Shown piece by piece: positions 1 through 64,000 of a DNA stretch of 64,000 nt. The stretch is from Pochonia chlamydosporia 170 (taxonomy: Eukaryota > Ascomycota > Sordariomycetes > Hypocreales > Clavicipitaceae), in assembly GCF_001653235.2 (NCBI RefSeq), contig NC_035794.1, positions 4,092,001 to 4,156,000 on the forward strand. The letters are read 5' to 3'. The position numbers were made by a program, and so were the translations under genes. Below the pieces are notes generated by a model. It was not told the DNA's origin and made no database searches. It saw only the letters and a program-made list of their open reading frames with translations. The first letter of the stretch is position 1; each line of letters opens with the position of its first letter.

Positions 1-42
1 TTTATGGGAGAGAAAGGTGATGAACTCAACTAATGTAAGCAG

Positions 43-1473
43 CTACTCACAAATCGCCTCTATTCCTGTTGGCTACAACAACCCTGCTCTCATCAAAGCC
101 GCCCAATCTCCTGAGATCATCTCAGCACTTGTCAACAGACCTGCCATCGGCAACTTCCCATCTAATCAATGGCACGACATCTTGAAGAATGGTCTGTTAG
201 CAGCTGCGCCCCCCGGTCTGGACAAGATCTTCACCGCACAATCTGGCTCCGAAGCCAACGAGCTCGCCTACAAGGCAGCTTTCATGCTGTACCGACGAAA
301 GCAGCGTGGCGAGGGTGTTGACTGGTCCGCCGAAGAGATCAGCTCATGCCTCAACAACGCCAAGCCTGGTTCCCCCGACCTCGCCATCCTCAGCTTTGCC
401 AACTCATTCCATGGCCGTGGATTCGGCAGTTTGTCAACCACTCGATCAAAAGCCGTTCACAAACTGGACATTCCCTCGTTCAACTGGCCACAAGCTCCCT
501 TCCCTGCGCTGAAGTATCCTCTTGAGAAGCACGAGGCTGAGAATGCCGCGGAGGAGAAGCGATGTCTCGCCAAGGTGGAAGAGCTTATTACTTCATGGCA
601 CTGCCCGGTTGCTGGATTGATCGTTGAGCCTATTCAGAGTGAAGGTGGCGACAACCACGCCTCTGCTGCCTTCTTCCAGGGCTTGCGTGATATCACTGCT
701 AAGCATGGCGTTATGATGATTGCCGACGAGGTGCAAACTGGATTTGGTGCGACTGGCAAGTTCTGGGGTCACCAGCACTGGAATCTCAATTCGCCTCCTG
801 ATATGGTTACCTTTTCTAAGAAGGCGCAGACCGCTGGCTATTTCTTTGGCAACGCTCAGTTGGTCCCCGACAAGGCTTACCGTCAGTTCAACACGTACGT
901 TTCAATATCCTTTTCATGCGGTGAACTGTTTGGATGCTAACTATCGCAGGTGGATTGGCGACCCAGCCCGTGTGATTATGAGCAAGGCTGTCGTTCAGGA
1001 GATCCTGAGCAAGGATCTCGCTGGCCAATGTGTAAGTTTAACCGTGGACTCGGCAGCTACGTGGCCAACTTCTAACAACACGTAGGCTCGCGTCGGTGAA
1101 GTCTTGTACAAAGAGTTTGAGAAGTTGGCCACCAAATATCCCAATCACGTTAAGAATTTGCGTGGTAAGGGCATGGGGTAAGTTGAACTGAATCCAGCAT
1201 TCATCCGCGCGTACTGACACACGACAGAACGTACATTGCATTCGACACCCAAGATGCTGCTGGCCTAGTCAAATCCATGAAGCAGCTCGGAATCAACATT
1301 GGAACCTGCGGTACCCAGACCGTGAGACTTCGACCCATGCTCATCTTCACTGAGGCTCACAGTAAGTTACGATCTCTTCATCTCAGGATGGACCGTGAAA
1401 TACAGACTACTAACCATTTATAGTTGCACCTTTGATGAGCGCTCTGGACCAAGCACTTGCTGCTTCTGCGTAA
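43..1473 (+). CDS. gatA: 4-aminobutyrate (GABA) aminotransferase, 5' truncated by window edge
   Basis: This is a class III PLP-dependent aminotransferase that moves the amino group of GABA to 2-oxoglutarate, giving succinate semialdehyde in the GABA shunt. The window opens inside an intron: a CTAAT branch point and CAG acceptor precede base 43. Exons are 43-894, 950-1031, 1086-1177, 1228-1361 and 1424-1473; all junctions are GT-AG and keep frame. About 402 residues remain; the N-terminal part lies upstream. Visible marks are the early QIASIPVGYNNP block, the cofactor-binding IADEVQTGFG stretch, and TFSKK, whose lysine is the expected Schiff-base residue. The protein ends LDQALAASA. A shorter start at 20 is an artefact of reading into the intron. 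A Zn2Cys6 regulator follows on the same strand and could control it, by inference only. Confidence 0.93.
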
Positions 1474-1864
1474 ATTGAATTCCATTTTAAAAGTAAAATC
1501 AGTTTAAAATTATCAGCATTAAAATCTACTGGGAATGGGAGCATATTGTATCTAGTTGTTGCGCTGTTGTATATAGGCATATGAATTGGCTACCAGTTGC
1601 GCCGTAACTTTAGGGCACAGAATAGCAGATATTTATATATTTACCACTGTCATATCACTGTAGATAATCCTTGGCACGGCACTTGTCCAAGTGAGTCGCC
1701 ACTAACTAGAGAGAACTGGTTTGGCTGGTCATCTAAACTCCACACTTTGCGCCACGCGAAATCCTACCCATCGGAATGCAAATCTCAGTGCTCCATCTCA
1801 AGCTTCCATACCAGACCACATCATTATCGTGCTGAAGGACGTATCCATGTCGCCGTCGTAGGCC
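1474..1864. other. intergenic: GABA transaminase 3' end to regulator start
   Basis: This spacer of 391 bp is AT-rich just after the stop codon. It must hold the 3' end of the transaminase transcript and the promoter of the downstream regulator. I see no coding signal or repeat in it. Confidence 0.6.
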
Positions 1865-4521
1865 ATGGATCTGCCGAATAGCCCTCAGCGGTCGAGGCAG
1901 CTTCGCATGGTGGAAAGAGACCGGAAGAGGGCGGCTCGGGCGTAAGTGCATCCGTGTTGTGCTTATGCTCTCCTGCAATTCACGCTGTGAACAGTGGATG
2001 ACCAATGCCGAGTGGCTGACCAATTTGTAGATGTGACAGTTGTCGTCGACAAAAGGAAAAGTGTGACGGCGGAATACCATGTCGAAGGTGTTTCCGGCTC
2101 GGTAAAGAGTGTGAGTTCTCACAGCGCGCAGGACAAGCCGGACCGAGAACGAGTCCACGAGTCCGGCAAGGCGAAACGAAAAGGTTTGAAGCTGCTACAC
2201 ACTCATCGCGTGAGGTCCATGGGCTAATGGGAGCAAAGGGCGTTGTCTCCTGATGATAACGAGAGCTCAGAGGCTGCACAGAGACTGGCATACCTTGAGA
2301 GGATTGCTCAAAAATGCGCAGGTGACAGCCGAGTACTGGATATAGACACGTTGAAGCGCCTTGCAGAAACATCAGGAGGAGCTCTGGCTGCGGCAAGGCC
2401 GGCGGATGAATCTTCCCAAGGTTCTGACTCTGATCGGGTTGATGATAAATTCAGCGTAGAGCCGGTTCACGAGAACATTACCCGTAAGCTGCTGAGAGCC
2501 GAAGACTAGGTTTCGGTTTGTGTGCTCATCCTATGACAGACTACTCTGGAGAGTTTTCGCATTGGAACTTTTCTATGCGCATAAAAAAATGGATTGATCA
2601 AGGTGTGCCAACCGACGGCCTCAATGTAAGGACATATTACTCGGTTTCTCAGCCTTATCAATGAGTTTCCCATCGAAGCTAATGGCTGCTAGAAACCGGC
2701 TGGCTCGATTACAAACTTCAAAGAATACTACCGCGCTGAAGAATTGCAATCGCCCGCCGTCGCATTATCTTCACTGTCTCGGCTTCCTCCCAGAGCAATT
2801 GCCGAGTTTCTCATCAACTGTTTTTTCACTCATGCCGAGGCAAACTACTGCTTTGTAGAGAGGAACTGGCTCAAGACCAAATTAGACTTGGTGTACGACA
2901 ACCCATCGCTGATAACTTGGCGTGATGTCGGGGTCGTCTGCATGATATTCAGTCTGCTTGCAATTGGAACACAATATGCGTACCTCGAGATGCTGGCAGA
3001 TGGAACAAATGGGCTTGCGGGAAATGAATCATCAGGGCCTGGCAGCTTTTCCGAGGATGCCGTTGGTATTCTCTTCTATCAACAAGCCAGTCGACTATTG
3101 TCGGATGTCATTACATTGTCATCCTTGGAATGTGTGCAGGCTTGTCTGCTGATGGGCATCTACACATTGCCAATTGACGCATCGGGTCTATCGTACATCT
3201 ATCTTAGCTTGGCGCTGAAGTTAGCCATCCAAAATGGCATGCACAGAAAATATTCTGGCATTGACTTGGATGCCGCCACTTGCGAGACGCGGAATCGTGT
3301 TTGGTGGACCATCTACACGATAGAGAAGTATATTACACCGTCCCAACTTATTCGCTGCACATACTAATGAGAGTCTAGACGAGTCGGTATCTTTCATGGT
3401 CGTCCGACTTCCATATCCAATGCTGATGTAGATGCTGATTTTCCAACTGACAATCCACAAACCTGGCCATCGTCGAAACCTACTCACAACGCCCAGCTTT
3501 TGGCAACGCTACAACTCAATGAAAAGCTAGATAAACTGTCTAGAGAAATGTACATTTAGCTACTTCAACTCACATGTCGTATCCGCACTAATAGTCGTAC
3601 AGAACCCTCCTCCGAACATCCCCCAAAACCGAGATGAATGACGGCCTGGCCCGACTGGTCGACATGCAGCATGATCTCGAACGATGGTGGAATTCCCTTC
3701 CAGATGACATCGCCTGCAAGGAGCCCACGGCATTGACAAATACTTCACGGGGCAGATTACATTTAAAACTGGAATACTGCCTAGTGCGCATGTTTATTGG
3801 CAGAGTCTTCATACTTCCCCAACTCCGCCAAGGTGACAGTTCCAGCGTCTCAGAATCATCACCCAAGGAATCCTCCAACGCCTCATTAACCCGAAAAAGG
3901 CTACGGGCGACACTTGTTAGCGACTGTGTGAAAGCCGCCATGCTAGTCATAGACACGTGCCGTGCTATTCGCAACAGCATCGGCCTCGCTCGGGCTTCAT
4001 ACACGGAGTTCAGCTCTTGTCGAGCAGCCCTTCTTGTCATCACAACACAATGCCTTCAGCAGAAAACGTATAGATTCCGTCAGTCTTTACGAGACGGACT
4101 TTCCATGCTCAAGGAAATGTCCTCGGGTAGTGAATCCGCACAATCCGAGCTCTCACTGATACAGGCATTCGAGAATGCAATTGCCAACATCTACTCCACG
4201 GACCAAACTTCAGAAAAGTCTACTGGCGAGTCAGAGTATCGGCGATTCCAGCGGTGGCAACAGACTTGGAAGAATGACCCGTCCACATTATCCCTGCCTG
4301 AAGATAGTCCGCAGAGCAATAACTTGGCGATGGCACCGCCTGCGACCAATTTGGGAAGACCAAGTACGGATGAAAGCGCACACGATATGATGTACGCGGC
4401 CTCCTGCACGCCCTTCTTCGGAGTAGACGGAACCTTTGCCTCGTTCCCACAGAATCCAGAGGATTTGTCAACCTTTTTCGGAGCAGATTTCGGATCCGGT
4501 CATGATTTCGGAGCCGGTTGA
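1865..4521 (+). CDS. Zn2Cys6 fungal transcription factor with fungal_trans domain
   Basis: This is a predicted nuclear DNA-binding regulator of 761 aa. Seven exons keep frame: 1865-1941, 2031-2183, 2239-2483, 2540-2625, 2693-3327, 3379-3549 and 3603-4521. The binuclear cluster is C27-x2-C30-x6-C37-x5-C43-x2-C46-x6-C53, preceded by a basic RDRKRAARA stretch. The middle region is a fungus-specific regulator domain: HYSGEFSHWNFS, KEYYRAEELQ, a hydrophobic segment near the FLINCFFTHAEANYCFVER block, and WWTIYTIEKRVGIFHGRP spanning an intron. The C-terminus is Phe/Asp/Gly-rich and may activate transcription. An in-frame TAG at 2507 and a TGA at 2252 lie inside introns. The target is unknown; the adjacent GABA transaminase is one candidate. 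The exact 3' splice at 3602 is the least certain junction. Confidence 0.85.
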
Positions 4522-5349
4522 AAGCCTCAACGGTTGAAGTTGGGGAGAATGTATCACATTTGGTGGTTGTCTTCTATGAGCAAACCCCCACGAAGAGCAT
4601 AACCCTATGCGGTACGGGATGTAACTCGGCAGCAAAACTTGAACTGTTTGATGCGTGGCGCTTGTTGCGTGGAGTTGCAACGGAAGGTCTCACCCTCACC
4701 AGAGGATGGCATAAGTGCTACAAATAGGACAAGAAGTCGAACAAAACACGGACAAAAGTCTGGCGTGGGGGCACCACACCGCAGATATAACAGCTGCAAC
4801 TATTTTAGTGTCATTCCTAATCGCGGGGAAGTTTACAGTTCTGGAACCGGATTTGGAGCGTGTTTATGTGGCAAGACTGTCTGTTGATCCGAGATGGTGT
4901 AAGTGGTGCGGGGAACATTGAAGTTTGAATGGTCTGGAAGACAAATATGACGTAGACTTGAGTCGCGAAGTTAGCAAAGGGGAATAGAAAACATGGACAA
5001 AGTACCTCATAATTCAACCGCAAGGTGTATATCCTTCATACAGAAGATTACAAATAGACGTGCTGTGGCCGTGTTGTTCCCGATCCCGCCCCAATTACGC
5101 ACAACACTGGATCGTCAGTCGTGGGGGATTGCAGACAACTCATCCCACGTTCGACTAGTTTCTTGGAGAACTGAAGGCCGAACGATAAAGACCATGGATT
5201 GGGGTTGAATGGCCACCTTTCTGTATTGAGGGGTAGGCGGCATAAATACAAGTTCGATTCGCGAGTTTGAGGCCGAAATTCCATCGACATTCATTCTTCA
5301 TTGTCAGCTCATACTGCCATCTGTTATTGAAAATCGTCCAAGCTTCGCC
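4522..5349. other. intergenic: regulator 3' end to ADH promoter
   Basis: This gap of 828 bp separates two plus-strand genes. Short open frames occur on both strands but none has a recognisable domain or consistent splice signals. The last 110 bp hold a TATA-like element of the downstream dehydrogenase. Confidence 0.55.
5241..5248 (+). promoter_or_regulatory. TATA-like element of the alcohol dehydrogenase
   Basis: The octamer CATAAATA lies 102 bp before the ATG at 5350, a normal distance for a fungal gene with a short leader. The assignment rests on sequence and position only. Confidence 0.4.
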
Positions 5350-6627
5350 ATGGCAATTCCACAAACCCAAACGGCGGCAACCGTACCTAAACTCGGCGGC
5401 GGCGTAGTCTTTGACAACAACTATCCAGTTCCAAAACCAGGTCAAAATGAAGTGTTAGCCAAGGTTCTATACTCTGGCGTCTGCCAAAGCGGTCAGCAGT
5501 CAACTTCTCACTCCAGCAAATGCGCCATCAACAAAACTTACAACAGCAGATCTCCACACTCAAGCCGGAATCGCGTCAGGCCACGACGGTAAACCCATTG
5601 TCAACATTAAACTCCCCCACGTCGGAGGACACGAAGGCGTCGGTCGAATTGTTTCCTTAGGCCCTGGAGTCGATGAAGATATCAAAGTCGGTCGCTTCGT
5701 GGGCATTCGGTTCGCCAGTCGCATCTGCAGGCGGTGCGAGTTTTGCCTCGCCGGCACGGAGCAGTATTGCACCAAGAGCACGAACCACTTGCATCACGAA
5801 GATGGCAGCTTCCAAGAATACATTGCATTAGACGCAGGGTATTTGACGCTGTTGCCGGACGATATTGACCCTGTTACCATTGGGCCGGTGCTCTGCGCGG
5901 GATTAACAACCTACAAGGTATGTCCGTGATTCATGGCAACAGTAAGCCTATAATTAGAGCCCACTGATTGACAATAAGCACAGGCTGTGAAGAACGCCAA
6001 TGTCAGAGCTGGCCACACAGTGGTGGTTGTGGGAGCCGGCGGTGGTCTCGGCCATTTAGCAGGTAAGCAATGCATCTTTCCCTGTAGCGAAACACTAATG
6101 CACCGCTGCTCATCTCTGTTCACTGTTCGGTAGTCCAATACGCATTAGCTCAAGGCGCAATCGTGATCGGCGTCGACGGCGGCTCCGAAAAGGGCGACTT
6201 CATCAGGTCACTCGGCGCAACACACTACATCGACTTTACAACCACCGATGTCGTCGGCAAAGTTGTCGAGCTTACAAACGGGGTCGGCGCCAACGCTGTC
6301 GTTGTCACGGCGGGTAACGTGAAGGCCTTTGTGTTGGCTGCCGACATGTTGAAAGTCGGAGGAACTTTAAGCTGTGTGGGTATTCCGCCTGAGAAAGGGT
6401 TCTTGGAAACGCCGATCAGCAGGATCGTCATTAAGGGTTTGCATATAACGGGGAATCTGGTTGGATCCCTCAAAGAATGCTTGGAAGCAGTGGATCTGGT
6501 GAGAAGGGGTGTCGTGAAACCCAAAGTTGTTGTGCGGCCGTTTGAAGACTTGCCCGCTGTGTATGAAGAGCTGGAAAGGGGAGATATCACGGGCAGGATT
6601 GTGCTCAAGATTGCAAAGGACGAATAG
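5350..6627 (+). CDS. zinc-dependent alcohol dehydrogenase (yeast ADH1 type)
   Basis: This medium-chain NAD-linked alcohol dehydrogenase interconverts primary alcohols and aldehydes, probably in the cytosol. Four exons (5350-5491, 5550-5917, 5984-6062, 6134-6627) give 360 aa, close to the family's usual 350. Catalytic zinc ligands are visible in GVCQSD, the His of GGHEGVG, and the Cys of PVLCAGLTTYK. The structural zinc site is complete as C-x2-C-x2-C-x7-C in RICRRCEFCLAGTEQYC. The nucleotide fold has GAGGGLGHLAVQYA. The acidic residue in VIGVDGG suggests NAD rather than NADP. The D of CQSD spans the first intron, which confirms the splice. No organelle-targeting peptide is evident. Physiological substrate is not shown by sequence. 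Confidence 0.93.
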
Positions 6628-6872
6628 GGAGCTTGTCAAATGGGCACGGATAATTAGCCACTGAGTTGTCTTGAATATGGTATATATTGGATTGAAAATG
6701 AAAAGGTACACGTGAAAATGAAGATGCTATGTTCCTGCTGCAGCGTTCATCCGATCATCCCATCATGCACATATGTGATCCCTGCAGTCAGACCCTTTCT
6801 CCAAGCTATGTACAGCTATCTCCTCTCTCTTTTATCACTAAATATAGACATCTCTTGTTCGCATCGCCAGGT

Positions 6873-8238
<1,366 letters not shown>

Positions 8239-8350
8239 GATGGCGGTTGGTAGTGGTGATAATTCGAAATTGTTCAGTTGCGAAAGAAGAGACGAAGAGA
8301 TGAAGCTGGGTTGTCAACGAGTCTGCCGGAGACACTCGAACAGCTGGGTA

Positions 8351-8363
8351 TAGTATATATAAG
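8351..8363 (-). promoter_or_regulatory. TATA box of the subtilase gene
   Basis: Read on the minus strand this is CTTATATATACTA, about 113 bp upstream of the ATG at 8238. Strong TATA boxes are usual for highly induced secreted enzymes. Confidence 0.5.
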
Positions 8364-11300
8364 AGATGTTGGAGATATGTGCAAGAGAAGAGATCTGAAG
8401 ATGAAGCTCCTTGGTTTCTTCTTCTTTTCTTTCACGATGAAGGGGGAGAAGCCGACTTATTTATCTTTTTGAGCTCGGTGTAAGTCGGTTTCACCATGTT
8501 GCTTCCCGCTCCATGCCTGGTCGTTGCACTCTTCGAAGCCAAGGCAGTATTCCGGCCCAGTCATTCTCCTCAAATCCCAGCATTCAACCAGCTGGGTGAC
8601 CACGAGGATCCCTGAACACTGCGTTCTTTCGGTTTCATCGTCACCATGGTCCCAAAAGTCTGTTGCCGCATCGCCATTGGCAGGGTCATGCACAACCGCC
8701 TCGTGTACCTGGACATGCGGTATGGGGGTATTGTGCAGTTCTTTAGCCCACCCATGGGGGGGTTGCATGTAGTAGTCATCGGCAACGTTGGGACTTGGAG
8801 ACGAGACAACTCCAAAAAGGTACAATGTCCGTGGCTTGCTTTCTGCTTCTTTTACCGAGTTACCTACCACGGCAATGAGCTGGGCTGGTGGTTAACGAAG
8901 ACTGGCCGGCCAAAATCCGCCTCAACCAGACTGGTTACAAGCGCGTGCGATGCATCGCATGTGAGTGCCGATCGCTAGCTTGTGTCCTCCCTGAAAGAGA
9001 TGGATAAGCGCAGATCTGCTTTGTATCTGGCGTCAGGGCCGGCTTGTTGTTCTTGCTCCACAAAGCAAGGCCCTGGACATCCACACCTCTTTGGGTCTTT
9101 GGGTCTTCTGGGATGACCGGTTGGACGGGCTCTGTCAAGCGGAGGGCGACCTTTGGGGCTCAAAAGGGCTCTAGCTGGCAGTGGTTGGTTTGGAGATCCG
9201 TCTGCTACTTTGCAATCTATCTTGTTACCTACCTATTGCAGCTTAGACGCAGGAACTTCTGGAGACTATCCACACCAGACTTGTTCCCTTTCCACAACAA
9301 AGCCGACCCAGATAGTTAGTCTGTCGCCCCTACTGTGGACTAAGCTGATACTTGCCTGGTGCCAATGTGTCAGTGGTATTTTTGGTAGGAAAATATATTA
9401 AAAACGCGGCTTTGGCAGTAACAGCTGCCGGCACACGATACATAAGGTTATTCATTGTCTGGAGGATGTGTAAATTAAGGACATATGTAAGCTTCTGTAA
9501 GCCCACCACACCTCCGGCCCTGGCTTGCCCCATTTTGAACAAAAATTCCACAATCTACAGTGCAAAAGGTACCTGGCTCAGAAGCACTACTGAGTTAAGC
9601 GAAGCGCCGTGGCTGGAGAGAATAACGGAGCCGATGGTGGAAGTGCCGGGTCGTGGTTGTATTGACAATGATGTGCTACAGCGTTTGACGCCTCCATCAC
9701 CGTGCTGTACCATACCTGTGGCTGTGAGGTTAGGCTTGTCAGGGAGCGTTGGCTCCCCATGTGCCACCACAGAAGAGACTTGGCGATGTTGACATCTGCA
9801 TGGCGTGTGGTGTTGGTGTTGCATTCTTCACCCACCGTCCCAAAGACAACGATTAATCTTGCATTGCGCCTTCAATTTCAGATGCGGTGAGACGCTGGAA
9901 AACCGGATAATGTCCGTTTGTCGGCTTGCGGAATTGTCCTCCAATCTTCATATTGTATCACCTTGTCTTGTCATGTTCCATCGTGGATTACGCACTACCC
10001 AATGCCAGTTCATAGCCTCGCGGCTTCGTATACAAGGCTCGGACTCTTTCCATGAGGCTACAGGCTTGTGAAATAGACACAGCGGGTAAATTATCCCCAG
10101 CGTTGCGACATCAGACGGGGGAATAATACTTTCACTTGCACACCACCCCTGGAAATAGGCGGAATTGTATGAGCCATCTTCACCGTGACTATCTATCGCC
10201 AGTCTATCATTTTCCCAACGTAGAAAGTCGCAATTGACCTTGAGCTTGCAAAAGCGCCGAACTCCATAGAAGCGCATCCCATCACGTCTTTGCTTGTGTC
10301 AAGGTGCGTCCCAGGGTGTGGCAAGTGGATGGAGAAGCACACCACGCGGCATTCAACTTTGAGCGATGCAAGTTGGCCAGCTGAGGCTTTTGGTCATTCG
10401 CCTTTCGAAGTTGAGGTCTATTGTATTTTACACTGTACTTGACTCCCTCACAAAGTGGTTCTGCTTTCTCGCCGTTCCAGCAATGACTCTCCTTCAATAT
10501 TGCACAGTATACTTGACTCCGCACCACTGCCTCTTCTCCAAATATTGACTCCTTGCTTTGGTTCCAGCAATGCCCCCGTGCCACCGCCTTTCCCGAGATG
10601 GATGGTCCCCAGAAGTGATTGGCGATGTGCGGCTGCAATGCTGTATCCTGACCTGACTCCTGAGACGCCACACCCTCTTTTTGAGTTATGGAGTCACTTC
10701 TCTAGTCTTGTCTTGACTCTTTAGCAGATAATCAGCTCTCTGGCCAACTGATGGCCTTGGCTTCGGCTGTGGAGCCGGAAGCTAACAGACGGATTGACAC
10801 ACCTTGGCATGAGATGGACGTTTCCATCTCGGCTTGGCCATCTGCTATCTCGCCGTCTTACTGGCTGGTAGGTTGATCATGCCCTTGTCGGCGGTACTTC
10901 CATCTTCAGTCATCTGCGACAAACTACGGCCGTAACTGGCTCCTATCGTCATGCGATTGAGAGCATCCCTGGTCGCTGGTCGGTGGCAAACGAGCATCTG
11001 GCACGCAATCTTGCTTATTTCCAACGAGAGCCAGTTGATCTCCCATTAACGTTGAAGCAAATCTACATAATCCTCCAATCAAAGTTGATTTGTGCCTTAC
11101 TGGCTGCATTGTGCACAAAGGTTTGTGCAACCAATCTAGATACAGATGGGTAGCACAGAATAGCATTCATAAATAAGGATCACTGCATTTTCAAGGAACC
11201 AGATATACTGCCAACCAGTCAGTTGACTGTGTGGGATGTTGTTTGTTGATGGTCGTGTTTCGGGAACAAGGATCAGGAACCACAACATCATATCATGCAT

Positions 11301-14300
11301 GGAGAGAGCCTGCGTGGTGTAAGTCCGTCCATTTTCTACGCCTTCCGTTCTCTGTCTCCTCTGCATCCCCTTTACACAGCATCCCGTATCATCAATTCGA
11401 TGTGGAGAAGCAGCCCAACAGCTCGTGAAAGCTGTCTCCCCACCGTGACACAACCTAACAAGCGAATACAAGACGCGAGGGGGCATCTACAAGGAACGTT
11501 TGCCGGCCGAAAGTGGCAGGGCTACTGGGATCTTCAGCTGTAAGCGTAGCCTGCACATGTATGAACAAGTCTCTTGCCTCGCCAAGAACGTGCCCATCCC
11601 CCAGCCTAACCAAAGCCTCATTGAGTTGCCTGTTCGATATAAAGATCTACCTTGTTCAAAACCAGGTGCTCCTCTTTTTTCTGCCTCCGGAGCCACTAAC
11701 AACAGCACTTTAATTTATTTTGTATTCGCCTCCGTAGAATTTCATGGTTAAATTTAGACCAAATGACCTTTAGGCGAGTGTATTCTTGTATTTGGCTTCT
11801 CCGAGCAACCTGTCTTTCGCCTGTCGATCAGACTATCAAGGTTGATGTTCTTGCATATGTACCCCATACATACAGTTCGACTTCCACACTGCAGAATACA
11901 TCCTGAGACCATTGCATGGATTCCCTGCACGAGTGCCTCCAGAATACCTCGCCTGTTCGGCCTTGCTTCAGCCACCGAGATCAGCAAGGATTCACCAACC
12001 TTCTGCCCAACTCAACAACATCCTGGCCACCTCGGAAACAGCCAGACATGCCCCTTTCGGATCTTTAATCTATGTCTCACATGAAGCACAGACAATCGAC
12101 AAGGCTTTTATCGTTCCCGGAGAAGGTGAACAATTGACTATACGAATCACTACAACCCAAGACATACTTAAGATCAACAATGCATAGAAAACTTTAGTTC
12201 AAAGATGATCGTAACGCCGAAAATGGCTGTATTCCGAACTCTATCCGTGGCGAAGCGGCTGAAACCGACTGGCAAGGTCCGTCCCCGTGGCCATATGGGT
12301 AACTTCTCTTCCCAATGCGGCTCGTGGCTTTGTTTTCTACCTTCTAGATTCAGATCTTATCAGTCTCGCTCACCTTTGGGACCTTTGTGTCGGTAAGTGA
12401 TGCATCCTTCGTGACCGTGCAGGATTCTCGCAGCTATGACGTATGTCAAGAACGAGGTGGCATATCTGATGAAGTGTTTAGGTGAGTCAGGAGTCCGCGG
12501 GATCTTCACTTGACATGTTATTGTTCCGAGATGAGACGATACCCCGGGTACGAGAAGTTGTAGAGTTTTCATGTTGCTGTCCTTTTGGTTCCCCTTTTTA
12601 CCTGTAGATTCATTTCCTTGTTGTCAAGGAGAGTCCCGAAGTCCAACTCCTTGCTTTCTCCCTAGATTCTCCAACGGTTATGACTTTGTTGCAAACTTCA
12701 ATAGTATGGCCAAATAGGGCACATCCAGTTCAACTCATCTATTTCGGCGTCAGCATCTCAATGCCTTGCGAAGGCAATCATGGTAACCTTGGCGAAAGAA
12801 TTGATCTTCTTGTGGAACTAATGGTCTACTGACTTCTACCTCTATGACTACGGATTCTATCAGGAACTTCAACAGGAGATTTTAATTCCACATCCAAAAC
12901 TATACATCAAGCTGATTCGTTACCAATTATAGGGTGTCGGCTTGTTTCAATTACGAAACAATAGTATCAAGCCATCATTGCGGAACGCTATGTATCTGAT
13001 ACAAATTTGGCGGGACTCCCGTCTGTTCATCTGTTCCGCCAGTCGGTTCCTACCGGTTTCCTTCAAGCAGGCATATCCATGCCTTGGAACGTAATCAATG
13101 GCGCGGTCGGCATAATTTGGAGGGTTACACTGACTCGGACAGCAAATCAACAGGTTTATATCATCAGATTACGCGTCTCAACCATGGTTCGTCTTGTCAA
13201 TTGAAACACGGCGAACTTGCTAATGCTCGCATTGCTAGGCGCAGCGGAATATCGAAGATTAATACGAGACCGCAAACAAGCAGTCATATAAACCGCAAAT
13301 TGGACCATCCATCAGAGATGCCAATGTGTGGCACATTGCGGGCGTGACCAGCCACGGAAAGTATACTACAGCCTGCAAGAGAGCTGCCTTTTTTACGTGA
13401 TCGAAAATCGGACATTGGAGCGCTTATTCCGTATCAACTGGTCAAATTCCTCTGTAAAGTCTTCGAAAGAAAGCTAACGTCTGGTCGCATGAGCAGCAGC
13501 GTCGGGCCTCCTGGCCTAGGTGCCGCTGGCAGACAGTCAAAAAGTCTTCCCTTTGCCATCGATCATAGACAGTAGTCATTTGGGCACTCACCAGGTCGGA
13601 GTTTGGGCATAACTGATCCGCATGCGAAACCTGGCAGACAACAGTCACAGCACACAAATGCACTCGTGCAATTGAGTTGTCTGAGACAAAAGGCGACGGT
13701 TACGGTTACGGAGTTCCATAACATAACAAATACCGGCGTCACTATCAGGTGATTGAGTGAAATTCACGTCTGTAGTTGTCTCACTAGACTACGTAAGTTA
13801 TGTGTGCTCGTGAGTCTGATCGCCGGCGAAATATGTTGAGGGCCGAGATAGCCTTTCACATGTATATGATTCACGTGGCCAAATGCCGCTCCATCCCCCT
13901 CACTGCCGATGAGGATTTCTGACATATGACTATTGTAGAGCCAAATTAGGACAAGTCAACGTAAATAAGTGAGACCAACCAATTCTGTAAGAGTCTCAGG
14001 ATGTATTAGTCGAGTACCTAAATACGTTGCTTGCTCTTGGCAGCGGTCGACTTGTTGCTGCCATGGACCTATTTCACTTGTTGAACGCTCCCATAAAAGT
14101 TTTTCATTGTCCTACTTTATTGGAGATGGCGATCGCAAATCTAGTTCGTAACATAGCCATGTGCCATTTAGTTTTACGACCATTGTTGGGGTGGCATCAC
14201 CGTAAGGCACGACTCCCATTGCAACGCTGCTATAATCGGTGATACTGACGTTGCAGCACGAGCTGTTGCAGCTTGAAAAGAATTCTTCTACTTATGAATT

Positions 14301-14967
14301 ACTAGACTTCTGAACAATTAAACGATTTGCGTTTGCTTTCCCTACTACTCAACCGTACGCTGTCTTTATAGATTATCTCCTATTCCACATACCCTAGACC
14401 TCGATGGTACATAAAGTTTTGCCCGTCTTTGAAGCATCGGCCGACGTTGAAATTCAGTTGAACGGGCTGATAAAGGCAGAAATGTCTTCTGAGTCGTTTT
14501 GATAGGTGCAATCGGATTTGGTTCTGCTATTGTTGTCGACGTGGGTGGCTTTATGGAGTTGCTTGTGTGAGTTTGCAGATGGGACCAATTCAACCTCTAG
14601 GTCTAACAGGTGGGTACATGTATAGAGTATATGGTGAAAAGTCTTTGCCTTTATCCCGGTACACACTAACAAAGCTCGATATGCTTTAGCAAACAACGCG
14701 ATTTGCGATACCTTTCCCCCATGTTGTTCAACATTGAATACTCTCGACTCCCCACCGTAAATGGAAGGTCAGAGTCAAGTGCCAAATTTATGGCACATAC
14801 TGGTTTGGAAGAGCATAACAAGCTAGTGTTAAACCAATTCACATAAAGCTAACCTCTCATCATATTCTATGAGTTTATCGTCTCAGACCGTACCGTTCAA
14901 ACATTGCTGGGCGCAACAGAATCGATGGCAGTTTTGGTTTGGAAAACACTTCCACCAAAAACAAGAC
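8364..14967. other. gene-poor stretch of 6.6 kb
   Basis: I see no gene here that I can support. Open frames are all short (140 codons or fewer), overlap on opposite strands, and lack recognisable domains or splice-site patterns. The longest, 8457-8870 on minus (137 codons), has no family resemblance. I also see no terminal repeats, transposase remnants, tRNA or rRNA. Base composition is mixed and not extremely AT-rich, so strong repeat-induced point mutation is not obvious by eye. It could be a long regulatory interval, a very old transposon remnant, or hold a noncoding RNA. Confidence 0.5.
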
Positions 14968-15804
14968 TCAATCATCCCAAAAGTCCTTGCCGCCGTACTT
15001 ATTCCCCAGCATCGCCGTCCCTTTCACCTGAACGCCGTCATACTTGTGAGAGCCTCCCATCGCACCACCTTTCCAGTCACCACTGTACGCATCACCAGCA
15101 TGCGCTTTCCCATCAACCACAACATTCAAGTACTGATGACCAGTGAGAACTTCCTTTGCAGCGGATTCGAGCAGACTGTCCACACTCTTGGCTGAGTTCT
15201 CGACCAACGCTACGCTGTCCTTGCTCCCAAGTTCAGCAACTTCTTGCTGAGCCAGAGCAATTTGCGCCTTCGGTGCTGGGAATAGCCTCTCAATATTCTC
15301 AATTAGCGAGGTGATGTCGTCAATCAGGTTTCGAAGGTCCGCCTTGCGATAAATCGCCCATGTCGTAAGCTTCAAGAAACTGGCTCCTTTTTGGCGCTTT
15401 ACTGCCAGCTCTCTCATCTTCCTCTGCAACGCTACATTGGGAGGATCCATTTCGGTCAAAGAAATAGTTGAGAGATCGTCATCAGGTTTTGCAACCGACT
15501 TGTACTTTTTCGAGATTTCTTCAGTCTTGGCGAATAGGCCGATGATTTGCAGCAACGCATCCTTTGCTAGTTGTGTTTCCGCTGCTGTTGCGTTGGTCTT
15601 GCCCAGATTCGGATCGTGGTAAATATTCACAGACTCGCCCCAGCGTGTGAGACGCAGTCTCGCGCAACTCAGGGAAAGCAAATCAGTTTGGAAATCTCGC
15701 CCGAAATGGCGGCCAATCTGCACATATTCGAAACAGTCGACGCATGCCGTGAATGCGGCAGCAACTCCCACTGCACCGGACACAATGCCGAAAGGTTCTG
15801 CCAT
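14968..15804 (-). CDS. HET-S-like HeLo-domain protein with C-terminal amyloid-type repeats
   Basis: This intronless ORF of 278 aa begins MAEPFGIVSGAVGVAAAF, the short hydrophobic N-terminal helix of HeLo domains, followed by CVDCFEYVQIGRHFGRDF. In Podospora HET-S this helix inserts in membranes when the C-terminal amyloid segment templates it, killing the cell. Residues 1 to about 220 form the HeLo region. Residue 33 is His, the residue of the pore-forming HET-S allele rather than the Pro of HET-s. Asp23 is also kept. The tail carries two repeats, residues 228-244 and 257-275, sharing A-x-x-G-[DN]-x-Y, and ends in a HET-s-like YGGKDFWDD. A divergent NLR gene starts 757 bp away with the same motif. 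The predicted role is membrane-attacking effector in an amyloid-triggered incompatibility or immune response. Confidence 0.92.
   Translation of the reverse strand: MAEPFGIVSGAVGVAAAFTACVDCFEYVQIGRHFGRDFQTDLLSLSCARLRLTRWGESVNIYHDPNLGKTNATAAETQLAKDALLQIIGLFAKTEEISKKYKSVAKPDDDLSTISLTEMDPPNVALQRKMRELAVKRQKGASFLKLTTWAIYRKADLRNLIDDITSLIENIERLFPAPKAQIALAQQEVAELGSKDSVALVENSAKSVDSLLESAAKEVLTGHQYLNVVVDGKAHAGDAYSGDWKGGAMGGSHKYDGVQVKGTAMLGNKYGGKDFWDD
14980..15123 (-). repeat. two HET-s-related amyloid motif repeats in the HeLo protein tail
   Basis: Residues 228-240 (VVVDGKAHAGDAY) and 258-270 (VQVKGTAMLGNKY) align without gaps on Val, Gly, Ala, Gly, acidic/Asn and Tyr. The copies are 30 residues apart, linked by a Gly-rich loop. 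In HET-s two such pseudo-repeats stack into a beta-solenoid amyloid. The alignment is read directly; the fold is inferred. Confidence 0.8.
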
Positions 15805-16561
15805 CTGGAGAGATAATGTGAAGCTGAAGATGCGAGTCGTTGGATGCAGTGAATGAGAAAAAATTAGACTTGGATTGCACGTTTGTTATAGAGCACAACT
15901 GCACATAGTTCTTGCGCAACCTGTGGCTCAATTTACGGATTTAAGCATCGTCTTTCAGGCTTGAAGTTGCCAGGGTTCAGGTAGCGGAGAATAATGTTTT
16001 CTTTTCTTTGCTCAATTCGACTCTTGTCGCTCTAGGCGGCGTTCCATGAGTGTCCAGTCGTTAGCTTATCTGTAGCTGAGCACTCAATGCTTGTTTGAGC
16101 GGTGGTCACTCCGAACTATCGATTAGTTAGTTCCTCATGAAGGCTTCGGATTTGACGCAAGCCATGCAACCCCCTGCGCATTATGTCCGGCTGAAAAAGC
16201 AACTGTCTTCGTGAAGTGAGACGTGCATGATGCGGCTATCGCCTCATCTTAAACTCTGAGCCCGTATTTCCGGCTGATTGGAACTTTCTTTCAAGCGGCT
16301 TTCATGATAGGTCACTCATGACTTGCTCCTTTTGCTGCTTCTGCATGATGAGAGGCGGTGGTAACCACGTGTGCTAGGGGCACAGCTGAGGAATATTGAA
16401 CGCCACAGAAACAAATACTTGACCCAGCGGCATGAAGAATGCAACCCTAGCTTTGATGACTCGAATTGTAATGAACAAAAGCTCATTTAGACCCATGAAA
16501 CCCCTTGGTTCCGTGTCACCATGATGCGGTCTCGAAGGCCCTTGGATGTCATCACATCAAG
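15805..16561. promoter_or_regulatory. shared divergent promoter region of the HeLo and NLR genes
   Basis: This 757-bp interval separates the starts of two divergently transcribed genes. It holds no coding frame of note. A bidirectional promoter is inferred from layout; no specific operator was recognised. Confidence 0.55.
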
Positions 16562-19386
16562 ATGGCATCTCAGGAAGGCACTGACGATGGAACGAGCAGC
16601 ATTGTCGCGAAGAGCCTCACCACAAGTGCTAGCCATAACTACACGAATACTGTAATACAGGGATCAGCTCGCGCTCATCTTGGTGATCACTATGAAGTTC
16701 ACATCCATGGAGGTAAACACCAACAGTGCCAGACTGCCGAAGGAAGCTCACCTGTGTTTTTTAACTAGTGGTTGTCGGACACCAAGATCCTTCGCCCCCA
16801 GGCAAAAAGGAGCGACTACACCGACTGCCTGCTCTCATCAGTACCAATTTTGTTGGTAGACAGGAAGAGCTCAAGTCTATGAGACAGCATCTCACCTCAG
16901 AGAATTCTGGTCACCCACGGCGCAGTGTAATTTGTGGTGTCGGCGGAGCGGGAAAATCGCGACTTGCACATGCTTATTATGCCAAGTATGCTTCAGAATT
17001 CTCGGCGGCATTCTGGGTCAGTGGCAAAGATGTTACGTCAATGCGAAACGATTTTGTTGCTATTTCCCGCTATCTGAAGCTGCCAGAAGCTCCTCCATTG
17101 GATGCGACCGACGCCGAAAAACCGCAGTCGCAAATCGCTGCTGTGGAAGCCGTGGTACGGTGGTTCGAGGGTGGTGATGGCGACTGGCTTCTCATCATCG
17201 ACAATCTAGAGATGGAGGCGGAAGATTTGTTAGACTACTTGCCATCAGGAGAAAAGGGCCACGTTATCATCACGACACAGAATCGACAAGCTGCTAGCCT
17301 GGGACCGACGATAGACCTTGGTGAAATGAGTCAACAGGATGCTCTCCAGCTCTTCCTAAGCCACGCCAACTTGACCCAACCTACTGACCAAGAACTGGCC
17401 ATCTGTGAGGAAATCATATCGAAGCTCGGGAGGTTGGCTCTGGCGGTAGAGCACGCAGCAGCCTTTGTTCAACTCGACAAGATGCCCCAGCGCTATCTCC
17501 AACAACTGGAAGGGGAGCTGGGCAATGCGCTGGAACGATCGCCAAACTATACCAATCACAAATTGTCAGTAATGGCAACGTACAAAGTTACCTTTCAGGC
17601 TATATTTGAAACACATCGACAGGCAGCCTATTTGCTCACGTTTATCGGCGCACTAGATGGCGAATCTCTGCCAGAGCGCATTCTCAGAGCCCCAGCTGCT
17701 ATGCCAATGATCAAAGGCTGGTGTGTATACGATTCGAAAGATTGGAACTTTCTGGATGACTACTCAAAGGCCCTCGACATACTGCAGAGTTACTCCCTTG
17801 TGCATTTAAAATATCTTGAGGACGGGTCGACAGCTATCACAATGCATGCCCTTGTCCATAAATGTGTGCAGGCAAAGCGCAACCAGGAGTCGCAATGGAT
17901 ATACTTGTACAAAGCAGCCATGATTATTTTGATCGTGACAACCAAGGAGCCCTACCATGCGTCGACTTTTGCACAGGTCCGATATCTCCTGAAGACGGTG
18001 ACAGAACGGGCACAGCAACCGAGCACTGGCAAAGTCCCCGAGGATATCTGGCTTCTGCTTGGGCATCTCGTTTTCGCTCACAGGACGTCATGGCAAGCTG
18101 CGGGCAATGTGCAAGAGCTCAATGCCTATGCAGAGACGATAATGAACGCTTTAAAAAAGTCGGAGAGAGAACAAGATAGGCTCGCGATGGTTATATTATC
18201 GACAGTGTATGCCGCGACTGTGGCATATTGTAATAAGTCACAGACAGCTGAGGAGGCGAGCCTGGCGTTTCTCTATGGCGAAATGCTACCAGCTGTGTCA
18301 GAGACTCTACGAGCCGCTGACAAACTGATGGCCAAATCTAGTGAGGTCGTAACTCTTGACTTTCAGCCTTCTACCTTGGACGTTGTCTACAGACATACGG
18401 AACCGCCGCAGTATGTGTTGGTTTTGAGAGAGTTTATGAAGTCTGTTGCGAGGTTTTACATGGGGCGAGATCAACCGGAAATGGGCGCTCTCTACTACCA
18501 CATGAGCCAACTGCCACTCAAGAGTACCATTCTTTCAACAGTACGGGGAGTATTCTCGTCGCTGACAGCAATACTTCCCGCATTCGTCGCCGGACCCACG
18601 GCAGAAGACGAGCTCTGCCAGCTACAAAAGAAGGCGGCATATGGTAGAGCTGCCGGGGAGATTGACAGCACTGTCGAATTATTTCGCTTCATCATCTCCA
18701 AAGATAGAACAGGGCCCGAGGATCCGGTGTTTGATGTAACATTGTGCGATTACATCAAGCTACTCTGTAAACTTGGTCGTAGGGAAGAAGCCGCCGAGGC
18801 ACTGGACAAGTTCAAGTATCCCTCACCCGAGCAGTCAGAAGCTGACATAGCGATGGACTATAAAGACTACTACTTATGGATCCGGAAAGCATTCGTCATG
18901 GCTAAAGACCACCACGACACCCATCCCGAGGTCGAAAGACAACTCCAGGACACATATTCCGTGACAAAAGCAGTTTTTGGGACGAAATCACTCAACGCTA
19001 TGCACGCGGCTTTTCTTCTACATACATTTTACTCACAAAGCTGTTGCTATAACCACGCCATGGTGCAGAAGTACAGCGAGGACTGCAGACAGCTGTTTGC
19101 GCAGCTTTACGGTGGTAAAACCAAGCTGCAAAAGTCTGAGGGTTTGTACATGGCTAAAATACTCTTGAGTCAGGGGGCACTTGAAGAGGCGGTATTTTGT
19201 TTGGCATTGTTTGCTGAGTTGGCTGAGGGGGAATTGGGGCCGGATGATCCTATTACGGTGCCGGCTAGGCGTTTGACAGAGGTGGCGAAGAGGGAACGGG
19301 AGGAGGAGTTGGAGGAGGTGAGGAGTGGGAAGGTCAGCTTGCGATGGGGGTGCTGTAGTTTTACGCGGGATGTTTCACGATTATGA
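16562..19386 (+). CDS. NLR (STAND) receptor: amyloid-type motif, NB-ARC, TPR-like repeats
   Basis: This signal-transducing NTPase has 922 aa from exons 16562-16712 and 16769-19386. The first exon encodes a short leader with TVIQGSARAHLGDHY (residues 30-44), resembling the amyloid motif of the divergent HeLo gene. The NB-ARC core follows: NFVGRQEEL, Walker A GVGGAGKS (about residues 107-114), LLIIDNLE kinase-2 near 190, GHVIITTQNR, and a KLGRLALAVEHAA GLPL-like block. The C-terminal half is helical and TPR-like, for example LLCKLGRREEAAEALDKF and LLSQGALEEAVFCLALF. In the known system, ligand sensing oligomerises the NLR, its N-terminal segments nucleate amyloid, and this templates the HeLo effector. 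The start is the first in-frame ATG. The ligand is unknown. No break is seen. Confidence 0.92.
16652..16693 (+). other. N-terminal amyloid-type (HRAM-like) motif of the NLR
   Basis: The segment encodes V31-Y44. Aligned with the HeLo protein's second repeat, IQGSARAHLGDHY and VQVKGTAMLGNKY share Q, A, L, G, D/N and Y at the same spacing. It lies in a separate short exon, as expected for a signalling adaptor. Amyloid formation is inferred. Confidence 0.72.
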
Positions 19387-20242
19387 AGTTGGGATGTGAT
19401 GTGTGCTACGATGGAGCTGGAGGAGTGTTTGCATATCTGCAAATGAAGTGAGCTTTTAGGATTTAGATAGCGGTGAGGTATACCGACATGTATTGACGGC
19501 GTGTTGAAAGAGACTGCTTCGTGTTAGTCCTGTGGATATAACCTTGGTTGCCAACCCTGCTGATAACTTGACTTGAACAGGCGGTTTATTAATGTCCGAC
19601 TTTGGAACAGCAATTCTCTCAACAGCAGAGTGCATTGCTCCGAATATGGAAGCGTAAAATGGTAGTAATGCACTGTCGCTCAGAGTTGTCTGGATGGACC
19701 ATAGTGTCTTGCAACCGAGTCTCGAACATCTCCAACATACCAATATAAGCCATGACAAAAATACACATAAACCCGAATCCAAATCAGATATTTTCCTTTC
19801 CCCTTCTCTGTCTCATCTCTTTGTCACCCCACCACGATACGCATGAAATCCACCTTAACTCTCGGTCTTGTTTGCCCCGACGCCACAGCACAACTCTGTC
19901 ATGTCTTATTAAAGTTTCATCAGCTCAAGCTCAGCTCGCCCTATTCCATATCCAGGACAAGCTCACAACTAGCTGCATTAGCGCACTAGCGTTACCATCT
20001 CTAGCAGGCAACATGTGCTCCGATTCAAGAGCCGACGGGGTTCAACTGAAAATTGGCACACAAAGGCCCGCTTCATGTTTCTTGTCGGTCAATTCCATAC
20101 ATAAGGGCAGTTTGCGCCAAAACTCTTGGCTCCTTCCGCTGCCAAGATAAAAACAAGCTTTCAGGCGATCGCCTCGACGGTGCCAAGAGCAAGCGAGCGG
20201 CTACCCAACTCACCCGAGAAATCACGACGAAACGACCTCATC
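19387..20242. other. intergenic: NLR 3' end to LtrA-like gene
   Basis: This gap of 856 bp has short unrelated open frames on both strands. A frame in phase with the LtrA-like gene runs open from about 20126 but has no ATG before 20243, so the leader or an extra 5' exon may lie here. Confidence 0.5.
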
Positions 20243-21638
20243 ATGAACTGCAACGAGCTCCAAGAGGGCGCGAAACCTCAGCGGTACATCATCAAGCGAC
20301 CGAAGGCGCTGCAATGGTTCTACAATGGGCAGCTATACAAGGAGAGCGACGAAGAGAGACAGGCTGGGCGATTTGAACTGTTTCTGGATCTGTTGTGTAA
20401 GTGCTCTCGACTGAAGATTCCATTCAATGTCACCTTGCTCATACTCTGTCGCCGCAGATGTCGCGATTGTCGCCAACTTTAGCGATGACCTCGCCGAACA
20501 CCCGAATGGCGCGCATCTCGCCAAGTACATACTCATATTCGCGCCGGCATGGCACATCTGGGCGGACTTGCGCGAAATCATGAATTCCTACTACACGGAT
20601 GACTTGCCGCAGCGCGTCTTCATCCTCTGGGTCATGGCGCTGCTGGTGCTGTACGCGAACAACGCGAGGGCAGCAGATGTCGATATCGACGCCATGCGAA
20701 CAACGGCCGGTGCCTACGTCGTTGCTCGATTTTCGACAATGTGCGTGTTTCTCATCAGTTCGTTTGCGAGCTATCAGCACCGGGCGCAGGCTCGCCTCGT
20801 CTCGGGCTTCATGTTCATCGGCCTATTCATCACCATCCCCCTCTTCTTCGAGTCCATCAGCATCCGTGGCAAAGCTGCCGTCGTAGCCGTCATGATTGTC
20901 TACCAGGAATTCACATGGTCTCTCTCCCTCAGCCCGTGGATCAAGCGCCGCCTCAAGCTCAAGTACAGCACGGCCGTCGACATTGCCCACGAGGTCGACC
21001 GCATGGCGGCCTTCTTCATCATCATCCTCGGCGAGTTCATGTACAGCGTCATCGTGGGCGACCCAGCGGGCATTGGTCTCACGCAAGGCTACGCAAAGGC
21101 CGTGTGTACGCTCATCATCGCCTTCTGCATCAACTGGATCTATGTCAGCGGTGACGGCAGTCTACAGGCCACGCATCCAATTCGCCGCTCTGCCTGGACG
21201 GCGTTTGGCTTCTTCCTGCTTCATCTGCCGCTGTCGGCGTCGTTTCTCATCGGCGGACACATCTGCGCCATCAGCACCAGACTACATGAATTTGAGGATG
21301 GACAGCGCTGGCTGTTGGGAGGCGGACTTGGCGTCGGTTTGTTCTGTCTTTGGGTGTATGGCCAGCTTTATCGCACTGAGGACGAGGATTGTCTGGTTCT
21401 GCCGAAACAGGCACGCATAGGTATGCGTTTGGTGGTGGCTATTATTTTGATTGTGCTCCCCGAAACGCATGATCATTTGACGACGACGGAGTTTATGGTT
21501 ATTGTTATGGCGTTATTTGCGTTTTTGACGATTTGGGAGACAATTGGGGGTTTGATGAAGGGGGCGAGTTTCTTTGAGCCATGGACGGGACGAGATGCGC
21601 CTGAGGAGGAACACGATTCCAATGAGGCATTAACATAA
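20243..21638 (+). CDS. LtrA-family (low temperature requirement A-like) membrane protein
   Basis: This is a multi-pass membrane protein of 444 aa from exons 20243-20396 and 20458-21638. The motif split by the intron, FELFLDLLY then VAIVANFSDDL, is the family's hallmark. Many hydrophobic segments follow, including VFILWVMALLVLYAN, MCVFLISSFASYQ, FMFIGLFITIPLFF and AFFIIILGEFMYSVIVG, where the charged GEF sits inside a helix. The name comes from a Listeria gene linked to cold growth; biochemical function in fungi is not established. The N-terminus is uncertain: 20243 is the first in-frame ATG, but the frame is open upstream. The tail is hydrophilic and acidic. Family members are common in bacteria and ascomycetes. 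Confidence 0.82.
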
Positions 21639-21929
21639 TTTTTTTTATTCCTCTCTCTCAAAATACTGTACTGTTGGTGCAAGGGTTTTCCATGGCAGAG
21701 AATATCCCGGCTTCAGGTGTGACTCCTCAGGTCAGCTGCACGTCACCGGAACGAATGCGAGAATCATTGTCAGACACGGAGCAGTCCGGAACGCCACCAA
21801 ATACTTACCAAGATACAAGATACAAAATGTCCGACTGAGCACCATTTCTGACATGATGAATAATTTCAAGATACCCAATACTGTAACTACAATATTCAAT
21901 TTCATTAATTATTTTTATCACATCACTCA

Positions 21930-22761
21930 ATGGAGACATTAAAACAATTCACTCGGGCTGTTCCTCCAAAGACAGTCCTCACAGCAACGGCTGCTCTCAT
22001 CGCCGTCTCAGGCACAGCTTACAGCTTCACTATTTACAAGCGTCTCAGCCTCACAAATCGCTCTCTCATCACAACGACCGAGACTGTAACTGATTCGTTC
22101 CGCACGTCGGCTACTATTCGCAATTTTGTCAATCCGCGTGGCCATGTCGCGTGTGAAGACTCGCGATCAATAGCACTTTCCGCACCCGCTGGATCCAAGG
22201 TCCCGTCGGAGGAAGTTCTCTTGTCAAAGTTTGTGAATGGTTTCTTTGGCGGACGGGTGTTTTCACTCGAGCGAATTGGCCTGCAGCTTTTAAATAGGCA
22301 GATTGTTGCGCTCGATGGTATGCTTTCTTTGCGCTTTTTTTTGTGCTCAATGCATTTATTCTGAACGTTAACATTGTGTAGGCCTCGCACCAACTCCAGC
22401 ACCACAACATGTAAAACGCATCGCAGACCTGCCTTCATCACTGCCTTCAATGCATTCCATCATGTGGGGTGCGTTTCAAGTAACAGACCTCAATGTTGGC
22501 CAGGACGGATCCGGTAGCTTCATTGATTTCGTATACGGCTCCAACAGAGGCCAATTTGCTGGGTGTCATCGTTTCACCGTCCGCAAAGTGCGCAATGGTG
22601 CAGGCGACGACGAAAAGGTGTTGGTCAGCATGGAATGCATTACCTGTAATCCGACGGTGGATAAGCCCATCTGTGGCAAGTTTCTCTTTGGCTTTCACAA
22701 AGTCTATGCCATGATGTTGTTTAGAGATGCGGTAGGCGAAGTCAAGAGCCTGTTGGGTTGA
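21930..22761 (+). CDS. conserved-looking fungal protein with one N-terminal membrane segment
   Basis: I do not recognise the family. Exons 21930-22317 and 22382-22761 give 255 aa. An N-terminal hydrophobic helix (TVLTATAALIAVSGTAY, about residues 16-34) likely anchors it in a membrane. The soluble part after the intron is beta-rich: GSFIDFVYGS, CHRFTVRKV, KVLVSMECITCNP, then KFLFGFHKVYAMMLF. That pattern would fit a small alpha/beta lipid-binding or cyclase-like fold, but this is a guess. The GT-AG intron keeps frame and rebuilds a Gly codon. A nearby LtrA-like membrane gene is on the same strand 291 bp upstream. Confidence 0.75.
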
Positions 22762-22880
22762 CGGGCTGTCACGCTTGTAACCTATCTGTAAGATAACGGA
22801 AGGAAATGACTCATGACCCGGGGAAAAAAAATAAATACACTAGAATAATATTCTTCTCTACTATGGCTCTATCACTACAG

Positions 22881-25523
22881 TTACAGCGCTACCGATGACG
22901 CCTTGACATTTCCACCATTGACAAGAACCTTGGCTTCCCGTCCGTCACCGCTCACTGTAAGCGCCAACTTCTCCTTGGGCCAGAGCGTCACGTAGTTATC
23001 CGACCAGATCGCAGGGTTGACGTCCTCACCAGACTTGTCCACAAGATTCAAGCGGACAAAGAATGCAGGCACATCCGACTTGTTCTCCAACACGACCGAG
23101 TGAGCCCTGCCGGCCTTGGATGCCTTGACGGACAGTTGAGCAGGCTTCATCTTGCTCAGGGCGCTATAGTCGGGGAACTTGGTCACAGGAGTGTGGTACC
23201 ACGTCGAGTTTGGCCAGTTGAGAGTATCAACACTCTTCGTCAGCCAGTATACATTTCGGCTGAGGACCTCACCCTTGTCGTCCGACAACACGAGTCGCAA
23301 AAGACCAACATCCTTGATATTGCTGACACCCGAGACCTTGGCGGCCTTTCCAGACTTGTTGGGAACAGTGTTGGCGGTCACTGAGTCCTTGGAGATTGAC
23401 TTGCCGTTAAGGTCAATCAGTTCAACAGCAATCGTGCGCTTGCCCTTCTTGTTAAGGCTGTGGTTAATAATCCACGCCTCCTGGCGGACATAATCGTACG
23501 CAACGTGTTCCAGTCGCGAACCGACCTTGGTACCGAAGTAGGAGCCAGCGGGATGCAGATAGTGGTCAAACTGATTCCAGTGCAAGCTGGGCCAGGCATT
23601 GTTCAGCATCCAGTAAATGGTACCCGTGGCTGGGCGATCCTCGTTCCATCGAGCAGAGTAGCCTTCGTGTTGTGCGCGAATGGCCTCGTAGTCCATAAGC
23701 TGGGCCTTGAAAATGTAGTCGTCAAGTGACTTTGGCGCGCCGTAGCGCTTGAACAAACCTTCGTTGTAGATCTTGCGATTGTAGAATGACGATGTGTTGG
23801 TTGACATGTGGAAGGAGTTGGCATTGGGCTTCTTCCAGAGGTCTTCCATCTCGCTCTTAGTCAAGAATTTCTTCAGACTGCTAATCTCAGGGGTGCCAAC
23901 GCCAGGACCAAGCTCGGAGCCAAATCCAAAGGCGGCACCAAGACGATCCTCAGATGGCTCAGTATCGTACCAGTAGTTGGGGGGCACCCAGTCGTAAGGG
24001 CCATCCATCTTCATACCAGACGGGCCAAGAAGCGCTGGGAAGCCACGCTTGGAGGCCGACGCAATGACTGGAGTCTGCCAGTACGAGTCCTTGAGAGCAT
24101 CAACGTAAATCTTGGTGGCACGGTCATTGGGCCAGAAGTCGCTGCCAACCAAGAATCCAAGCACACTTGGATGAGGCTGCATCATGGCAGCTTCGTGTCG
24201 CATGGTGGCATTCGCCGTCTCGTAGTCGTTCTCTGTCCAGGGGGAATTGGGATCGATATCAGTGTTGTACTCCCAAGCCTCCCACTTAGAACAGCACACA
24301 AATCCAGCTATAATCATCATGCCAGCTTCGTCAGCCATTCTGTACAGCTCAGGGTGTTCCATCATGCCCTCAAGACGAATGGTGTTGAGGCCCATGTCGT
24401 GCGAGTATTTCATAATGTTTGCCCATCGCTTGGCATCCCAGCGGAAGAACATATCTGGGCTATATCCACCACCTATAACCTGGAACGGGTAGCCATTGAC
24501 GGTAAACATGGTGTCATTGTGGCTGTTTACAGCCGACGTGACAGTTCGAATGCCAAAAGTTTCCGTCGCAGAGTCGGAGAGTTCATTCGCGACATTTACT
24601 GTGAGCTGAGCCTTGTACAAGGGCTGGCCACCCCAGAACTTGGGCCACCAAATCTTCGGCTTCTTGACATCGTGCGTAAGCTCGATAAGTTTGGTTTCTT
24701 TGGCCGCCAGTTTGATGGAAGTCTTCTTGGACCCGACTCTGCACCCAGAAGACTCAGAAACGAGTGAAGCCGCATCGACCTGAACCGCGTGGTCCTCGAG
24801 GTTCTGCAACTTAGCACGGACTGTAACCTTGGCGGGGTTGGACTCGACTGGAACCTTGATATCGACCGACACACTCATCGGGCCCAGAGCAACAGGGCCG
24901 GTCTGCTTGACAGTGATCTCTCTCCAGATACCGCTACCATTGTCGGGAGCATGAGGGCTCCAGTCCACGAAACCGTAAACGAGGTCCAAGTTGAAATCCG
25001 CGGGATACACGTTGACGGCGAGAGCATTTTTGGCACCAACAAGGCCGCTGATGTCGTAGGTATGGCCCCCAAAAGAACCAGCCTGCTCCTTTTTATCTGC
25101 AATTTTCTTGCCGTTGAAGAAGAGGTCGGCTCGGGAGGTGATGCCGTTGGTTTGAAGGAAGAAATGTTGGCCCTTCTTCGGCGCAAGAGAGAACTCGTTT
25201 CTGTAGACCCAAGGAACGCGAAACTGGCCCCAGTTGACCTTGTTGAGGTTCTCTGAGAACCACACCTCATCCTCATTGTATTCTCCAGACTCAAGCATAC
25301 AGCCCATAACGGTGCAGCGAGAATCTTTTACATGATGCCACGACGACGTGTCAACACCAGGCTTAGACAGTGAGGCAAGGTCCTTGCTCACAGAGGACGA
25401 CGACTGAAAGTCCCAGGTAGGAATAACCCCAACCTGGCCGGCCTTGGACGTCAATGCACTCGTGGCCGAAACCAGAGCACTGCCGCCGGCAAGCAGCAAG
25501 GTCAACGCGCTTGTTATCGCCAT
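22881..25523 (-). CDS. GH2 exo-beta-D-glucosaminidase (secreted, chitosan-acting)
   Basis: This single-exon gene encodes 880 aa, the normal size for GH2 exo-glucosaminidases, which remove glucosamine from chitosan ends outside the cell. Residues 1 to about 20 form a signal peptide (LTLLLAGGSALVSA). The GH2 sandwich, Ig-like and barrel domains follow in order. The acid/base is Asp462 in LVGSDFWPND, not the Glu usual in GH2; this Asp marks the glucosaminidase subfamily. The nucleophile is Glu537 in FGSELGPG. Other barrel marks are NTIRLEGMMEHPELY and MLNNAWPSLHWNQFD. A TATA-like CTTATATTC lies about 80 bp upstream on the minus strand. The main alternative is beta-mannosidase, less likely because of the Asp. 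Chitosan use would fit turnover of fungal walls. Confidence 0.9.
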   Translation of the reverse strand: MAITSALTLLLAGGSALVSATSALTSKAGQVGVIPTWDFQSSSSVSKDLASLSKPGVDTSSWHHVKDSRCTVMGCMLESGEYNEDEVWFSENLNKVNWGQFRVPWVYRNEFSLAPKKGQHFFLQTNGITSRADLFFNGKKIADKKEQAGSFGGHTYDISGLVGAKNALAVNVYPADFNLDLVYGFVDWSPHAPDNGSGIWREITVKQTGPVALGPMSVSVDIKVPVESNPAKVTVRAKLQNLEDHAVQVDAASLVSESSGCRVGSKKTSIKLAAKETKLIELTHDVKKPKIWWPKFWGGQPLYKAQLTVNVANELSDSATETFGIRTVTSAVNSHNDTMFTVNGYPFQVIGGGYSPDMFFRWDAKRWANIMKYSHDMGLNTIRLEGMMEHPELYRMADEAGMMIIAGFVCCSKWEAWEYNTDIDPNSPWTENDYETANATMRHEAAMMQPHPSVLGFLVGSDFWPNDRATKIYVDALKDSYWQTPVIASASKRGFPALLGPSGMKMDGPYDWVPPNYWYDTEPSEDRLGAAFGFGSELGPGVGTPEISSLKKFLTKSEMEDLWKKPNANSFHMSTNTSSFYNRKIYNEGLFKRYGAPKSLDDYIFKAQLMDYEAIRAQHEGYSARWNEDRPATGTIYWMLNNAWPSLHWNQFDHYLHPAGSYFGTKVGSRLEHVAYDYVRQEAWIINHSLNKKGKRTIAVELIDLNGKSISKDSVTANTVPNKSGKAAKVSGVSNIKDVGLLRLVLSDDKGEVLSRNVYWLTKSVDTLNWPNSTWYHTPVTKFPDYSALSKMKPAQLSVKASKAGRAHSVVLENKSDVPAFFVRLNLVDKSGEDVNPAIWSDNYVTLWPKEKLALTVSGDGREAKVLVNGGNVKASSVAL

Positions 25524-26872
25524 GATGTTGGACGAGCTGTATCAATTGATGACGGCAATCGTTGGCTGAACATTTCCGAGTCCGAGACACCGGGACGCTC
25601 GAATATAAGTATGCCAGACCGGAGATCTACAACGTTACCCTGACAGGCCGCCAAGGCCACGGGTCTAGTCTCAGTATCGCTTCTCATGGTGGACAAGACG
25701 GGTTGCACCAAGCTGGCATGGTGGTGAGTTGAGCCGGCCCTCAAGGTCGGACCAACCCCAAATGTCAAAGACAAGGTTCAGAAGTTGGTCTGGTGGTTCA
25801 AGTGGGGGTTTACTCTTGGAGTCGGCTTCAGAGAGGACAGGGGTCTGGTCAAGCATGCCAGGTCCAGGTACGCCGCACAACACAGGGTTCGTGCTGGGTG
25901 GTCAAAATATTTAAGGCTGTCACCATGTAAGCATCATGAGGTCGGGAATGATGCAGCGCGACTCGGTTGAGATGAAAAGTGCCAATTCTCATTCTGGCAC
26001 GGCGTACGAGGTCTGGTGAAGCCGTGGATGATGAGACCGGACATCAAAGGTCAATTCAATATCGCTCCTTCCTCCGGTTCTGGATTCGTGCCTGCCATTT
26101 GCTCTGGTTCACTCCTTCCCTTGGCTCGTGCCTGAGCCCCAGAGATTACCCCAACACACGGCAACGCCTCCTCATTGAACTTGCTTGCTCCTTGGCCACA
26201 ACCAGAGTGTTGACGCCTCTCTCCATCTCTGCTGCATATTTTCTTCACCCAGACCCCATGTTATCTCCAGACGCCGCCACGCAGTCATTCATGCACCATC
26301 GCCTAATTTGACGGGCGGAGAAATGAGAGCCGGCGCCATCCTTCATCTGGTCAGGTCAGCACTGCCTTCTCGCATCTCTTATCCTTCCTCTCCACGGCTT
26401 CCATTGCAGCTTTCACCAAACAACGAATAAGGACGTCGATCAAGCGGCCAATCTCACCATACGCCCCTCTTCTTGACGACCTTAATCGATTATCTCCTCT
26501 TCCCATCGCCGGGTTTGCCGAACTTGACCGGCGCCTCACCAAGGGACCCCGAGCTTCGCCTGCACATGAGGTTGCATGCAGTTGACGCCACGAGACTCGC
26601 CCAATCACTTTTGGAAGAACAACATCTCCGCATGCATTATTGACGCTGGTTTATGGCAGCTCCCCATGGTTCATCTGTTGATTCTAGCTTCGGATACAGC
26701 TTGAACACTGACATCGCTGAACCTGCCCCATTTTTGAATTAGGCTTGGGTTGGAGTTTGTTGCGGGTGTGCTCCGCGAGCCGACACACGTTTTGACTGAG
26801 CCTTTCCAACCGTTTCAAGCCGGTGCATTATGGAAACTATCAACCTGGCTCCTGAGTAATCTGCCAGACTAA
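25524..26872. other. divergent promoter interval, GH2 gene to Zn2Cys6 gene
   Basis: This 1.35-kb gap lies between divergent genes. Apart from a TATA-like site near 25604 on the minus strand I see no coding signal. Short frames on both strands overlap and have no domains. Confidence 0.55.
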
Positions 26873-29099
26873 ATGGCTGACGTCAATTCCAACGTAGCAT
26901 CGCCTGCAAAGCCTCGCAAGCGGAGAATACCGGTAAGCTGGGCCGAAGTGGCTTCAATGGTTTATCGTGGGGTATTGAACTTGTGTTTCGGCTAATGTTG
27001 AGTGTTATTGAATTAGACTTCTTGCGGTGCTTGTCGTCAATCCAAGGTATGAAACCAGGCTTCACGCCTCGCGAGCGAATTACTCAATGTCATTGTGCTA
27101 GGTCAAGTGCGACGGACGACGTCCTTGCTCAAGGTACTCTGCCTGTGTATTCACTGCTCGTCAGACTGCTGACCAGACGTGTTGAAGATGCCGATCCCTT
27201 CGCAAGGTTTGCAAGTTTGAGGAGAGGCCGAAAGAGAGTCACGAGCTGTATGTCTTGTCTTCTTGGCACCTCTCGGAATGGAGTTCTTTCTATAACTGAC
27301 ATAACGATAGCAAAATTGACGAGCTTCAAAAGCAAGTCCAGGAATTGCAAGAGAAGCTACAAGAGAGGGGAGAGCCAGCTTTAGCGGCCACTACCCAATC
27401 CGCCCCTGACATATCAGGGTCGTTTGTGCCTCTGAATCGTGGTGACTTTGGCTCGTACGAGTTCACAGAACCCATTGCAGCATCACCAGAATCCTCTCGA
27501 GCAGCCGTCTCCCAAAGATCTGGAAACAGATCGAGCATATACTCCCAAGAACAACAATCTGGACCCCGAACAGAGCGTGCAACAGTACCATTTCGAATTA
27601 ATCTGATAGAAACGCCAGACGTGGTGGTTGCCGGCCTTATCACTCTTGATCAGGCATACTCTTACTTCTTGACTTTTTTTCAAGGATGTGACAGATATGT
27701 CCCAGTATTCGATCCTGAATATGACTCTGTCGAGAGTGTTCGGTCTAGGAGCAGTATTTTGTTCAGCGCGATATGCACGGTTGGCTGTCGTGCGCTCAGT
27801 GGAACTGATTCTCAACAATGGCGGCTGCTGAATTTTCATTTGCGAAGAACGATCAACGCAGCCATTTCCGTCCCCGCCATGCTTTCTCTTGAGACCATCC
27901 AGGCTCTGATGGTACGGGCCTGCTACACCTCTGAAAGGTCTCTGTTGGTTGCTGCAGCGACTCGAATGGCTGTAGACTTGGGGCTGCCAGATGCGTATGA
28001 TGCGCTCATGTCTAGGGTCTTGTCGACGTCCTGGGGTCCCGCCAGCAACACCAGCATCCAGGATGATGAGATGCTCATGCGCAAGACAAGAACCTGGCTA
28101 CACATTCTGAACATGAGTCACATTCTTCACGTCGATGCCGGAGACTTTTTGGCGTTGGGGTTCAATGGTGATGCTAGACGATGCAGGGTACTGCTCAAGA
28201 AGCCACTGGTACGAAAACAGGACATGTGCCTCTGGCCGCAGGTCGAACTCAATGCTCTCCGAGCTCAAATGTACTCTCGACTGTGCAATCGAATTCATAC
28301 CGATACAGAAATAATGGATATCGTATCCGATGCAATGATCGACATCAACGTCTGGTATGATGACTGGAAGAGAATATTTGACCCTAGTGACCCTCACTCA
28401 CCTTGGTTGCTTCTCAACATGCAAGTTCAGCGCTGCTGGGGGGTTACGATGGCGCTCTGTAGGGCAATTCGCACAACTGGGGTCGAAAATGTTGACATCA
28501 TGTCGGTAACTCAGAAACAGATGTTGGCCATGGCACAAGACGCACTGTGGCAGCATCTAGGCATTATCACACAGCAGCCTCGACTATATCTTCAAAATTT
28601 ACGCTTTGCAATGGATTTTGTTTGGGCCAAGTGCGTATTCTGTTACCTATTGCTACTGAAGCTATCCATACTTCTTCCCAACGAGGCCAGCCGGCATGGA
28701 AACGGACTCATCGATCGCGGGAACATTCTCCTCCGCGAATTGAGCGAAGCTGGTGGCGGGTTGTTGAACGGTCATCGCAGCAATACTGGAAAAGTATATC
28801 TGCAATTACTGGAGACTGGCATCAACAAGTTCAGCAACGCAATCAACAGTGACAAAGGAAACCAATTAGACGCTACCAGCATACCGCCGCAAAGCGCTGC
28901 AACACTGTTGCCAAATGAGGACGAACAAGATTCCTTTGTTCCTGAACAATTCGTGTTTGACTGGGACTTCCCCGGACTGACTCTATTCTCGTCATCTGTG
29001 ACTGACGCTGGTTGGTTGGATGACATTCTTTTGGAGGCACTGAATGGAACCGATGAATTCATGGGCTTTGGCTGGTCATCTACAGACACCACGAACTGA
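26873..29099 (+). CDS. Zn2Cys6 transcription factor with coiled coil and fungal_trans domain
   Basis: This predicted regulator has 656 aa. Exons are 26873-26932, 27017-27046, 27102-27133, 27188-27247 and 27311-29099; four introns cut the zinc cluster, and all keep frame. The cluster is C23-x2-C26-x6-C33-x5-C39-x2-C42-x6-C49, after basic KPRKRRIP. A coiled-coil dimerisation segment follows at once (KIDELQKQVQELQEKLQE). The middle region resembles the fungus-specific domain: SYFLTFFQGCDRYVPVFD, CTVGCRALSG, SLETIQALMVRACY and RMAVDLGLPDAYD. The C-terminus is acidic. It converges on a GH31 gene 131 bp away, so it may regulate sugar use; that is inference. The acceptor at 27187 was chosen because it alone rebuilds CSRCRSLRKVC. 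Confidence 0.87.
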
Positions 29100-29230
29100 C
29101 GTCTTCACAAGGCATTTAATATATGTCCAATGATTGGTTTACTTGAATTATGGTTGATGACGGCGTAGTCAGCATATTACTACATTTTTGGACAGTCTAT
29201 ACATGGATTTTGTCGTTGGTGTATCATCGT

Positions 29231-31774
29231 CTACTGAAGCAACTCAAATTGCCGTCGTCCTTGTTCATCAGTCTTGAGTGAATGAACAGTCGCACCATCT
29301 TCTGCAACTACAGTTCGCAAATCGCCGGCGGGAAGTATTATGACGAGTGTCTTCCAAGGAGCCACAAATCCCGAACGCTCGTCCCTCGAAAATTTGACAG
29401 ACACCTTGGACTCATCAACCCTATAGGAAACGGTGTACTTGGAAATCTTTGCTTTGGGTGCAACTGACACACCATCATCTTCGAACCACTCCGTCTCATA
29501 CCAATCCTTCGCACTCTTTCTGCGAGGTGGGAAGATTTCTACTGCGCGGTAATCATCCAACGGTAAATCAGCCACATTCTCCTTCTCACCCGGAGATAGG
29601 ACCTGGACGTCTCGGCCAACTGGAATAGCCGTCCCAACCTTCGCCAGGACTGGAATACCAGCCCCATGCCACTCTGCGTCCAAAGTGATCCACTGGCCCG
29701 ATTGGAAATGCTGATACGGCGCGTTGAGGTTCAAGAATCCCTCATCGGCTTCAGATGCCCTGGGTAGATAGACACGCGCCTGTGTCACGCCTGGCTCATA
29801 CACGCCTCCAATGAGGAGAGAATCTCCGAGCCAATATTGGCATTCGCCGTCCATGATCTCTGGAGTCCATATTTCTGGATCACATTCGTATCCCCAACCA
29901 GTCCAGCGTTGCGGTGGTACGGCTGTCTTGTGACTCGCCAACATGAGCGAGTACAGATACGGTATCATGGCATAGCGACGTTTGATCGTCTTTCGGACGA
30001 GGTGTGTAATTGATGGATGCATCCATGGCTCAATGACGTCGCCAACATTGTTGTCGTCGCCAGTTTTGAAACAGTTGATGGCGAAACGAGGGGAATAAAT
30101 GCCAAGCTGCACCCACCGAAGAAGCAGCTCGGGAGAAGGCTGTGGCCCTTCAAATCCACCAATATCGTGACCATAGCACTGCATCAAGCACATGCCGGCT
30201 GTCAGTGATAGCGCATTTGCGCCTTTCATGCCCGGCCAACTAGTGATATTGTCACCACTCCAGGAGCTGCAAGCGTATCTCATAGTGCCTGCTGTAGCAC
30301 TCCGAGTAAGGACAAATGGTCTGCAGTCTGGATCAGCCTCGAGCAATGCATCATGAGATGCCTTGCCGTGAAGCTCTGTATGGACACTTCGCCCCCAAAG
30401 CCCAACATCGCGACGTTCTTTGAGAGATTCCGGTACTTCTAGAGAAGGTTCATTCAGGGCACACTGCCAACCGTCGTCTGTGATGGTGTATTCATTATTG
30501 TCGTTCCAAATACAGTCAATTCCTTGTTCGCGGAGCTTCTTGACTCCCTCAAACCACCACTTGAATCCGGCTGCTGAGGTGAAGTCGATATGACCACCTT
30601 CACCACTTTCACCACCTCCTGCGCTCCATAGTCGTGTGACAGCCGTGGTTTTTGTGTGGGGATCTGTGAAGAAGGCGCCGGCATCCTTTAACTTCTGGTA
30701 TTCGGGATGACTTGCCAAGACGTAGGGCTTCACATTGGCAATTAGCCGCATGCCTAGCTTGTGATACTCCTTGATCCATCCTTCGGGATCAGGGAAGCGG
30801 TGCCTATTCCACGTGAAGACATTTCGTGTCTTGGGCTCCTGCTCAGCCACTGTGTATCCTGATGACATTTGGTATGCAGAGCAAGGAATGTCGTGTTCCT
30901 TCATCTTTCGAGCTAGATCAAGAAGCGCCTCTGACGCAGGCGGGTCATCAAGCATGGAATACTTCATACCGCCGGAAAGATAACCGAATGCCCATCGAGG
31001 GACGAGGAGCGGAAACCCAGCAAACTCGGCATACGTAGTAACGATGTCTTGCAGAGTCTTGCCGACAATGATAATCTCCTCAAGACCGCCATAATCTTGC
31101 CGATACACCTTGTAGTGACCCCACATACCATCCATCTCGGCCCCGATAGAATATTTCCCCCGTCCATGACTAGTTGAAAACAGCGCAATACATCCATTAG
31201 GGGTTGCATTGATGAGGAGTGGAATATTCTTGTATAAAGGGTCTGTCTTGTAGACGTCGTAGCCGAAACTATCTGTGGCAGACAACTCAAATCGTCGACC
31301 AGACAAATTCATGGGAGCAGCCTTTTCACCAAGACCGACATGTAGCGTACCGCGCTTGTAGCGGGAATAGTGAGCGATGCCTTCACCGTCAACAACATAT
31401 GATCGATGAGGAAGATCGGTATGTAACGGCTCCTTGGAGTCGGCATACGAAATGCTAACGAGTGGTGACGATTCACTCCAGTCAACATTGGCAATGATGT
31501 CTCCAATGCGGATTTCTCTGCTCGTATTGCTACTTCCATCACCAGTCTCCGCCTTTAAGCCTGCTTGTCTGGCAGGGGGGACTAGAATGCTCGGGTGAGG
31601 GGGCAGAGGATGCGATTCAGATGAGAATGTAGTTCTGAATACATTTGAACGAATGAGCTCAAAGTTGAAGGTGAATGGTAAGGCTTGGTTTGTGGATTTC
31701 AGTTGTATGCTGGGTTCGGTGCTTGAGGCAGTGATGTGCTCCCATGCCGAAGGGACTTGCTCTTGTTGAGGCAT
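29231..31774 (-). CDS. GH31 alpha-glucosidase/alpha-xylosidase-like enzyme, intracellular
   Basis: This intronless retaining alpha-glycosidase has about 847 aa from the ATG at 31774 (MPQQEQ). An in-frame ATG at 31852 would add 26 residues lacking family resemblance. The nucleophile is Asp425 in IWNDNNEY and the acid/base is Asp508 in SSWSGDNITSW. GH31 marks also include YLSGGMKYSMLDDP, a PKPYVLASHP-like Asn-Val-Lys loop, and KRRYAMIPYLYSLM. No signal peptide is present, suggesting cytosolic cleavage of imported oligosaccharides. The WNDNNE form of the nucleophile motif separates it from maltase-type GH31, so alpha-xylosidase or a related alpha-glycosidase is possible. Neighbours include transporters and galactosidases further right, so it may trim decorated oligosaccharides. 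Substrate is not fixed by sequence. Confidence 0.87.
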   Translation of the reverse strand: MPQQEQVPSAWEHITASSTEPSIQLKSTNQALPFTFNFELIRSNVFRTTFSSESHPLPPHPSILVPPARQAGLKAETGDGSSNTSREIRIGDIIANVDWSESSPLVSISYADSKEPLHTDLPHRSYVVDGEGIAHYSRYKRGTLHVGLGEKAAPMNLSGRRFELSATDSFGYDVYKTDPLYKNIPLLINATPNGCIALFSTSHGRGKYSIGAEMDGMWGHYKVYRQDYGGLEEIIIVGKTLQDIVTTYAEFAGFPLLVPRWAFGYLSGGMKYSMLDDPPASEALLDLARKMKEHDIPCSAYQMSSGYTVAEQEPKTRNVFTWNRHRFPDPEGWIKEYHKLGMRLIANVKPYVLASHPEYQKLKDAGAFFTDPHTKTTAVTRLWSAGGGESGEGGHIDFTSAAGFKWWFEGVKKLREQGIDCIWNDNNEYTITDDGWQCALNEPSLEVPESLKERRDVGLWGRSVHTELHGKASHDALLEADPDCRPFVLTRSATAGTMRYACSSWSGDNITSWPGMKGANALSLTAGMCLMQCYGHDIGGFEGPQPSPELLLRWVQLGIYSPRFAINCFKTGDDNNVGDVIEPWMHPSITHLVRKTIKRRYAMIPYLYSLMLASHKTAVPPQRWTGWGYECDPEIWTPEIMDGECQYWLGDSLLIGGVYEPGVTQARVYLPRASEADEGFLNLNAPYQHFQSGQWITLDAEWHGAGIPVLAKVGTAIPVGRDVQVLSPGEKENVADLPLDDYRAVEIFPPRRKSAKDWYETEWFEDDGVSVAPKAKISKYTVSYRVDESKVSVKFSRDERSGFVAPWKTLVIILPAGDLRTVVAEDGATVHSLKTDEQGRRQFELLQ

Positions 31775-32816
31775 TGTGAATGAGAAAGCAAAGCTGAGAG
31801 TTCTTCGACTACAAACAAACTGTGTCGATGTTGAGGCTTTCACAATGATCAATCTTCACGAATTGAGCAATATATACGTCTCTCTGCAATGCTACTGTAT
31901 CATCTTTTCTCCCCGCAACTACATGTTACCAATGGCGAAACCGGGTCCACCACATGGTGATGTTGAGCGCAATAACCGGTCCATCTACGGACAATGATGC
32001 CCATATCCGAGCAGTGGAGAGCAAGCCGCGTTACAGAGTCATGAACCAGGCCTCTCTGCATTGACTATTGCCTGCCAAATTATCCATTTACCCATACAAT
32101 ATCACATCGAAACGGACATCTCAGAATTAGTCCGAAGCATGGCCTCACACAACAGTCGGGGATTCAAGGCACAAGTCCGATCGGAGAAATGTGCGCATCC
32201 CCGATGGCGTTCAGCCAAGAAGCCACCAACTGCCGGCTTTTGGTCCGCGATGCAGGCAAACAGGAGACCAACCGCAAGCGGTTTGCCCAAAAGAGCCTTG
32301 AGGAACGAAAGGTTGACTTGATCTGGTGGTTTGTGAAAAGTTTATGTGAAAAGTTTATATAAAGGAAGTTTATATACGGGGTGGATCTCTCAACGCAATA
32401 GCAGACTCAGAAGTTGGGGCGGGAGCTTTTAGTGGCCGACTCCAGTGCGGGGGTTTAGGACTTGTCGAGCCAGGGATGCCGTAAAGAAACTAAAAGTTAG
32501 ACAGCCGATACGCTGAAACGTCTAGTCAAAAGATCATCTGAGAACGGGACAATTCTCTTCCGACGTCTTTACCACTCCGCGTCTGTATCTGAGGATACAC
32601 AGCAAAGAAGGGGAAGCAAATCATTTAGTCAGATTCCATTTAGTAGTTTATATTCTCACATTATTGTCTCAATCATCGCTACGTGCCCAGTTCGCCTCGA
32701 ATTACCATGTCGAGGGGCTGCTGAAGTGCTCAGTTCATTGTCCCTGTACTGCTGTCTTCCGTCGATGTCACTGTTCCCAATTTTTGACGACTGTATCCAA
32801 TTTACTTATGTCTACT
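31775..32816. other. GH31 promoter region and possible left edge of the Helitron
   Basis: No gene is supported in this gap of 1.04 kb. A TATA-like TATATAC near 31869 could serve the GH31 gene on the minus strand. The Helitron's left end should lie between about 32,300 and 32,816, but I could not fix a terminus. Confidence 0.45.
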
Positions 32817-33957
32817 CTACGTCAACACATTCCTTGGGGGATGACGATTGCGACGTGGCCGAGCTCCGCCGTCGGATGCCAGGGGCAGGCCCGGGGTTGA
32901 GGAGGACTCTTCAGGACCAGCAGTGGTGGACGGAGAAGTCGGGACGGATATGGGTTCTGTAGTAAGCTTTGAGTGCGGGAAAACCAGTGCGCCTGATGAG
33001 GCGTCTGGCAGAGTTGTATTTCTATCAGAGGGGTTTGCGGCTTCGATGGCACGGTCCGATATGCGTGGTCTCTTCGAAGGAGTGGATGGCACCCGGCCAC
33101 GCCAGCGGTCTGATCGCTTCGAAGGTGGAGTATCGGTCGGGGTGGGTGTTGGCGCAGAGGCAGGTCTTGGCAAGTAAGCCAGGTCGAGGACTCGGAGGGC
33201 CAGGAGGTTGGTGTCCCTGGTACGGCCAGCAATCTTCGCGGTGACGGTGAGGAGAGCTCCCGGTGCTGGCGTTTTGACTTTCTTCCAACGCTTAGTGTCT
33301 TCCAAGAAGCAGACTACGGAGAAGTGAGCTGGGGCTGCCTTGGATGCGTCGTAGACAGATGTTTCGACTGTGAAGTGACGGGGCTCGGAAGGGTCAAGCG
33401 AGTTGTCAGTACGGGGCGGCACGAAGCCGATGACGGTCACCATCGGGCACCATTGCTCTGGCAAGTGCTGGTCATACTGGACGGAGTCGGCGATATTCCC
33501 TGGGTGTCTAAGGCTGTCAGCCAGAGCTAGGGCGAATGTTCGGCCAGACGTGCCTCATCAAGCTCAGCGTCTGCGTGCTAATCTCCAGAGTGCCGTCCAT
33601 CGACAGAGTCGTGGAGAAGCGGCCGTCGGCGTAGAAGAAAGCGCCAGGAAGGTAGAGTTCTTGTTGTTCTTGCGTTAGATAAGTATGGATGCGGGTGCGA
33701 ATGGGGTCGGTGGCGATATTAGGATCATGGAAACCGTCTTCCTCGAAGATGTTGAGATCTGTCTGGATCTCGACGTAGTTTGGAGTATTTTCTCGAGTCG
33801 GGTCATGAGTAATGGCATCGACGAAATCCCGTAAGTGAATTATACTCGTGAATGTTGGTTGTCGAGACATGTTGAAGGAGATTTGGAATGAGTCCGTGAA
33901 AACCGGCCCTGGGCCGTAGGTCGCATGGCTGGTTCTTATAGGGGAATAGTTCTGCAT
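32817..33957 (-). CDS. Helitron accessory ORF, possibly OB-fold single-strand-binding protein
   Basis: Two open blocks join through a short intron at 33508-33553 with a GC-AG pair (AG|GCACGT donor, CTGAC branch, TTAG acceptor), giving about 364 aa from 33957. A second ATG at 33870 (MSRQPTF) is an alternative start. The first block has FYADGRFSTTLSMDGTLEIS. The second has VTVIGFVPPRT, HFSVVCFLEDTKRWKK and GALLTVTAKIAGR then LLALRVLDLAYLP, an alternating beta pattern that would fit an OB fold. The C-terminus is Pro/Ser/Thr-rich, disordered and basic. It is divergent from the Rep/helicase gene and presumably part of the same element. Some Helitrons carry RPA-like genes, so a DNA-binding helper role is reasonable but unproven. 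The intron could also be a decay gap. Confidence 0.6.
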
Positions 33958-34914
33958 GGAATAGATGTTTTACTACGGCCTGTTATCCAGGGCCGGCCAG
34001 GCAGACTCTACGCGCCAGGCAAAGGCTCAGGGCATGTGAGCGCCTACGTGTCATCGCGCTTTCAGCTCTGAATGCTATCACATGTGTAGTGAGAAATGGT
34101 CCATGGCTTTTTTTGTTACAGAGCAGAGCTGATGGAATCATAGAAAATACAGACATGCTTCACAATGCTAGCCGCTTTAAGCGACAAATCCCAAATGGTC
34201 GGCAGGGTAATGTTTGCTCGTTGTCGTCGCGAAAAAGCAATGTCGGAAAAAGCAAAACCATATCAGCCGCCCCCCCGCCCCCCTTCTTCTCTTTTTAGTA
34301 ACTGAAGGCTATGTGGATTTAGTCATCTGGCTGGTAATTTTGAAGATTGGGGTGTGATACGTAGGGGTCTTGTTGGTCAAGTGTCTTCGGCGTGCTGTCT
34401 AGCCTTGGGATAGTTCCCGTGTCTCTTGCTGTGCATAGTCTGGTCATTTGGACGGTGATTCTGAAGATTGTGGCATGTGGTGGTGTGGATAGTCGGTCAT
34501 CATTGCTGTCAGGGACTGGCCGGGCCATGCTGCACACGAGTTATCACGGTCCGACGGGTCATCTGCTGGTGAAGTGTCAGGGGTTGGCCGGGTCATCTGT
34601 CCACGAAGTCGGTAGTATTTCGTGGGTGGAGGACACGGTTTGTATGTGGAGGTATCGTGTCTACGTGAGGAAGGGAGGTGGTGCGGGAAGAGGTGCGGGA
34701 AGGCAGGTGCGGTCTGGGGAATTGGTGGTGTGGCCGATATTGAGAGAGAGGTCAGATCGAATGGGGGTGGTATAATCTGGACGGCGTCAGCGCAGGAGCC
34801 GAGATGGAGTTTTGCGCGGTATAGAGGAGATGCAGAGATCCCAAGGTTATAGCTTTGGGAATAATAGAATCACGTCCACAACAGAGATAGTGAAGATTCG
34901 ACGGGTCGGGGAAA
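33958..34914. other. divergent leader between the two Helitron ORFs
   Basis: This 957-bp interval lies between divergent starts and probably contains both promoters. It includes a C-rich run near 34270. I see no gene. Confidence 0.5.
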
Positions 34915-37900
34915 ATGCCAGGCGCGCTGCAGAACAGCCGAGTGATGAGAGGTCAGGGTGACGAATCTAGAAGTGTCGAGGCCCTGAAGACGGTGAGCCG
35001 TATCTGGGGCGTAGACAAGGTTCAGTATTACCAGTGGGCGTATAGTGGGATCAATTTCTGCAACAAACTCTGCGCAGCGGCTCGCAAGGTGAGCGATTGG
35101 GAAGAAGCTGTAGTGAAGTTAAACATGTTGCTTCACAGACGATCCCAGCAGCTTGGACGACGGCCAATTAAGTACTCGGTCAACCCTATCGAATCGGATG
35201 ATTTGATAAACTTAAGGGCCTGGTCTCATAAGGATCCATACGTCAAGAAAAATGACCGTGAGAGAATCAGTCTAGTTTTCAGCAATCTGGCTGCCAGAGA
35301 CTTGCCGGCCGGGTTTGGTTTCGATAAATTCGGGCTGATGGTACGAAGTGGACAGCAACAGTCAGGCGGCGATCAGCTTTCGCGGGAGGAGATAGAAAGC
35401 CGGAGTCCTTGGGATGGCGGTGACTGGGTTCGAGACCGCACTGAAGGGCGCCTGCGGGAAGGACACGGGAATCTGGCGCGTTTGAGGACGGTGAGGCGCA
35501 TCTGGGGCGGAGACAAGGTTCAATATTACCAGTGGGCGCATAGGGGAGAAGATTTCTGCAAAAAACTCTGCACAGCGGCCCGTCAGGTGAGCGACTGGGA
35601 TGAAGCTGTAGTGAAGTTGAACAGGTTGATTCACAGACGAGCTGAGCAAATTGGGCGACGCAAAGTCAAGCAATCGGTCGACCCTATTGATCCGGATGAT
35701 TTAGTAAATCTGAAAGCTTGGTCTCATAAAGATCCATATGTCAAGAAGAAGGATCGCGAAGGAATCGCGCTGTCTCTCAGCAAGTTGGCTGTCACAGATC
35801 TGCCAGCCGGTTTTGGCTTCGACAAGTTCGGGCTGATGGTACGAACGGAAGAGCGACAACTAGGAAGCGTTGAAGAGAGTGGTTTAGGTGTGGGGCGCTG
35901 CAATCGGCAGAATGTGGTACATACGGGTGGCAAACAAGTCAGGACGGACAGGAACCGCCGGCGGACCAAGGTCAGAAGGCCGAGAGACGGCTTCGCAAGC
36001 AAAGCCGTTGCTAGGCCGGGGGACCTATTTCGGGCGTTCAGGCGCGTGCGCGACGGGGACGAACAGGCCACGGCGCAGGTAAATCCGGGCTCGAGAGAAA
36101 TTCGTGGGTCTTCGTTGGGGGTTTTGGGACGCTTGGAAGTGCGCGAGGGAGAGAGTATGGCGCTTGCGGGTATCGGCATCCGAATCTCGGCAGACGTAAT
36201 TCGGGCTGCGCAAAATGATTTGGGACAGGCCAGGGCGGAGAAGGATGCTCGGCGAGGGGAGAAGAAGAGGCAGGGTCCTAGTAACACAGATGGACTGCGA
36301 TCAAAACGTGCTAGAATCATGGTCCGCCAGGAGAGAACTGAGAGCGATCAAGTGGAGGACCTTGCCAGTGTTCTGCGCTGCATGAATGAAGAATTTGCGG
36401 AGAAAGAGCGATTGTCCCACAGCCAGGAATGGAGTATTCCTGTTTCTCTTGAGAAGAAGGTGTCCACCGTCCAGGAATACTACAGTGCGTTCCATGACGT
36501 GAGCACCCTGCCGATACATACCTGCACGATCTGTTATCTGAAGTATGCTAGAGTGGATCTGGGTGAGGTTGATTGGGATCGGTGGGTGGTAAGTATCGTC
36601 GAGAAACGTGACAATTCACCTTTTAGGTGCAGGCGGTGCTTTCTGCCGGGAAAGAAGATTGTGGCTTGTTTTGACTGTCTGAAGCACCTTAAAAGAGGTG
36701 CCTTGTCTCCTGCAGCCCAGTTGCATACTAGGCTCGGGTGCGAACATATGTTTCCCGACGAGTTGAAGGGCCTTACGCCGATCGAGGAAAAGCTTATCGC
36801 GCTGAACTCCTGTTATGGGTTCATCACCAAGTACAGTTTAGCAGACAGGCACAGGCAGAGTGTGAGATATCCGAAGCATGTTAAGGGCAACATCACAGTC
36901 TTCCCCAATAACGTGCAAGAGCTAGTGAGAGATGTCCTACCTCACCCGCTATTGAAGGTGCTGGATGAGGTGCACGTGTCCTGGCAGGGTGTTGAGAAAC
37001 CAGCATCGAGCGATCTTTCAGCGCTTTTGTCGGTGCGGGGCGGCGCCGCGTCGTGGAGAGGGCGCTGGTATGGCTAAAGAGGTACAATCCTCTATATGCC
37101 GATATCCATATTGATACCGCGGAAATGGATAGCTGGGGTACGGCCGTACATGGCGTACCCTCTCAGATCTACGATCGTTTGGAGCGGAACGAGCCGTCGG
37201 CGTCGGAGAAGGCACGAACAGAGCCAGTTGTTCCACGGACAGAGCGTGGTCTGGAAGAGGACGGACCCGTTGATATCCGCCATGTTCTAGCTATGCTCGG
37301 CCAAGGAGACGATTTTGTTGCAGATCCAGCCGAGGGGAGTGAGCAGGCTAACGCAGTCGGCGAAGATGGAAATGAGGAGGAGGCGGAGCTTGAGAGTGGC
37401 GCCGAGGTGATCCACGAGATCATCTCGTCCGGGATGTTCGCTCTCGATGACCAGCCGGACATCAGGGATGCGGAAAAGTTGCAGCGCGTTTGCGACGCTC
37501 TGAGCCAGGAGGCTGTTCGCGACGACAAGGGGGCAAGTGATTGTGCGGGGTCGGCCGAGGTGCGGCGTGGATACACATCCGAACCTTATATTGTTGTGTC
37601 CCGTGGCGAGGAATTTGCCGATTCCTTTGATACGCGGTTCTTTGCAAAGGCATTTCCGACGCTGTTCCCGGTCGGAAATGGAGGCCCACGGCAAGCGGAG
37701 GAGAGCGTCGCGGACACGGCAGGGGACGGGGAAATGGTCCTTGACGCGGACGCCACAGCGCGGAGTCTAGTGTCGTCCCGGAACATGAGCCTGGAGACAT
37801 GGGCAGGCTTGGTTCTCCAGCGTCACGGCGGTCGCTTTGCGACACACCACGTCTTCGCCTTTCTCGTCTTTAACATGGGCGTCAGGTCAAGGAACCGCCG

Positions 37901-40900
37901 GGTGAGCATGCTAAGCGTGAGAAGGAAGAATTTCCGCGAAGTGGAGCGTATTGTTCGATCGCTGACCGCAGAGAGGCTGGGGGAGGCCAGGGCTGAGTTA
38001 GAGGAATCCGGGAAAACTGTCGACGAGGCAGTCAACAAGCTGTTAAGGAGCCTGTCTCTGTAAGGGTTTCGCCAGCCGATGTCAAGGGAGAATCGTTTAA
38101 GTATGCGGCGGAAGATCAAGGCCCTCGTAATTCGGTACGGCATTCCGGCCATTTGGTTCACGCTGAACCCAAATGATATCACGAACCCAGTCAAGCTCAG
38201 GCTCGCGGCACACCGCTTCCGGGACCCGGACGAGGCCGAGGCCTTCTTAACGAGTCTCGACCTGGCATACAAGCGGGCGAGGCTGGCGATTTCGGACCCT
38301 CTCAGCTCGGCAATTTTCTTCCACAGGGAGATCGAGATGTTCTTCAAGTACTATGTGAGGACAGGGGAGGACTCGGTGTTCGGGCGTATCAGTCAATACT
38401 TTGGAGCTGTGGAGACCAACGAGCGCGGCGCGCTCCACCTCCACGGCATTCTCTGGCTTCAAGGGAACATGCATCTGAGCTCCATCCTCAAAGATGTGCA
38501 GGGGGAGGACCAGGCAACATATCGTGATCGGGTGATCCAGTACGTAGACAGCGTCTTCGCGGAGGTAAGTTTCTGCCGCATAATGTCCTAATCCAATACA
38601 GTCGTTTAACACGGGGCAAACGATGCAGGACCTCGACCAAGCGGCATCCGCGGCAGTTCAGGCGGAGAGGTCTGTGACGTCAGATATATCATGGATGTTG
38701 CAGAACAGCCACCAATTTGCCGCAGCGTTCGACGAGGAGGCAAATTTCTGCGCCGGCGCCACCCAGATACACACCCACAGCCCGACTTGTGTGAAGTATT
38801 CCATTAAGAAACAAGGGAGGAAGCGTAACCTCTGTCGGTTCAAAGCGCCTTGGAGACTTGTTGAGAAGACTGCGTTTACGGAAGACGGAGTGTTGCGGAT
38901 TCGACGCAGGCACGAATGGGTAAATCGTTGGAACAAGGCGATAGCTGTAGGGCTGCGGCACAACCATGACATATCGTTCATCGCGACCCAGTGTAAGACC
39001 TTGGCCATAGTCTACTACGTGACGAACTATGCAACCAAAGTGGAGGATCCCGTATGGAAGCGTGTGGCAGCTGCGGCAGACGTATTCCGCGTTCTGAAGG
39101 ACTCGACAAAGGGGTCTCAGGCGGGTGTCGCGCAGGTTGCTAGCGAGGATGACAGTCGTCAGAACAAGACGCGGCAGTTCTTGATGAGGGTTGCGAACCG
39201 GATATTCACGGAGCGGCCCTTGTCGCAGGTAGAGGTCGTCGCCAATTTGCTGGGCTACCCTACCGAGTTTGCAAACAATGACGCATGGACGTTTTTAAAT
39301 GCATCTTCCCTCTACTGGCACATCTTCCGACGGTGGAGCCACCTGCGAAGCGCGAGTGGTATGGAGCATGTGGACGAGCCTATGGACGAGACGGTCCTTC
39401 TGGAGGAAGCTGGGGAGAGGGTCTCCTTTGTGCAGGCATACCCGCACCGTGGCAGACTTCTGCAAGGCCTGTCACTGTACGACTATATGTCCTTGGTCAA
39501 ACTGAAGCGGAAGGGCAAGAGGGCAGCTACTTGGGGCGAGCTGGAGTTTGACAGTGTCTGGCCGCTCTCGCAGATGTGGGTGCAGGCATTGCGGAGGCCG
39601 GGTAGGCATGCCGTCGTCTGTCTGGACGGCTACCTCTGCATGGATTTTGGCGAGGAAGAGGAGCTCTATCACAGGAGGTATGTACGCCCCAGTGGCCATC
39701 AGATCTGGATTGTCGTCCAAGAGCGGCAGGGTCCGGAACAAAGATTGACATTGGTAGCGCAGGGCGGCCGTACAACATCTGGCCATCTTTGTCCCGTGGG
39801 AGTCGTTCTTGTCCGAGACGTCAGGCGATATCAATACCATTTGGGAGAGACAAAAACAGGGTCTGGCTCGCAGGGTGTCATTTCTTGTAGACAACGTTCA
39901 ACTACTCCGCCGGTCCGCCGAAGACGTGAAGCGAGATGCCAGACAGTGGGCCGCCATGTCCGGAGAGACAGATCCTATGGCTGACGTGACCGAGTCGGGC
40001 ATGGCTGATGGCGATGATGAGCTGGGAATAGGGTACCGGTCAGACAATATCGGCAATGCAGTTCGCCTCATTGACGTTTTCAGAAATGCGGTAGGAAGTG
40101 GTCAGATCACGACCGGATCAAAAGAAATCTCGACAATGGTGCAGGAACTGTGCCGATTTCAGGTAGCGTCCCTGTGCTCGACGGATGATCTGCGTGCCAC
40201 GGTGGTTATAGAGCGAGGACCAAGAACACTCGGCCTCCGAGGACACCCGTCTTCGGGGGCAGAGATCCCGAGACAGGAACAGGTCAGGTCTATTAAATCG
40301 CAGCAAATAAGCGCGTCCAAGGAGAGGGAGAGGATGATCCAGGGGGTGCAGAGCCTGGGCAGCAACAACACGACCGGTCACAGTAGAGCTGCGTACAGTG
40401 TCCTTCACGGCTTCGGCGAGGACGACATCTCCATAACGGCCGCAGACTCGGAGACTGTCGCCGGGGCCACAGGCCCGTCAACGAGCATCGGGTTTGGGCC
40501 GGCCACGTCGTTTCTGGAGGCAGGGAGGCAGCTCGCCGTGTCCTTCACGCTCAACCAAAGACAGAGCATTGCCCTCCGACTGATATGCCGTCAATTGGAC
40601 CGAGTGCGTCGCGATGAGCGAGGTACTCCCCAGCTCTGCCAATTTGTCGGAGGCGAAGGCGGCACTGGAAAGTCGCGGGTCATCGAAGCTATCGCCGCGC
40701 TGTTTGCAAGCAAAGGAATATCGCATCGTCTGCTGGTAACGGCGACATCAGGCACAGCAGCAGCACAGATCAATGGTATTACTATCCACTCCGCGTGCAA
40801 TTTGTCCAAAGGCATCTTGCGAACAAGTCTATATACGCACGTCGACGGGATTCGTTCTTCCAGCTCGGGTGACCTGTACATCGATGGCCAGGCCAGGATG

Positions 40901-42172
40901 GACTGGCAGGAGAAATGGCTGCTGATCGTTGACGAGGTCAGCATGCTTGGTGCGCGGACGTTACACGCCGCGAACGAGCAGCTGTGCAAGCTTCGGGGTT
41001 GCACGGAAGAGTTTGGCGGGATTCCCATTGTTGTCTTCTGTGGCGACTTCCACCAGTTCCGCCCCGTTCAAGAGAGGTCGATTCTCCTCCCAAGCGCTGC
41101 CATTCCGTGGGACGAAGAGAGAACGTTCAGGACGGAACAGAGATACCAGCACGACAAGGCGCATGCTCTGTGGAAGAAGTTTACCACCGTAGTCATGTTG
41201 AATGAACAAGTCCGTGCTGCTGGGGATCCACGGCTGCGCGGGCTGCTAACGCGGATCCGGGAAGGCATACAAGACCAGACCGATGTGGATCTCCTGAACA
41301 GGACGTGTTATCAGGAAGGCAGACGGATCCCGTGGGAGTCGGGCATTACAGTAGTAACGCCGCTGAACAAGAACCGGTGGAATTTGAACGTCGAGGCCGT
41401 GTTGTCTTTTCAGAAGCAACGGCAGGCACCGATGCGAATCTTCATTTCCGAGCACAAGTGGAAAGATGGGCAACCTACAGAGGAGGAGGCTCTCATGATG
41501 ATGGGCTACGGTGACGACAGCGCGATACCGGTTCCTGCGATCTTCATGTTCGTCCCCGGCATGGCTGTCGTCGTGAACCAGAACACCCATCAAGGCCTGA
41601 AAGTAGTCAACGGATCCAGATATGTGGCATTAGATGTCATTCTGGACAAGAAGTACCCAGGCTATCGCATCTCCCGTGATACCACCCTCCACTTTGGCCC
41701 CCCGGCCGGGGTCCTGCTAGCCTCCGAGTCAACAAGAGACTTGCACTTCGTAGGCATGCCACCCGGAACCGTCCTTCTTGCACCCATCAGCACAAAGATA
41801 GAGTGTCAGAGCAAGCGGCCATGGCAACAATGCGACGTTACTCGTCGGGGATTACCCTGCGCAGCCGCGTTCGCATGCACCGACTATAAGGTGCAAAGTA
41901 GGACGTTAGACCAGGTGGCACTGGAATTGCGGGGGACTCGGACGACGAATATCGACGGGAAGGCTGTTCCGGCGCAGTGCGACCCGTACAGCTTGTACGT
42001 GCAGCTGTCACGGAGCCGATCGCTAAAGGGCATAATGCTTCTGTCCAAGGCACGAGGGAAGGATTTCATAGGCAACAAAGTGCCGGACAACATGGTCGCT
42101 GCGGAGCAAGAGCTGGAAGTGCTAAGCGAGACGACAATTAAGGAGGCAGAATGCTGGGACTGGACAGAATAA
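34915..42172 (+). pseudogene. Helitron Rep/PIF1 helicase polyprotein, broken
   Basis: The gene would encode a rolling-circle transposase with an N-terminal region, a DUF6570-like Cys-rich block (CTICYLKYARVD, RCRRCF, LTPIEEKLIALNSCYGF), the Helitron N domain (IPAIWFTLNPNDITNP, with GALHLHGILWLQG as the two-His Rep motif) and a PIF1-type helicase (GGEGGTGKS Walker A, LLIVDEVSMLG Walker B). Two lesions are clear. A frameshift near 37036-37050 moves the frame from LLSVR into VVERALVWLKRYNP. A TAA at 38061-38063 falls where the frame otherwise continues (SLSL then GFRQPMSRENRL). Two GT-AG introns are still readable, 38567-38628 and 39678-39762, so the jump near 39.7 kb is splicing and not damage. 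The helicase part runs intact to 42172. The frameshift could be an assembly error, but both lesions together argue for decay. Confidence 0.88.
34990..35845 (+). repeat. tandem duplicated domain in the Helitron N-terminal region
   Basis: A block of about 119 codons beginning RIWG[VG]DKVQYYQWA and ending AGFGFDKFGLMVR occurs twice, starting near 34990 and 35488, exactly 498 bp apart. Between copies lies an unrelated acidic linker. Protein identity is high, and the phase is kept. Confidence 0.85.
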
Positions 42173-42259
42173 ACGGAGAACTAGCTAGATGCACCAATGA
42201 GGAAGCACCCTCGGAAGTGATTAGTCAGTTACGCAGTCGCCAGCCCGATGGTGGCTCGG

Positions 42260-42287
42260 CCCGCCCGCCCCGGCCTGGCGGGACGGG
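42260..42287 (+). other. GC-rich hairpin, candidate Helitron 3' terminal stem-loop
   Basis: CCCG-CCCGCC pairs with GGCGGG-A-CGGG across a 7-nt loop CCGGCCT, giving ten G-C pairs with one bulged A. It sits 88 bp after the helicase stop codon. Helitrons carry such a hairpin near their 3' end, but no clear CTRR-T terminus follows at the usual 10-12 nt. Confidence 0.5.
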
Positions 42288-42348
42288 TACCCCAGCAACA
42301 TGCGGTATTAACTAAAATCTAAGCTTAACTAACTAACTTAGCCCAGTT

Positions 42349-42376
42349 TATATATATATATATAAATATAAATATA
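42349..42376. repeat. TA-rich microsatellite
   Basis: A run of alternating TA passes into TAAATA units. It is low-complexity and AT-only, in sharp contrast to the GC-rich hairpin 60 bp away. Confidence 0.85.
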
Positions 42377-42478
42377 CAATGGGTACTGTAGGAAGGTTGC
42401 GGCGAAAAAAAGTTGCTGACCCTAGACACTGACGTTGGCACCGAGGCTGGCTATGGTATTTATTTAATGATGTAGCCC

Positions 42479-42483
42479 CTGGG
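42479..42483. repeat. target-site duplication, left copy (CTGGG)
   Basis: CTGGG abuts the left LTR and is repeated at 47920-47924 directly after the right LTR. Five base pairs is the usual duplication for Ty3/gypsy insertion. Confidence 0.93.
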
Positions 42484-42718
42484 TGTAAGGGGCTGCGCCG
42501 CTGTTTGTTCAACATAAGGGTGCCGTATGATTGTCTATCTAAAGCTAGGGAGAAAGAAAGGAGAAGAGCAAGCTCGAGGCTCGCCTCGAGCTTGCGCAGT
42601 TAAGTTGCAGTGGCAACTTAGGCGAAATTAATCCAATTACACAACCGACCGTCTGCACGGCGCCGAAGCTCCGGGCCCGGCAGAGCCGGGTCCACAGCAT
42701 CGGGCATAGCCCGTGACA
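42484..42718 (-). repeat. LTR, 3' copy relative to transcription
   Basis: It starts TGTAAGG and ends GTGACA, so it has TG...CA ends, and matches the other LTR base for base as read. The 235 bp contain four inverted repeats in a row (42568-42595, 42601-42620, 42673-42693, 42701-42713). Confidence 0.96.
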
Positions 42719-42741
42719 TTATCCCCTTCCTCCCTTCCGTC
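42719..42741 (-). promoter_or_regulatory. polypurine tract for plus-strand priming
   Basis: On minus the sequence abutting the 3' LTR is GGAAGGGAGGAAGGGGATAA. It is almost all purine and overlaps the last codons and the TAA of pol, which ends exactly at the LTR border. Confidence 0.8.
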
Positions 42742-45700
42742 CCCGACCGTGGCGCCGGGGTCCAGTAGTCGTCTGATACTTCTCCAATGGCCCGTCATAC
42801 TTCATGACTGGGCCGTAAACCGATTCAAACTCTTCCATCGCTTCTGTCTCCCGTAGAGCCTCCGCTGGCTCCCATGTTGCATCTGCATATCCACGCCAGC
42901 GTACAAATACTTCTCTAAATTTCCCGCGTCCACGGTTCTTCCAACGAGCGCAGAGGATCTCTTCCACTTCCCATTCTTGCACGCCGTTCTCCTCCTGTAT
43001 CGGCGGCGGTTGTGAGTCGTCAACTCGCTGCCCGGGTGCCGGGTCTTGTCTAGCTCGGCGAAGCAGATCGACGTGAAATCGTGGGTGTATAGAACCTGGC
43101 ACGTCTAACTCCACGACGTGTGAACTGATGACTTTTGTGACTGTGTACTTGTGGTGCAGCCAATCTAGCTTCTTGCATGGTCGTGGTGACCTGTAGTTCG
43201 CCATCGATAGCCAAACCTTATCTCCAACTTCAAATCGTTCGGCTGGCTGCCTCTTTGCATTTGTTGCCTCTTCTTGTTGCTGCTGGGAGGCGGCAATCAT
43301 AGCCTGCATATACTCCGAGACTTCCTGCAGACGGCTAAGAAGGGCGTCTGCCTTGCCTTCCTCCTTGCTCTGGGGCGGATCTGCTGGATCCTCGACAGCC
43401 ACTGGTTCTACATGGTATCCGTGTTCGACAAAGAACGGGCTGATCTTCGTCGCTGCGGATTCACGGTTGTTAAGGGCCAGCTGTGCCACTGGGAGGAAGT
43501 CCCCCCAGTCCTTCTGCATGTATGATACGTACGCCCGCAGGTATGCCTGTATCTCTTGGTTTGCTCTTTCCGGGCCCCCGTCCGTCTGTGGGTGGTATGC
43601 TGTACTTAACCGCTGCGTCACCCCGGCTAGCTTGCAGAACCTCTTCCAGAATCGACTCAGCCAGTTGCTCCCGCGGTCGCTTACGATAGACCGTGGCATT
43701 CCATGAAACCTATAGTGGCATTGTAGGAAACGTTTTGCACACGCTTCTGCCTCCATCGTGTCCATCACTTCCAGCGTTACAGCCTTCGTAAGCCGATCCA
43801 CAATTACCCAGATATATGTTGCATTGCTAGGCCCTGTAGCTGGAAGATCGGTAATAAAGTCCATTGCTAAATGACTGCGTGGTCTGTCTGGGATAGGCAG
43901 TGGTTTCAGGAACCCTCTCTTCGACTGGCGCCAAATATGGCCACGTCCGCATACGTCGCAATTTGCAACAAATCGTCGAACCAACTGCGACTGTCCCGGC
44001 CAGTAGAAACTGCGAGCCACAATCGCCAAGGTCCCCTCTCTTCCTGGGTGGCCGGCGGCAGTTGAGTCGTGTGAGTCTTGCACGATGCGCGTCCGAAGGG
44101 TGTCCTTTTCCGCCTCGCCTTGATTCCCCTTCTCTCCAGAGCCTCCAGGTACCCAGATTCGGTCTCTGAAGGTCAGTCGCTTACCAGCGTCGATGCCGCA
44201 TTCTGATATCTGTACCTTCAACCCTAGCGCGGGCGGAAAGGCCCGCTCTCGTTGCCGTACCGCCTCGTACGCTGCCCGATATATCTGGTCGTCCTTAATT
44301 ATTTCGTCCCAGAGCGCCTGTAAATCGCTGGCCTCAAACACCTTCATATCTGGCGGGGTTGGTGTTTCTAGTCCGATTCTGCTGATTCGTAGTCTTGTTG
44401 ATTCCGGAATAGAATTATCTGGGATCAATTGGATCACCCGCCCTCGTTCACGATCGTCATTTATATCCTGCGGGGCATCTTGTTCGCGGCGGGACAGCGC
44501 GTCCGGCACGGCAGCCTCACACCCGGGACGGTAGTCCAGCTTGAAGTCGAATTGTGAAAGCTCGGCAGCCCATCGGCTCTGGCGTTCCGTCAACTTTCTC
44601 CGCGTCATAAAGTATTCAAGGTTGCGGTGGTCTGTTAAGACCGTGAATGTTCCACAGCTCCTTAACTCTGCACTCCATGTGTCCAGGCACCTCATGATGG
44701 CCAACATCTCCTTGTCGTGGATCGGGTAGTTGTACTCTGCGGGCGACAGCCGCCGCGAGTAAAATGCACAAGCGTGTCGACGCCCATCCTTTCCTTCCTG
44801 GGATAATACGCCTCCAAGCGCATAGCCCGAGCAATCTGCTTCCACGAAGGTTTGCAGGGATGGATCCCACTGCCTTAGAATTGGGGCGTCGCAGAATCTT
44901 CGCTTCAGTTCTCGAAACGCCTCATCCTCTGCTTTACCCCAGCGGAAGATGACTCCTTTCTTCAATAGTGCATCTAGTGCCTTGGTAATCTGTGCATAGT
45001 CGGGAATGAAAATCCGATAGTAATTCGCAAACCCAAGGAAGCTTCTGACACCTTTTACGGTTGTTGGCACCAGCCACTCACGGATGGCCTGTTGCTTCTC
45101 AGGGTCGCAAGCAACCCCCTTGCCTGCTCGTACAATAAAGCCCAAATATTTGACTTCCTTTACGGAGAACTCGCACTTGGCCGGGTCCAGGTGCAGACCA
45201 GCATCTGCTAACGATCGGAGGACTCGACGCACTTTCATCTCGTGTTCACCCAATGTTCCGCTCGAGTAGATCAACACATCATCCAGGTACGCCGTGACGA
45301 AGTCGTCAAGGTACTTATTCAGCACGCTATTCATGTACCGCTGGAACGATGCCGGAGCGCCACTCAGGCCAAAGGGGCATACGAGCCACTCATACAGCCC
45401 GAATCTGGTCCGGAACGCCGTCTTCTCCTCGTGGCCCGGGGCCATGCGAATCTTGTGGAAGGCGGCCACGACATCTAGTTTCGTAAACCACTTGGCCCTT
45501 GTCAGATTGTTTAAAGTCTCCGCAATCAGAGGCAACGGGTAACGATCACGCTTCGTGATTGCGTTTAGTGCGCGGTAGTCGCAACAGAATCGTAAGCCGC
45601 CGTTTGGTTTCTTCACAAACAACACTGGGGCAGCTGCTGCCGAGCTGCTTGCCCGGATAAACCCTCTATCCAGCAGATCCCGCAGTGTTTTCCGCAACAC

Positions 45701-46504
45701 GAGGAGCTCCTCGCGGGACATACTATACAATGGTCCCCACGGCAGTGGTGGTTCGTTCCCGTCGCTATCACGTTGCAAATGTACTTCGTGGTCGACCCCT
45801 GGTCGGTGCGGAGGCAGCTTCATCGCTTCTTCCGGCGAGAATAGATCTTTGAATTCGTCCAGCACTTCCTTGGGAACTGTCTTACTCGGATCCACTGGCT
45901 GTTTTGGCCTCAATGCCTTCTCAATATCAGACAGGCTGATCGCTTGCACTGCGGCCGCGCCGTGCCCTCGGCGCTTCCTCCCTCGGCGGCACTCTGCCGC
46001 AAACACAGCCGCCGGCACAACACGGGCGGCTCGGATCGCCTTTACCCCTTCGGGCTCTTCCTGTCCTAAGAGCCGTATGGTAATGCCGGCAACCCCGTGG
46101 TAGACTCGCTGTTCAGCCGCGTCGTATACCACCTTGTTCTTCTTCATCCACGGCCGGCCCAGGAACACATCTTGGCCTAACCGCGGAACGACATAAGCAA
46201 AGATGCGTTCGTCGTATCCTCCAGTCTCCATCATAAAGACTACAATCCCTGGCGACATCACGTCTTTAGTCGCCTCGGAAAACCCACCTAACCGCCTTGG
46301 ATTCCTGTCGATAAATGGAATCCGCAGTCTCTTAACTACAGCTTCGTCGATTACGGCGTAGCAGTCACATCCGGTATCAACAAGGGCGCGCACCTGAATA
46401 CCTCTATTAACCCGTGCTTCGATCAGCACCGGGTCACTATTCATCTGAGGCCGAAACTCTGCCCAACTCTGGATGTCCGCCTTGGTTGGCCCCGAGGCCC
46501 GCAT
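42719..46504 (-). CDS. pol: Pol polyprotein: protease, RT, RNase H, integrase, chromodomain
   Basis: This 1,261-codon frame opens at an ATG but is probably reached by -1 frameshifting from gag. Domains in order: aspartic protease (Asp43 in LVDTGCD); reverse transcriptase with YLDD (Asp408, Asp409); RNase H (Asp557 in VEADCSGY); integrase with an HHCC zinc finger (GHPGREG, CDVCGRGH) and catalytic Asp882, Asp943 and Glu979, a D-x60-D-x35-E pattern; and a C-terminal chromodomain (WEVEEILCARW, VRWRGYADATWEPAEAL). Chromodomains of this class can direct integration to modified chromatin. All catalytic residues checked are present and the frame is uninterrupted, so the enzyme set may be functional. 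The stop codon directly touches the LTR. Confidence 0.96.
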   Translation of the reverse strand: MRASGPTKADIQSWAEFRPQMNSDPVLIEARVNRGIQVRALVDTGCDCYAVIDEAVVKRLRIPFIDRNPRRLGGFSEATKDVMSPGIVVFMMETGGYDERIFAYVVPRLGQDVFLGRPWMKKNKVVYDAAEQRVYHGVAGITIRLLGQEEPEGVKAIRAARVVPAAVFAAECRRGRKRRGHGAAAVQAISLSDIEKALRPKQPVDPSKTVPKEVLDEFKDLFSPEEAMKLPPHRPGVDHEVHLQRDSDGNEPPLPWGPLYSMSREELLVLRKTLRDLLDRGFIRASSSAAAAPVLFVKKPNGGLRFCCDYRALNAITKRDRYPLPLIAETLNNLTRAKWFTKLDVVAAFHKIRMAPGHEEKTAFRTRFGLYEWLVCPFGLSGAPASFQRYMNSVLNKYLDDFVTAYLDDVLIYSSGTLGEHEMKVRRVLRSLADAGLHLDPAKCEFSVKEVKYLGFIVRAGKGVACDPEKQQAIREWLVPTTVKGVRSFLGFANYYRIFIPDYAQITKALDALLKKGVIFRWGKAEDEAFRELKRRFCDAPILRQWDPSLQTFVEADCSGYALGGVLSQEGKDGRRHACAFYSRRLSPAEYNYPIHDKEMLAIMRCLDTWSAELRSCGTFTVLTDHRNLEYFMTRRKLTERQSRWAAELSQFDFKLDYRPGCEAAVPDALSRREQDAPQDINDDRERGRVIQLIPDNSIPESTRLRISRIGLETPTPPDMKVFEASDLQALWDEIIKDDQIYRAAYEAVRQRERAFPPALGLKVQISECGIDAGKRLTFRDRIWVPGGSGEKGNQGEAEKDTLRTRIVQDSHDSTAAGHPGREGTLAIVARSFYWPGQSQLVRRFVANCDVCGRGHIWRQSKRGFLKPLPIPDRPRSHLAMDFITDLPATGPSNATYIWVIVDRLTKAVTLEVMDTMEAEACAKRFLQCHYRFHGMPRSIVSDRGSNWLSRFWKRFCKLAGVTQRLSTAYHPQTDGGPERANQEIQAYLRAYVSYMQKDWGDFLPVAQLALNNRESAATKISPFFVEHGYHVEPVAVEDPADPPQSKEEGKADALLSRLQEVSEYMQAMIAASQQQQEEATNAKRQPAERFEVGDKVWLSMANYRSPRPCKKLDWLHHKYTVTKVISSHVVELDVPGSIHPRFHVDLLRRARQDPAPGQRVDDSQPPPIQEENGVQEWEVEEILCARWKNRGRGKFREVFVRWRGYADATWEPAEALRETEAMEEFESVYGPVMKYDGPLEKYQTTTGPRRHGRGRKGGRG

Positions 46505-46528
46505 TCGCCTCGAGGCTATTCTTTTCCC
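46490..46528 (-). promoter_or_regulatory. programmed -1 ribosomal frameshift signal at the gag-pol junction
   Basis: On the transcript, the heptamer G GGA AAA (46528-46522) is in canonical phase with gag, two codons before its TAG. A 6-nt spacer (GAATAG) is followed by a 9-bp stem, CCTCGAGGC (46515-46507) with GCCTCGGGG (46498-46490), one G-U pair and an 8-nt loop. Slipping back one base enters the pol frame with no stop before its ATG. Confidence 0.8.
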
Positions 46529-47643
46529 GCCCCTTCATCTTCACTCGTCTCGGACGTGGGTTCCGAACTGTCTGACGCCTTGGGCTTGCTCGCCCGACCG
46601 ACTTTAGCCTTGCCTTTCTTCTGATTTCCTGGAAACACCACTTGGGCTGGGCAACTCGCAACAAAATGGCCTGTCCGCCCGCAACGATAGCACCGTCGTT
46701 CGTTCCGCGGCAATTCTGGCTTCTCGGCAGTCTTGTTTACCCCCGCCATCTTTATGTCACCGTCCTGGTCCTGTGATGAATGTTGGCCATGCTGATAACC
46801 TCCTGAGCGAGCCTTCTCTTCTTTTGGCACGGAACCTCCACGGGCTTCTAGCTTCTCCAGTTTCCCAGCAATTTCCTGAACTCGGCTTAGCCATTCCTGA
46901 TATAACGTGGGTAGGTGCGCAGTAACCAAGCATCGTTGCAGTTGCGAGCTTAAGGCGTTCTCAAGGAACACAATCTTTGCGCTGTCTGGCCAGTCGCCTC
47001 CCCCTGCTTCCGCCAAGGCTTGTTCAAACCGGGGAAGGAATGTGGCCAGCGACTGATCTTCGCGCTGACGTAGAGTCCTCAGTGAGGTCGCTGCTCGTGA
47101 CTGGATATTACTGTCCTTATACGTGCGGTCAAGGTATCGCATTAACTCGTGGGGGTCAAAATTGCCGCCTGGCCCACCTGCCGCGTAAAACGTGGCCACG
47201 ACCTGTTGTGGTTTTTCTTCTAGGCACGAATTAATAAGATACCACAAGTCTCGGTTCCCGTTATAATAGTGTGCATCGAGTTCTAGCTTGTCTCTCATCT
47301 GCCTTGCCCAGGCCGCATAACCTTTCCGGGAGCCATTGTACTTTGGCGGGTTTGGCAATGGTTTCCTCTTGTTAGGGCTCCCATTTGACTGTTGCGGAAG
47401 CTGCGCAGCATCGATGCCGAACAAGCTCTCGCTTGGCGTTCGCGTTGGAAGCGGTGGTTGAAGTCCTTCCTGAGGTTGCGGCGCCGTCGTGCTGTTGGCG
47501 AGATGCTGCGTTAACGCCGCCAACTGGGCTTGCAAGGGCCCCAAGCTTGCATTGATCGCTTCATGAATACGATGGTCGATCCACTGGTGCTGGGACGTAG
47601 GACTATCACCGGACTGTGTTTGCTGCTCCATCATAGCGGTCAT
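46516..47643 (-). CDS. gag: Gag polyprotein with CCHC zinc knuckle
   Basis: This 375-aa structural protein packages the element's RNA into particles. The N-terminal region is Gln/Pro-rich and partly helical (HEAINASLGPLQAQLAALTQHL). The central part is a Gag capsid-type domain with RKGYAAWARQMRDKLELD, LMRYLDRTYKD and LRTLRQREDQSLATFLPRFE. A single nucleic-acid-binding knuckle, CYRCGRTGHFVASC (about residues 318-331), follows, then a basic/acidic tail. Translation starts at 47643, 42 bp inside the 5' LTR border. The pol ATG lies 11 nt past the stop, in the -1 frame. The frame is intact. Confidence 0.93.
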   Translation of the reverse strand: MTAMMEQQTQSGDSPTSQHQWIDHRIHEAINASLGPLQAQLAALTQHLANSTTAPQPQEGLQPPLPTRTPSESLFGIDAAQLPQQSNGSPNKRKPLPNPPKYNGSRKGYAAWARQMRDKLELDAHYYNGNRDLWYLINSCLEEKPQQVVATFYAAGGPGGNFDPHELMRYLDRTYKDSNIQSRAATSLRTLRQREDQSLATFLPRFEQALAEAGGGDWPDSAKIVFLENALSSQLQRCLVTAHLPTLYQEWLSRVQEIAGKLEKLEARGGSVPKEEKARSGGYQHGQHSSQDQDGDIKMAGVNKTAEKPELPRNERRCYRCGRTGHFVASCPAQVVFPGNQKKGKAKVGRASKPKASDSSEPTSETSEDEGAGKE

Positions 47644-47673
47644 GCGACAGGTTCCGCGATAGTAGATTGATTG

Positions 47674-47684
47674 AGCTTTAGATA
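47674..47684 (-). promoter_or_regulatory. primer-binding site, self-priming type
   Basis: The 11 nt directly after the 5' LTR read TATCTAAAGCT on minus. They do not begin with TGG as a tRNA 3'-end match would. They are perfectly complementary to AGCTTTAGATA in the same transcript's LTR (47747-47737). This matches the Tf1-type mechanism, where the RNA 5' end folds back as primer. Confidence 0.75.
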
Positions 47685-47919
47685 TGTAAGGGGCTGCGCC
47701 GCTGTTTGTTCAACATAAGGGTGCCGTATGATTGTCTATCTAAAGCTAGGGAGAAAGAAAGGAGAAGAGCAAGCTCGAGGCTCGCCTCGAGCTTGCGCAG
47801 TTAAGTTGCAGTGGCAACTTAGGCGAAATTAATCCAATTACACAACCGACCGTCTGCACGGCGCCGAAGCTCCGGGCCCGGCAGAGCCGGGTCCACAGCA
47901 TCGGGCATAGCCCGTGACA
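47685..47919 (-). repeat. LTR, 5' copy relative to transcription
   Basis: Its 235 bp are identical to the other LTR by reading. Transcription is expected to start near 47747 if the self-priming model holds, leaving about 63 nt of R-U5 before the primer site. Confidence 0.96.
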
Positions 47920-47924
47920 CTGGG
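47920..47924. repeat. target-site duplication, right copy (CTGGG)
   Basis: It is an exact copy of 42479-42483, confirming the element borders. Confidence 0.93.
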
Positions 47925-48459
47925 CCTGTGCTCGATATGGTCGAAGCTAAAATACAGCGGGACCAAGCGTATAAGAATGGACGACTCTAGCGACTCGGCC
48001 TCCCTAGTACCCGGATATACCCGGAAAAAACGCGAGTTTCTTGCGGCAAGGGGAAGAAGTAGTGCGAGAGGACCCATAGCGACTCATCAAGATTTCGGAG
48101 CACTAAAGGGCCAAATGTGATTGGCCGAGAGGGCAAAGATCACGTGCAAAGTCTTCACAGGGTAGAGCATAGAGACCTTTCGTTCCTCAAGGCATTGCCC
48201 ATCTTTGTCTCTTCCAAGCGCACCAGAATGCCCCATGGGGTAGAAAGTCCGGGGTTTACGCAGTCTTGGTGGTGTCGACAACATCCGATTAATTGGTCGC
48301 CGCCAAGAAGTCCATTATGCTCGACTTGTAATATATATGGCCACTGACGCTTCCTACTCTATCACCCAGCCAAGTCGAGACGAGATGCTCTAAACAAAGC
48401 ATTCTTTCTTCTTTCTTTGGATACTTCTTTTTAGCCATCTCAAGTCGATCTTTGACACG
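47925..48459. other. intergenic: retrotransposon to MFS transporter
   Basis: This 535-bp gap holds the promoter of the transporter. It may include the right end of the Helitron if the retrotransposon landed inside it. No gene is seen. Confidence 0.5.
48329..48338 (+). promoter_or_regulatory. TATA box of the MFS transporter
   Basis: TAATATATAT lies about 122 bp before the ATG at 48460, followed by a pyrimidine-rich leader (TTCTTTCTTC). Confidence 0.5.
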
Positions 48460-50384
48460 ATGGTAAACTCGGGGAGCAATTCAAGCGATGGCATTCAACC
48501 CCATCAACAACCCGAGATGGCCAAGTCTGATGTCGACGATGTTCCCAACGTCGACCACGCCTCTAGGACAGGCGATATCCCAATTGTCGGCAGAGACAAG
48601 GCAGCGCAGTTTCTCAAACAAGCTGATCACCCTGTCATAGTCACGCCTGCTGACAATGCCCGCGTCTTGCGCAAGATTGATTGGCGCATCTTGCCCATTA
48701 TGCTGTTTGTCTACTGTCTTCAGTCTCTTGACAAGACAACATTGTCATATGCCTCGGTCTTTGGACTTATCGAGGACACCAACTTGGTTGGGGAGGAGTT
48801 TTCCTGGCTCGGATCCATAGTCTACTTGGCGCAGCTCGTCTTTCAACCTCTCGTGGCGTACAGTTTGGTCAAGTTCCCCGTCGGCAAGTTTTCCGCGACG
48901 ATGGTGTTTTGCTGGGGAGCTGTTCTGTGTGGAATGACGGCTGCGACCAACTTTGGGGGGCTGATGGCTGCTAGACTGCTGCTCGGGGCTTTTGAAGCTT
49001 CTGTTGGTGAGTACAGGGTGCCCCTGTGACTAACTACCCTGTTTCTTGACGACTAATGGTTGTAGCGCCGACGTTTATTGCTATTGTGCAGATGTGGTAT
49101 AGACGAAGTGAGCAGACTACTAGAAACGCTTCGTGGTATGCTATGCTGGGGGTTGTCAATATGGTCAGTCAACTTTTATAGTTTTTGTAAAGTATCTCTG
49201 GCTGACATTGGGAATCGCAGCTCGGTAGTTTGTTGACGTATGGCCTGGGCCATATCAAATCGTCGTTGCGGCCGTATCAGGTATGAAACCCAGTATGTAA
49301 AAGTTTTGAATTACCCCTGACGAAGTAGTAGATCATCTTTTTGTTTTGCGGTTGCATCACCGTAGCCTTTTCCGTCGTCATGTTGTAGGTACAGCTCCTG
49401 TTCTCTCTCACATACCCTTGACTGACCGGAGTAGCATCTTCATGCCTGACTCTCCCATGGAGGCTAAATTTCTCAAACGAGAAGACAAGTTCATTGCCAT
49501 TGAGCGTCTAAGAATGAACCAGATGGGTATCGGATCTGGTGTGTGGAAATGGGACCACGTCAAGGAGTGTATGCTTGACCCCAAAACGTGGCTCTGGTTC
49601 TTCCTCATGCTCATCATTTCGTAAGTGCACTGCCCTCCTGTTTATTTTCAAGCACTCTTACCAATGAACCCGTTATAGTATCCCGAGCGGCGGCATTTCA
49701 ACATTCGGCCCCTTAATCATTCAATCCTTCGGCTTCGACAAGTTCACCACCATTCTGTTCAACATCCCTTTCGGCGCCGTACAAATGATCGCCACGCTTG
49801 GAGGAGCATGGCTCGCCGACCGAATCAAGATGAAGTCCCCGGTCCTCCTACTCCTCTGTCTCCCTCCAATTGCTGGGTGCGCCATTCTTCTCGCCGTCGG
49901 CCGCGCAAAGAGCGACCGAGCTGTGCTTCTAGCCGGATATTACATCATCTCATTCTACCCCGGCATTTCACCACTCATCTACTCCTGGTCTGGCCAGAAC
50001 ACAGCCGGCGACACCAAGAGAAAAGTCACCACAGGCATGCTCTTCGTCGGAGCGAGTACAGGCAATGTCATTGGTCCCCTACTCTTCAAACCCAGCGAGA
50101 AGCCACGCTATGATAGAGGTCTACGAACCAATCTTGCCCTGTTTGTTGTGCTGGCTGTCTTGATTGTGCTGGGCATGGGGCTGATTCGCATTCTTAATGC
50201 TAAACAAGCAGCTAAGCGGAGAGCTTTGGGCAAGTCGGAGGTTATTACTGATTTGAGTATGCAGAAGGGCGCTGGGCAGGACACGGATGTGCTGAATCAT
50301 GTGGAAGAGTCGGATACAGTTGGTGATAAGGCGTTTGACGATGTTACGGATATGAAGAACGAAGACTTTATCTATGTATATTAA
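48460..50384 (+). CDS. MFS transporter, anion:cation symporter (DAL5-like) family
   Basis: This plasma-membrane carrier has 549 aa. Six exons keep frame: 48460-49006, 49066-49163, 49221-49280, 49332-49384, 49435-49620 and 49679-50384. About 85 hydrophilic N-terminal residues precede the first membrane segment. Family marks include ILPIMLFVYCLQSLDKTTLSYAS, ARLLLGAFEASVAPTF, and MWYRRSEQTTRNASWY between helices 4 and 5. FMPDSPMEAKFLKREDK marks the central loop. The 49384 donor (GTAGGT) was chosen because it avoids a stop and gives MFIFMPDSP. Members move small carboxylates, ureides, vitamins or peptides with protons; the cargo is not predictable. It converges on an alpha-galactosidase gene, so a link to sugar catabolism is possible but unproven. 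Confidence 0.9.
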
Positions 50385-50702
50385 GCGTATTTTAGCCTGT
50401 CATTATCGATATCAGCCTATGAAGGGTGTATAATTATGCAAGACTTGATGCGACCGCTTTGTAATAATTGTAGCGATTAATGCTATTACTGGTCGTCATA
50501 TTCTGGGCTCTCCTTGAAGGAACATCTAAGTGATGTTGCCCGCTTACACTTTCATACGAATCCGTTGATGAGCAACATGCTTGAACTAGCGCTATGTATT
50601 CCCTCATTACGATGCCCGATTTTACCCTGTAGCTATACTGTCACGTACACGAAAGAAAATAAACCTCCTTGCATATTTGTTGCTTTAAGAAAGCATAACC
50701 CC
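50385..50702. other. convergent 3' interval between MFS and GH27 genes
   Basis: This 318-bp interval is AT-rich and shared by the 3' ends of convergent genes. No other feature is recognised. Confidence 0.6.
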
Positions 50703-52301
50703 TTATTTTTCAACAACCTTGACACCAACAGGCAGAGCAACAACCTGCTCATTGAGAAGGTAGCCACAGCTCTCAGCAGTAGCACTACCATCAGTGCCCT
50801 CAGTCAAACACTTGCCAGAAACGTTGTTGATAACATTTCCAGAAATCTTGTAGGTCCAAGAATCAGAGCGGCAGCCCGAGTGGCGGGACAGAATCTTGCC
50901 CTTGGCATCGACGATACACTCATCCGGGCGAAGCAAACTGTTGATGTGGCCGTCGGCACGGACAGCCCAGACCTGAGCGTCGGCAGCGTTGCACGCAGCC
51001 CAGGTCACTTTGCCGGACTTGTCGTCGGTCAGACACTTCAGGGTGTTGGTGTTGAAGATCATGCCAGTGGCGGTGACGGGGCTGGCAGTCTTGGAGATGC
51101 GGAATACGGCGGTGCCGTGGGAGGGAACCTTGGAGGCAGTGATGCCGCCGGCGGATGCAGCCACTTTGGAGGTCTTGCCCGTCCAAAGATCCTTGATCTG
51201 AATGTTGCTGTTGCCCAGTGCCTTGGTAGAGAAGCCGATGCGCTCCCATGATACCTTGAGGTCAGCGGCAGAGGCACCTCGGTTGAGGATGGTGAGGAGG
51301 CGGTCGCCGTTTTCGAGGTTCTTGGTGAGGACGTCCCAGGTGCCGTCTTGGCTGACAAGAGTAGACTGCTCGATGAGCTTGTCTTGGTTGACGGCGATGA
51401 GGTCCTTGTTGGTCAAAAAGTCGATGATGTCCTTGGAAAGACTGGGAATGTCGGCACTGAGGAGGAGAGGAGCAGACAAGCTGCACCACAATGCAAATTG
51501 AGTCTTCTTCTCGTCCATGGTGAAAGAAGGGTGGTCGGGGATAAGGAAGTCAGGATCGTTGAAGAAACCGGGCTTCTGGAAACGGGCAAGACGCACGTTT
51601 TGGCCATAGTTGAACATGATGCTTCTCCAGCCGTTGCCCTTGGGATACGTCGCAACATCTGCGGAATGACGAGCGAGCTGGCCATATTCGGCAGCCCATA
51701 CCATGACGCTGTACCAGTCGGTCAGGTTCTTCTGGTTGGAGAAGTATGCGGGCGCAGAGTCAGAGAAGACCATCGGTCTGCTTGCCTCCGAAATGACCTT
51801 GGGCCATCGGCTATACACCTCGCGGTAGGTAGCCTCGCTGTCGTCGGGCAGGTTGCATCCGTCCATCTTGAGGTATTCGAAGCCCCAGTCCTGGAAGTCC
51901 TTCAAGTCAATGGCCTCGTGGTCGAGAGCACCGGGATAGCCGCCGCAGGACAGGTTGCCGGCATCGGTGTAGATTCCGGGGATAAAGCCTTTGGACTTCA
52001 TGAACTGTGTAAGCCATGGGAGACCTTTGGGGAATTTGGCCGTGTCCCAAACCATGGAGCCATTCTTGGCTCGCTCCATGGTGGACCAAGCATCGTCGAG
52101 GTTGAGACGGTCGTATCCAGCCTTGAGAAGTCCATTCTTGGACATGGCCTCGGCGGCATCGACAAAGATGCTCTCGTTGATGTTGGTCATGAACCGGGCC
52201 CAGTTGTTGAAGCCCATGGGAGGCAGGGGCAGGACATTCTGTTGGGCGGCAGCGGCAGAAGTTGCCAGGCTGGTGGCTGCCATGACCACTTGTGTCTTCA
52301 T
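50703..52301 (-). CDS. GH27 alpha-galactosidase with C-terminal ricin-type lectin domain
   Basis: This secreted enzyme has 532 aa, no introns and an N-terminal signal peptide (MAATSLATSAAAA core). It releases terminal alpha-galactose from galactomannan and raffinose-type sugars. The GH27 barrel shows LPPMGFNNWARF, YDRLNLDDAW, GIYTDAGNLSCGGYPGA and NDPDFL. The likely nucleophile is Asp147 in YLKMDGCN and the acid/base is Asp215 in RHSADVA. A beta-sandwich with DLWTGK follows, then about 120 residues like a ricin B/CBM13 lectin (LKCLTDDKSGKVTW, AQVWAVRADGHI, GKCLTEG). Lectin domains on alpha-galactosidases help bind substrate. It converges with an MFS carrier. Confidence 0.93.
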   Translation of the reverse strand: MKTQVVMAATSLATSAAAAQQNVLPLPPMGFNNWARFMTNINESIFVDAAEAMSKNGLLKAGYDRLNLDDAWSTMERAKNGSMVWDTAKFPKGLPWLTQFMKSKGFIPGIYTDAGNLSCGGYPGALDHEAIDLKDFQDWGFEYLKMDGCNLPDDSEATYREVYSRWPKVISEASRPMVFSDSAPAYFSNQKNLTDWYSVMVWAAEYGQLARHSADVATYPKGNGWRSIMFNYGQNVRLARFQKPGFFNDPDFLIPDHPSFTMDEKKTQFALWCSLSAPLLLSADIPSLSKDIIDFLTNKDLIAVNQDKLIEQSTLVSQDGTWDVLTKNLENGDRLLTILNRGASAADLKVSWERIGFSTKALGNSNIQIKDLWTGKTSKVAASAGGITASKVPSHGTAVFRISKTASPVTATGMIFNTNTLKCLTDDKSGKVTWAACNAADAQVWAVRADGHINSLLRPDECIVDAKGKILSRHSGCRSDSWTYKISGNVINNVSGKCLTEGTDGSATAESCGYLLNEQVVALPVGVKVVEK

Positions 52302-54544
52302 GATGAAAATTGTGATAGTTTGTCAACTGGTGATGTGTTGATTGAGTATGTCGTAGAGTTTTGAAGAGCACCAGAGTTCCACTGTTTTCGCTTGCTCTGA
52401 CCGGCCACCGACGGGTTCCTATAATGTTTAGAGCTGGGTTTTCTTTTGAGCGCAAGAGACCAAGCTAAATGTCAGCTGAGACCAAAAGATGTCGTCAAGA
52501 TTATATATTCAGCTGTTCAATGCTCAATGCCTTTAGTTCGAAGCTTATGCCTTCAGAGCTATGAGGTTACACTGCATTGCAACAACAAAACCTTAACTTT
52601 GGTTGGGCATTACACACGGCTCAGTCTCGCCGTTGATGTCTCACCAGAATGTAACTTCGCCAGAAAGAACAGAATAAGTTGCAGCAGTCGAATGTTTACG
52701 TCAATGGCTCAGCATTAGCAATGGAGCTTGATGGACCCTTGGTGCTCAAAAGGGAAGCTCGATCATCTTGGGCCGGGGGCTGCGGGGAATAACTTGGAGA
52801 CGAATTCTGCGAAAGCGGAGCAGTCAATGTCCTTTGTTCGTTTGGGCAGCGTCATGACGGACCTAGAAGGCAAAAAACGGCATCAAATTACCTATCTATT
52901 ACTGACGTTCCCGGGTCTGGGGTCTACGATACGAGTGTGCAACGTTGCAGAAGTGGCAACGTTGCTTAAATAGATTATCATTTACTTTATTGATTCCAAG
53001 ATAGTTAAATGGGTGGGTAGCTGTGATTTCTTCAGGACTTTTGCGGTTTTGGCTGTTTCTGCAGTTGAAGCCATAACAAGGTTTGGCGCTTCGCCGACGG
53101 CCTGTGCGGCCTGGGCTTACGATTGGAGCGGCTGGTTGACACGGAATTCACGTGTTGATTCATACCTACTTATAGGTTAAGGTCAATCTATGCAGGTATA
53201 CAAGTTGGAGATTGTTTGCCGGCACAAATGGGATGATGTGTGCCAGATTGAAGACGAAAGGGTACAGACACGGGAATACGGACCTTGGCGGCCGCCGCTC
53301 CGTATCCCTCCCATGGCACAGCAAAGATTGGATTGGTTGACAAATGACCCGAGCCAAGAGTTACACTGCGGCAGTGATCAGAAATCGACCCGTGTTCCGT
53401 CGGCAAAGATGGCCTGGTGCCTCTCGTGTAAGGGGGGGGGGGGGGGGGGGGGGGCTGGTAACCCCGGATTAGAGTACGGAGTAATCATGAAGCCAGCAAG
53501 CCAGGAAGCCACCTCCCGTTCCTTGCCAAACTCAGCCTTACATCGGTTGCCACTTGCGAATCATTTGCCCACTCCCCCAGGACCAGCTGTATCATCAAGG
53601 GACTGGCGCATGGAAAGATGAAGCAGCAGATGGAGAATTCGGTACGACCTTCCAGATGGTTATACTGCAATCTATAAGTGTGTCCTGCCAGAGGAGATTG
53701 CAATTTGCCGTTCTCCTTATTTCAGGCCTTACCTTGCCAACTTTGACATCTCAGGGTCGAGATTTGTTCACTGTATGCAGATCGGCAACCATCAAACGCG
53801 CCCCAATAACCATCGTCCGTTATCTGCTACAGCTCAGGTAGCAAAATCAAGCAAATCAACTCAGTTCATCAACTGCGCTATGCCAACTCGCTACTTACTC
53901 GCCATTGGGGAGGTAGTAGTGCAGATCCTTGCATCAAAACGGAAGCTCGCTACTCAGAACAAGTTAACTCCTACATCTTTCCCCGCTTCGTCTGTGCCTG
54001 GACATCATCAAGCCGCCAAGGTTCATCTACCATCCTCAATTTGTGGAGAGATCTCCACTAGGCATGCATCAGTTACGTTATGGCTTGCCTTTCCCCAGTC
54101 TCCATTGCAGCCGCGCCAAAGAGCGAATGTCGTCCAAACTTCCATGGCATAATTAGTGGCCGGCCCATGAAGAGGTATCACTTACACGAGCATCCACACC
54201 TTTATCTCAATGCCGATAAAAAATAAAGGGTGTCGGTTGTTTGCGACTCTATGCTACGTTCAATGCCACAGCCTTGTGACAAACTTAATCTTGTAGGGTT
54301 ACAGAACTTACGGCCTCCCATGGTTGCAGCGATGGAACAGCAGACTGACTTAAAAGGACTGGATATCCAGCATCATGACCATGACTATCCCCGATTCCCC
54401 TTGTATCGCTTCAGGTCATAGAAGCTTCTTCCACTCTTGTCCCTCCCTTTTCGGGTTGTAACGTTGTTTTCCGGATCGTCTATCCGCTAGCCCCAAGCAC
54501 GAGGTTGATATTACGCCACCAAGAACAAAGGCTTCAGTATAGCC
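52302..54544. other. intergenic: GH27 to GH35, head to head
   Basis: This 2.24-kb gap lies between divergent galactosidase genes. It contains a poly-G run (53432-53454). Short frames on both strands have no domains. The divergent layout suggests shared regulation but no operator was identified. Confidence 0.5.
53432..53454. repeat. homopolymer run of 23 G
   Basis: An uninterrupted stretch of G lies in noncoding DNA. Such runs are unstable in replication and hard to sequence, so the exact length is doubtful. It could form G-quadruplexes. Confidence 0.9.
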
Positions 54545-56470
54545 ATGCTTCTGAAGGCCACCGCAATTCTCAGATGGGCAGCTGCATTGCTCTCGCTATC
54601 GGAGCCATTTGCAGCTGCTCATCGTAGCAACTTCACCTATGACCGTCACAACTTTCTCCTTGATGGCGCCCCGATCAAGCTCATCGGGGGTCAGATGGAC
54701 CCCCAGCGTATCCCGCCTCAGTACTGGACGCAACGACTTCAGATGGCAAAGGCAATGGGACTGAACACCATCTTCTCGTACATCTTTTGGAATAACATTG
54801 AGCCCACTCAAGGCGAATGGAACTTTGAGGGCCGCAATGACATTGCTCGATTCATGCGGCTTGCCCAACAAGAGGGTTTGTATGTTGTGCTTCGACCTGG
54901 GCCATATATTTGCGGCGAGCGCGAATGGGGTGGATTTCCGGCTTGGTTGAGCCAGATCCCGGGCATGGCTGTTCGACAGAACAATAAGCCCTTCCTTGAT
55001 GCATCCCAGAAGTATCTGGAACAGCTCGGCAAGCATTTGGTACGGACGCACATCTCCAAGGGCGGCCCGATCCTCATGACACAGCTGGAGAACGAGTATG
55101 GTAGCTTCGGCAACGACAAGGTTTATCTGCAGGCATTTGCAGACATGCTGAAGGCCAATTTCGATGGATTTCTGTACACCAACGATGGTGGTGGTAAGAG
55201 TTACCTCGACGGCGGCACCTTGCATGGCATTCTTGCCCAGACAGACGGCGACCCCAGAACCGGCTTTGCGGCCCGAGATAAATATGTAACTGATCCTACG
55301 ATGCTTGGACCTCAGCTGGACGGGGAATACTATGTTACATGGATTGACGACTGGTCGAGCAACTCGGCTCATCAGTACACTTCGGGAGATGCCACCAAAA
55401 CGAAGAAAGTTCTCGACGATCTTGACTGGATTCTCGCTGGCAATAACTCTTTCAGCATTTACATGTTCCACGGAGGCACGAACTGGGGTTTTGAAAACGG
55501 CGGTATCTGGGCCAGCAATCGACTCAATGCTGTCACCTCTAGCTACGACTATGGCGCTCCCCTGGATGAGAGTGGCCGACCGACAGAGTTATACCGCCAG
55601 ATTCGAGACACCATCTCCAAGCATGTCCCTGCTGGCTCCATCCCAGCTATCCCTAGTCTGCCCAATCTGACCACCATCAATGACTTCAAGTTGCAGCCTG
55701 CGGTGGCTCTATTCGACACTCGAGACAACAAGCCCACCGTTCAGTCTACTCATCCTGTAACCATGGAGAAGTTAGGCCAGGCATACGGCTTTGTGCTTTA
55801 CGAGCATAAGGTTGCCAATGCCGTTAAAGGCTCCATCGCTCCTGGTGACGGGCCTCGAGATCGTGTCCTTGTCTATGTCAATGGCGTCAAGGCTGGTGTC
55901 ATCGACAAGACGTATGCAAAGCCCGCGACTGTTAACGTCGACCTCAAGAAGGGTGATGTGCTGCAACTCTTTGTTGAGAACTTGGGCCGTATTGACTTCA
56001 ACCAGCAGCTCAAAGAGCAGCAAAAGGGTATTGTTGGCAACGTCACTGTTGGAGGAAAGACTGTGCTTGAGGGATGGTCTGCCTATTCCCTGCCATTGAC
56101 CAAGTTGCCCTCCGCCATCACAGACAAGAACACCAAGGCGCCTGAAATCAAGGATGGACGAACTCCCGTCTTCTACAAGGGGACCTTCAGCCTGCCCAAG
56201 GGAACTAACAACGATCTCAGCGGAGATACGTTCCTCTCTCTACCCAATGGCATCAAGGGCACTGTTTGGGTAAATGGTAACCACCTGGGTCGTTACTGGG
56301 TCGTCGGGCCTCAGCAGAGTCTCTATATTCCTGGGGCCTATCTTCATGGCGGCAATCGGCCAAATGACGTGGTTGTTCTTGAGCTTGAGCCCAAGGCTAA
56401 TACGGAAATGATTGGTCGTGGGTTGGCTACGAGGGAATGGGCGAACCATCCTGACCCTAATGTTGTTTGA
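54545..56470 (+). CDS. GH35 beta-galactosidase, probably secreted
   Basis: This retaining beta-galactosidase has 641 aa in one exon. A hydrophobic N-terminus (LRWAAALLSLSEPFAAA) is a likely signal peptide. The barrel begins NFLLDGAPIKLIGGQMDPQR and contains NTIFSYIFWNNIEPTQGEW and LRPGPYICGEREWGGFPAWL. The acid/base is Glu184 within the GGPILMTQLENEYG signature. The likely nucleophile is Glu261 in LDGEYYVTWIDDW. MFHGGTNWGFENG follows. C-terminal beta domains end with a jelly-roll part (GTVWVNGNHLGRYWVVGPQQS). At 641 aa it resembles the shorter GH35 class rather than the roughly 1,000-aa secreted Aspergillus LacA. Substrates may be terminal beta-galactose of plant or fungal glycans. It converges on an MFS carrier. 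Confidence 0.93.
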   Translation: MLLKATAILRWAAALLSLSEPFAAAHRSNFTYDRHNFLLDGAPIKLIGGQMDPQRIPPQYWTQRLQMAKAMGLNTIFSYIFWNNIEPTQGEWNFEGRNDIARFMRLAQQEGLYVVLRPGPYICGEREWGGFPAWLSQIPGMAVRQNNKPFLDASQKYLEQLGKHLVRTHISKGGPILMTQLENEYGSFGNDKVYLQAFADMLKANFDGFLYTNDGGGKSYLDGGTLHGILAQTDGDPRTGFAARDKYVTDPTMLGPQLDGEYYVTWIDDWSSNSAHQYTSGDATKTKKVLDDLDWILAGNNSFSIYMFHGGTNWGFENGGIWASNRLNAVTSSYDYGAPLDESGRPTELYRQIRDTISKHVPAGSIPAIPSLPNLTTINDFKLQPAVALFDTRDNKPTVQSTHPVTMEKLGQAYGFVLYEHKVANAVKGSIAPGDGPRDRVLVYVNGVKAGVIDKTYAKPATVNVDLKKGDVLQLFVENLGRIDFNQQLKEQQKGIVGNVTVGGKTVLEGWSAYSLPLTKLPSAITDKNTKAPEIKDGRTPVFYKGTFSLPKGTNNDLSGDTFLSLPNGIKGTVWVNGNHLGRYWVVGPQQSLYIPGAYLHGGNRPNDVVVLELEPKANTEMIGRGLATREWANHPDPNVV

Positions 56471-56643
56471 GCGGGTTACACTGTGCATTGATGAATGGAG
56501 GAATATGATACTTGAATAAATGGGTTTGCAGTGATCAGAGTATTGCACAAGCTTGAAAGATTCTTTCGTCATTATGTTTTCATCGTGAGAAATTGGAGGT
56601 GCCAGACAAAGGCTGCCCTGGCCGTGTATCGCTATGTATGTTT

Positions 56644-58312
56644 TTACACCAAGTATCGGAATCCCTTGCGCATACGAAGAGACTCATCCGCGTCCTCAGC
56701 ATACTCGTCACCGCCGTCAGGTTTGTTACCCGCGGCTTGGCTAGTTTCCGAGGTCTCCTTCTCCTCCAGCTTCTGGTTGAGGTTCTTGAGCATCATTCTG
56801 ATAATCCAGCACCCAGCAATTGTGACACCAAACATGGATAACACGATGCCGTAGCTTTTTCGGTACCCATTATCCTTGAGGTCCCAGACGTATGACCCAG
56901 CCACGTTGCCCAGCTGACTGAAGGCATTGATGATGGCAATGGCCACAGCGCGCTTGGCGGGCGGTCGGGGGAAAGAGGAGCTAATCCACGAGTAGAAGAC
57001 AATAAAGCCAGCGTAGGAGCCTGCCTGAAGGAAGAGAGCAACATAGCGAGCGGCGACGTTGACAGTAGACATGCTGATGACGAAACCGACGATGCCCATG
57101 ATGATTGGGCCAACAATGTGCCAGAACTGAGAAATGTTAGTGGCTGATCAGTTGAGGAACTTTTATAGGCTCTTGGCGTTTGCGTACCTTTTCTTGTGTT
57201 CGATCGGCATGCCAAGCATTAATAAGTGAGATGAGGCATGAGAAAGCCCAAGGTGGCGAGCTCATCAGCAAAGTAGGCACATATTCGAAGCCCAGAGTGC
57301 CAGTGAGAGTAGGCTATTTGCAATGTTAGTGAAATCTCTCCAAGGACTGGATAAGAAGAATCAATAAACGTACGAAGAAAGCGTTGAAAGACAAGCCAAC
57401 AACATATGCAGTAAAGGTAAGCATCATGACATAGATCTTTGAATCAGTCAAAGCCATCATAAGTCCACCGAAAGCACCCTGCTCAGCAGAGTCTGTATCC
57501 GCCTCACCAACATCCTCAATCATGCGCAACTGCGCGACAGTCCTCTCTTCCTCGGTGAAACCACGCGCGTTATGGGGCAAGTCCGGCAGGATAAAAGCCG
57601 CAGAGATGGCTACGGCCATGGTGATAGCGCCTTCGATCCAAAAAAGCCATCTCCAAGCGGGATGGCCCAGGACGCCCTGCATGTTGGACAAGACGCCAGC
57701 ACCGACAAGGGCAGAGAAAGCATTGGAGATGAGGTTGCCGCAGAAAAGAATGGCATTGCGAGTGGTCAATTCGCGACGGGTATACCATTTCGATAGAATC
57801 AAAAGCGCTCCGGGCAAGAAGGCAGCCTCGACGAAACCAAGGAAGAATCGGATAACAACCATTGAAGTGAATCCTGTGGCGTTGCCGGATAGTGTTGAGA
57901 TTAAGCCCCAAAGCAGCATGGCGCACGCGATGTATAGAGACGGCCGTTGGATACGATTGATGAACATGTTGGATGGAACCTGCATCAAGATATATCCCAC
58001 GTACAGGATGCTCAAGCATGTGGCGTACTCAGTGTCGTCGAGCTCGAGATCCTTTTGGAGTCCCTTGAGTCGTGCTGAAGCAATGTTATTGCGATCGAGG
58101 TAGTTCATGATGTAAATGAGGACGAAGAGGCCACAGCGGGCATCGAGCTTTCGCTTCAGCTTCTTTTCGACGGTTGCTCGTCGAGCAGGATCCATCTGAG
58201 GAAGCTGTGGCATTTGGGAATGAGGGCCGACATTTTCGAGGTTTTCAACAATGTCCTTCTCAAGGTCTGCGTGTTGTGCCACGGGGGCAGGTGAGATGTG
58301 GTCTCCAGACAT
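56644..58312 (-). CDS. MFS transporter, anion:cation symporter (DAL5-like) family
   Basis: This 515-aa carrier is encoded by exons 58312-57374, 57313-57188 and 57126-56644; both introns are GT-AG, phase 0. The first membrane segment is followed by IYIMNYLDRNNIASARLKGL, a strong mark of this family, and YVGYILMQVPSN. The loop after helix 4 has SKWYTRRELTTRNAI. The C-terminal tail is hydrophilic and acidic (DGGDEYAEDADESLRMRK). It is a second member beside galactosidases in this region, distinct in exon structure from the gene at 48,460. Cargo is unknown. It converges with GH35 across 173 bp, which could reflect a joint catabolic role. Confidence 0.92.
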
Positions 58313-59917
58313 CTTGGGCAGGTTTTGTGATGGACCAGCCAGAAGGGAGCGAGGGAGTAGCTACGGGATGGAAATCAAGGTTGCTGCGGGAGCTCATGAG
58401 GAGGTTATATACTGCTACTTCATCACACCATGTCGATCTCACCCCGGAGCTTTTGAACCAAGGTAAGGAATGGGGAGGAAAAAATTGTGTCAACACCACA
58501 TGATCCCGCATCTCCACACTCTTTTCCCCGGAACAAAGGCTCTATTGACTTCCCCTCCCCTTTCTCCGCCATGGGATGAAAAACGGACCACATTGTGGAG
58601 GAGAGTGGACAGGTAAAAGCAAGATGTGCTGCTATGCAGTCCGGAGAATGGATGGGTATTGGTGTAGACGCCACTCTGTGAGGACCTACCCACGAAGTGG
58701 GAGTGAAACAAACCAAGGGGCAGGAAGAGCGCTTTTCCCCGTCGATTAAGGTGTACATTGGGTTGTACTCGGCTCCGACGGAATACGTGCATAGAGATCT
58801 GGAACTGTGTTTAACCCCCACGCCTGCGTCATGTTTGTATTTGCAGTTGTTGAACATAGCCGATTGTGATGCTGGCAATTACAATTTACAGCCCTTGGCG
58901 TTTCTCAAATGGTCATGGTGCTTTATGATAGCTACGTCGAGGTGCCAACTTGGTTTCACTTGCAACAACACTCTTGAGTCTTGACCCTTAACTCATCGCT
59001 GCCATGGTCTTGGTCTACCAATATGACTGTTTCCTCCAACTCAACTGAGTTGCATCAATTGCCTCGAGATTCAGCAACTTGACAGTCGGCAAATGAAGCA
59101 TTCAAGATTACCTCGTAAAAGTGGCGTTCCTCGGCAATTGACCACGGCGAGCATCTCGCCCTAAAAACTTCAATCTGCAGTGGCTTGCAAACTAAGACGG
59201 TCCGACTCCCCGTTGCGCCATTATTCCAACCTTCTAGCGGATGGCAGACGTCCGGATCTTGTCAACAACCCTGGTTAATATTTCGTGGCTTGCAGCACAA
59301 TTCGCCATATTGGCCGTGGGGGTTCCATCCCATCTTGCCATCCAAACTAGAGCATCGACTTCTACCACATCCGCGGGAGAGCCTCAGCCCAGAAATTGTT
59401 GCCAGGCACGACGTCTCAATGGTCAACAAGGTCTAGCCCTTGCTAAGCTGGTGCCTAGATTAGATTGGTATTGGAATCGGTGCGTCTGGGTCGAAGAGGG
59501 CTCATGTGGAGATTGTGGGCTTTGACTTGACTCGTATCATGCTGGTGTGGAATAGTTTACCGATGGTTAATGGCATGGCACAACAAGGATCGCCATGACT
59601 GCGAAAATTCTTGGAGTTTCGGAAAGGAAGCGAGGTTTGAAGCAGATTGACTCTGACACGCCTTCGCTTAGGATGTAATCAACGAACATGACGTCCGTTG
59701 AGCCTGACGTTGCCGCGTTGTCAGCAGCCTCAATATATGAACGCGATGTCACTGTAATGAACTAAATTTACGTCGCATACATTGCTTCGAAAGCCACTAT
59801 TGACATCTCAACAATTCTCACGCGAAAATCCAGAAACATGTTTGACATTCGCGCCGACACCCAAGAAACGGCAACCAACCCTCAATAGTCTCTTGGCATC
59901 TTTGCTCTCTTCATCCA
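58313..59917. other. intergenic: MFS promoter and 3' flank of unknown gene
   Basis: I see no supported gene in this 1.6-kb gap. A frame at 58423-58878 on minus (151 codons) has no family resemblance and an unusual composition. The first few hundred bases must hold the MFS promoter. Confidence 0.5.
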
Positions 59918-61339
59918 TTAACTCCATCCCAATATACTAACCAATACCCTCATACATTTGTAATCATCAAGAAGCAAATCTTTCTCAACAATTTCTCTTC
60001 TCCTCTGTTCTCCGCGTTCCCCCCCCTTCTCCATCCTGGTGCCAAACTTCTCCTGCATTCTCTCCCTCTTCTCCTCAATTCTATCCAACTTATCATCGTC
60101 GCCCTTTCTGCGAGCCTTCTTCTCATCTCGTTCCAACTCACGCATCTTTTTGTTATATTCCTGTTCCAGCTTTTTGCTCTCTTTTTGCCATTCTTTCTGC
60201 CCCTTCATTCTTTCTTTACCGAGCTTTTCCTCTTCCTTGCGCCGTTGGCGCTCACTCGCCGATGCGTGCATCCGACTAATAGGATTCGATGCCCTTTCCG
60301 CAGCAGGAAGACCAAGAACTTCTAATCGCTCGACCCAGCGCTCCAATGCAAGGACCCGCCTATGCTGTGCTGGCAGGGTGAGTGTGTCTTCGCCATCTTC
60401 GAAATCTCGTAGAAGAGGGAGATCCTTGTCGATTTTGCCATCAGGACCGAGAATGGGCATCTTTGCTACGGCGGCCAGGGCATCAAGTTTAGCTATTTCC
60501 GCTTTCAATCCCTTGGGACCGAATATCTCCCTGTTTGCCTCGCGTAGATGGGCCTCTACTCGCCCCTTTGACACGGCGACGGTTCCCAGTCTGGCAGCAG
60601 CATTGACGGCGCCGCCCACAATTTGCGTAGTGTGCAGTGGGACCATGGAGACAATGTTTCCCGCGAGACCTAGAACCTGAATTGGTGGTGAAGCCACTGC
60701 AGCTCGATTTAGGCCATCGAGAAATTGTAAAAAGATGTCTCGCGGGATGTCGAAGTGGAGGAGCACAGGTGGATAAGCGCGTAGAAAAGGTGAACCAAGA
60801 GTTGCTTGTGTCGCAGGAATAGCAATGGGTTTGTTTAATTTGCCGTTGCAGGCTGGTGTTGATCCCTGAAGTGATGAGGTACCAGAAGCTCCCGGCAAGG
60901 TGCGACTTTGATGGTGTAAAACATCATCGTAACCAGGCGGAGGCAGATCCATGTAAGATTGGCTGGATGAAGGTGCAAGTTGGGGATCAAAGTACCGTGA
61001 ATTAGCGGCAGGACATCCAAGATCCGCCGATTTCTGTTGACAGATCTGATGCTGATATGTCCCTTGTTGAGTACATCTCTGGCCAGGATAGTCTAAAGAA
61101 TTGCGCATCTCAGAGTTGAGATGATCGACATAGGTGTTGGACTGGCAGGACCCTTTTTCTGCCCAAGGTTGACGGGCTCGAGGAGTCAATTGAACATTAC
61201 GAGGCTCGTAGAACCTTTCCATACCGACTTGCTGTTGAGGTGGCTGTTGAGGTGTATAGCCCATTGTTCGTGCTGCAGATAACTCCGAGTACTTGGGTCC
61301 TAAGATGCTATTAAGATGAAATCTGAGCAAACTCGTCAA
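59918..61339 (-). CDS. unknown fungal protein with PPPGY motif and charged coiled-coil tail
   Basis: I do not recognise a named family. The single-exon frame is 473 aa from 61339; a second ATG gives MGYTPQQPP at 61264 and may be the true start. Residues 1-180 are Gln/Pro/Ser-rich and likely disordered. PPPGY at 133-137 is a possible WW-domain ligand, as used by Rsp5-type ubiquitin ligase adaptors. Residues about 189-300 look folded and partly hydrophobic (PVLLHFDIPRDIFLQFLDGL, IVGGAVNAAARLGTVAV, REIFGPKGLKAEI). The last 130 residues are Lys/Glu/Arg-rich and should form a long coiled coil. The two-domain pattern suggests an adaptor or scaffold. It is divergent from a Zn2Cys6 gene. Confidence 0.78.
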   Translation of the reverse strand: MTSLLRFHLNSILGPKYSELSAARTMGYTPQQPPQQQVGMERFYEPRNVQLTPRARQPWAEKGSCQSNTYVDHLNSEMRNSLDYPGQRCTQQGTYQHQICQQKSADLGCPAANSRYFDPQLAPSSSQSYMDLPPPGYDDVLHHQSRTLPGASGTSSLQGSTPACNGKLNKPIAIPATQATLGSPFLRAYPPVLLHFDIPRDIFLQFLDGLNRAAVASPPIQVLGLAGNIVSMVPLHTTQIVGGAVNAAARLGTVAVSKGRVEAHLREANREIFGPKGLKAEIAKLDALAAVAKMPILGPDGKIDKDLPLLRDFEDGEDTLTLPAQHRRVLALERWVERLEVLGLPAAERASNPISRMHASASERQRRKEEEKLGKERMKGQKEWQKESKKLEQEYNKKMRELERDEKKARRKGDDDKLDRIEEKRERMQEKFGTRMEKGGERGEQRRREIVEKDLLLDDYKCMRVLVSILGWS

Positions 61340-61867
61340 TAAAGCAACATGTTACATTGTTCTTGAAACCAGATGACAGTTTTCATGCTTTATATGTCTC
61401 ATTTTTCTTGCAGAAATAATCCAGCCCTAAACTCAGTGCCTCTTCATCATCGCCATAGACCTGCGCAAAAACGATACCAATCCGTCTTAGCAATTCCAAC
61501 AGCCCTAAAAACGCCCCAGGTGAGACCTTAGATTGTTAGAGGCCTTCTAAACTTGTAAGATCGCAGCACCTTTCCTCTTTAGGAATCCCAGTGCGAGATG
61601 GGTTCAGATATCTCCATTTATCTACCGTCAAATGCAAAACCCATCCAATCACGGCACAGCCGCATCCAGACCTCTGGTGCCGGTCAGAATGGCTATGTTC
61701 GTACAAATGCACAGCCAGATTGTACTTTGCGATATTAAAACGGCAAGCCATCCTCGCACCAGCTATCCATTACAGGCAACTCATTGTTTCATCATTCCAC
61801 ACACGAATTGCTTCAATTTCTCGAAACGCATGTCCGTAGATGCCGAGCTAACCGCCCTGGTCTGGCA
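61340..61867. other. divergent promoter interval, unknown gene to Zn2Cys6 gene
   Basis: This 528-bp interval separates divergent starts. It has no coding signal. Upstream ATGs exist, but the chosen ATG at 61868 gives the shortest clean path into the zinc cluster. Confidence 0.5.
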
Positions 61868-63742
61868 ATGTCGGCAGCAATGCCATCAGGCTATCCTTCG
61901 AAAGGATTGGATGTACGAGCTCCGCGGAGTAATGGATGTTTGACGTGTAGGCGGCGAAAGGTCAAGTGTGGTGAGTCTGGTCCCTGGTTTATCATCATGT
62001 CATATTCTCTCACGTCATGGCCGTTGGTCGCCGACCATGAGCTGTGATGTTCATATCGGAGGCATAGTGAGTGCGTAAAGATCTAAGCTGCTACACAGAT
62101 GAACGTCGTCCAACTTGTGTCCGATGCGACAAGGGTCATTATACATGTCTGGGTTATGACAAGCCGCTCATATTTGTGCATCATGGGCCCAATCAGCCTA
62201 GTATTGTTTCCGCTACTCAGGCAGGCCTGACTGAAGAATCCAAACGGAAGAAAGTGACCAGATGTAGGAACGGTGCATCAGGAAATACAACACTCATAAA
62301 AGCCCATTCAGATAGCACTCCATCACCGGCCACCATCCCCCAAAGCGACGTGGGGTTCGTAGGAAGAGACCTTGATCTCAGTGGCTTCGCCGATGACATC
62401 GTCATTGCACATCTTCTATCCAAATTCGGCATCGGTTTTGGCAAGTACGCTTCCCGAGCAGCAGATGCACCCACCATGGCTGGAGTCTTGACAAGCCGGA
62501 ACAACGCATCCAGTGCGTATTTGTCTGGCCTTGGACTCGCGCAAGCTTTCTTCGGCAGCACTCACAAGGATGATGCCATGGTGCGGCAGTCAGCCATGTT
62601 GTACGGTAAGGCGTTGACAAGCCTCCGCGGTGACTTGCAACTTGCGGACCAGAAACTAGCGCGTTCAAGGGCGTACATGAATCTTTGGACTTGTGTGTTT
62701 CTCGGACTGTATGAGATGGTCTTGTCTGCCGAGCCGTCAAATTGGCTTCAACATGTAATGGGTGTGTCCGCTCTGGTGAGTTTTGTCGCCTACCAGTTTG
62801 TATTAGTCAGTGGTTGACGCTTATTAGACGCAAGTTATTGGACCAGAGGCCTTCCAAAGTCACTCCGCGAACACCATGTTGGAAACTTACAGATCAATGA
62901 TTGTAAGCGTGAGTCCCAAATGGCTTCTATCCGTGCTGACCGAAGCTTCGTGATAGGCCTCCGCACACATATCTCAAAGAAGGCGTTGTTTCCTGGGGAG
63001 CCCTGAATGGCAAATAATACCCTGGGCAGGCAGCGAAAGCCCACAGAAGACACTGTCATCAAAAATTCTCGACGTCCTCTGCGACATCCCTGGTGTTATG
63101 GAAGACGTTGATGCAATGGCTCATTCCGAACGACTTGGTCAAGACACGACAGTGACCCGAGCCTTGCTACAAGACAAGGTTCTGAATAGCATCGAAGAGC
63201 TTTCCGGTATCCGTTGGCAGTGGGAAGCAGCATACCCCGGAGCATGTACAGAGTTCCCAACTACTCCAGGGTCAAGCTTGTCGTTTGATACAACAGGTGC
63301 GCCGCTATTCGCCACATACCTCAGATTCCAGGACCTTGACAGAGCAATCGATGTGTTGTACTTGAATTCCGTGCGCCTTATGCTCTACACTCTCTCGGAT
63401 AGTGTTGGTCTGAATGATGTTTTGCCCTGCTCGGATTCTGGGCAGTATAAGCGCAACGGGCCGGGCTCTAATCCTCTTATATTACCCGGGCAAGGCGATC
63501 GGGTGGCTCATGCCTTGGAAATTTGTCGCATAGCCGAGTGCTTGATGCAGGGTGGTAGAGAGAGCCAGGGCTTATTGATACTGTTGTTTCCACTGCGTGT
63601 GGCATACACTCATTTGCAAGGGTTGCCAAAGGTAGTGGCGTGGATTCAGCATGTCATGGGGAGAGCTAGCTCCGAAGGTTTCAAGCTTGGTGAGAATGTA
63701 TTGAAACTGCAGTCAGAAACATTGAAGAAAGGGAGCATGTGA
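61868..63742 (+). CDS. Zn2Cys6 transcription factor
   Basis: This predicted nuclear regulator has 546 aa from exons 61868-61970, 62099-62775, 62828-62902 and 62957-63742. The cluster is C24-x2-C27-x6-C34-x6-C41-x2-C44-x6-C51, split by the first intron just after the third Cys. The cluster begins NGCLTCRRRKVKCDERRP. The rest matches the fungal regulator type with FVGRDLDLSGFADDIVIAHLLS, LYGKALTSLRGDLQ, WLQHVMGVSALTQ and GPEAFQSHSANTMLETYRSM across introns, and SAHISQRRRCFLGSPEWQ. No coiled coil is obvious after the cluster. Family members of this layout often sit beside metabolic genes; its target is unknown. The first intron is the longest here, 128 nt. Confidence 0.85.
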
Positions 63743-64000
63743 GTTGGCAATAGGAGGGCATTAAGCAGGGCTCGGATATATAACCAATGTTACGAGTGAA
63801 CTAGGAAGCTGGCATCATTTTTGCAAGTATGCAATCGCCAAAGGCAAAGACGCCAACTCAGCTCATCTTGACCTGGCAGTTAGTTGTGTTCATTCCATGG
63901 CTTTCATCTTCACGTTTCAGAGACCGACTTGAGCAACAGGCATATCACCTCAATGCTTGTATGCTAGTGTTTCCAGGACTAAACATCCATTCAAGTTTCC
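63743..64000. other. 3' flank of the last regulator
   Basis: I see no gene start in these 258 bp; the next gene must lie beyond the window. Confidence 0.5.

Follow-up and report, generated by a model that had tools for sequence, protein, structure and literature searches.

In the het-S/nwd2 pair of Podospora anserina and in HRAM pairs, the available portions of the literature (PMC3321046, PMC4518210) describe one architecture, with two repeats on the effector and a single N-terminal copy on the NLR. According to the accessible part of PMC4518210, NLR motif copies are poor in D, E and K, position 11 is a site of inter-repeat salt bridges, a His at position 3 marks the HRAM3 class, and the Pfam HET-s prion-domain model detects no more than 38 of the 155 published HRAM proteins. 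For HRAM3, the available text of PMC5485727 gives R1, R2 and the NLR copy R0; the part of the literature surveyed describes no experiments on this motif. On the effector side, the available sections of PMC3531502 describe a role in function for HET-S residues 1-34 and H33, report that the change of H33 to P alone converts HET-S to a HET-s-like protein, and name D23 as the residue found in the non-toxic HET-s.

We analyzed a window of 64,000 nucleotides from Pochonia chlamydosporia 170 that contains a divergent pair of this architecture. Both genes are open and adjacent, and the locus contains a HeLo domain, STAND/NLR motifs and one motif in three copies; the pair and the motif both belong to an already described kind. 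The locus probably encodes a two-gene, HET-S/NWD2-like cell-death switch. The mechanism, a templated amyloid that frees a membrane-attacking helix, is drawn from HET-S/NWD2. By this analogy, the NLR would sense a signal (a ligand and a biological trigger being presumed likewise) and oligomerize via its nucleotide-binding domain, and the N-terminal motifs so gathered would form a short amyloid. With this receptor amyloid as a template, the two matching repeats of the HeLo protein would then fold as well, and the N-terminal helix of that protein, once released, would breach and damage the cell's own membrane. Such a switch may well be complete and functional. The features of the locus are as follows.

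14968..15804, minus strand: HeLo effector gene, single exon, 278 aa plus stop (ORF, Pfam HeLo, PDB, Foldseek)
14971..14994, minus strand: C-terminal segment GGKDFWDD, aromatic/diglycine, like the end of the HET-s prion domain
14995..15048, minus strand: repeat 2 (r2), residues 253-270, HKYDGVQVKGTAMLGNKY
15049..15084, minus strand: Gly-rich linker between the repeats, residues 241-252, 12 residues
15085..15138, minus strand: repeat 1 (r1), residues 223-240, HQYLNVVVDGKAHAGDAY
15214..15789, minus strand: HeLo domain, residues 6-197 (Pfam)
15703..15804, minus strand: N-terminal stretch, predicted membrane-attacking helix, residues 1-34, with D23 and H33
15805..16561, no strand: intergenic region, ATG to ATG, 757 bp
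16562..16712, plus strand: NLR exon 1, residues 1-50 plus one base
16634..16693, plus strand: NLR motif (r0), residues 25-44 of 922, HNYTNTVIQGSARAHLGDHY
16713..16768, plus strand: predicted NLR intron, GTAAAC...AACTAG, 56 nt
16769..19386, plus strand: NLR exon 2, nucleotide-binding domain and helical repeat array (Pfam, Foldseek, motifs)
16936..16959, plus strand: Walker A, GVGGAGKS (motif scan)

The effector gene needs no intron, its ORF running on the minus strand from a start codon at 15804 to a stop at 14968. On the plus strand, the NLR gene extends from the ATG at 16562 to the ORF end at 19386 and encodes, in two exons, a 922-aa STAND/NLR product. The preliminary description had placed the pair at 14968..19386, which an ORF check reproduced exactly, and had reported a HET-S-like minus-strand protein with two tail repeats and, 757 bp away, a plus-strand NLR with the motif in its first exon. 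All of this is present, including the effector ORF, its HeLo domain and both repeats; small corrections concern an intron after the motif exon and the NB-ARC and AAA_16 matches, which narrowly miss their Pfam cut-offs. The NLR reading frame requires this intron, and the best candidate (16713-16768, GT..AG) lies directly 3' of the motif exon; other in-frame acceptors are present, e.g., at 16801. Exon 2 opens with the residues VVVG, which are also found in the relatives P0121 and P0122, predicted NLRs that start just upstream of VVVG, i.e., near the intron end. Splicing probably joins the motif exon to exon 2.

The effector is a 278-aa protein, below 310 aa, with a HeLo-type domain that scored 158.3 bits in a Pfam search (cut-off, 23.2). 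It matches HET-S/s N-terminal domains in the PDB (E down to 4.5e-47), and its predicted fold, based on an alignment of 60 sequences, resembles HET-S 2wvo_A (Foldseek TMt, 0.88). The tail was modeled by AlphaFold2 at a pLDDT of about 30-46, with low-confidence strands at the repeats (223-231 and 234-236 in r1; 253-261 and 264-266 in r2). After the repeats comes the short aromatic/diglycine end, and r2 together with this end matches 2mus/2kj3 weakly (E 0.33-0.41). As for the receptor, Walker A, Walker B and an MHD-like motif occur at residues 107, 191 and 409, with a repeat array in the C-terminal part. NB-ARC (23.1 bits; cut-off, 23.5) and AAA_16 (31.0 bits; cut-off, 32.6) fall just below their Pfam cut-offs, and DUF7779 also falls below its own. 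The NLR alignment was built from the first 8 of 37 NLR homologues, and the structure model (mean pLDDT, 64) has as its best Foldseek matches the STAND-TPR protein 6mfv, plant NLRs, APAF-1 and CED-4.

In the register taken from the available part of PMC4518210 (G at position 19), r1 reads H3 Y5 V8 V10 K15 A16 A18 G19 D20; r2, H3 Y5 V8 V10 T15 A16 L18 G19 N20; and r0, H3 Y5 T8 I10 R15 A16 L18 G19 D20. Both effector repeats thus have G19 and hydrophobic residues at positions 5, 8, 10, 16 and 18, position 18 of r1 being only Ala, and both lack positions 12 and 13. The loop from Y22 of r1 to H3 of r2 is 12 residues long, within the expected range of 6-18. The adjacent NLR bears one N-terminal copy, which from H3 to Y22 has one D and neither E nor K; T8 is unusual, as the relatives' repeats hold V, I, M or L at this position. 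Since His occupies position 3 in r0, r1 and r2, the motif appears to fit best in HRAM3, in line with the published description of this class. The window effector has neither the Asn 3 of HRAM1 nor, up to E 1, a match to the Pfam HET-s(218-289) prion-domain model.

We found 305 homologues of the effector and compared 121 tails, those of the window protein and of the 120 homologues listed. H3 is kept in 120 (r1) and 119 (r2) of these tails, and G19 in 119 (r1) and 120 (r2). D occupies position 20 of r1 in 117/121 and N position 20 of r2 in as many; YGG follows r2 in 111/121 and FGG in a further 4, whereas no tail has GG after r1. The idea of an unusual HRAM class, which had been raised from the Asp and YGG variants, was dropped because these features prevail in the compared tails. 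At position 11, charges are opposite across the repeats in 101/121 tails and alike in 5/121. This anti-correlation is modest evidence that the repeats may stack, because of the 5 like-charged tails and because the reversal of the charge pair is one event in one clade. That clade has three members, in which r2 is two residues shorter and the position-11 pair is reversed (acidic r1, basic r2). The r2 of the window is two residues shorter than that of 115/121 tails; a short r2 was rejected as a clade mark because explaining it on the HeLo tree takes 4 changes.

The preliminary description had noted A-x-x-G-[DN]-x-Y in three peptides; all three copies are present, and the motif they share is longer. 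By itself, A..G[DN].Y is only moderately rare, since it arises in 362 of 200,000 exon 1 shuffles and occurs 6 times, the three locus copies included, in 479,776 six-frame residues (the window plus further loci, minus 4 loci repeating the window). Two HRAM-style patterns, both selected after the motifs had been seen, occur 2 (r0 and r1) and 3 times in the same residues. Smith-Waterman alignment of exon 1 scored 53 with r1 (equalled in 0/20,000 shuffles), 37 with r2 (23/20,000 as high) and 57 with the whole tail (2/20,000; 4/20,000 on a rerun), and r1 with r2 scored 42 (3/20,000). These shuffles rule out chance as the sole cause of the motif similarity. Profile searches had also been proposed: the HeLo part gave the strong Pfam match above, whereas profiles of the relatives' repeats (n = 118) scored r0 weakly, at 2.8 bits (287/20,000 shuffles as high), or 5.2 bits with r1 repeats only (78/20,000) and -1.9 bits with r2 repeats only (7,890/20,000), shuffles without a reported score being taken as lower. 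These profile scores count against the favored reading, as do T8, the low pLDDT of the tail and the missing Pfam prion-domain match.

Another HET-S homologue lies on contig C9 of the same genome, with an HRAM1 tail, a match of 75.5 bits to the Pfam HET-s prion-domain model and its own motif-bearing neighbor, which provided an in-genome control. At C9:171388-171876, an HRAM1-like motif may be translated together with zinc knuckles. Exon 1 scored 57 against its own neighbor's tail (4/20,000 shuffles as high) and 22 against the C9 tail (12,183/20,000); the motif of the C9 neighbor scored 42 against the C9 tail (25/20,000) and 29 against the window tail (2,343/20,000). The motifs therefore agree within each of the two loci and not between them. 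A search of the genome with a core pattern gave 19 matches (13 for the reversed-pattern control), of which r0 alone continues into the motif. Exon 1 alone found no homologue in a large protein set, and in the own genome no copy of exon 1 or of the tail was found outside the window, a weak negative because one candidate each passed the first look and was scored.

These results bear on three other explanations. The similarity between the NLR and the tail might be due to chance or be an ancestral remnant free of signaling, beside an accidental adjacency, and the weak scores of r0 with the relatives' profiles favor this; yet the alignment with r1 lies above all shuffles, r0 alone among the core-pattern matches extends into the motif, and motifs match by locus, so we consider this the least credible of the three. 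The NLR motif might instead be of the HRAM3-like NLR12 type, its true partner being an unlinked PNP_UDP effector and the HeLo neighbor answering elsewhere. According to the available part of PMC9815663, the NLR12 motif is similar to HRAM3 and its partners are PNP_UDP effectors with a single copy, most of them unlinked; the genome has 51 matches to this nucleoside-phosphorylase domain. However, a one-pattern scan of 50 loci (30 from the 51 PNP_UDP matches), which was not exhaustive and missed the HRAM1 tail in L007/L008, found besides the window copies only a chance-like match in L012, and no second tail-like place appeared in the genome at E up to 10 (one candidate scored). Moreover, r0 matches the adjoining tail far above shuffles, and the pairing appears to be kept in a relative that is 64-70% identical, all of which makes an unlinked partner highly unlikely.

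In this regard, the HeLo protein P0001 and the NLR P0121 both come from assemblies reporting a longest contig of 26159, and P0009 (HeLo, 70% identical) and P0122 (NLR, 64%) both from assemblies reporting one of 6480; these equal contig sizes suggest that the HeLo/NLR pairing is kept in two relatives. Finally, the HeLo protein could be a non-toxic, HET-s-like prion form, such that the pair signals without killing. D23, the HET-s residue in the available part of PMC3531502, favors this account, but it is usual in the family, being carried by 56 of the 60 aligned proteins; H33 is present, and the best 19-residue Kyte-Doolittle mean of the N terminus (1.85) is that of HET-S (1.81 for 2wvo) rather than HET-s (1.36 for 2wvn). 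A non-toxic pair thus seems very improbable.

Within the cell-death switch that we favor, the second arch is shortened in r1 and r2 alike and the charges of the predicted position-11 salt bridge are swapped, while in the receptor r0 this arch is still long and position 11 is uncharged. It is conceivable, if rather doubtful, that the clade has reshaped its amyloid interface so that seeding follows a code of its own, a new HRAM specificity in the making; were this true, neither the relatives' receptors nor the second HET-S line of the genome could trigger the window effector. Natural relatives that differ in the charge reversal and in arch length offer material for studying seeding barriers between signaling amyloids.

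A divergent HeLo/NLR pair whose HET-s-related motif occurs twice on the effector and once at the N terminus of the NLR is borne out as a prediction, and it most resembles several described systems. Like het-S/nwd2 of P. anserina (HRAM1), it consists of adjacent divergent genes, a HeLo effector with two C-terminal repeats and a closing aromatic/diglycine segment, and an NLR with one N-terminal copy. It differs in that the receptor joins an NB-ARC-like domain to a helical, TPR-like array instead of having NACHT-WD, position 3 is H instead of N, r1 and r2 each have two residues fewer in arch 2, and the effector combines D23 with H33. As far as the available descriptions go, HELLP/PNT1 of P. anserina likewise clusters two genes, one for an NB-ARC-TPR receptor and one for a HeLo-type effector, but it has the PP motif family and a HeLo-like instead of a HeLo domain. 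The HRAM5 system HELLF/FNT1 of P. anserina shares the double HRAM tail and the adjacent NLR, and the HELLF amyloid backbone is reported to be virtually identical to that of HET-s; its HeLo-like domain and HRAM5 residues set it apart. The NLR12 motif is described as HRAM3-like, but it occurs as a single copy on PNP_UDP enzyme effectors that are mostly unlinked. With the HRAM3 pairs, for which a legend of PMC5485727 names W9WR11/W9XJW2 of Cladophialophora psammophila as an example, the locus shares His 3, Gly 19 and hydrophobic residues at positions 5, 8, 10, 16 and 18; to these it would add a clean HRAM3-type pair with an NB-ARC/TPR-type receptor, in one genome that also holds an HRAM1 line.

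The preliminary description had identified a HeLo effector gene and a divergently transcribed NLR receptor gene that share a motif. This part holds: we recovered the genes, their domains, their adjacency and the motif copies.

14968-15804, minus: HeLo gene, intronless, 278 aa
Residues 6-197 of its product, minus: HeLo domain (Pfam 158.3 bits, cut-off 23.2)
757 bp: gap between the HeLo gene and the NLR gene, whose start lies at 16562, plus
16562-16712, plus: NLR exon 1, carrying motif copy r0
16713-16768, plus: predicted intron, the best candidate; there are alternative in-frame acceptors, e.g., 16801
16769-19386, plus: NLR exon 2, giving with exon 1 a predicted protein of 922 aa

The HeLo protein matches the solved HET-S/HET-s N-terminal domains in sequence (E as low as 4.5e-47), and its predicted fold resembles 2wvo_A (TMt 0.88). 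In the N-terminal helix region its hydropathy is of the HET-S type (1.85, against 1.81 for HET-S and 1.36 for HET-s). It carries H33, whose change to proline alone turns HET-S HET-s-like in behavior (PMC3531502), together with D23, the HET-s residue; D23 occurs in 56 and H33 in 49 of 60 aligned proteins. The tail is modeled at very low confidence, with predicted strands coinciding with its repeats, r1 and r2, as would be expected of a segment unfolded before conversion. In NLR exon 2, matches to AAA_16, NB-ARC and DUF7779 each fall below the Pfam cut-off; Walker A, Walker B and MHD-like motifs are present. Structure prediction for the NLR reached moderate confidence (mean pLDDT 64, pTM 0.40); by fold, the model is most similar to a TPR-repeat STAND protein, plant NLRs, APAF-1 and CED-4.

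The pattern A-x-x-G-[DN]-x-Y is the terminal part of a longer motif. Numbered in the published register with Gly as 19 (PMC4518210), r0, r1 and r2 all have His 3, Tyr 5, V/T 8, V/I 10, A 16, G 19, D/N 20 and Y 22. Exon 1 aligned to repeat 1 with a score of 53, reached by 0 of 20,000 shuffles, to the whole tail with 57 (2/20,000; 4/20,000 in a second run) and to repeat 2 with 37 (23/20,000); the short pattern alone arose in 362 of 200,000 exon 1 shuffles. Counting against the match, profile models built from the repeats of 118 relatives gave r0 only 2.8 bits (287/20,000 shuffles as high), with 5.2 bits for an r1-only model (78/20,000) and −1.9 bits for an r2-only model (7,890/20,000). Taken together, these scores place r0 nearest to repeat 1 of the neighboring HeLo gene, yet by the family standard as a diverged copy. 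Across the genome (44.2 Mb, 49 contigs), a core pattern had 19 matches versus 13 for a reversed control, and r0 alone extends into the motif. The genes of this genome, with their homologues, mark it as fungal.

The preliminary description also suggested that the motif may be an unusual HRAM class, citing Asp and the lack of YGG in the NLR copy and YGG in repeat 2 only. We found 305 HeLo homologues at E ≤ 0.001 and compared the tails of 120 of them plus the window (121 tails); among the matches listed, all 120 have the double-repeat tail, as does the window. Within these 121 tails, D20 in r1 and N20 in r2 each occur in 117, YGG comes after r2 in 111 and no r1 is followed by GG; therefore, the supposed oddities are the family rule. 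A two-residue-short r1 is likewise general (118/121), and H3 is conserved in r1 (120/121) and r2 (119/121). His 3 is the published mark of HRAM3 (PMC4518210), and the NLR12 motif has been termed HRAM3-like (PMC9815663). Homologues P0090, P0091 and P0118, with a full-length repeat 1 and Asn 18 in both repeats, form a distinct tail sub-lineage.

Two traits are shared by the window and relatives P0001 and P0002. The second arch of r2 lacks two residues, a shortening found in 6 of the 121 tails, and position 11, a published salt-bridge site between repeats, carries an acidic residue in r1 and a basic one in r2. Charges at this position are opposite in 101 tails and alike in 5; this reversed polarity is confined to these three. 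In a HeLo-part tree with the tail left out, they form one clade (support 100/96), and the short r2 requires four changes. The charge pattern is what in-register stacking of r1 on r2 would predict, with modest weight since the reversal is one event.

In relatives, HeLo P0001 and NLR P0121 (98% identical to the window's) have longest contigs of equal length, 26159 bases, as do HeLo P0009 (70%) and NLR P0122 (64%), at 6480 bases. Because these values are equal, each pair very likely shares one contig. The P0121 and P0122 predictions begin near the intron end, hence downstream of any r0, and exon 1 alone retrieved no homologue from a large protein set.

Two of the nine HeLo matches in the genome belong to a single gene on contig C9, as separate exons. 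This gene and its divergent neighbor span C9:168684-171876, and its tail shows that the window's is not the only repeat-tailed HeLo gene.

C9:168684 to ~169579, minus: HET-S homologue, two HeLo-matching exons
C9:171388-171876, plus: divergent neighbor with an HRAM1-like N-terminal motif (NVVGQIHAHDSSSVHVGNK)

The C9 tail, with Asn at position 3, can be classed as HRAM1 because it matches Pfam HET-s_218-289 (75.5 bits). In its neighbor, the open frame runs on from the motif into zinc knuckles of the CCHC type (27.8 bits) instead of an NLR, and a GTAAAA site lies after the motif; the neighbor is either a candidate partner of a non-NLR kind or an exon that is joined to something else by splicing. 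PMC7889193 raises as an open question whether amyloid signaling can operate in the absence of NLRs, and a search of one literature library returned no paper combining HET-s, amyloid, NLR and "zinc knuckle." Window exon 1 scored 22 against the C9 tail (12,183/20,000 shuffles as high), against 57 with its own; the C9 motif scored 42 with its own tail (25/20,000) and 29 with the window's (2,343/20,000). The motifs therefore fit within, not between, loci, as expected of separate lines, and several HRAM classes often occur together in one species (PMC4518210).

By eye, plus-strand frames at C9:170645-171203, between the C9 HeLo gene and the zinc-knuckle frame, look like fragments of a NACHT-type receptor. 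A NACHT_N/NACHT/WD40 receptor gene lies on the opposite flank of the C9 HeLo gene (C9:161341-165023, plus), and no HRAM-like motif matched in its frames. Elsewhere, the HeLo domain heads frames of 624 aa (L002, contig C3) and 609 aa (L004, contig C8) whose C-terminal ends are kinase-like by eye; these look like a further use of the domain.

Within the window, an LtrA-family membrane protein gene (20415-21638) adjoins the NLR gene, and several glycoside hydrolase genes are spread over 22881-56470.

22881-25541: GH2 exo-beta-glucosaminidase-like gene
29231-31855: GH31 gene
50703-52322: alpha-galactosidase gene with a ricin-type lectin domain
54509-56470: GH35 gene

Plus-strand ORFs at 34894-42172, ~15 kb from the pair, match DUF6570 and a PIF1-like helicase and look like a Helitron-type transposon; minus-strand ORFs at 42719-47709 resemble, by eye, the gag and pol genes carried by Ty3-type LTR retrotransposons.

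As the preliminary description proposed, the two genes are arranged like nwd2/het-S and other HRAM pairs; its reading was mostly right, save for the odd motif variant. Among 155 published HeLo-related proteins with a double repeat, 98 are encoded next to an NLR that bears the motif (PMC4518210), and both divergent and same-direction pairs are known (PMC3321046). Given this arrangement, templated amyloid signaling to a membrane-attacking HeLo helix is likely. The NLR would sense a ligand and oligomerize, its motif would form amyloid templated onto the HeLo protein, and the HeLo helix would then attack and damage the membrane; we infer these steps and the biological role. The small twist of the window/P0001/P0002 clade deserves testing, within a pair that belongs to an already known kind of system.
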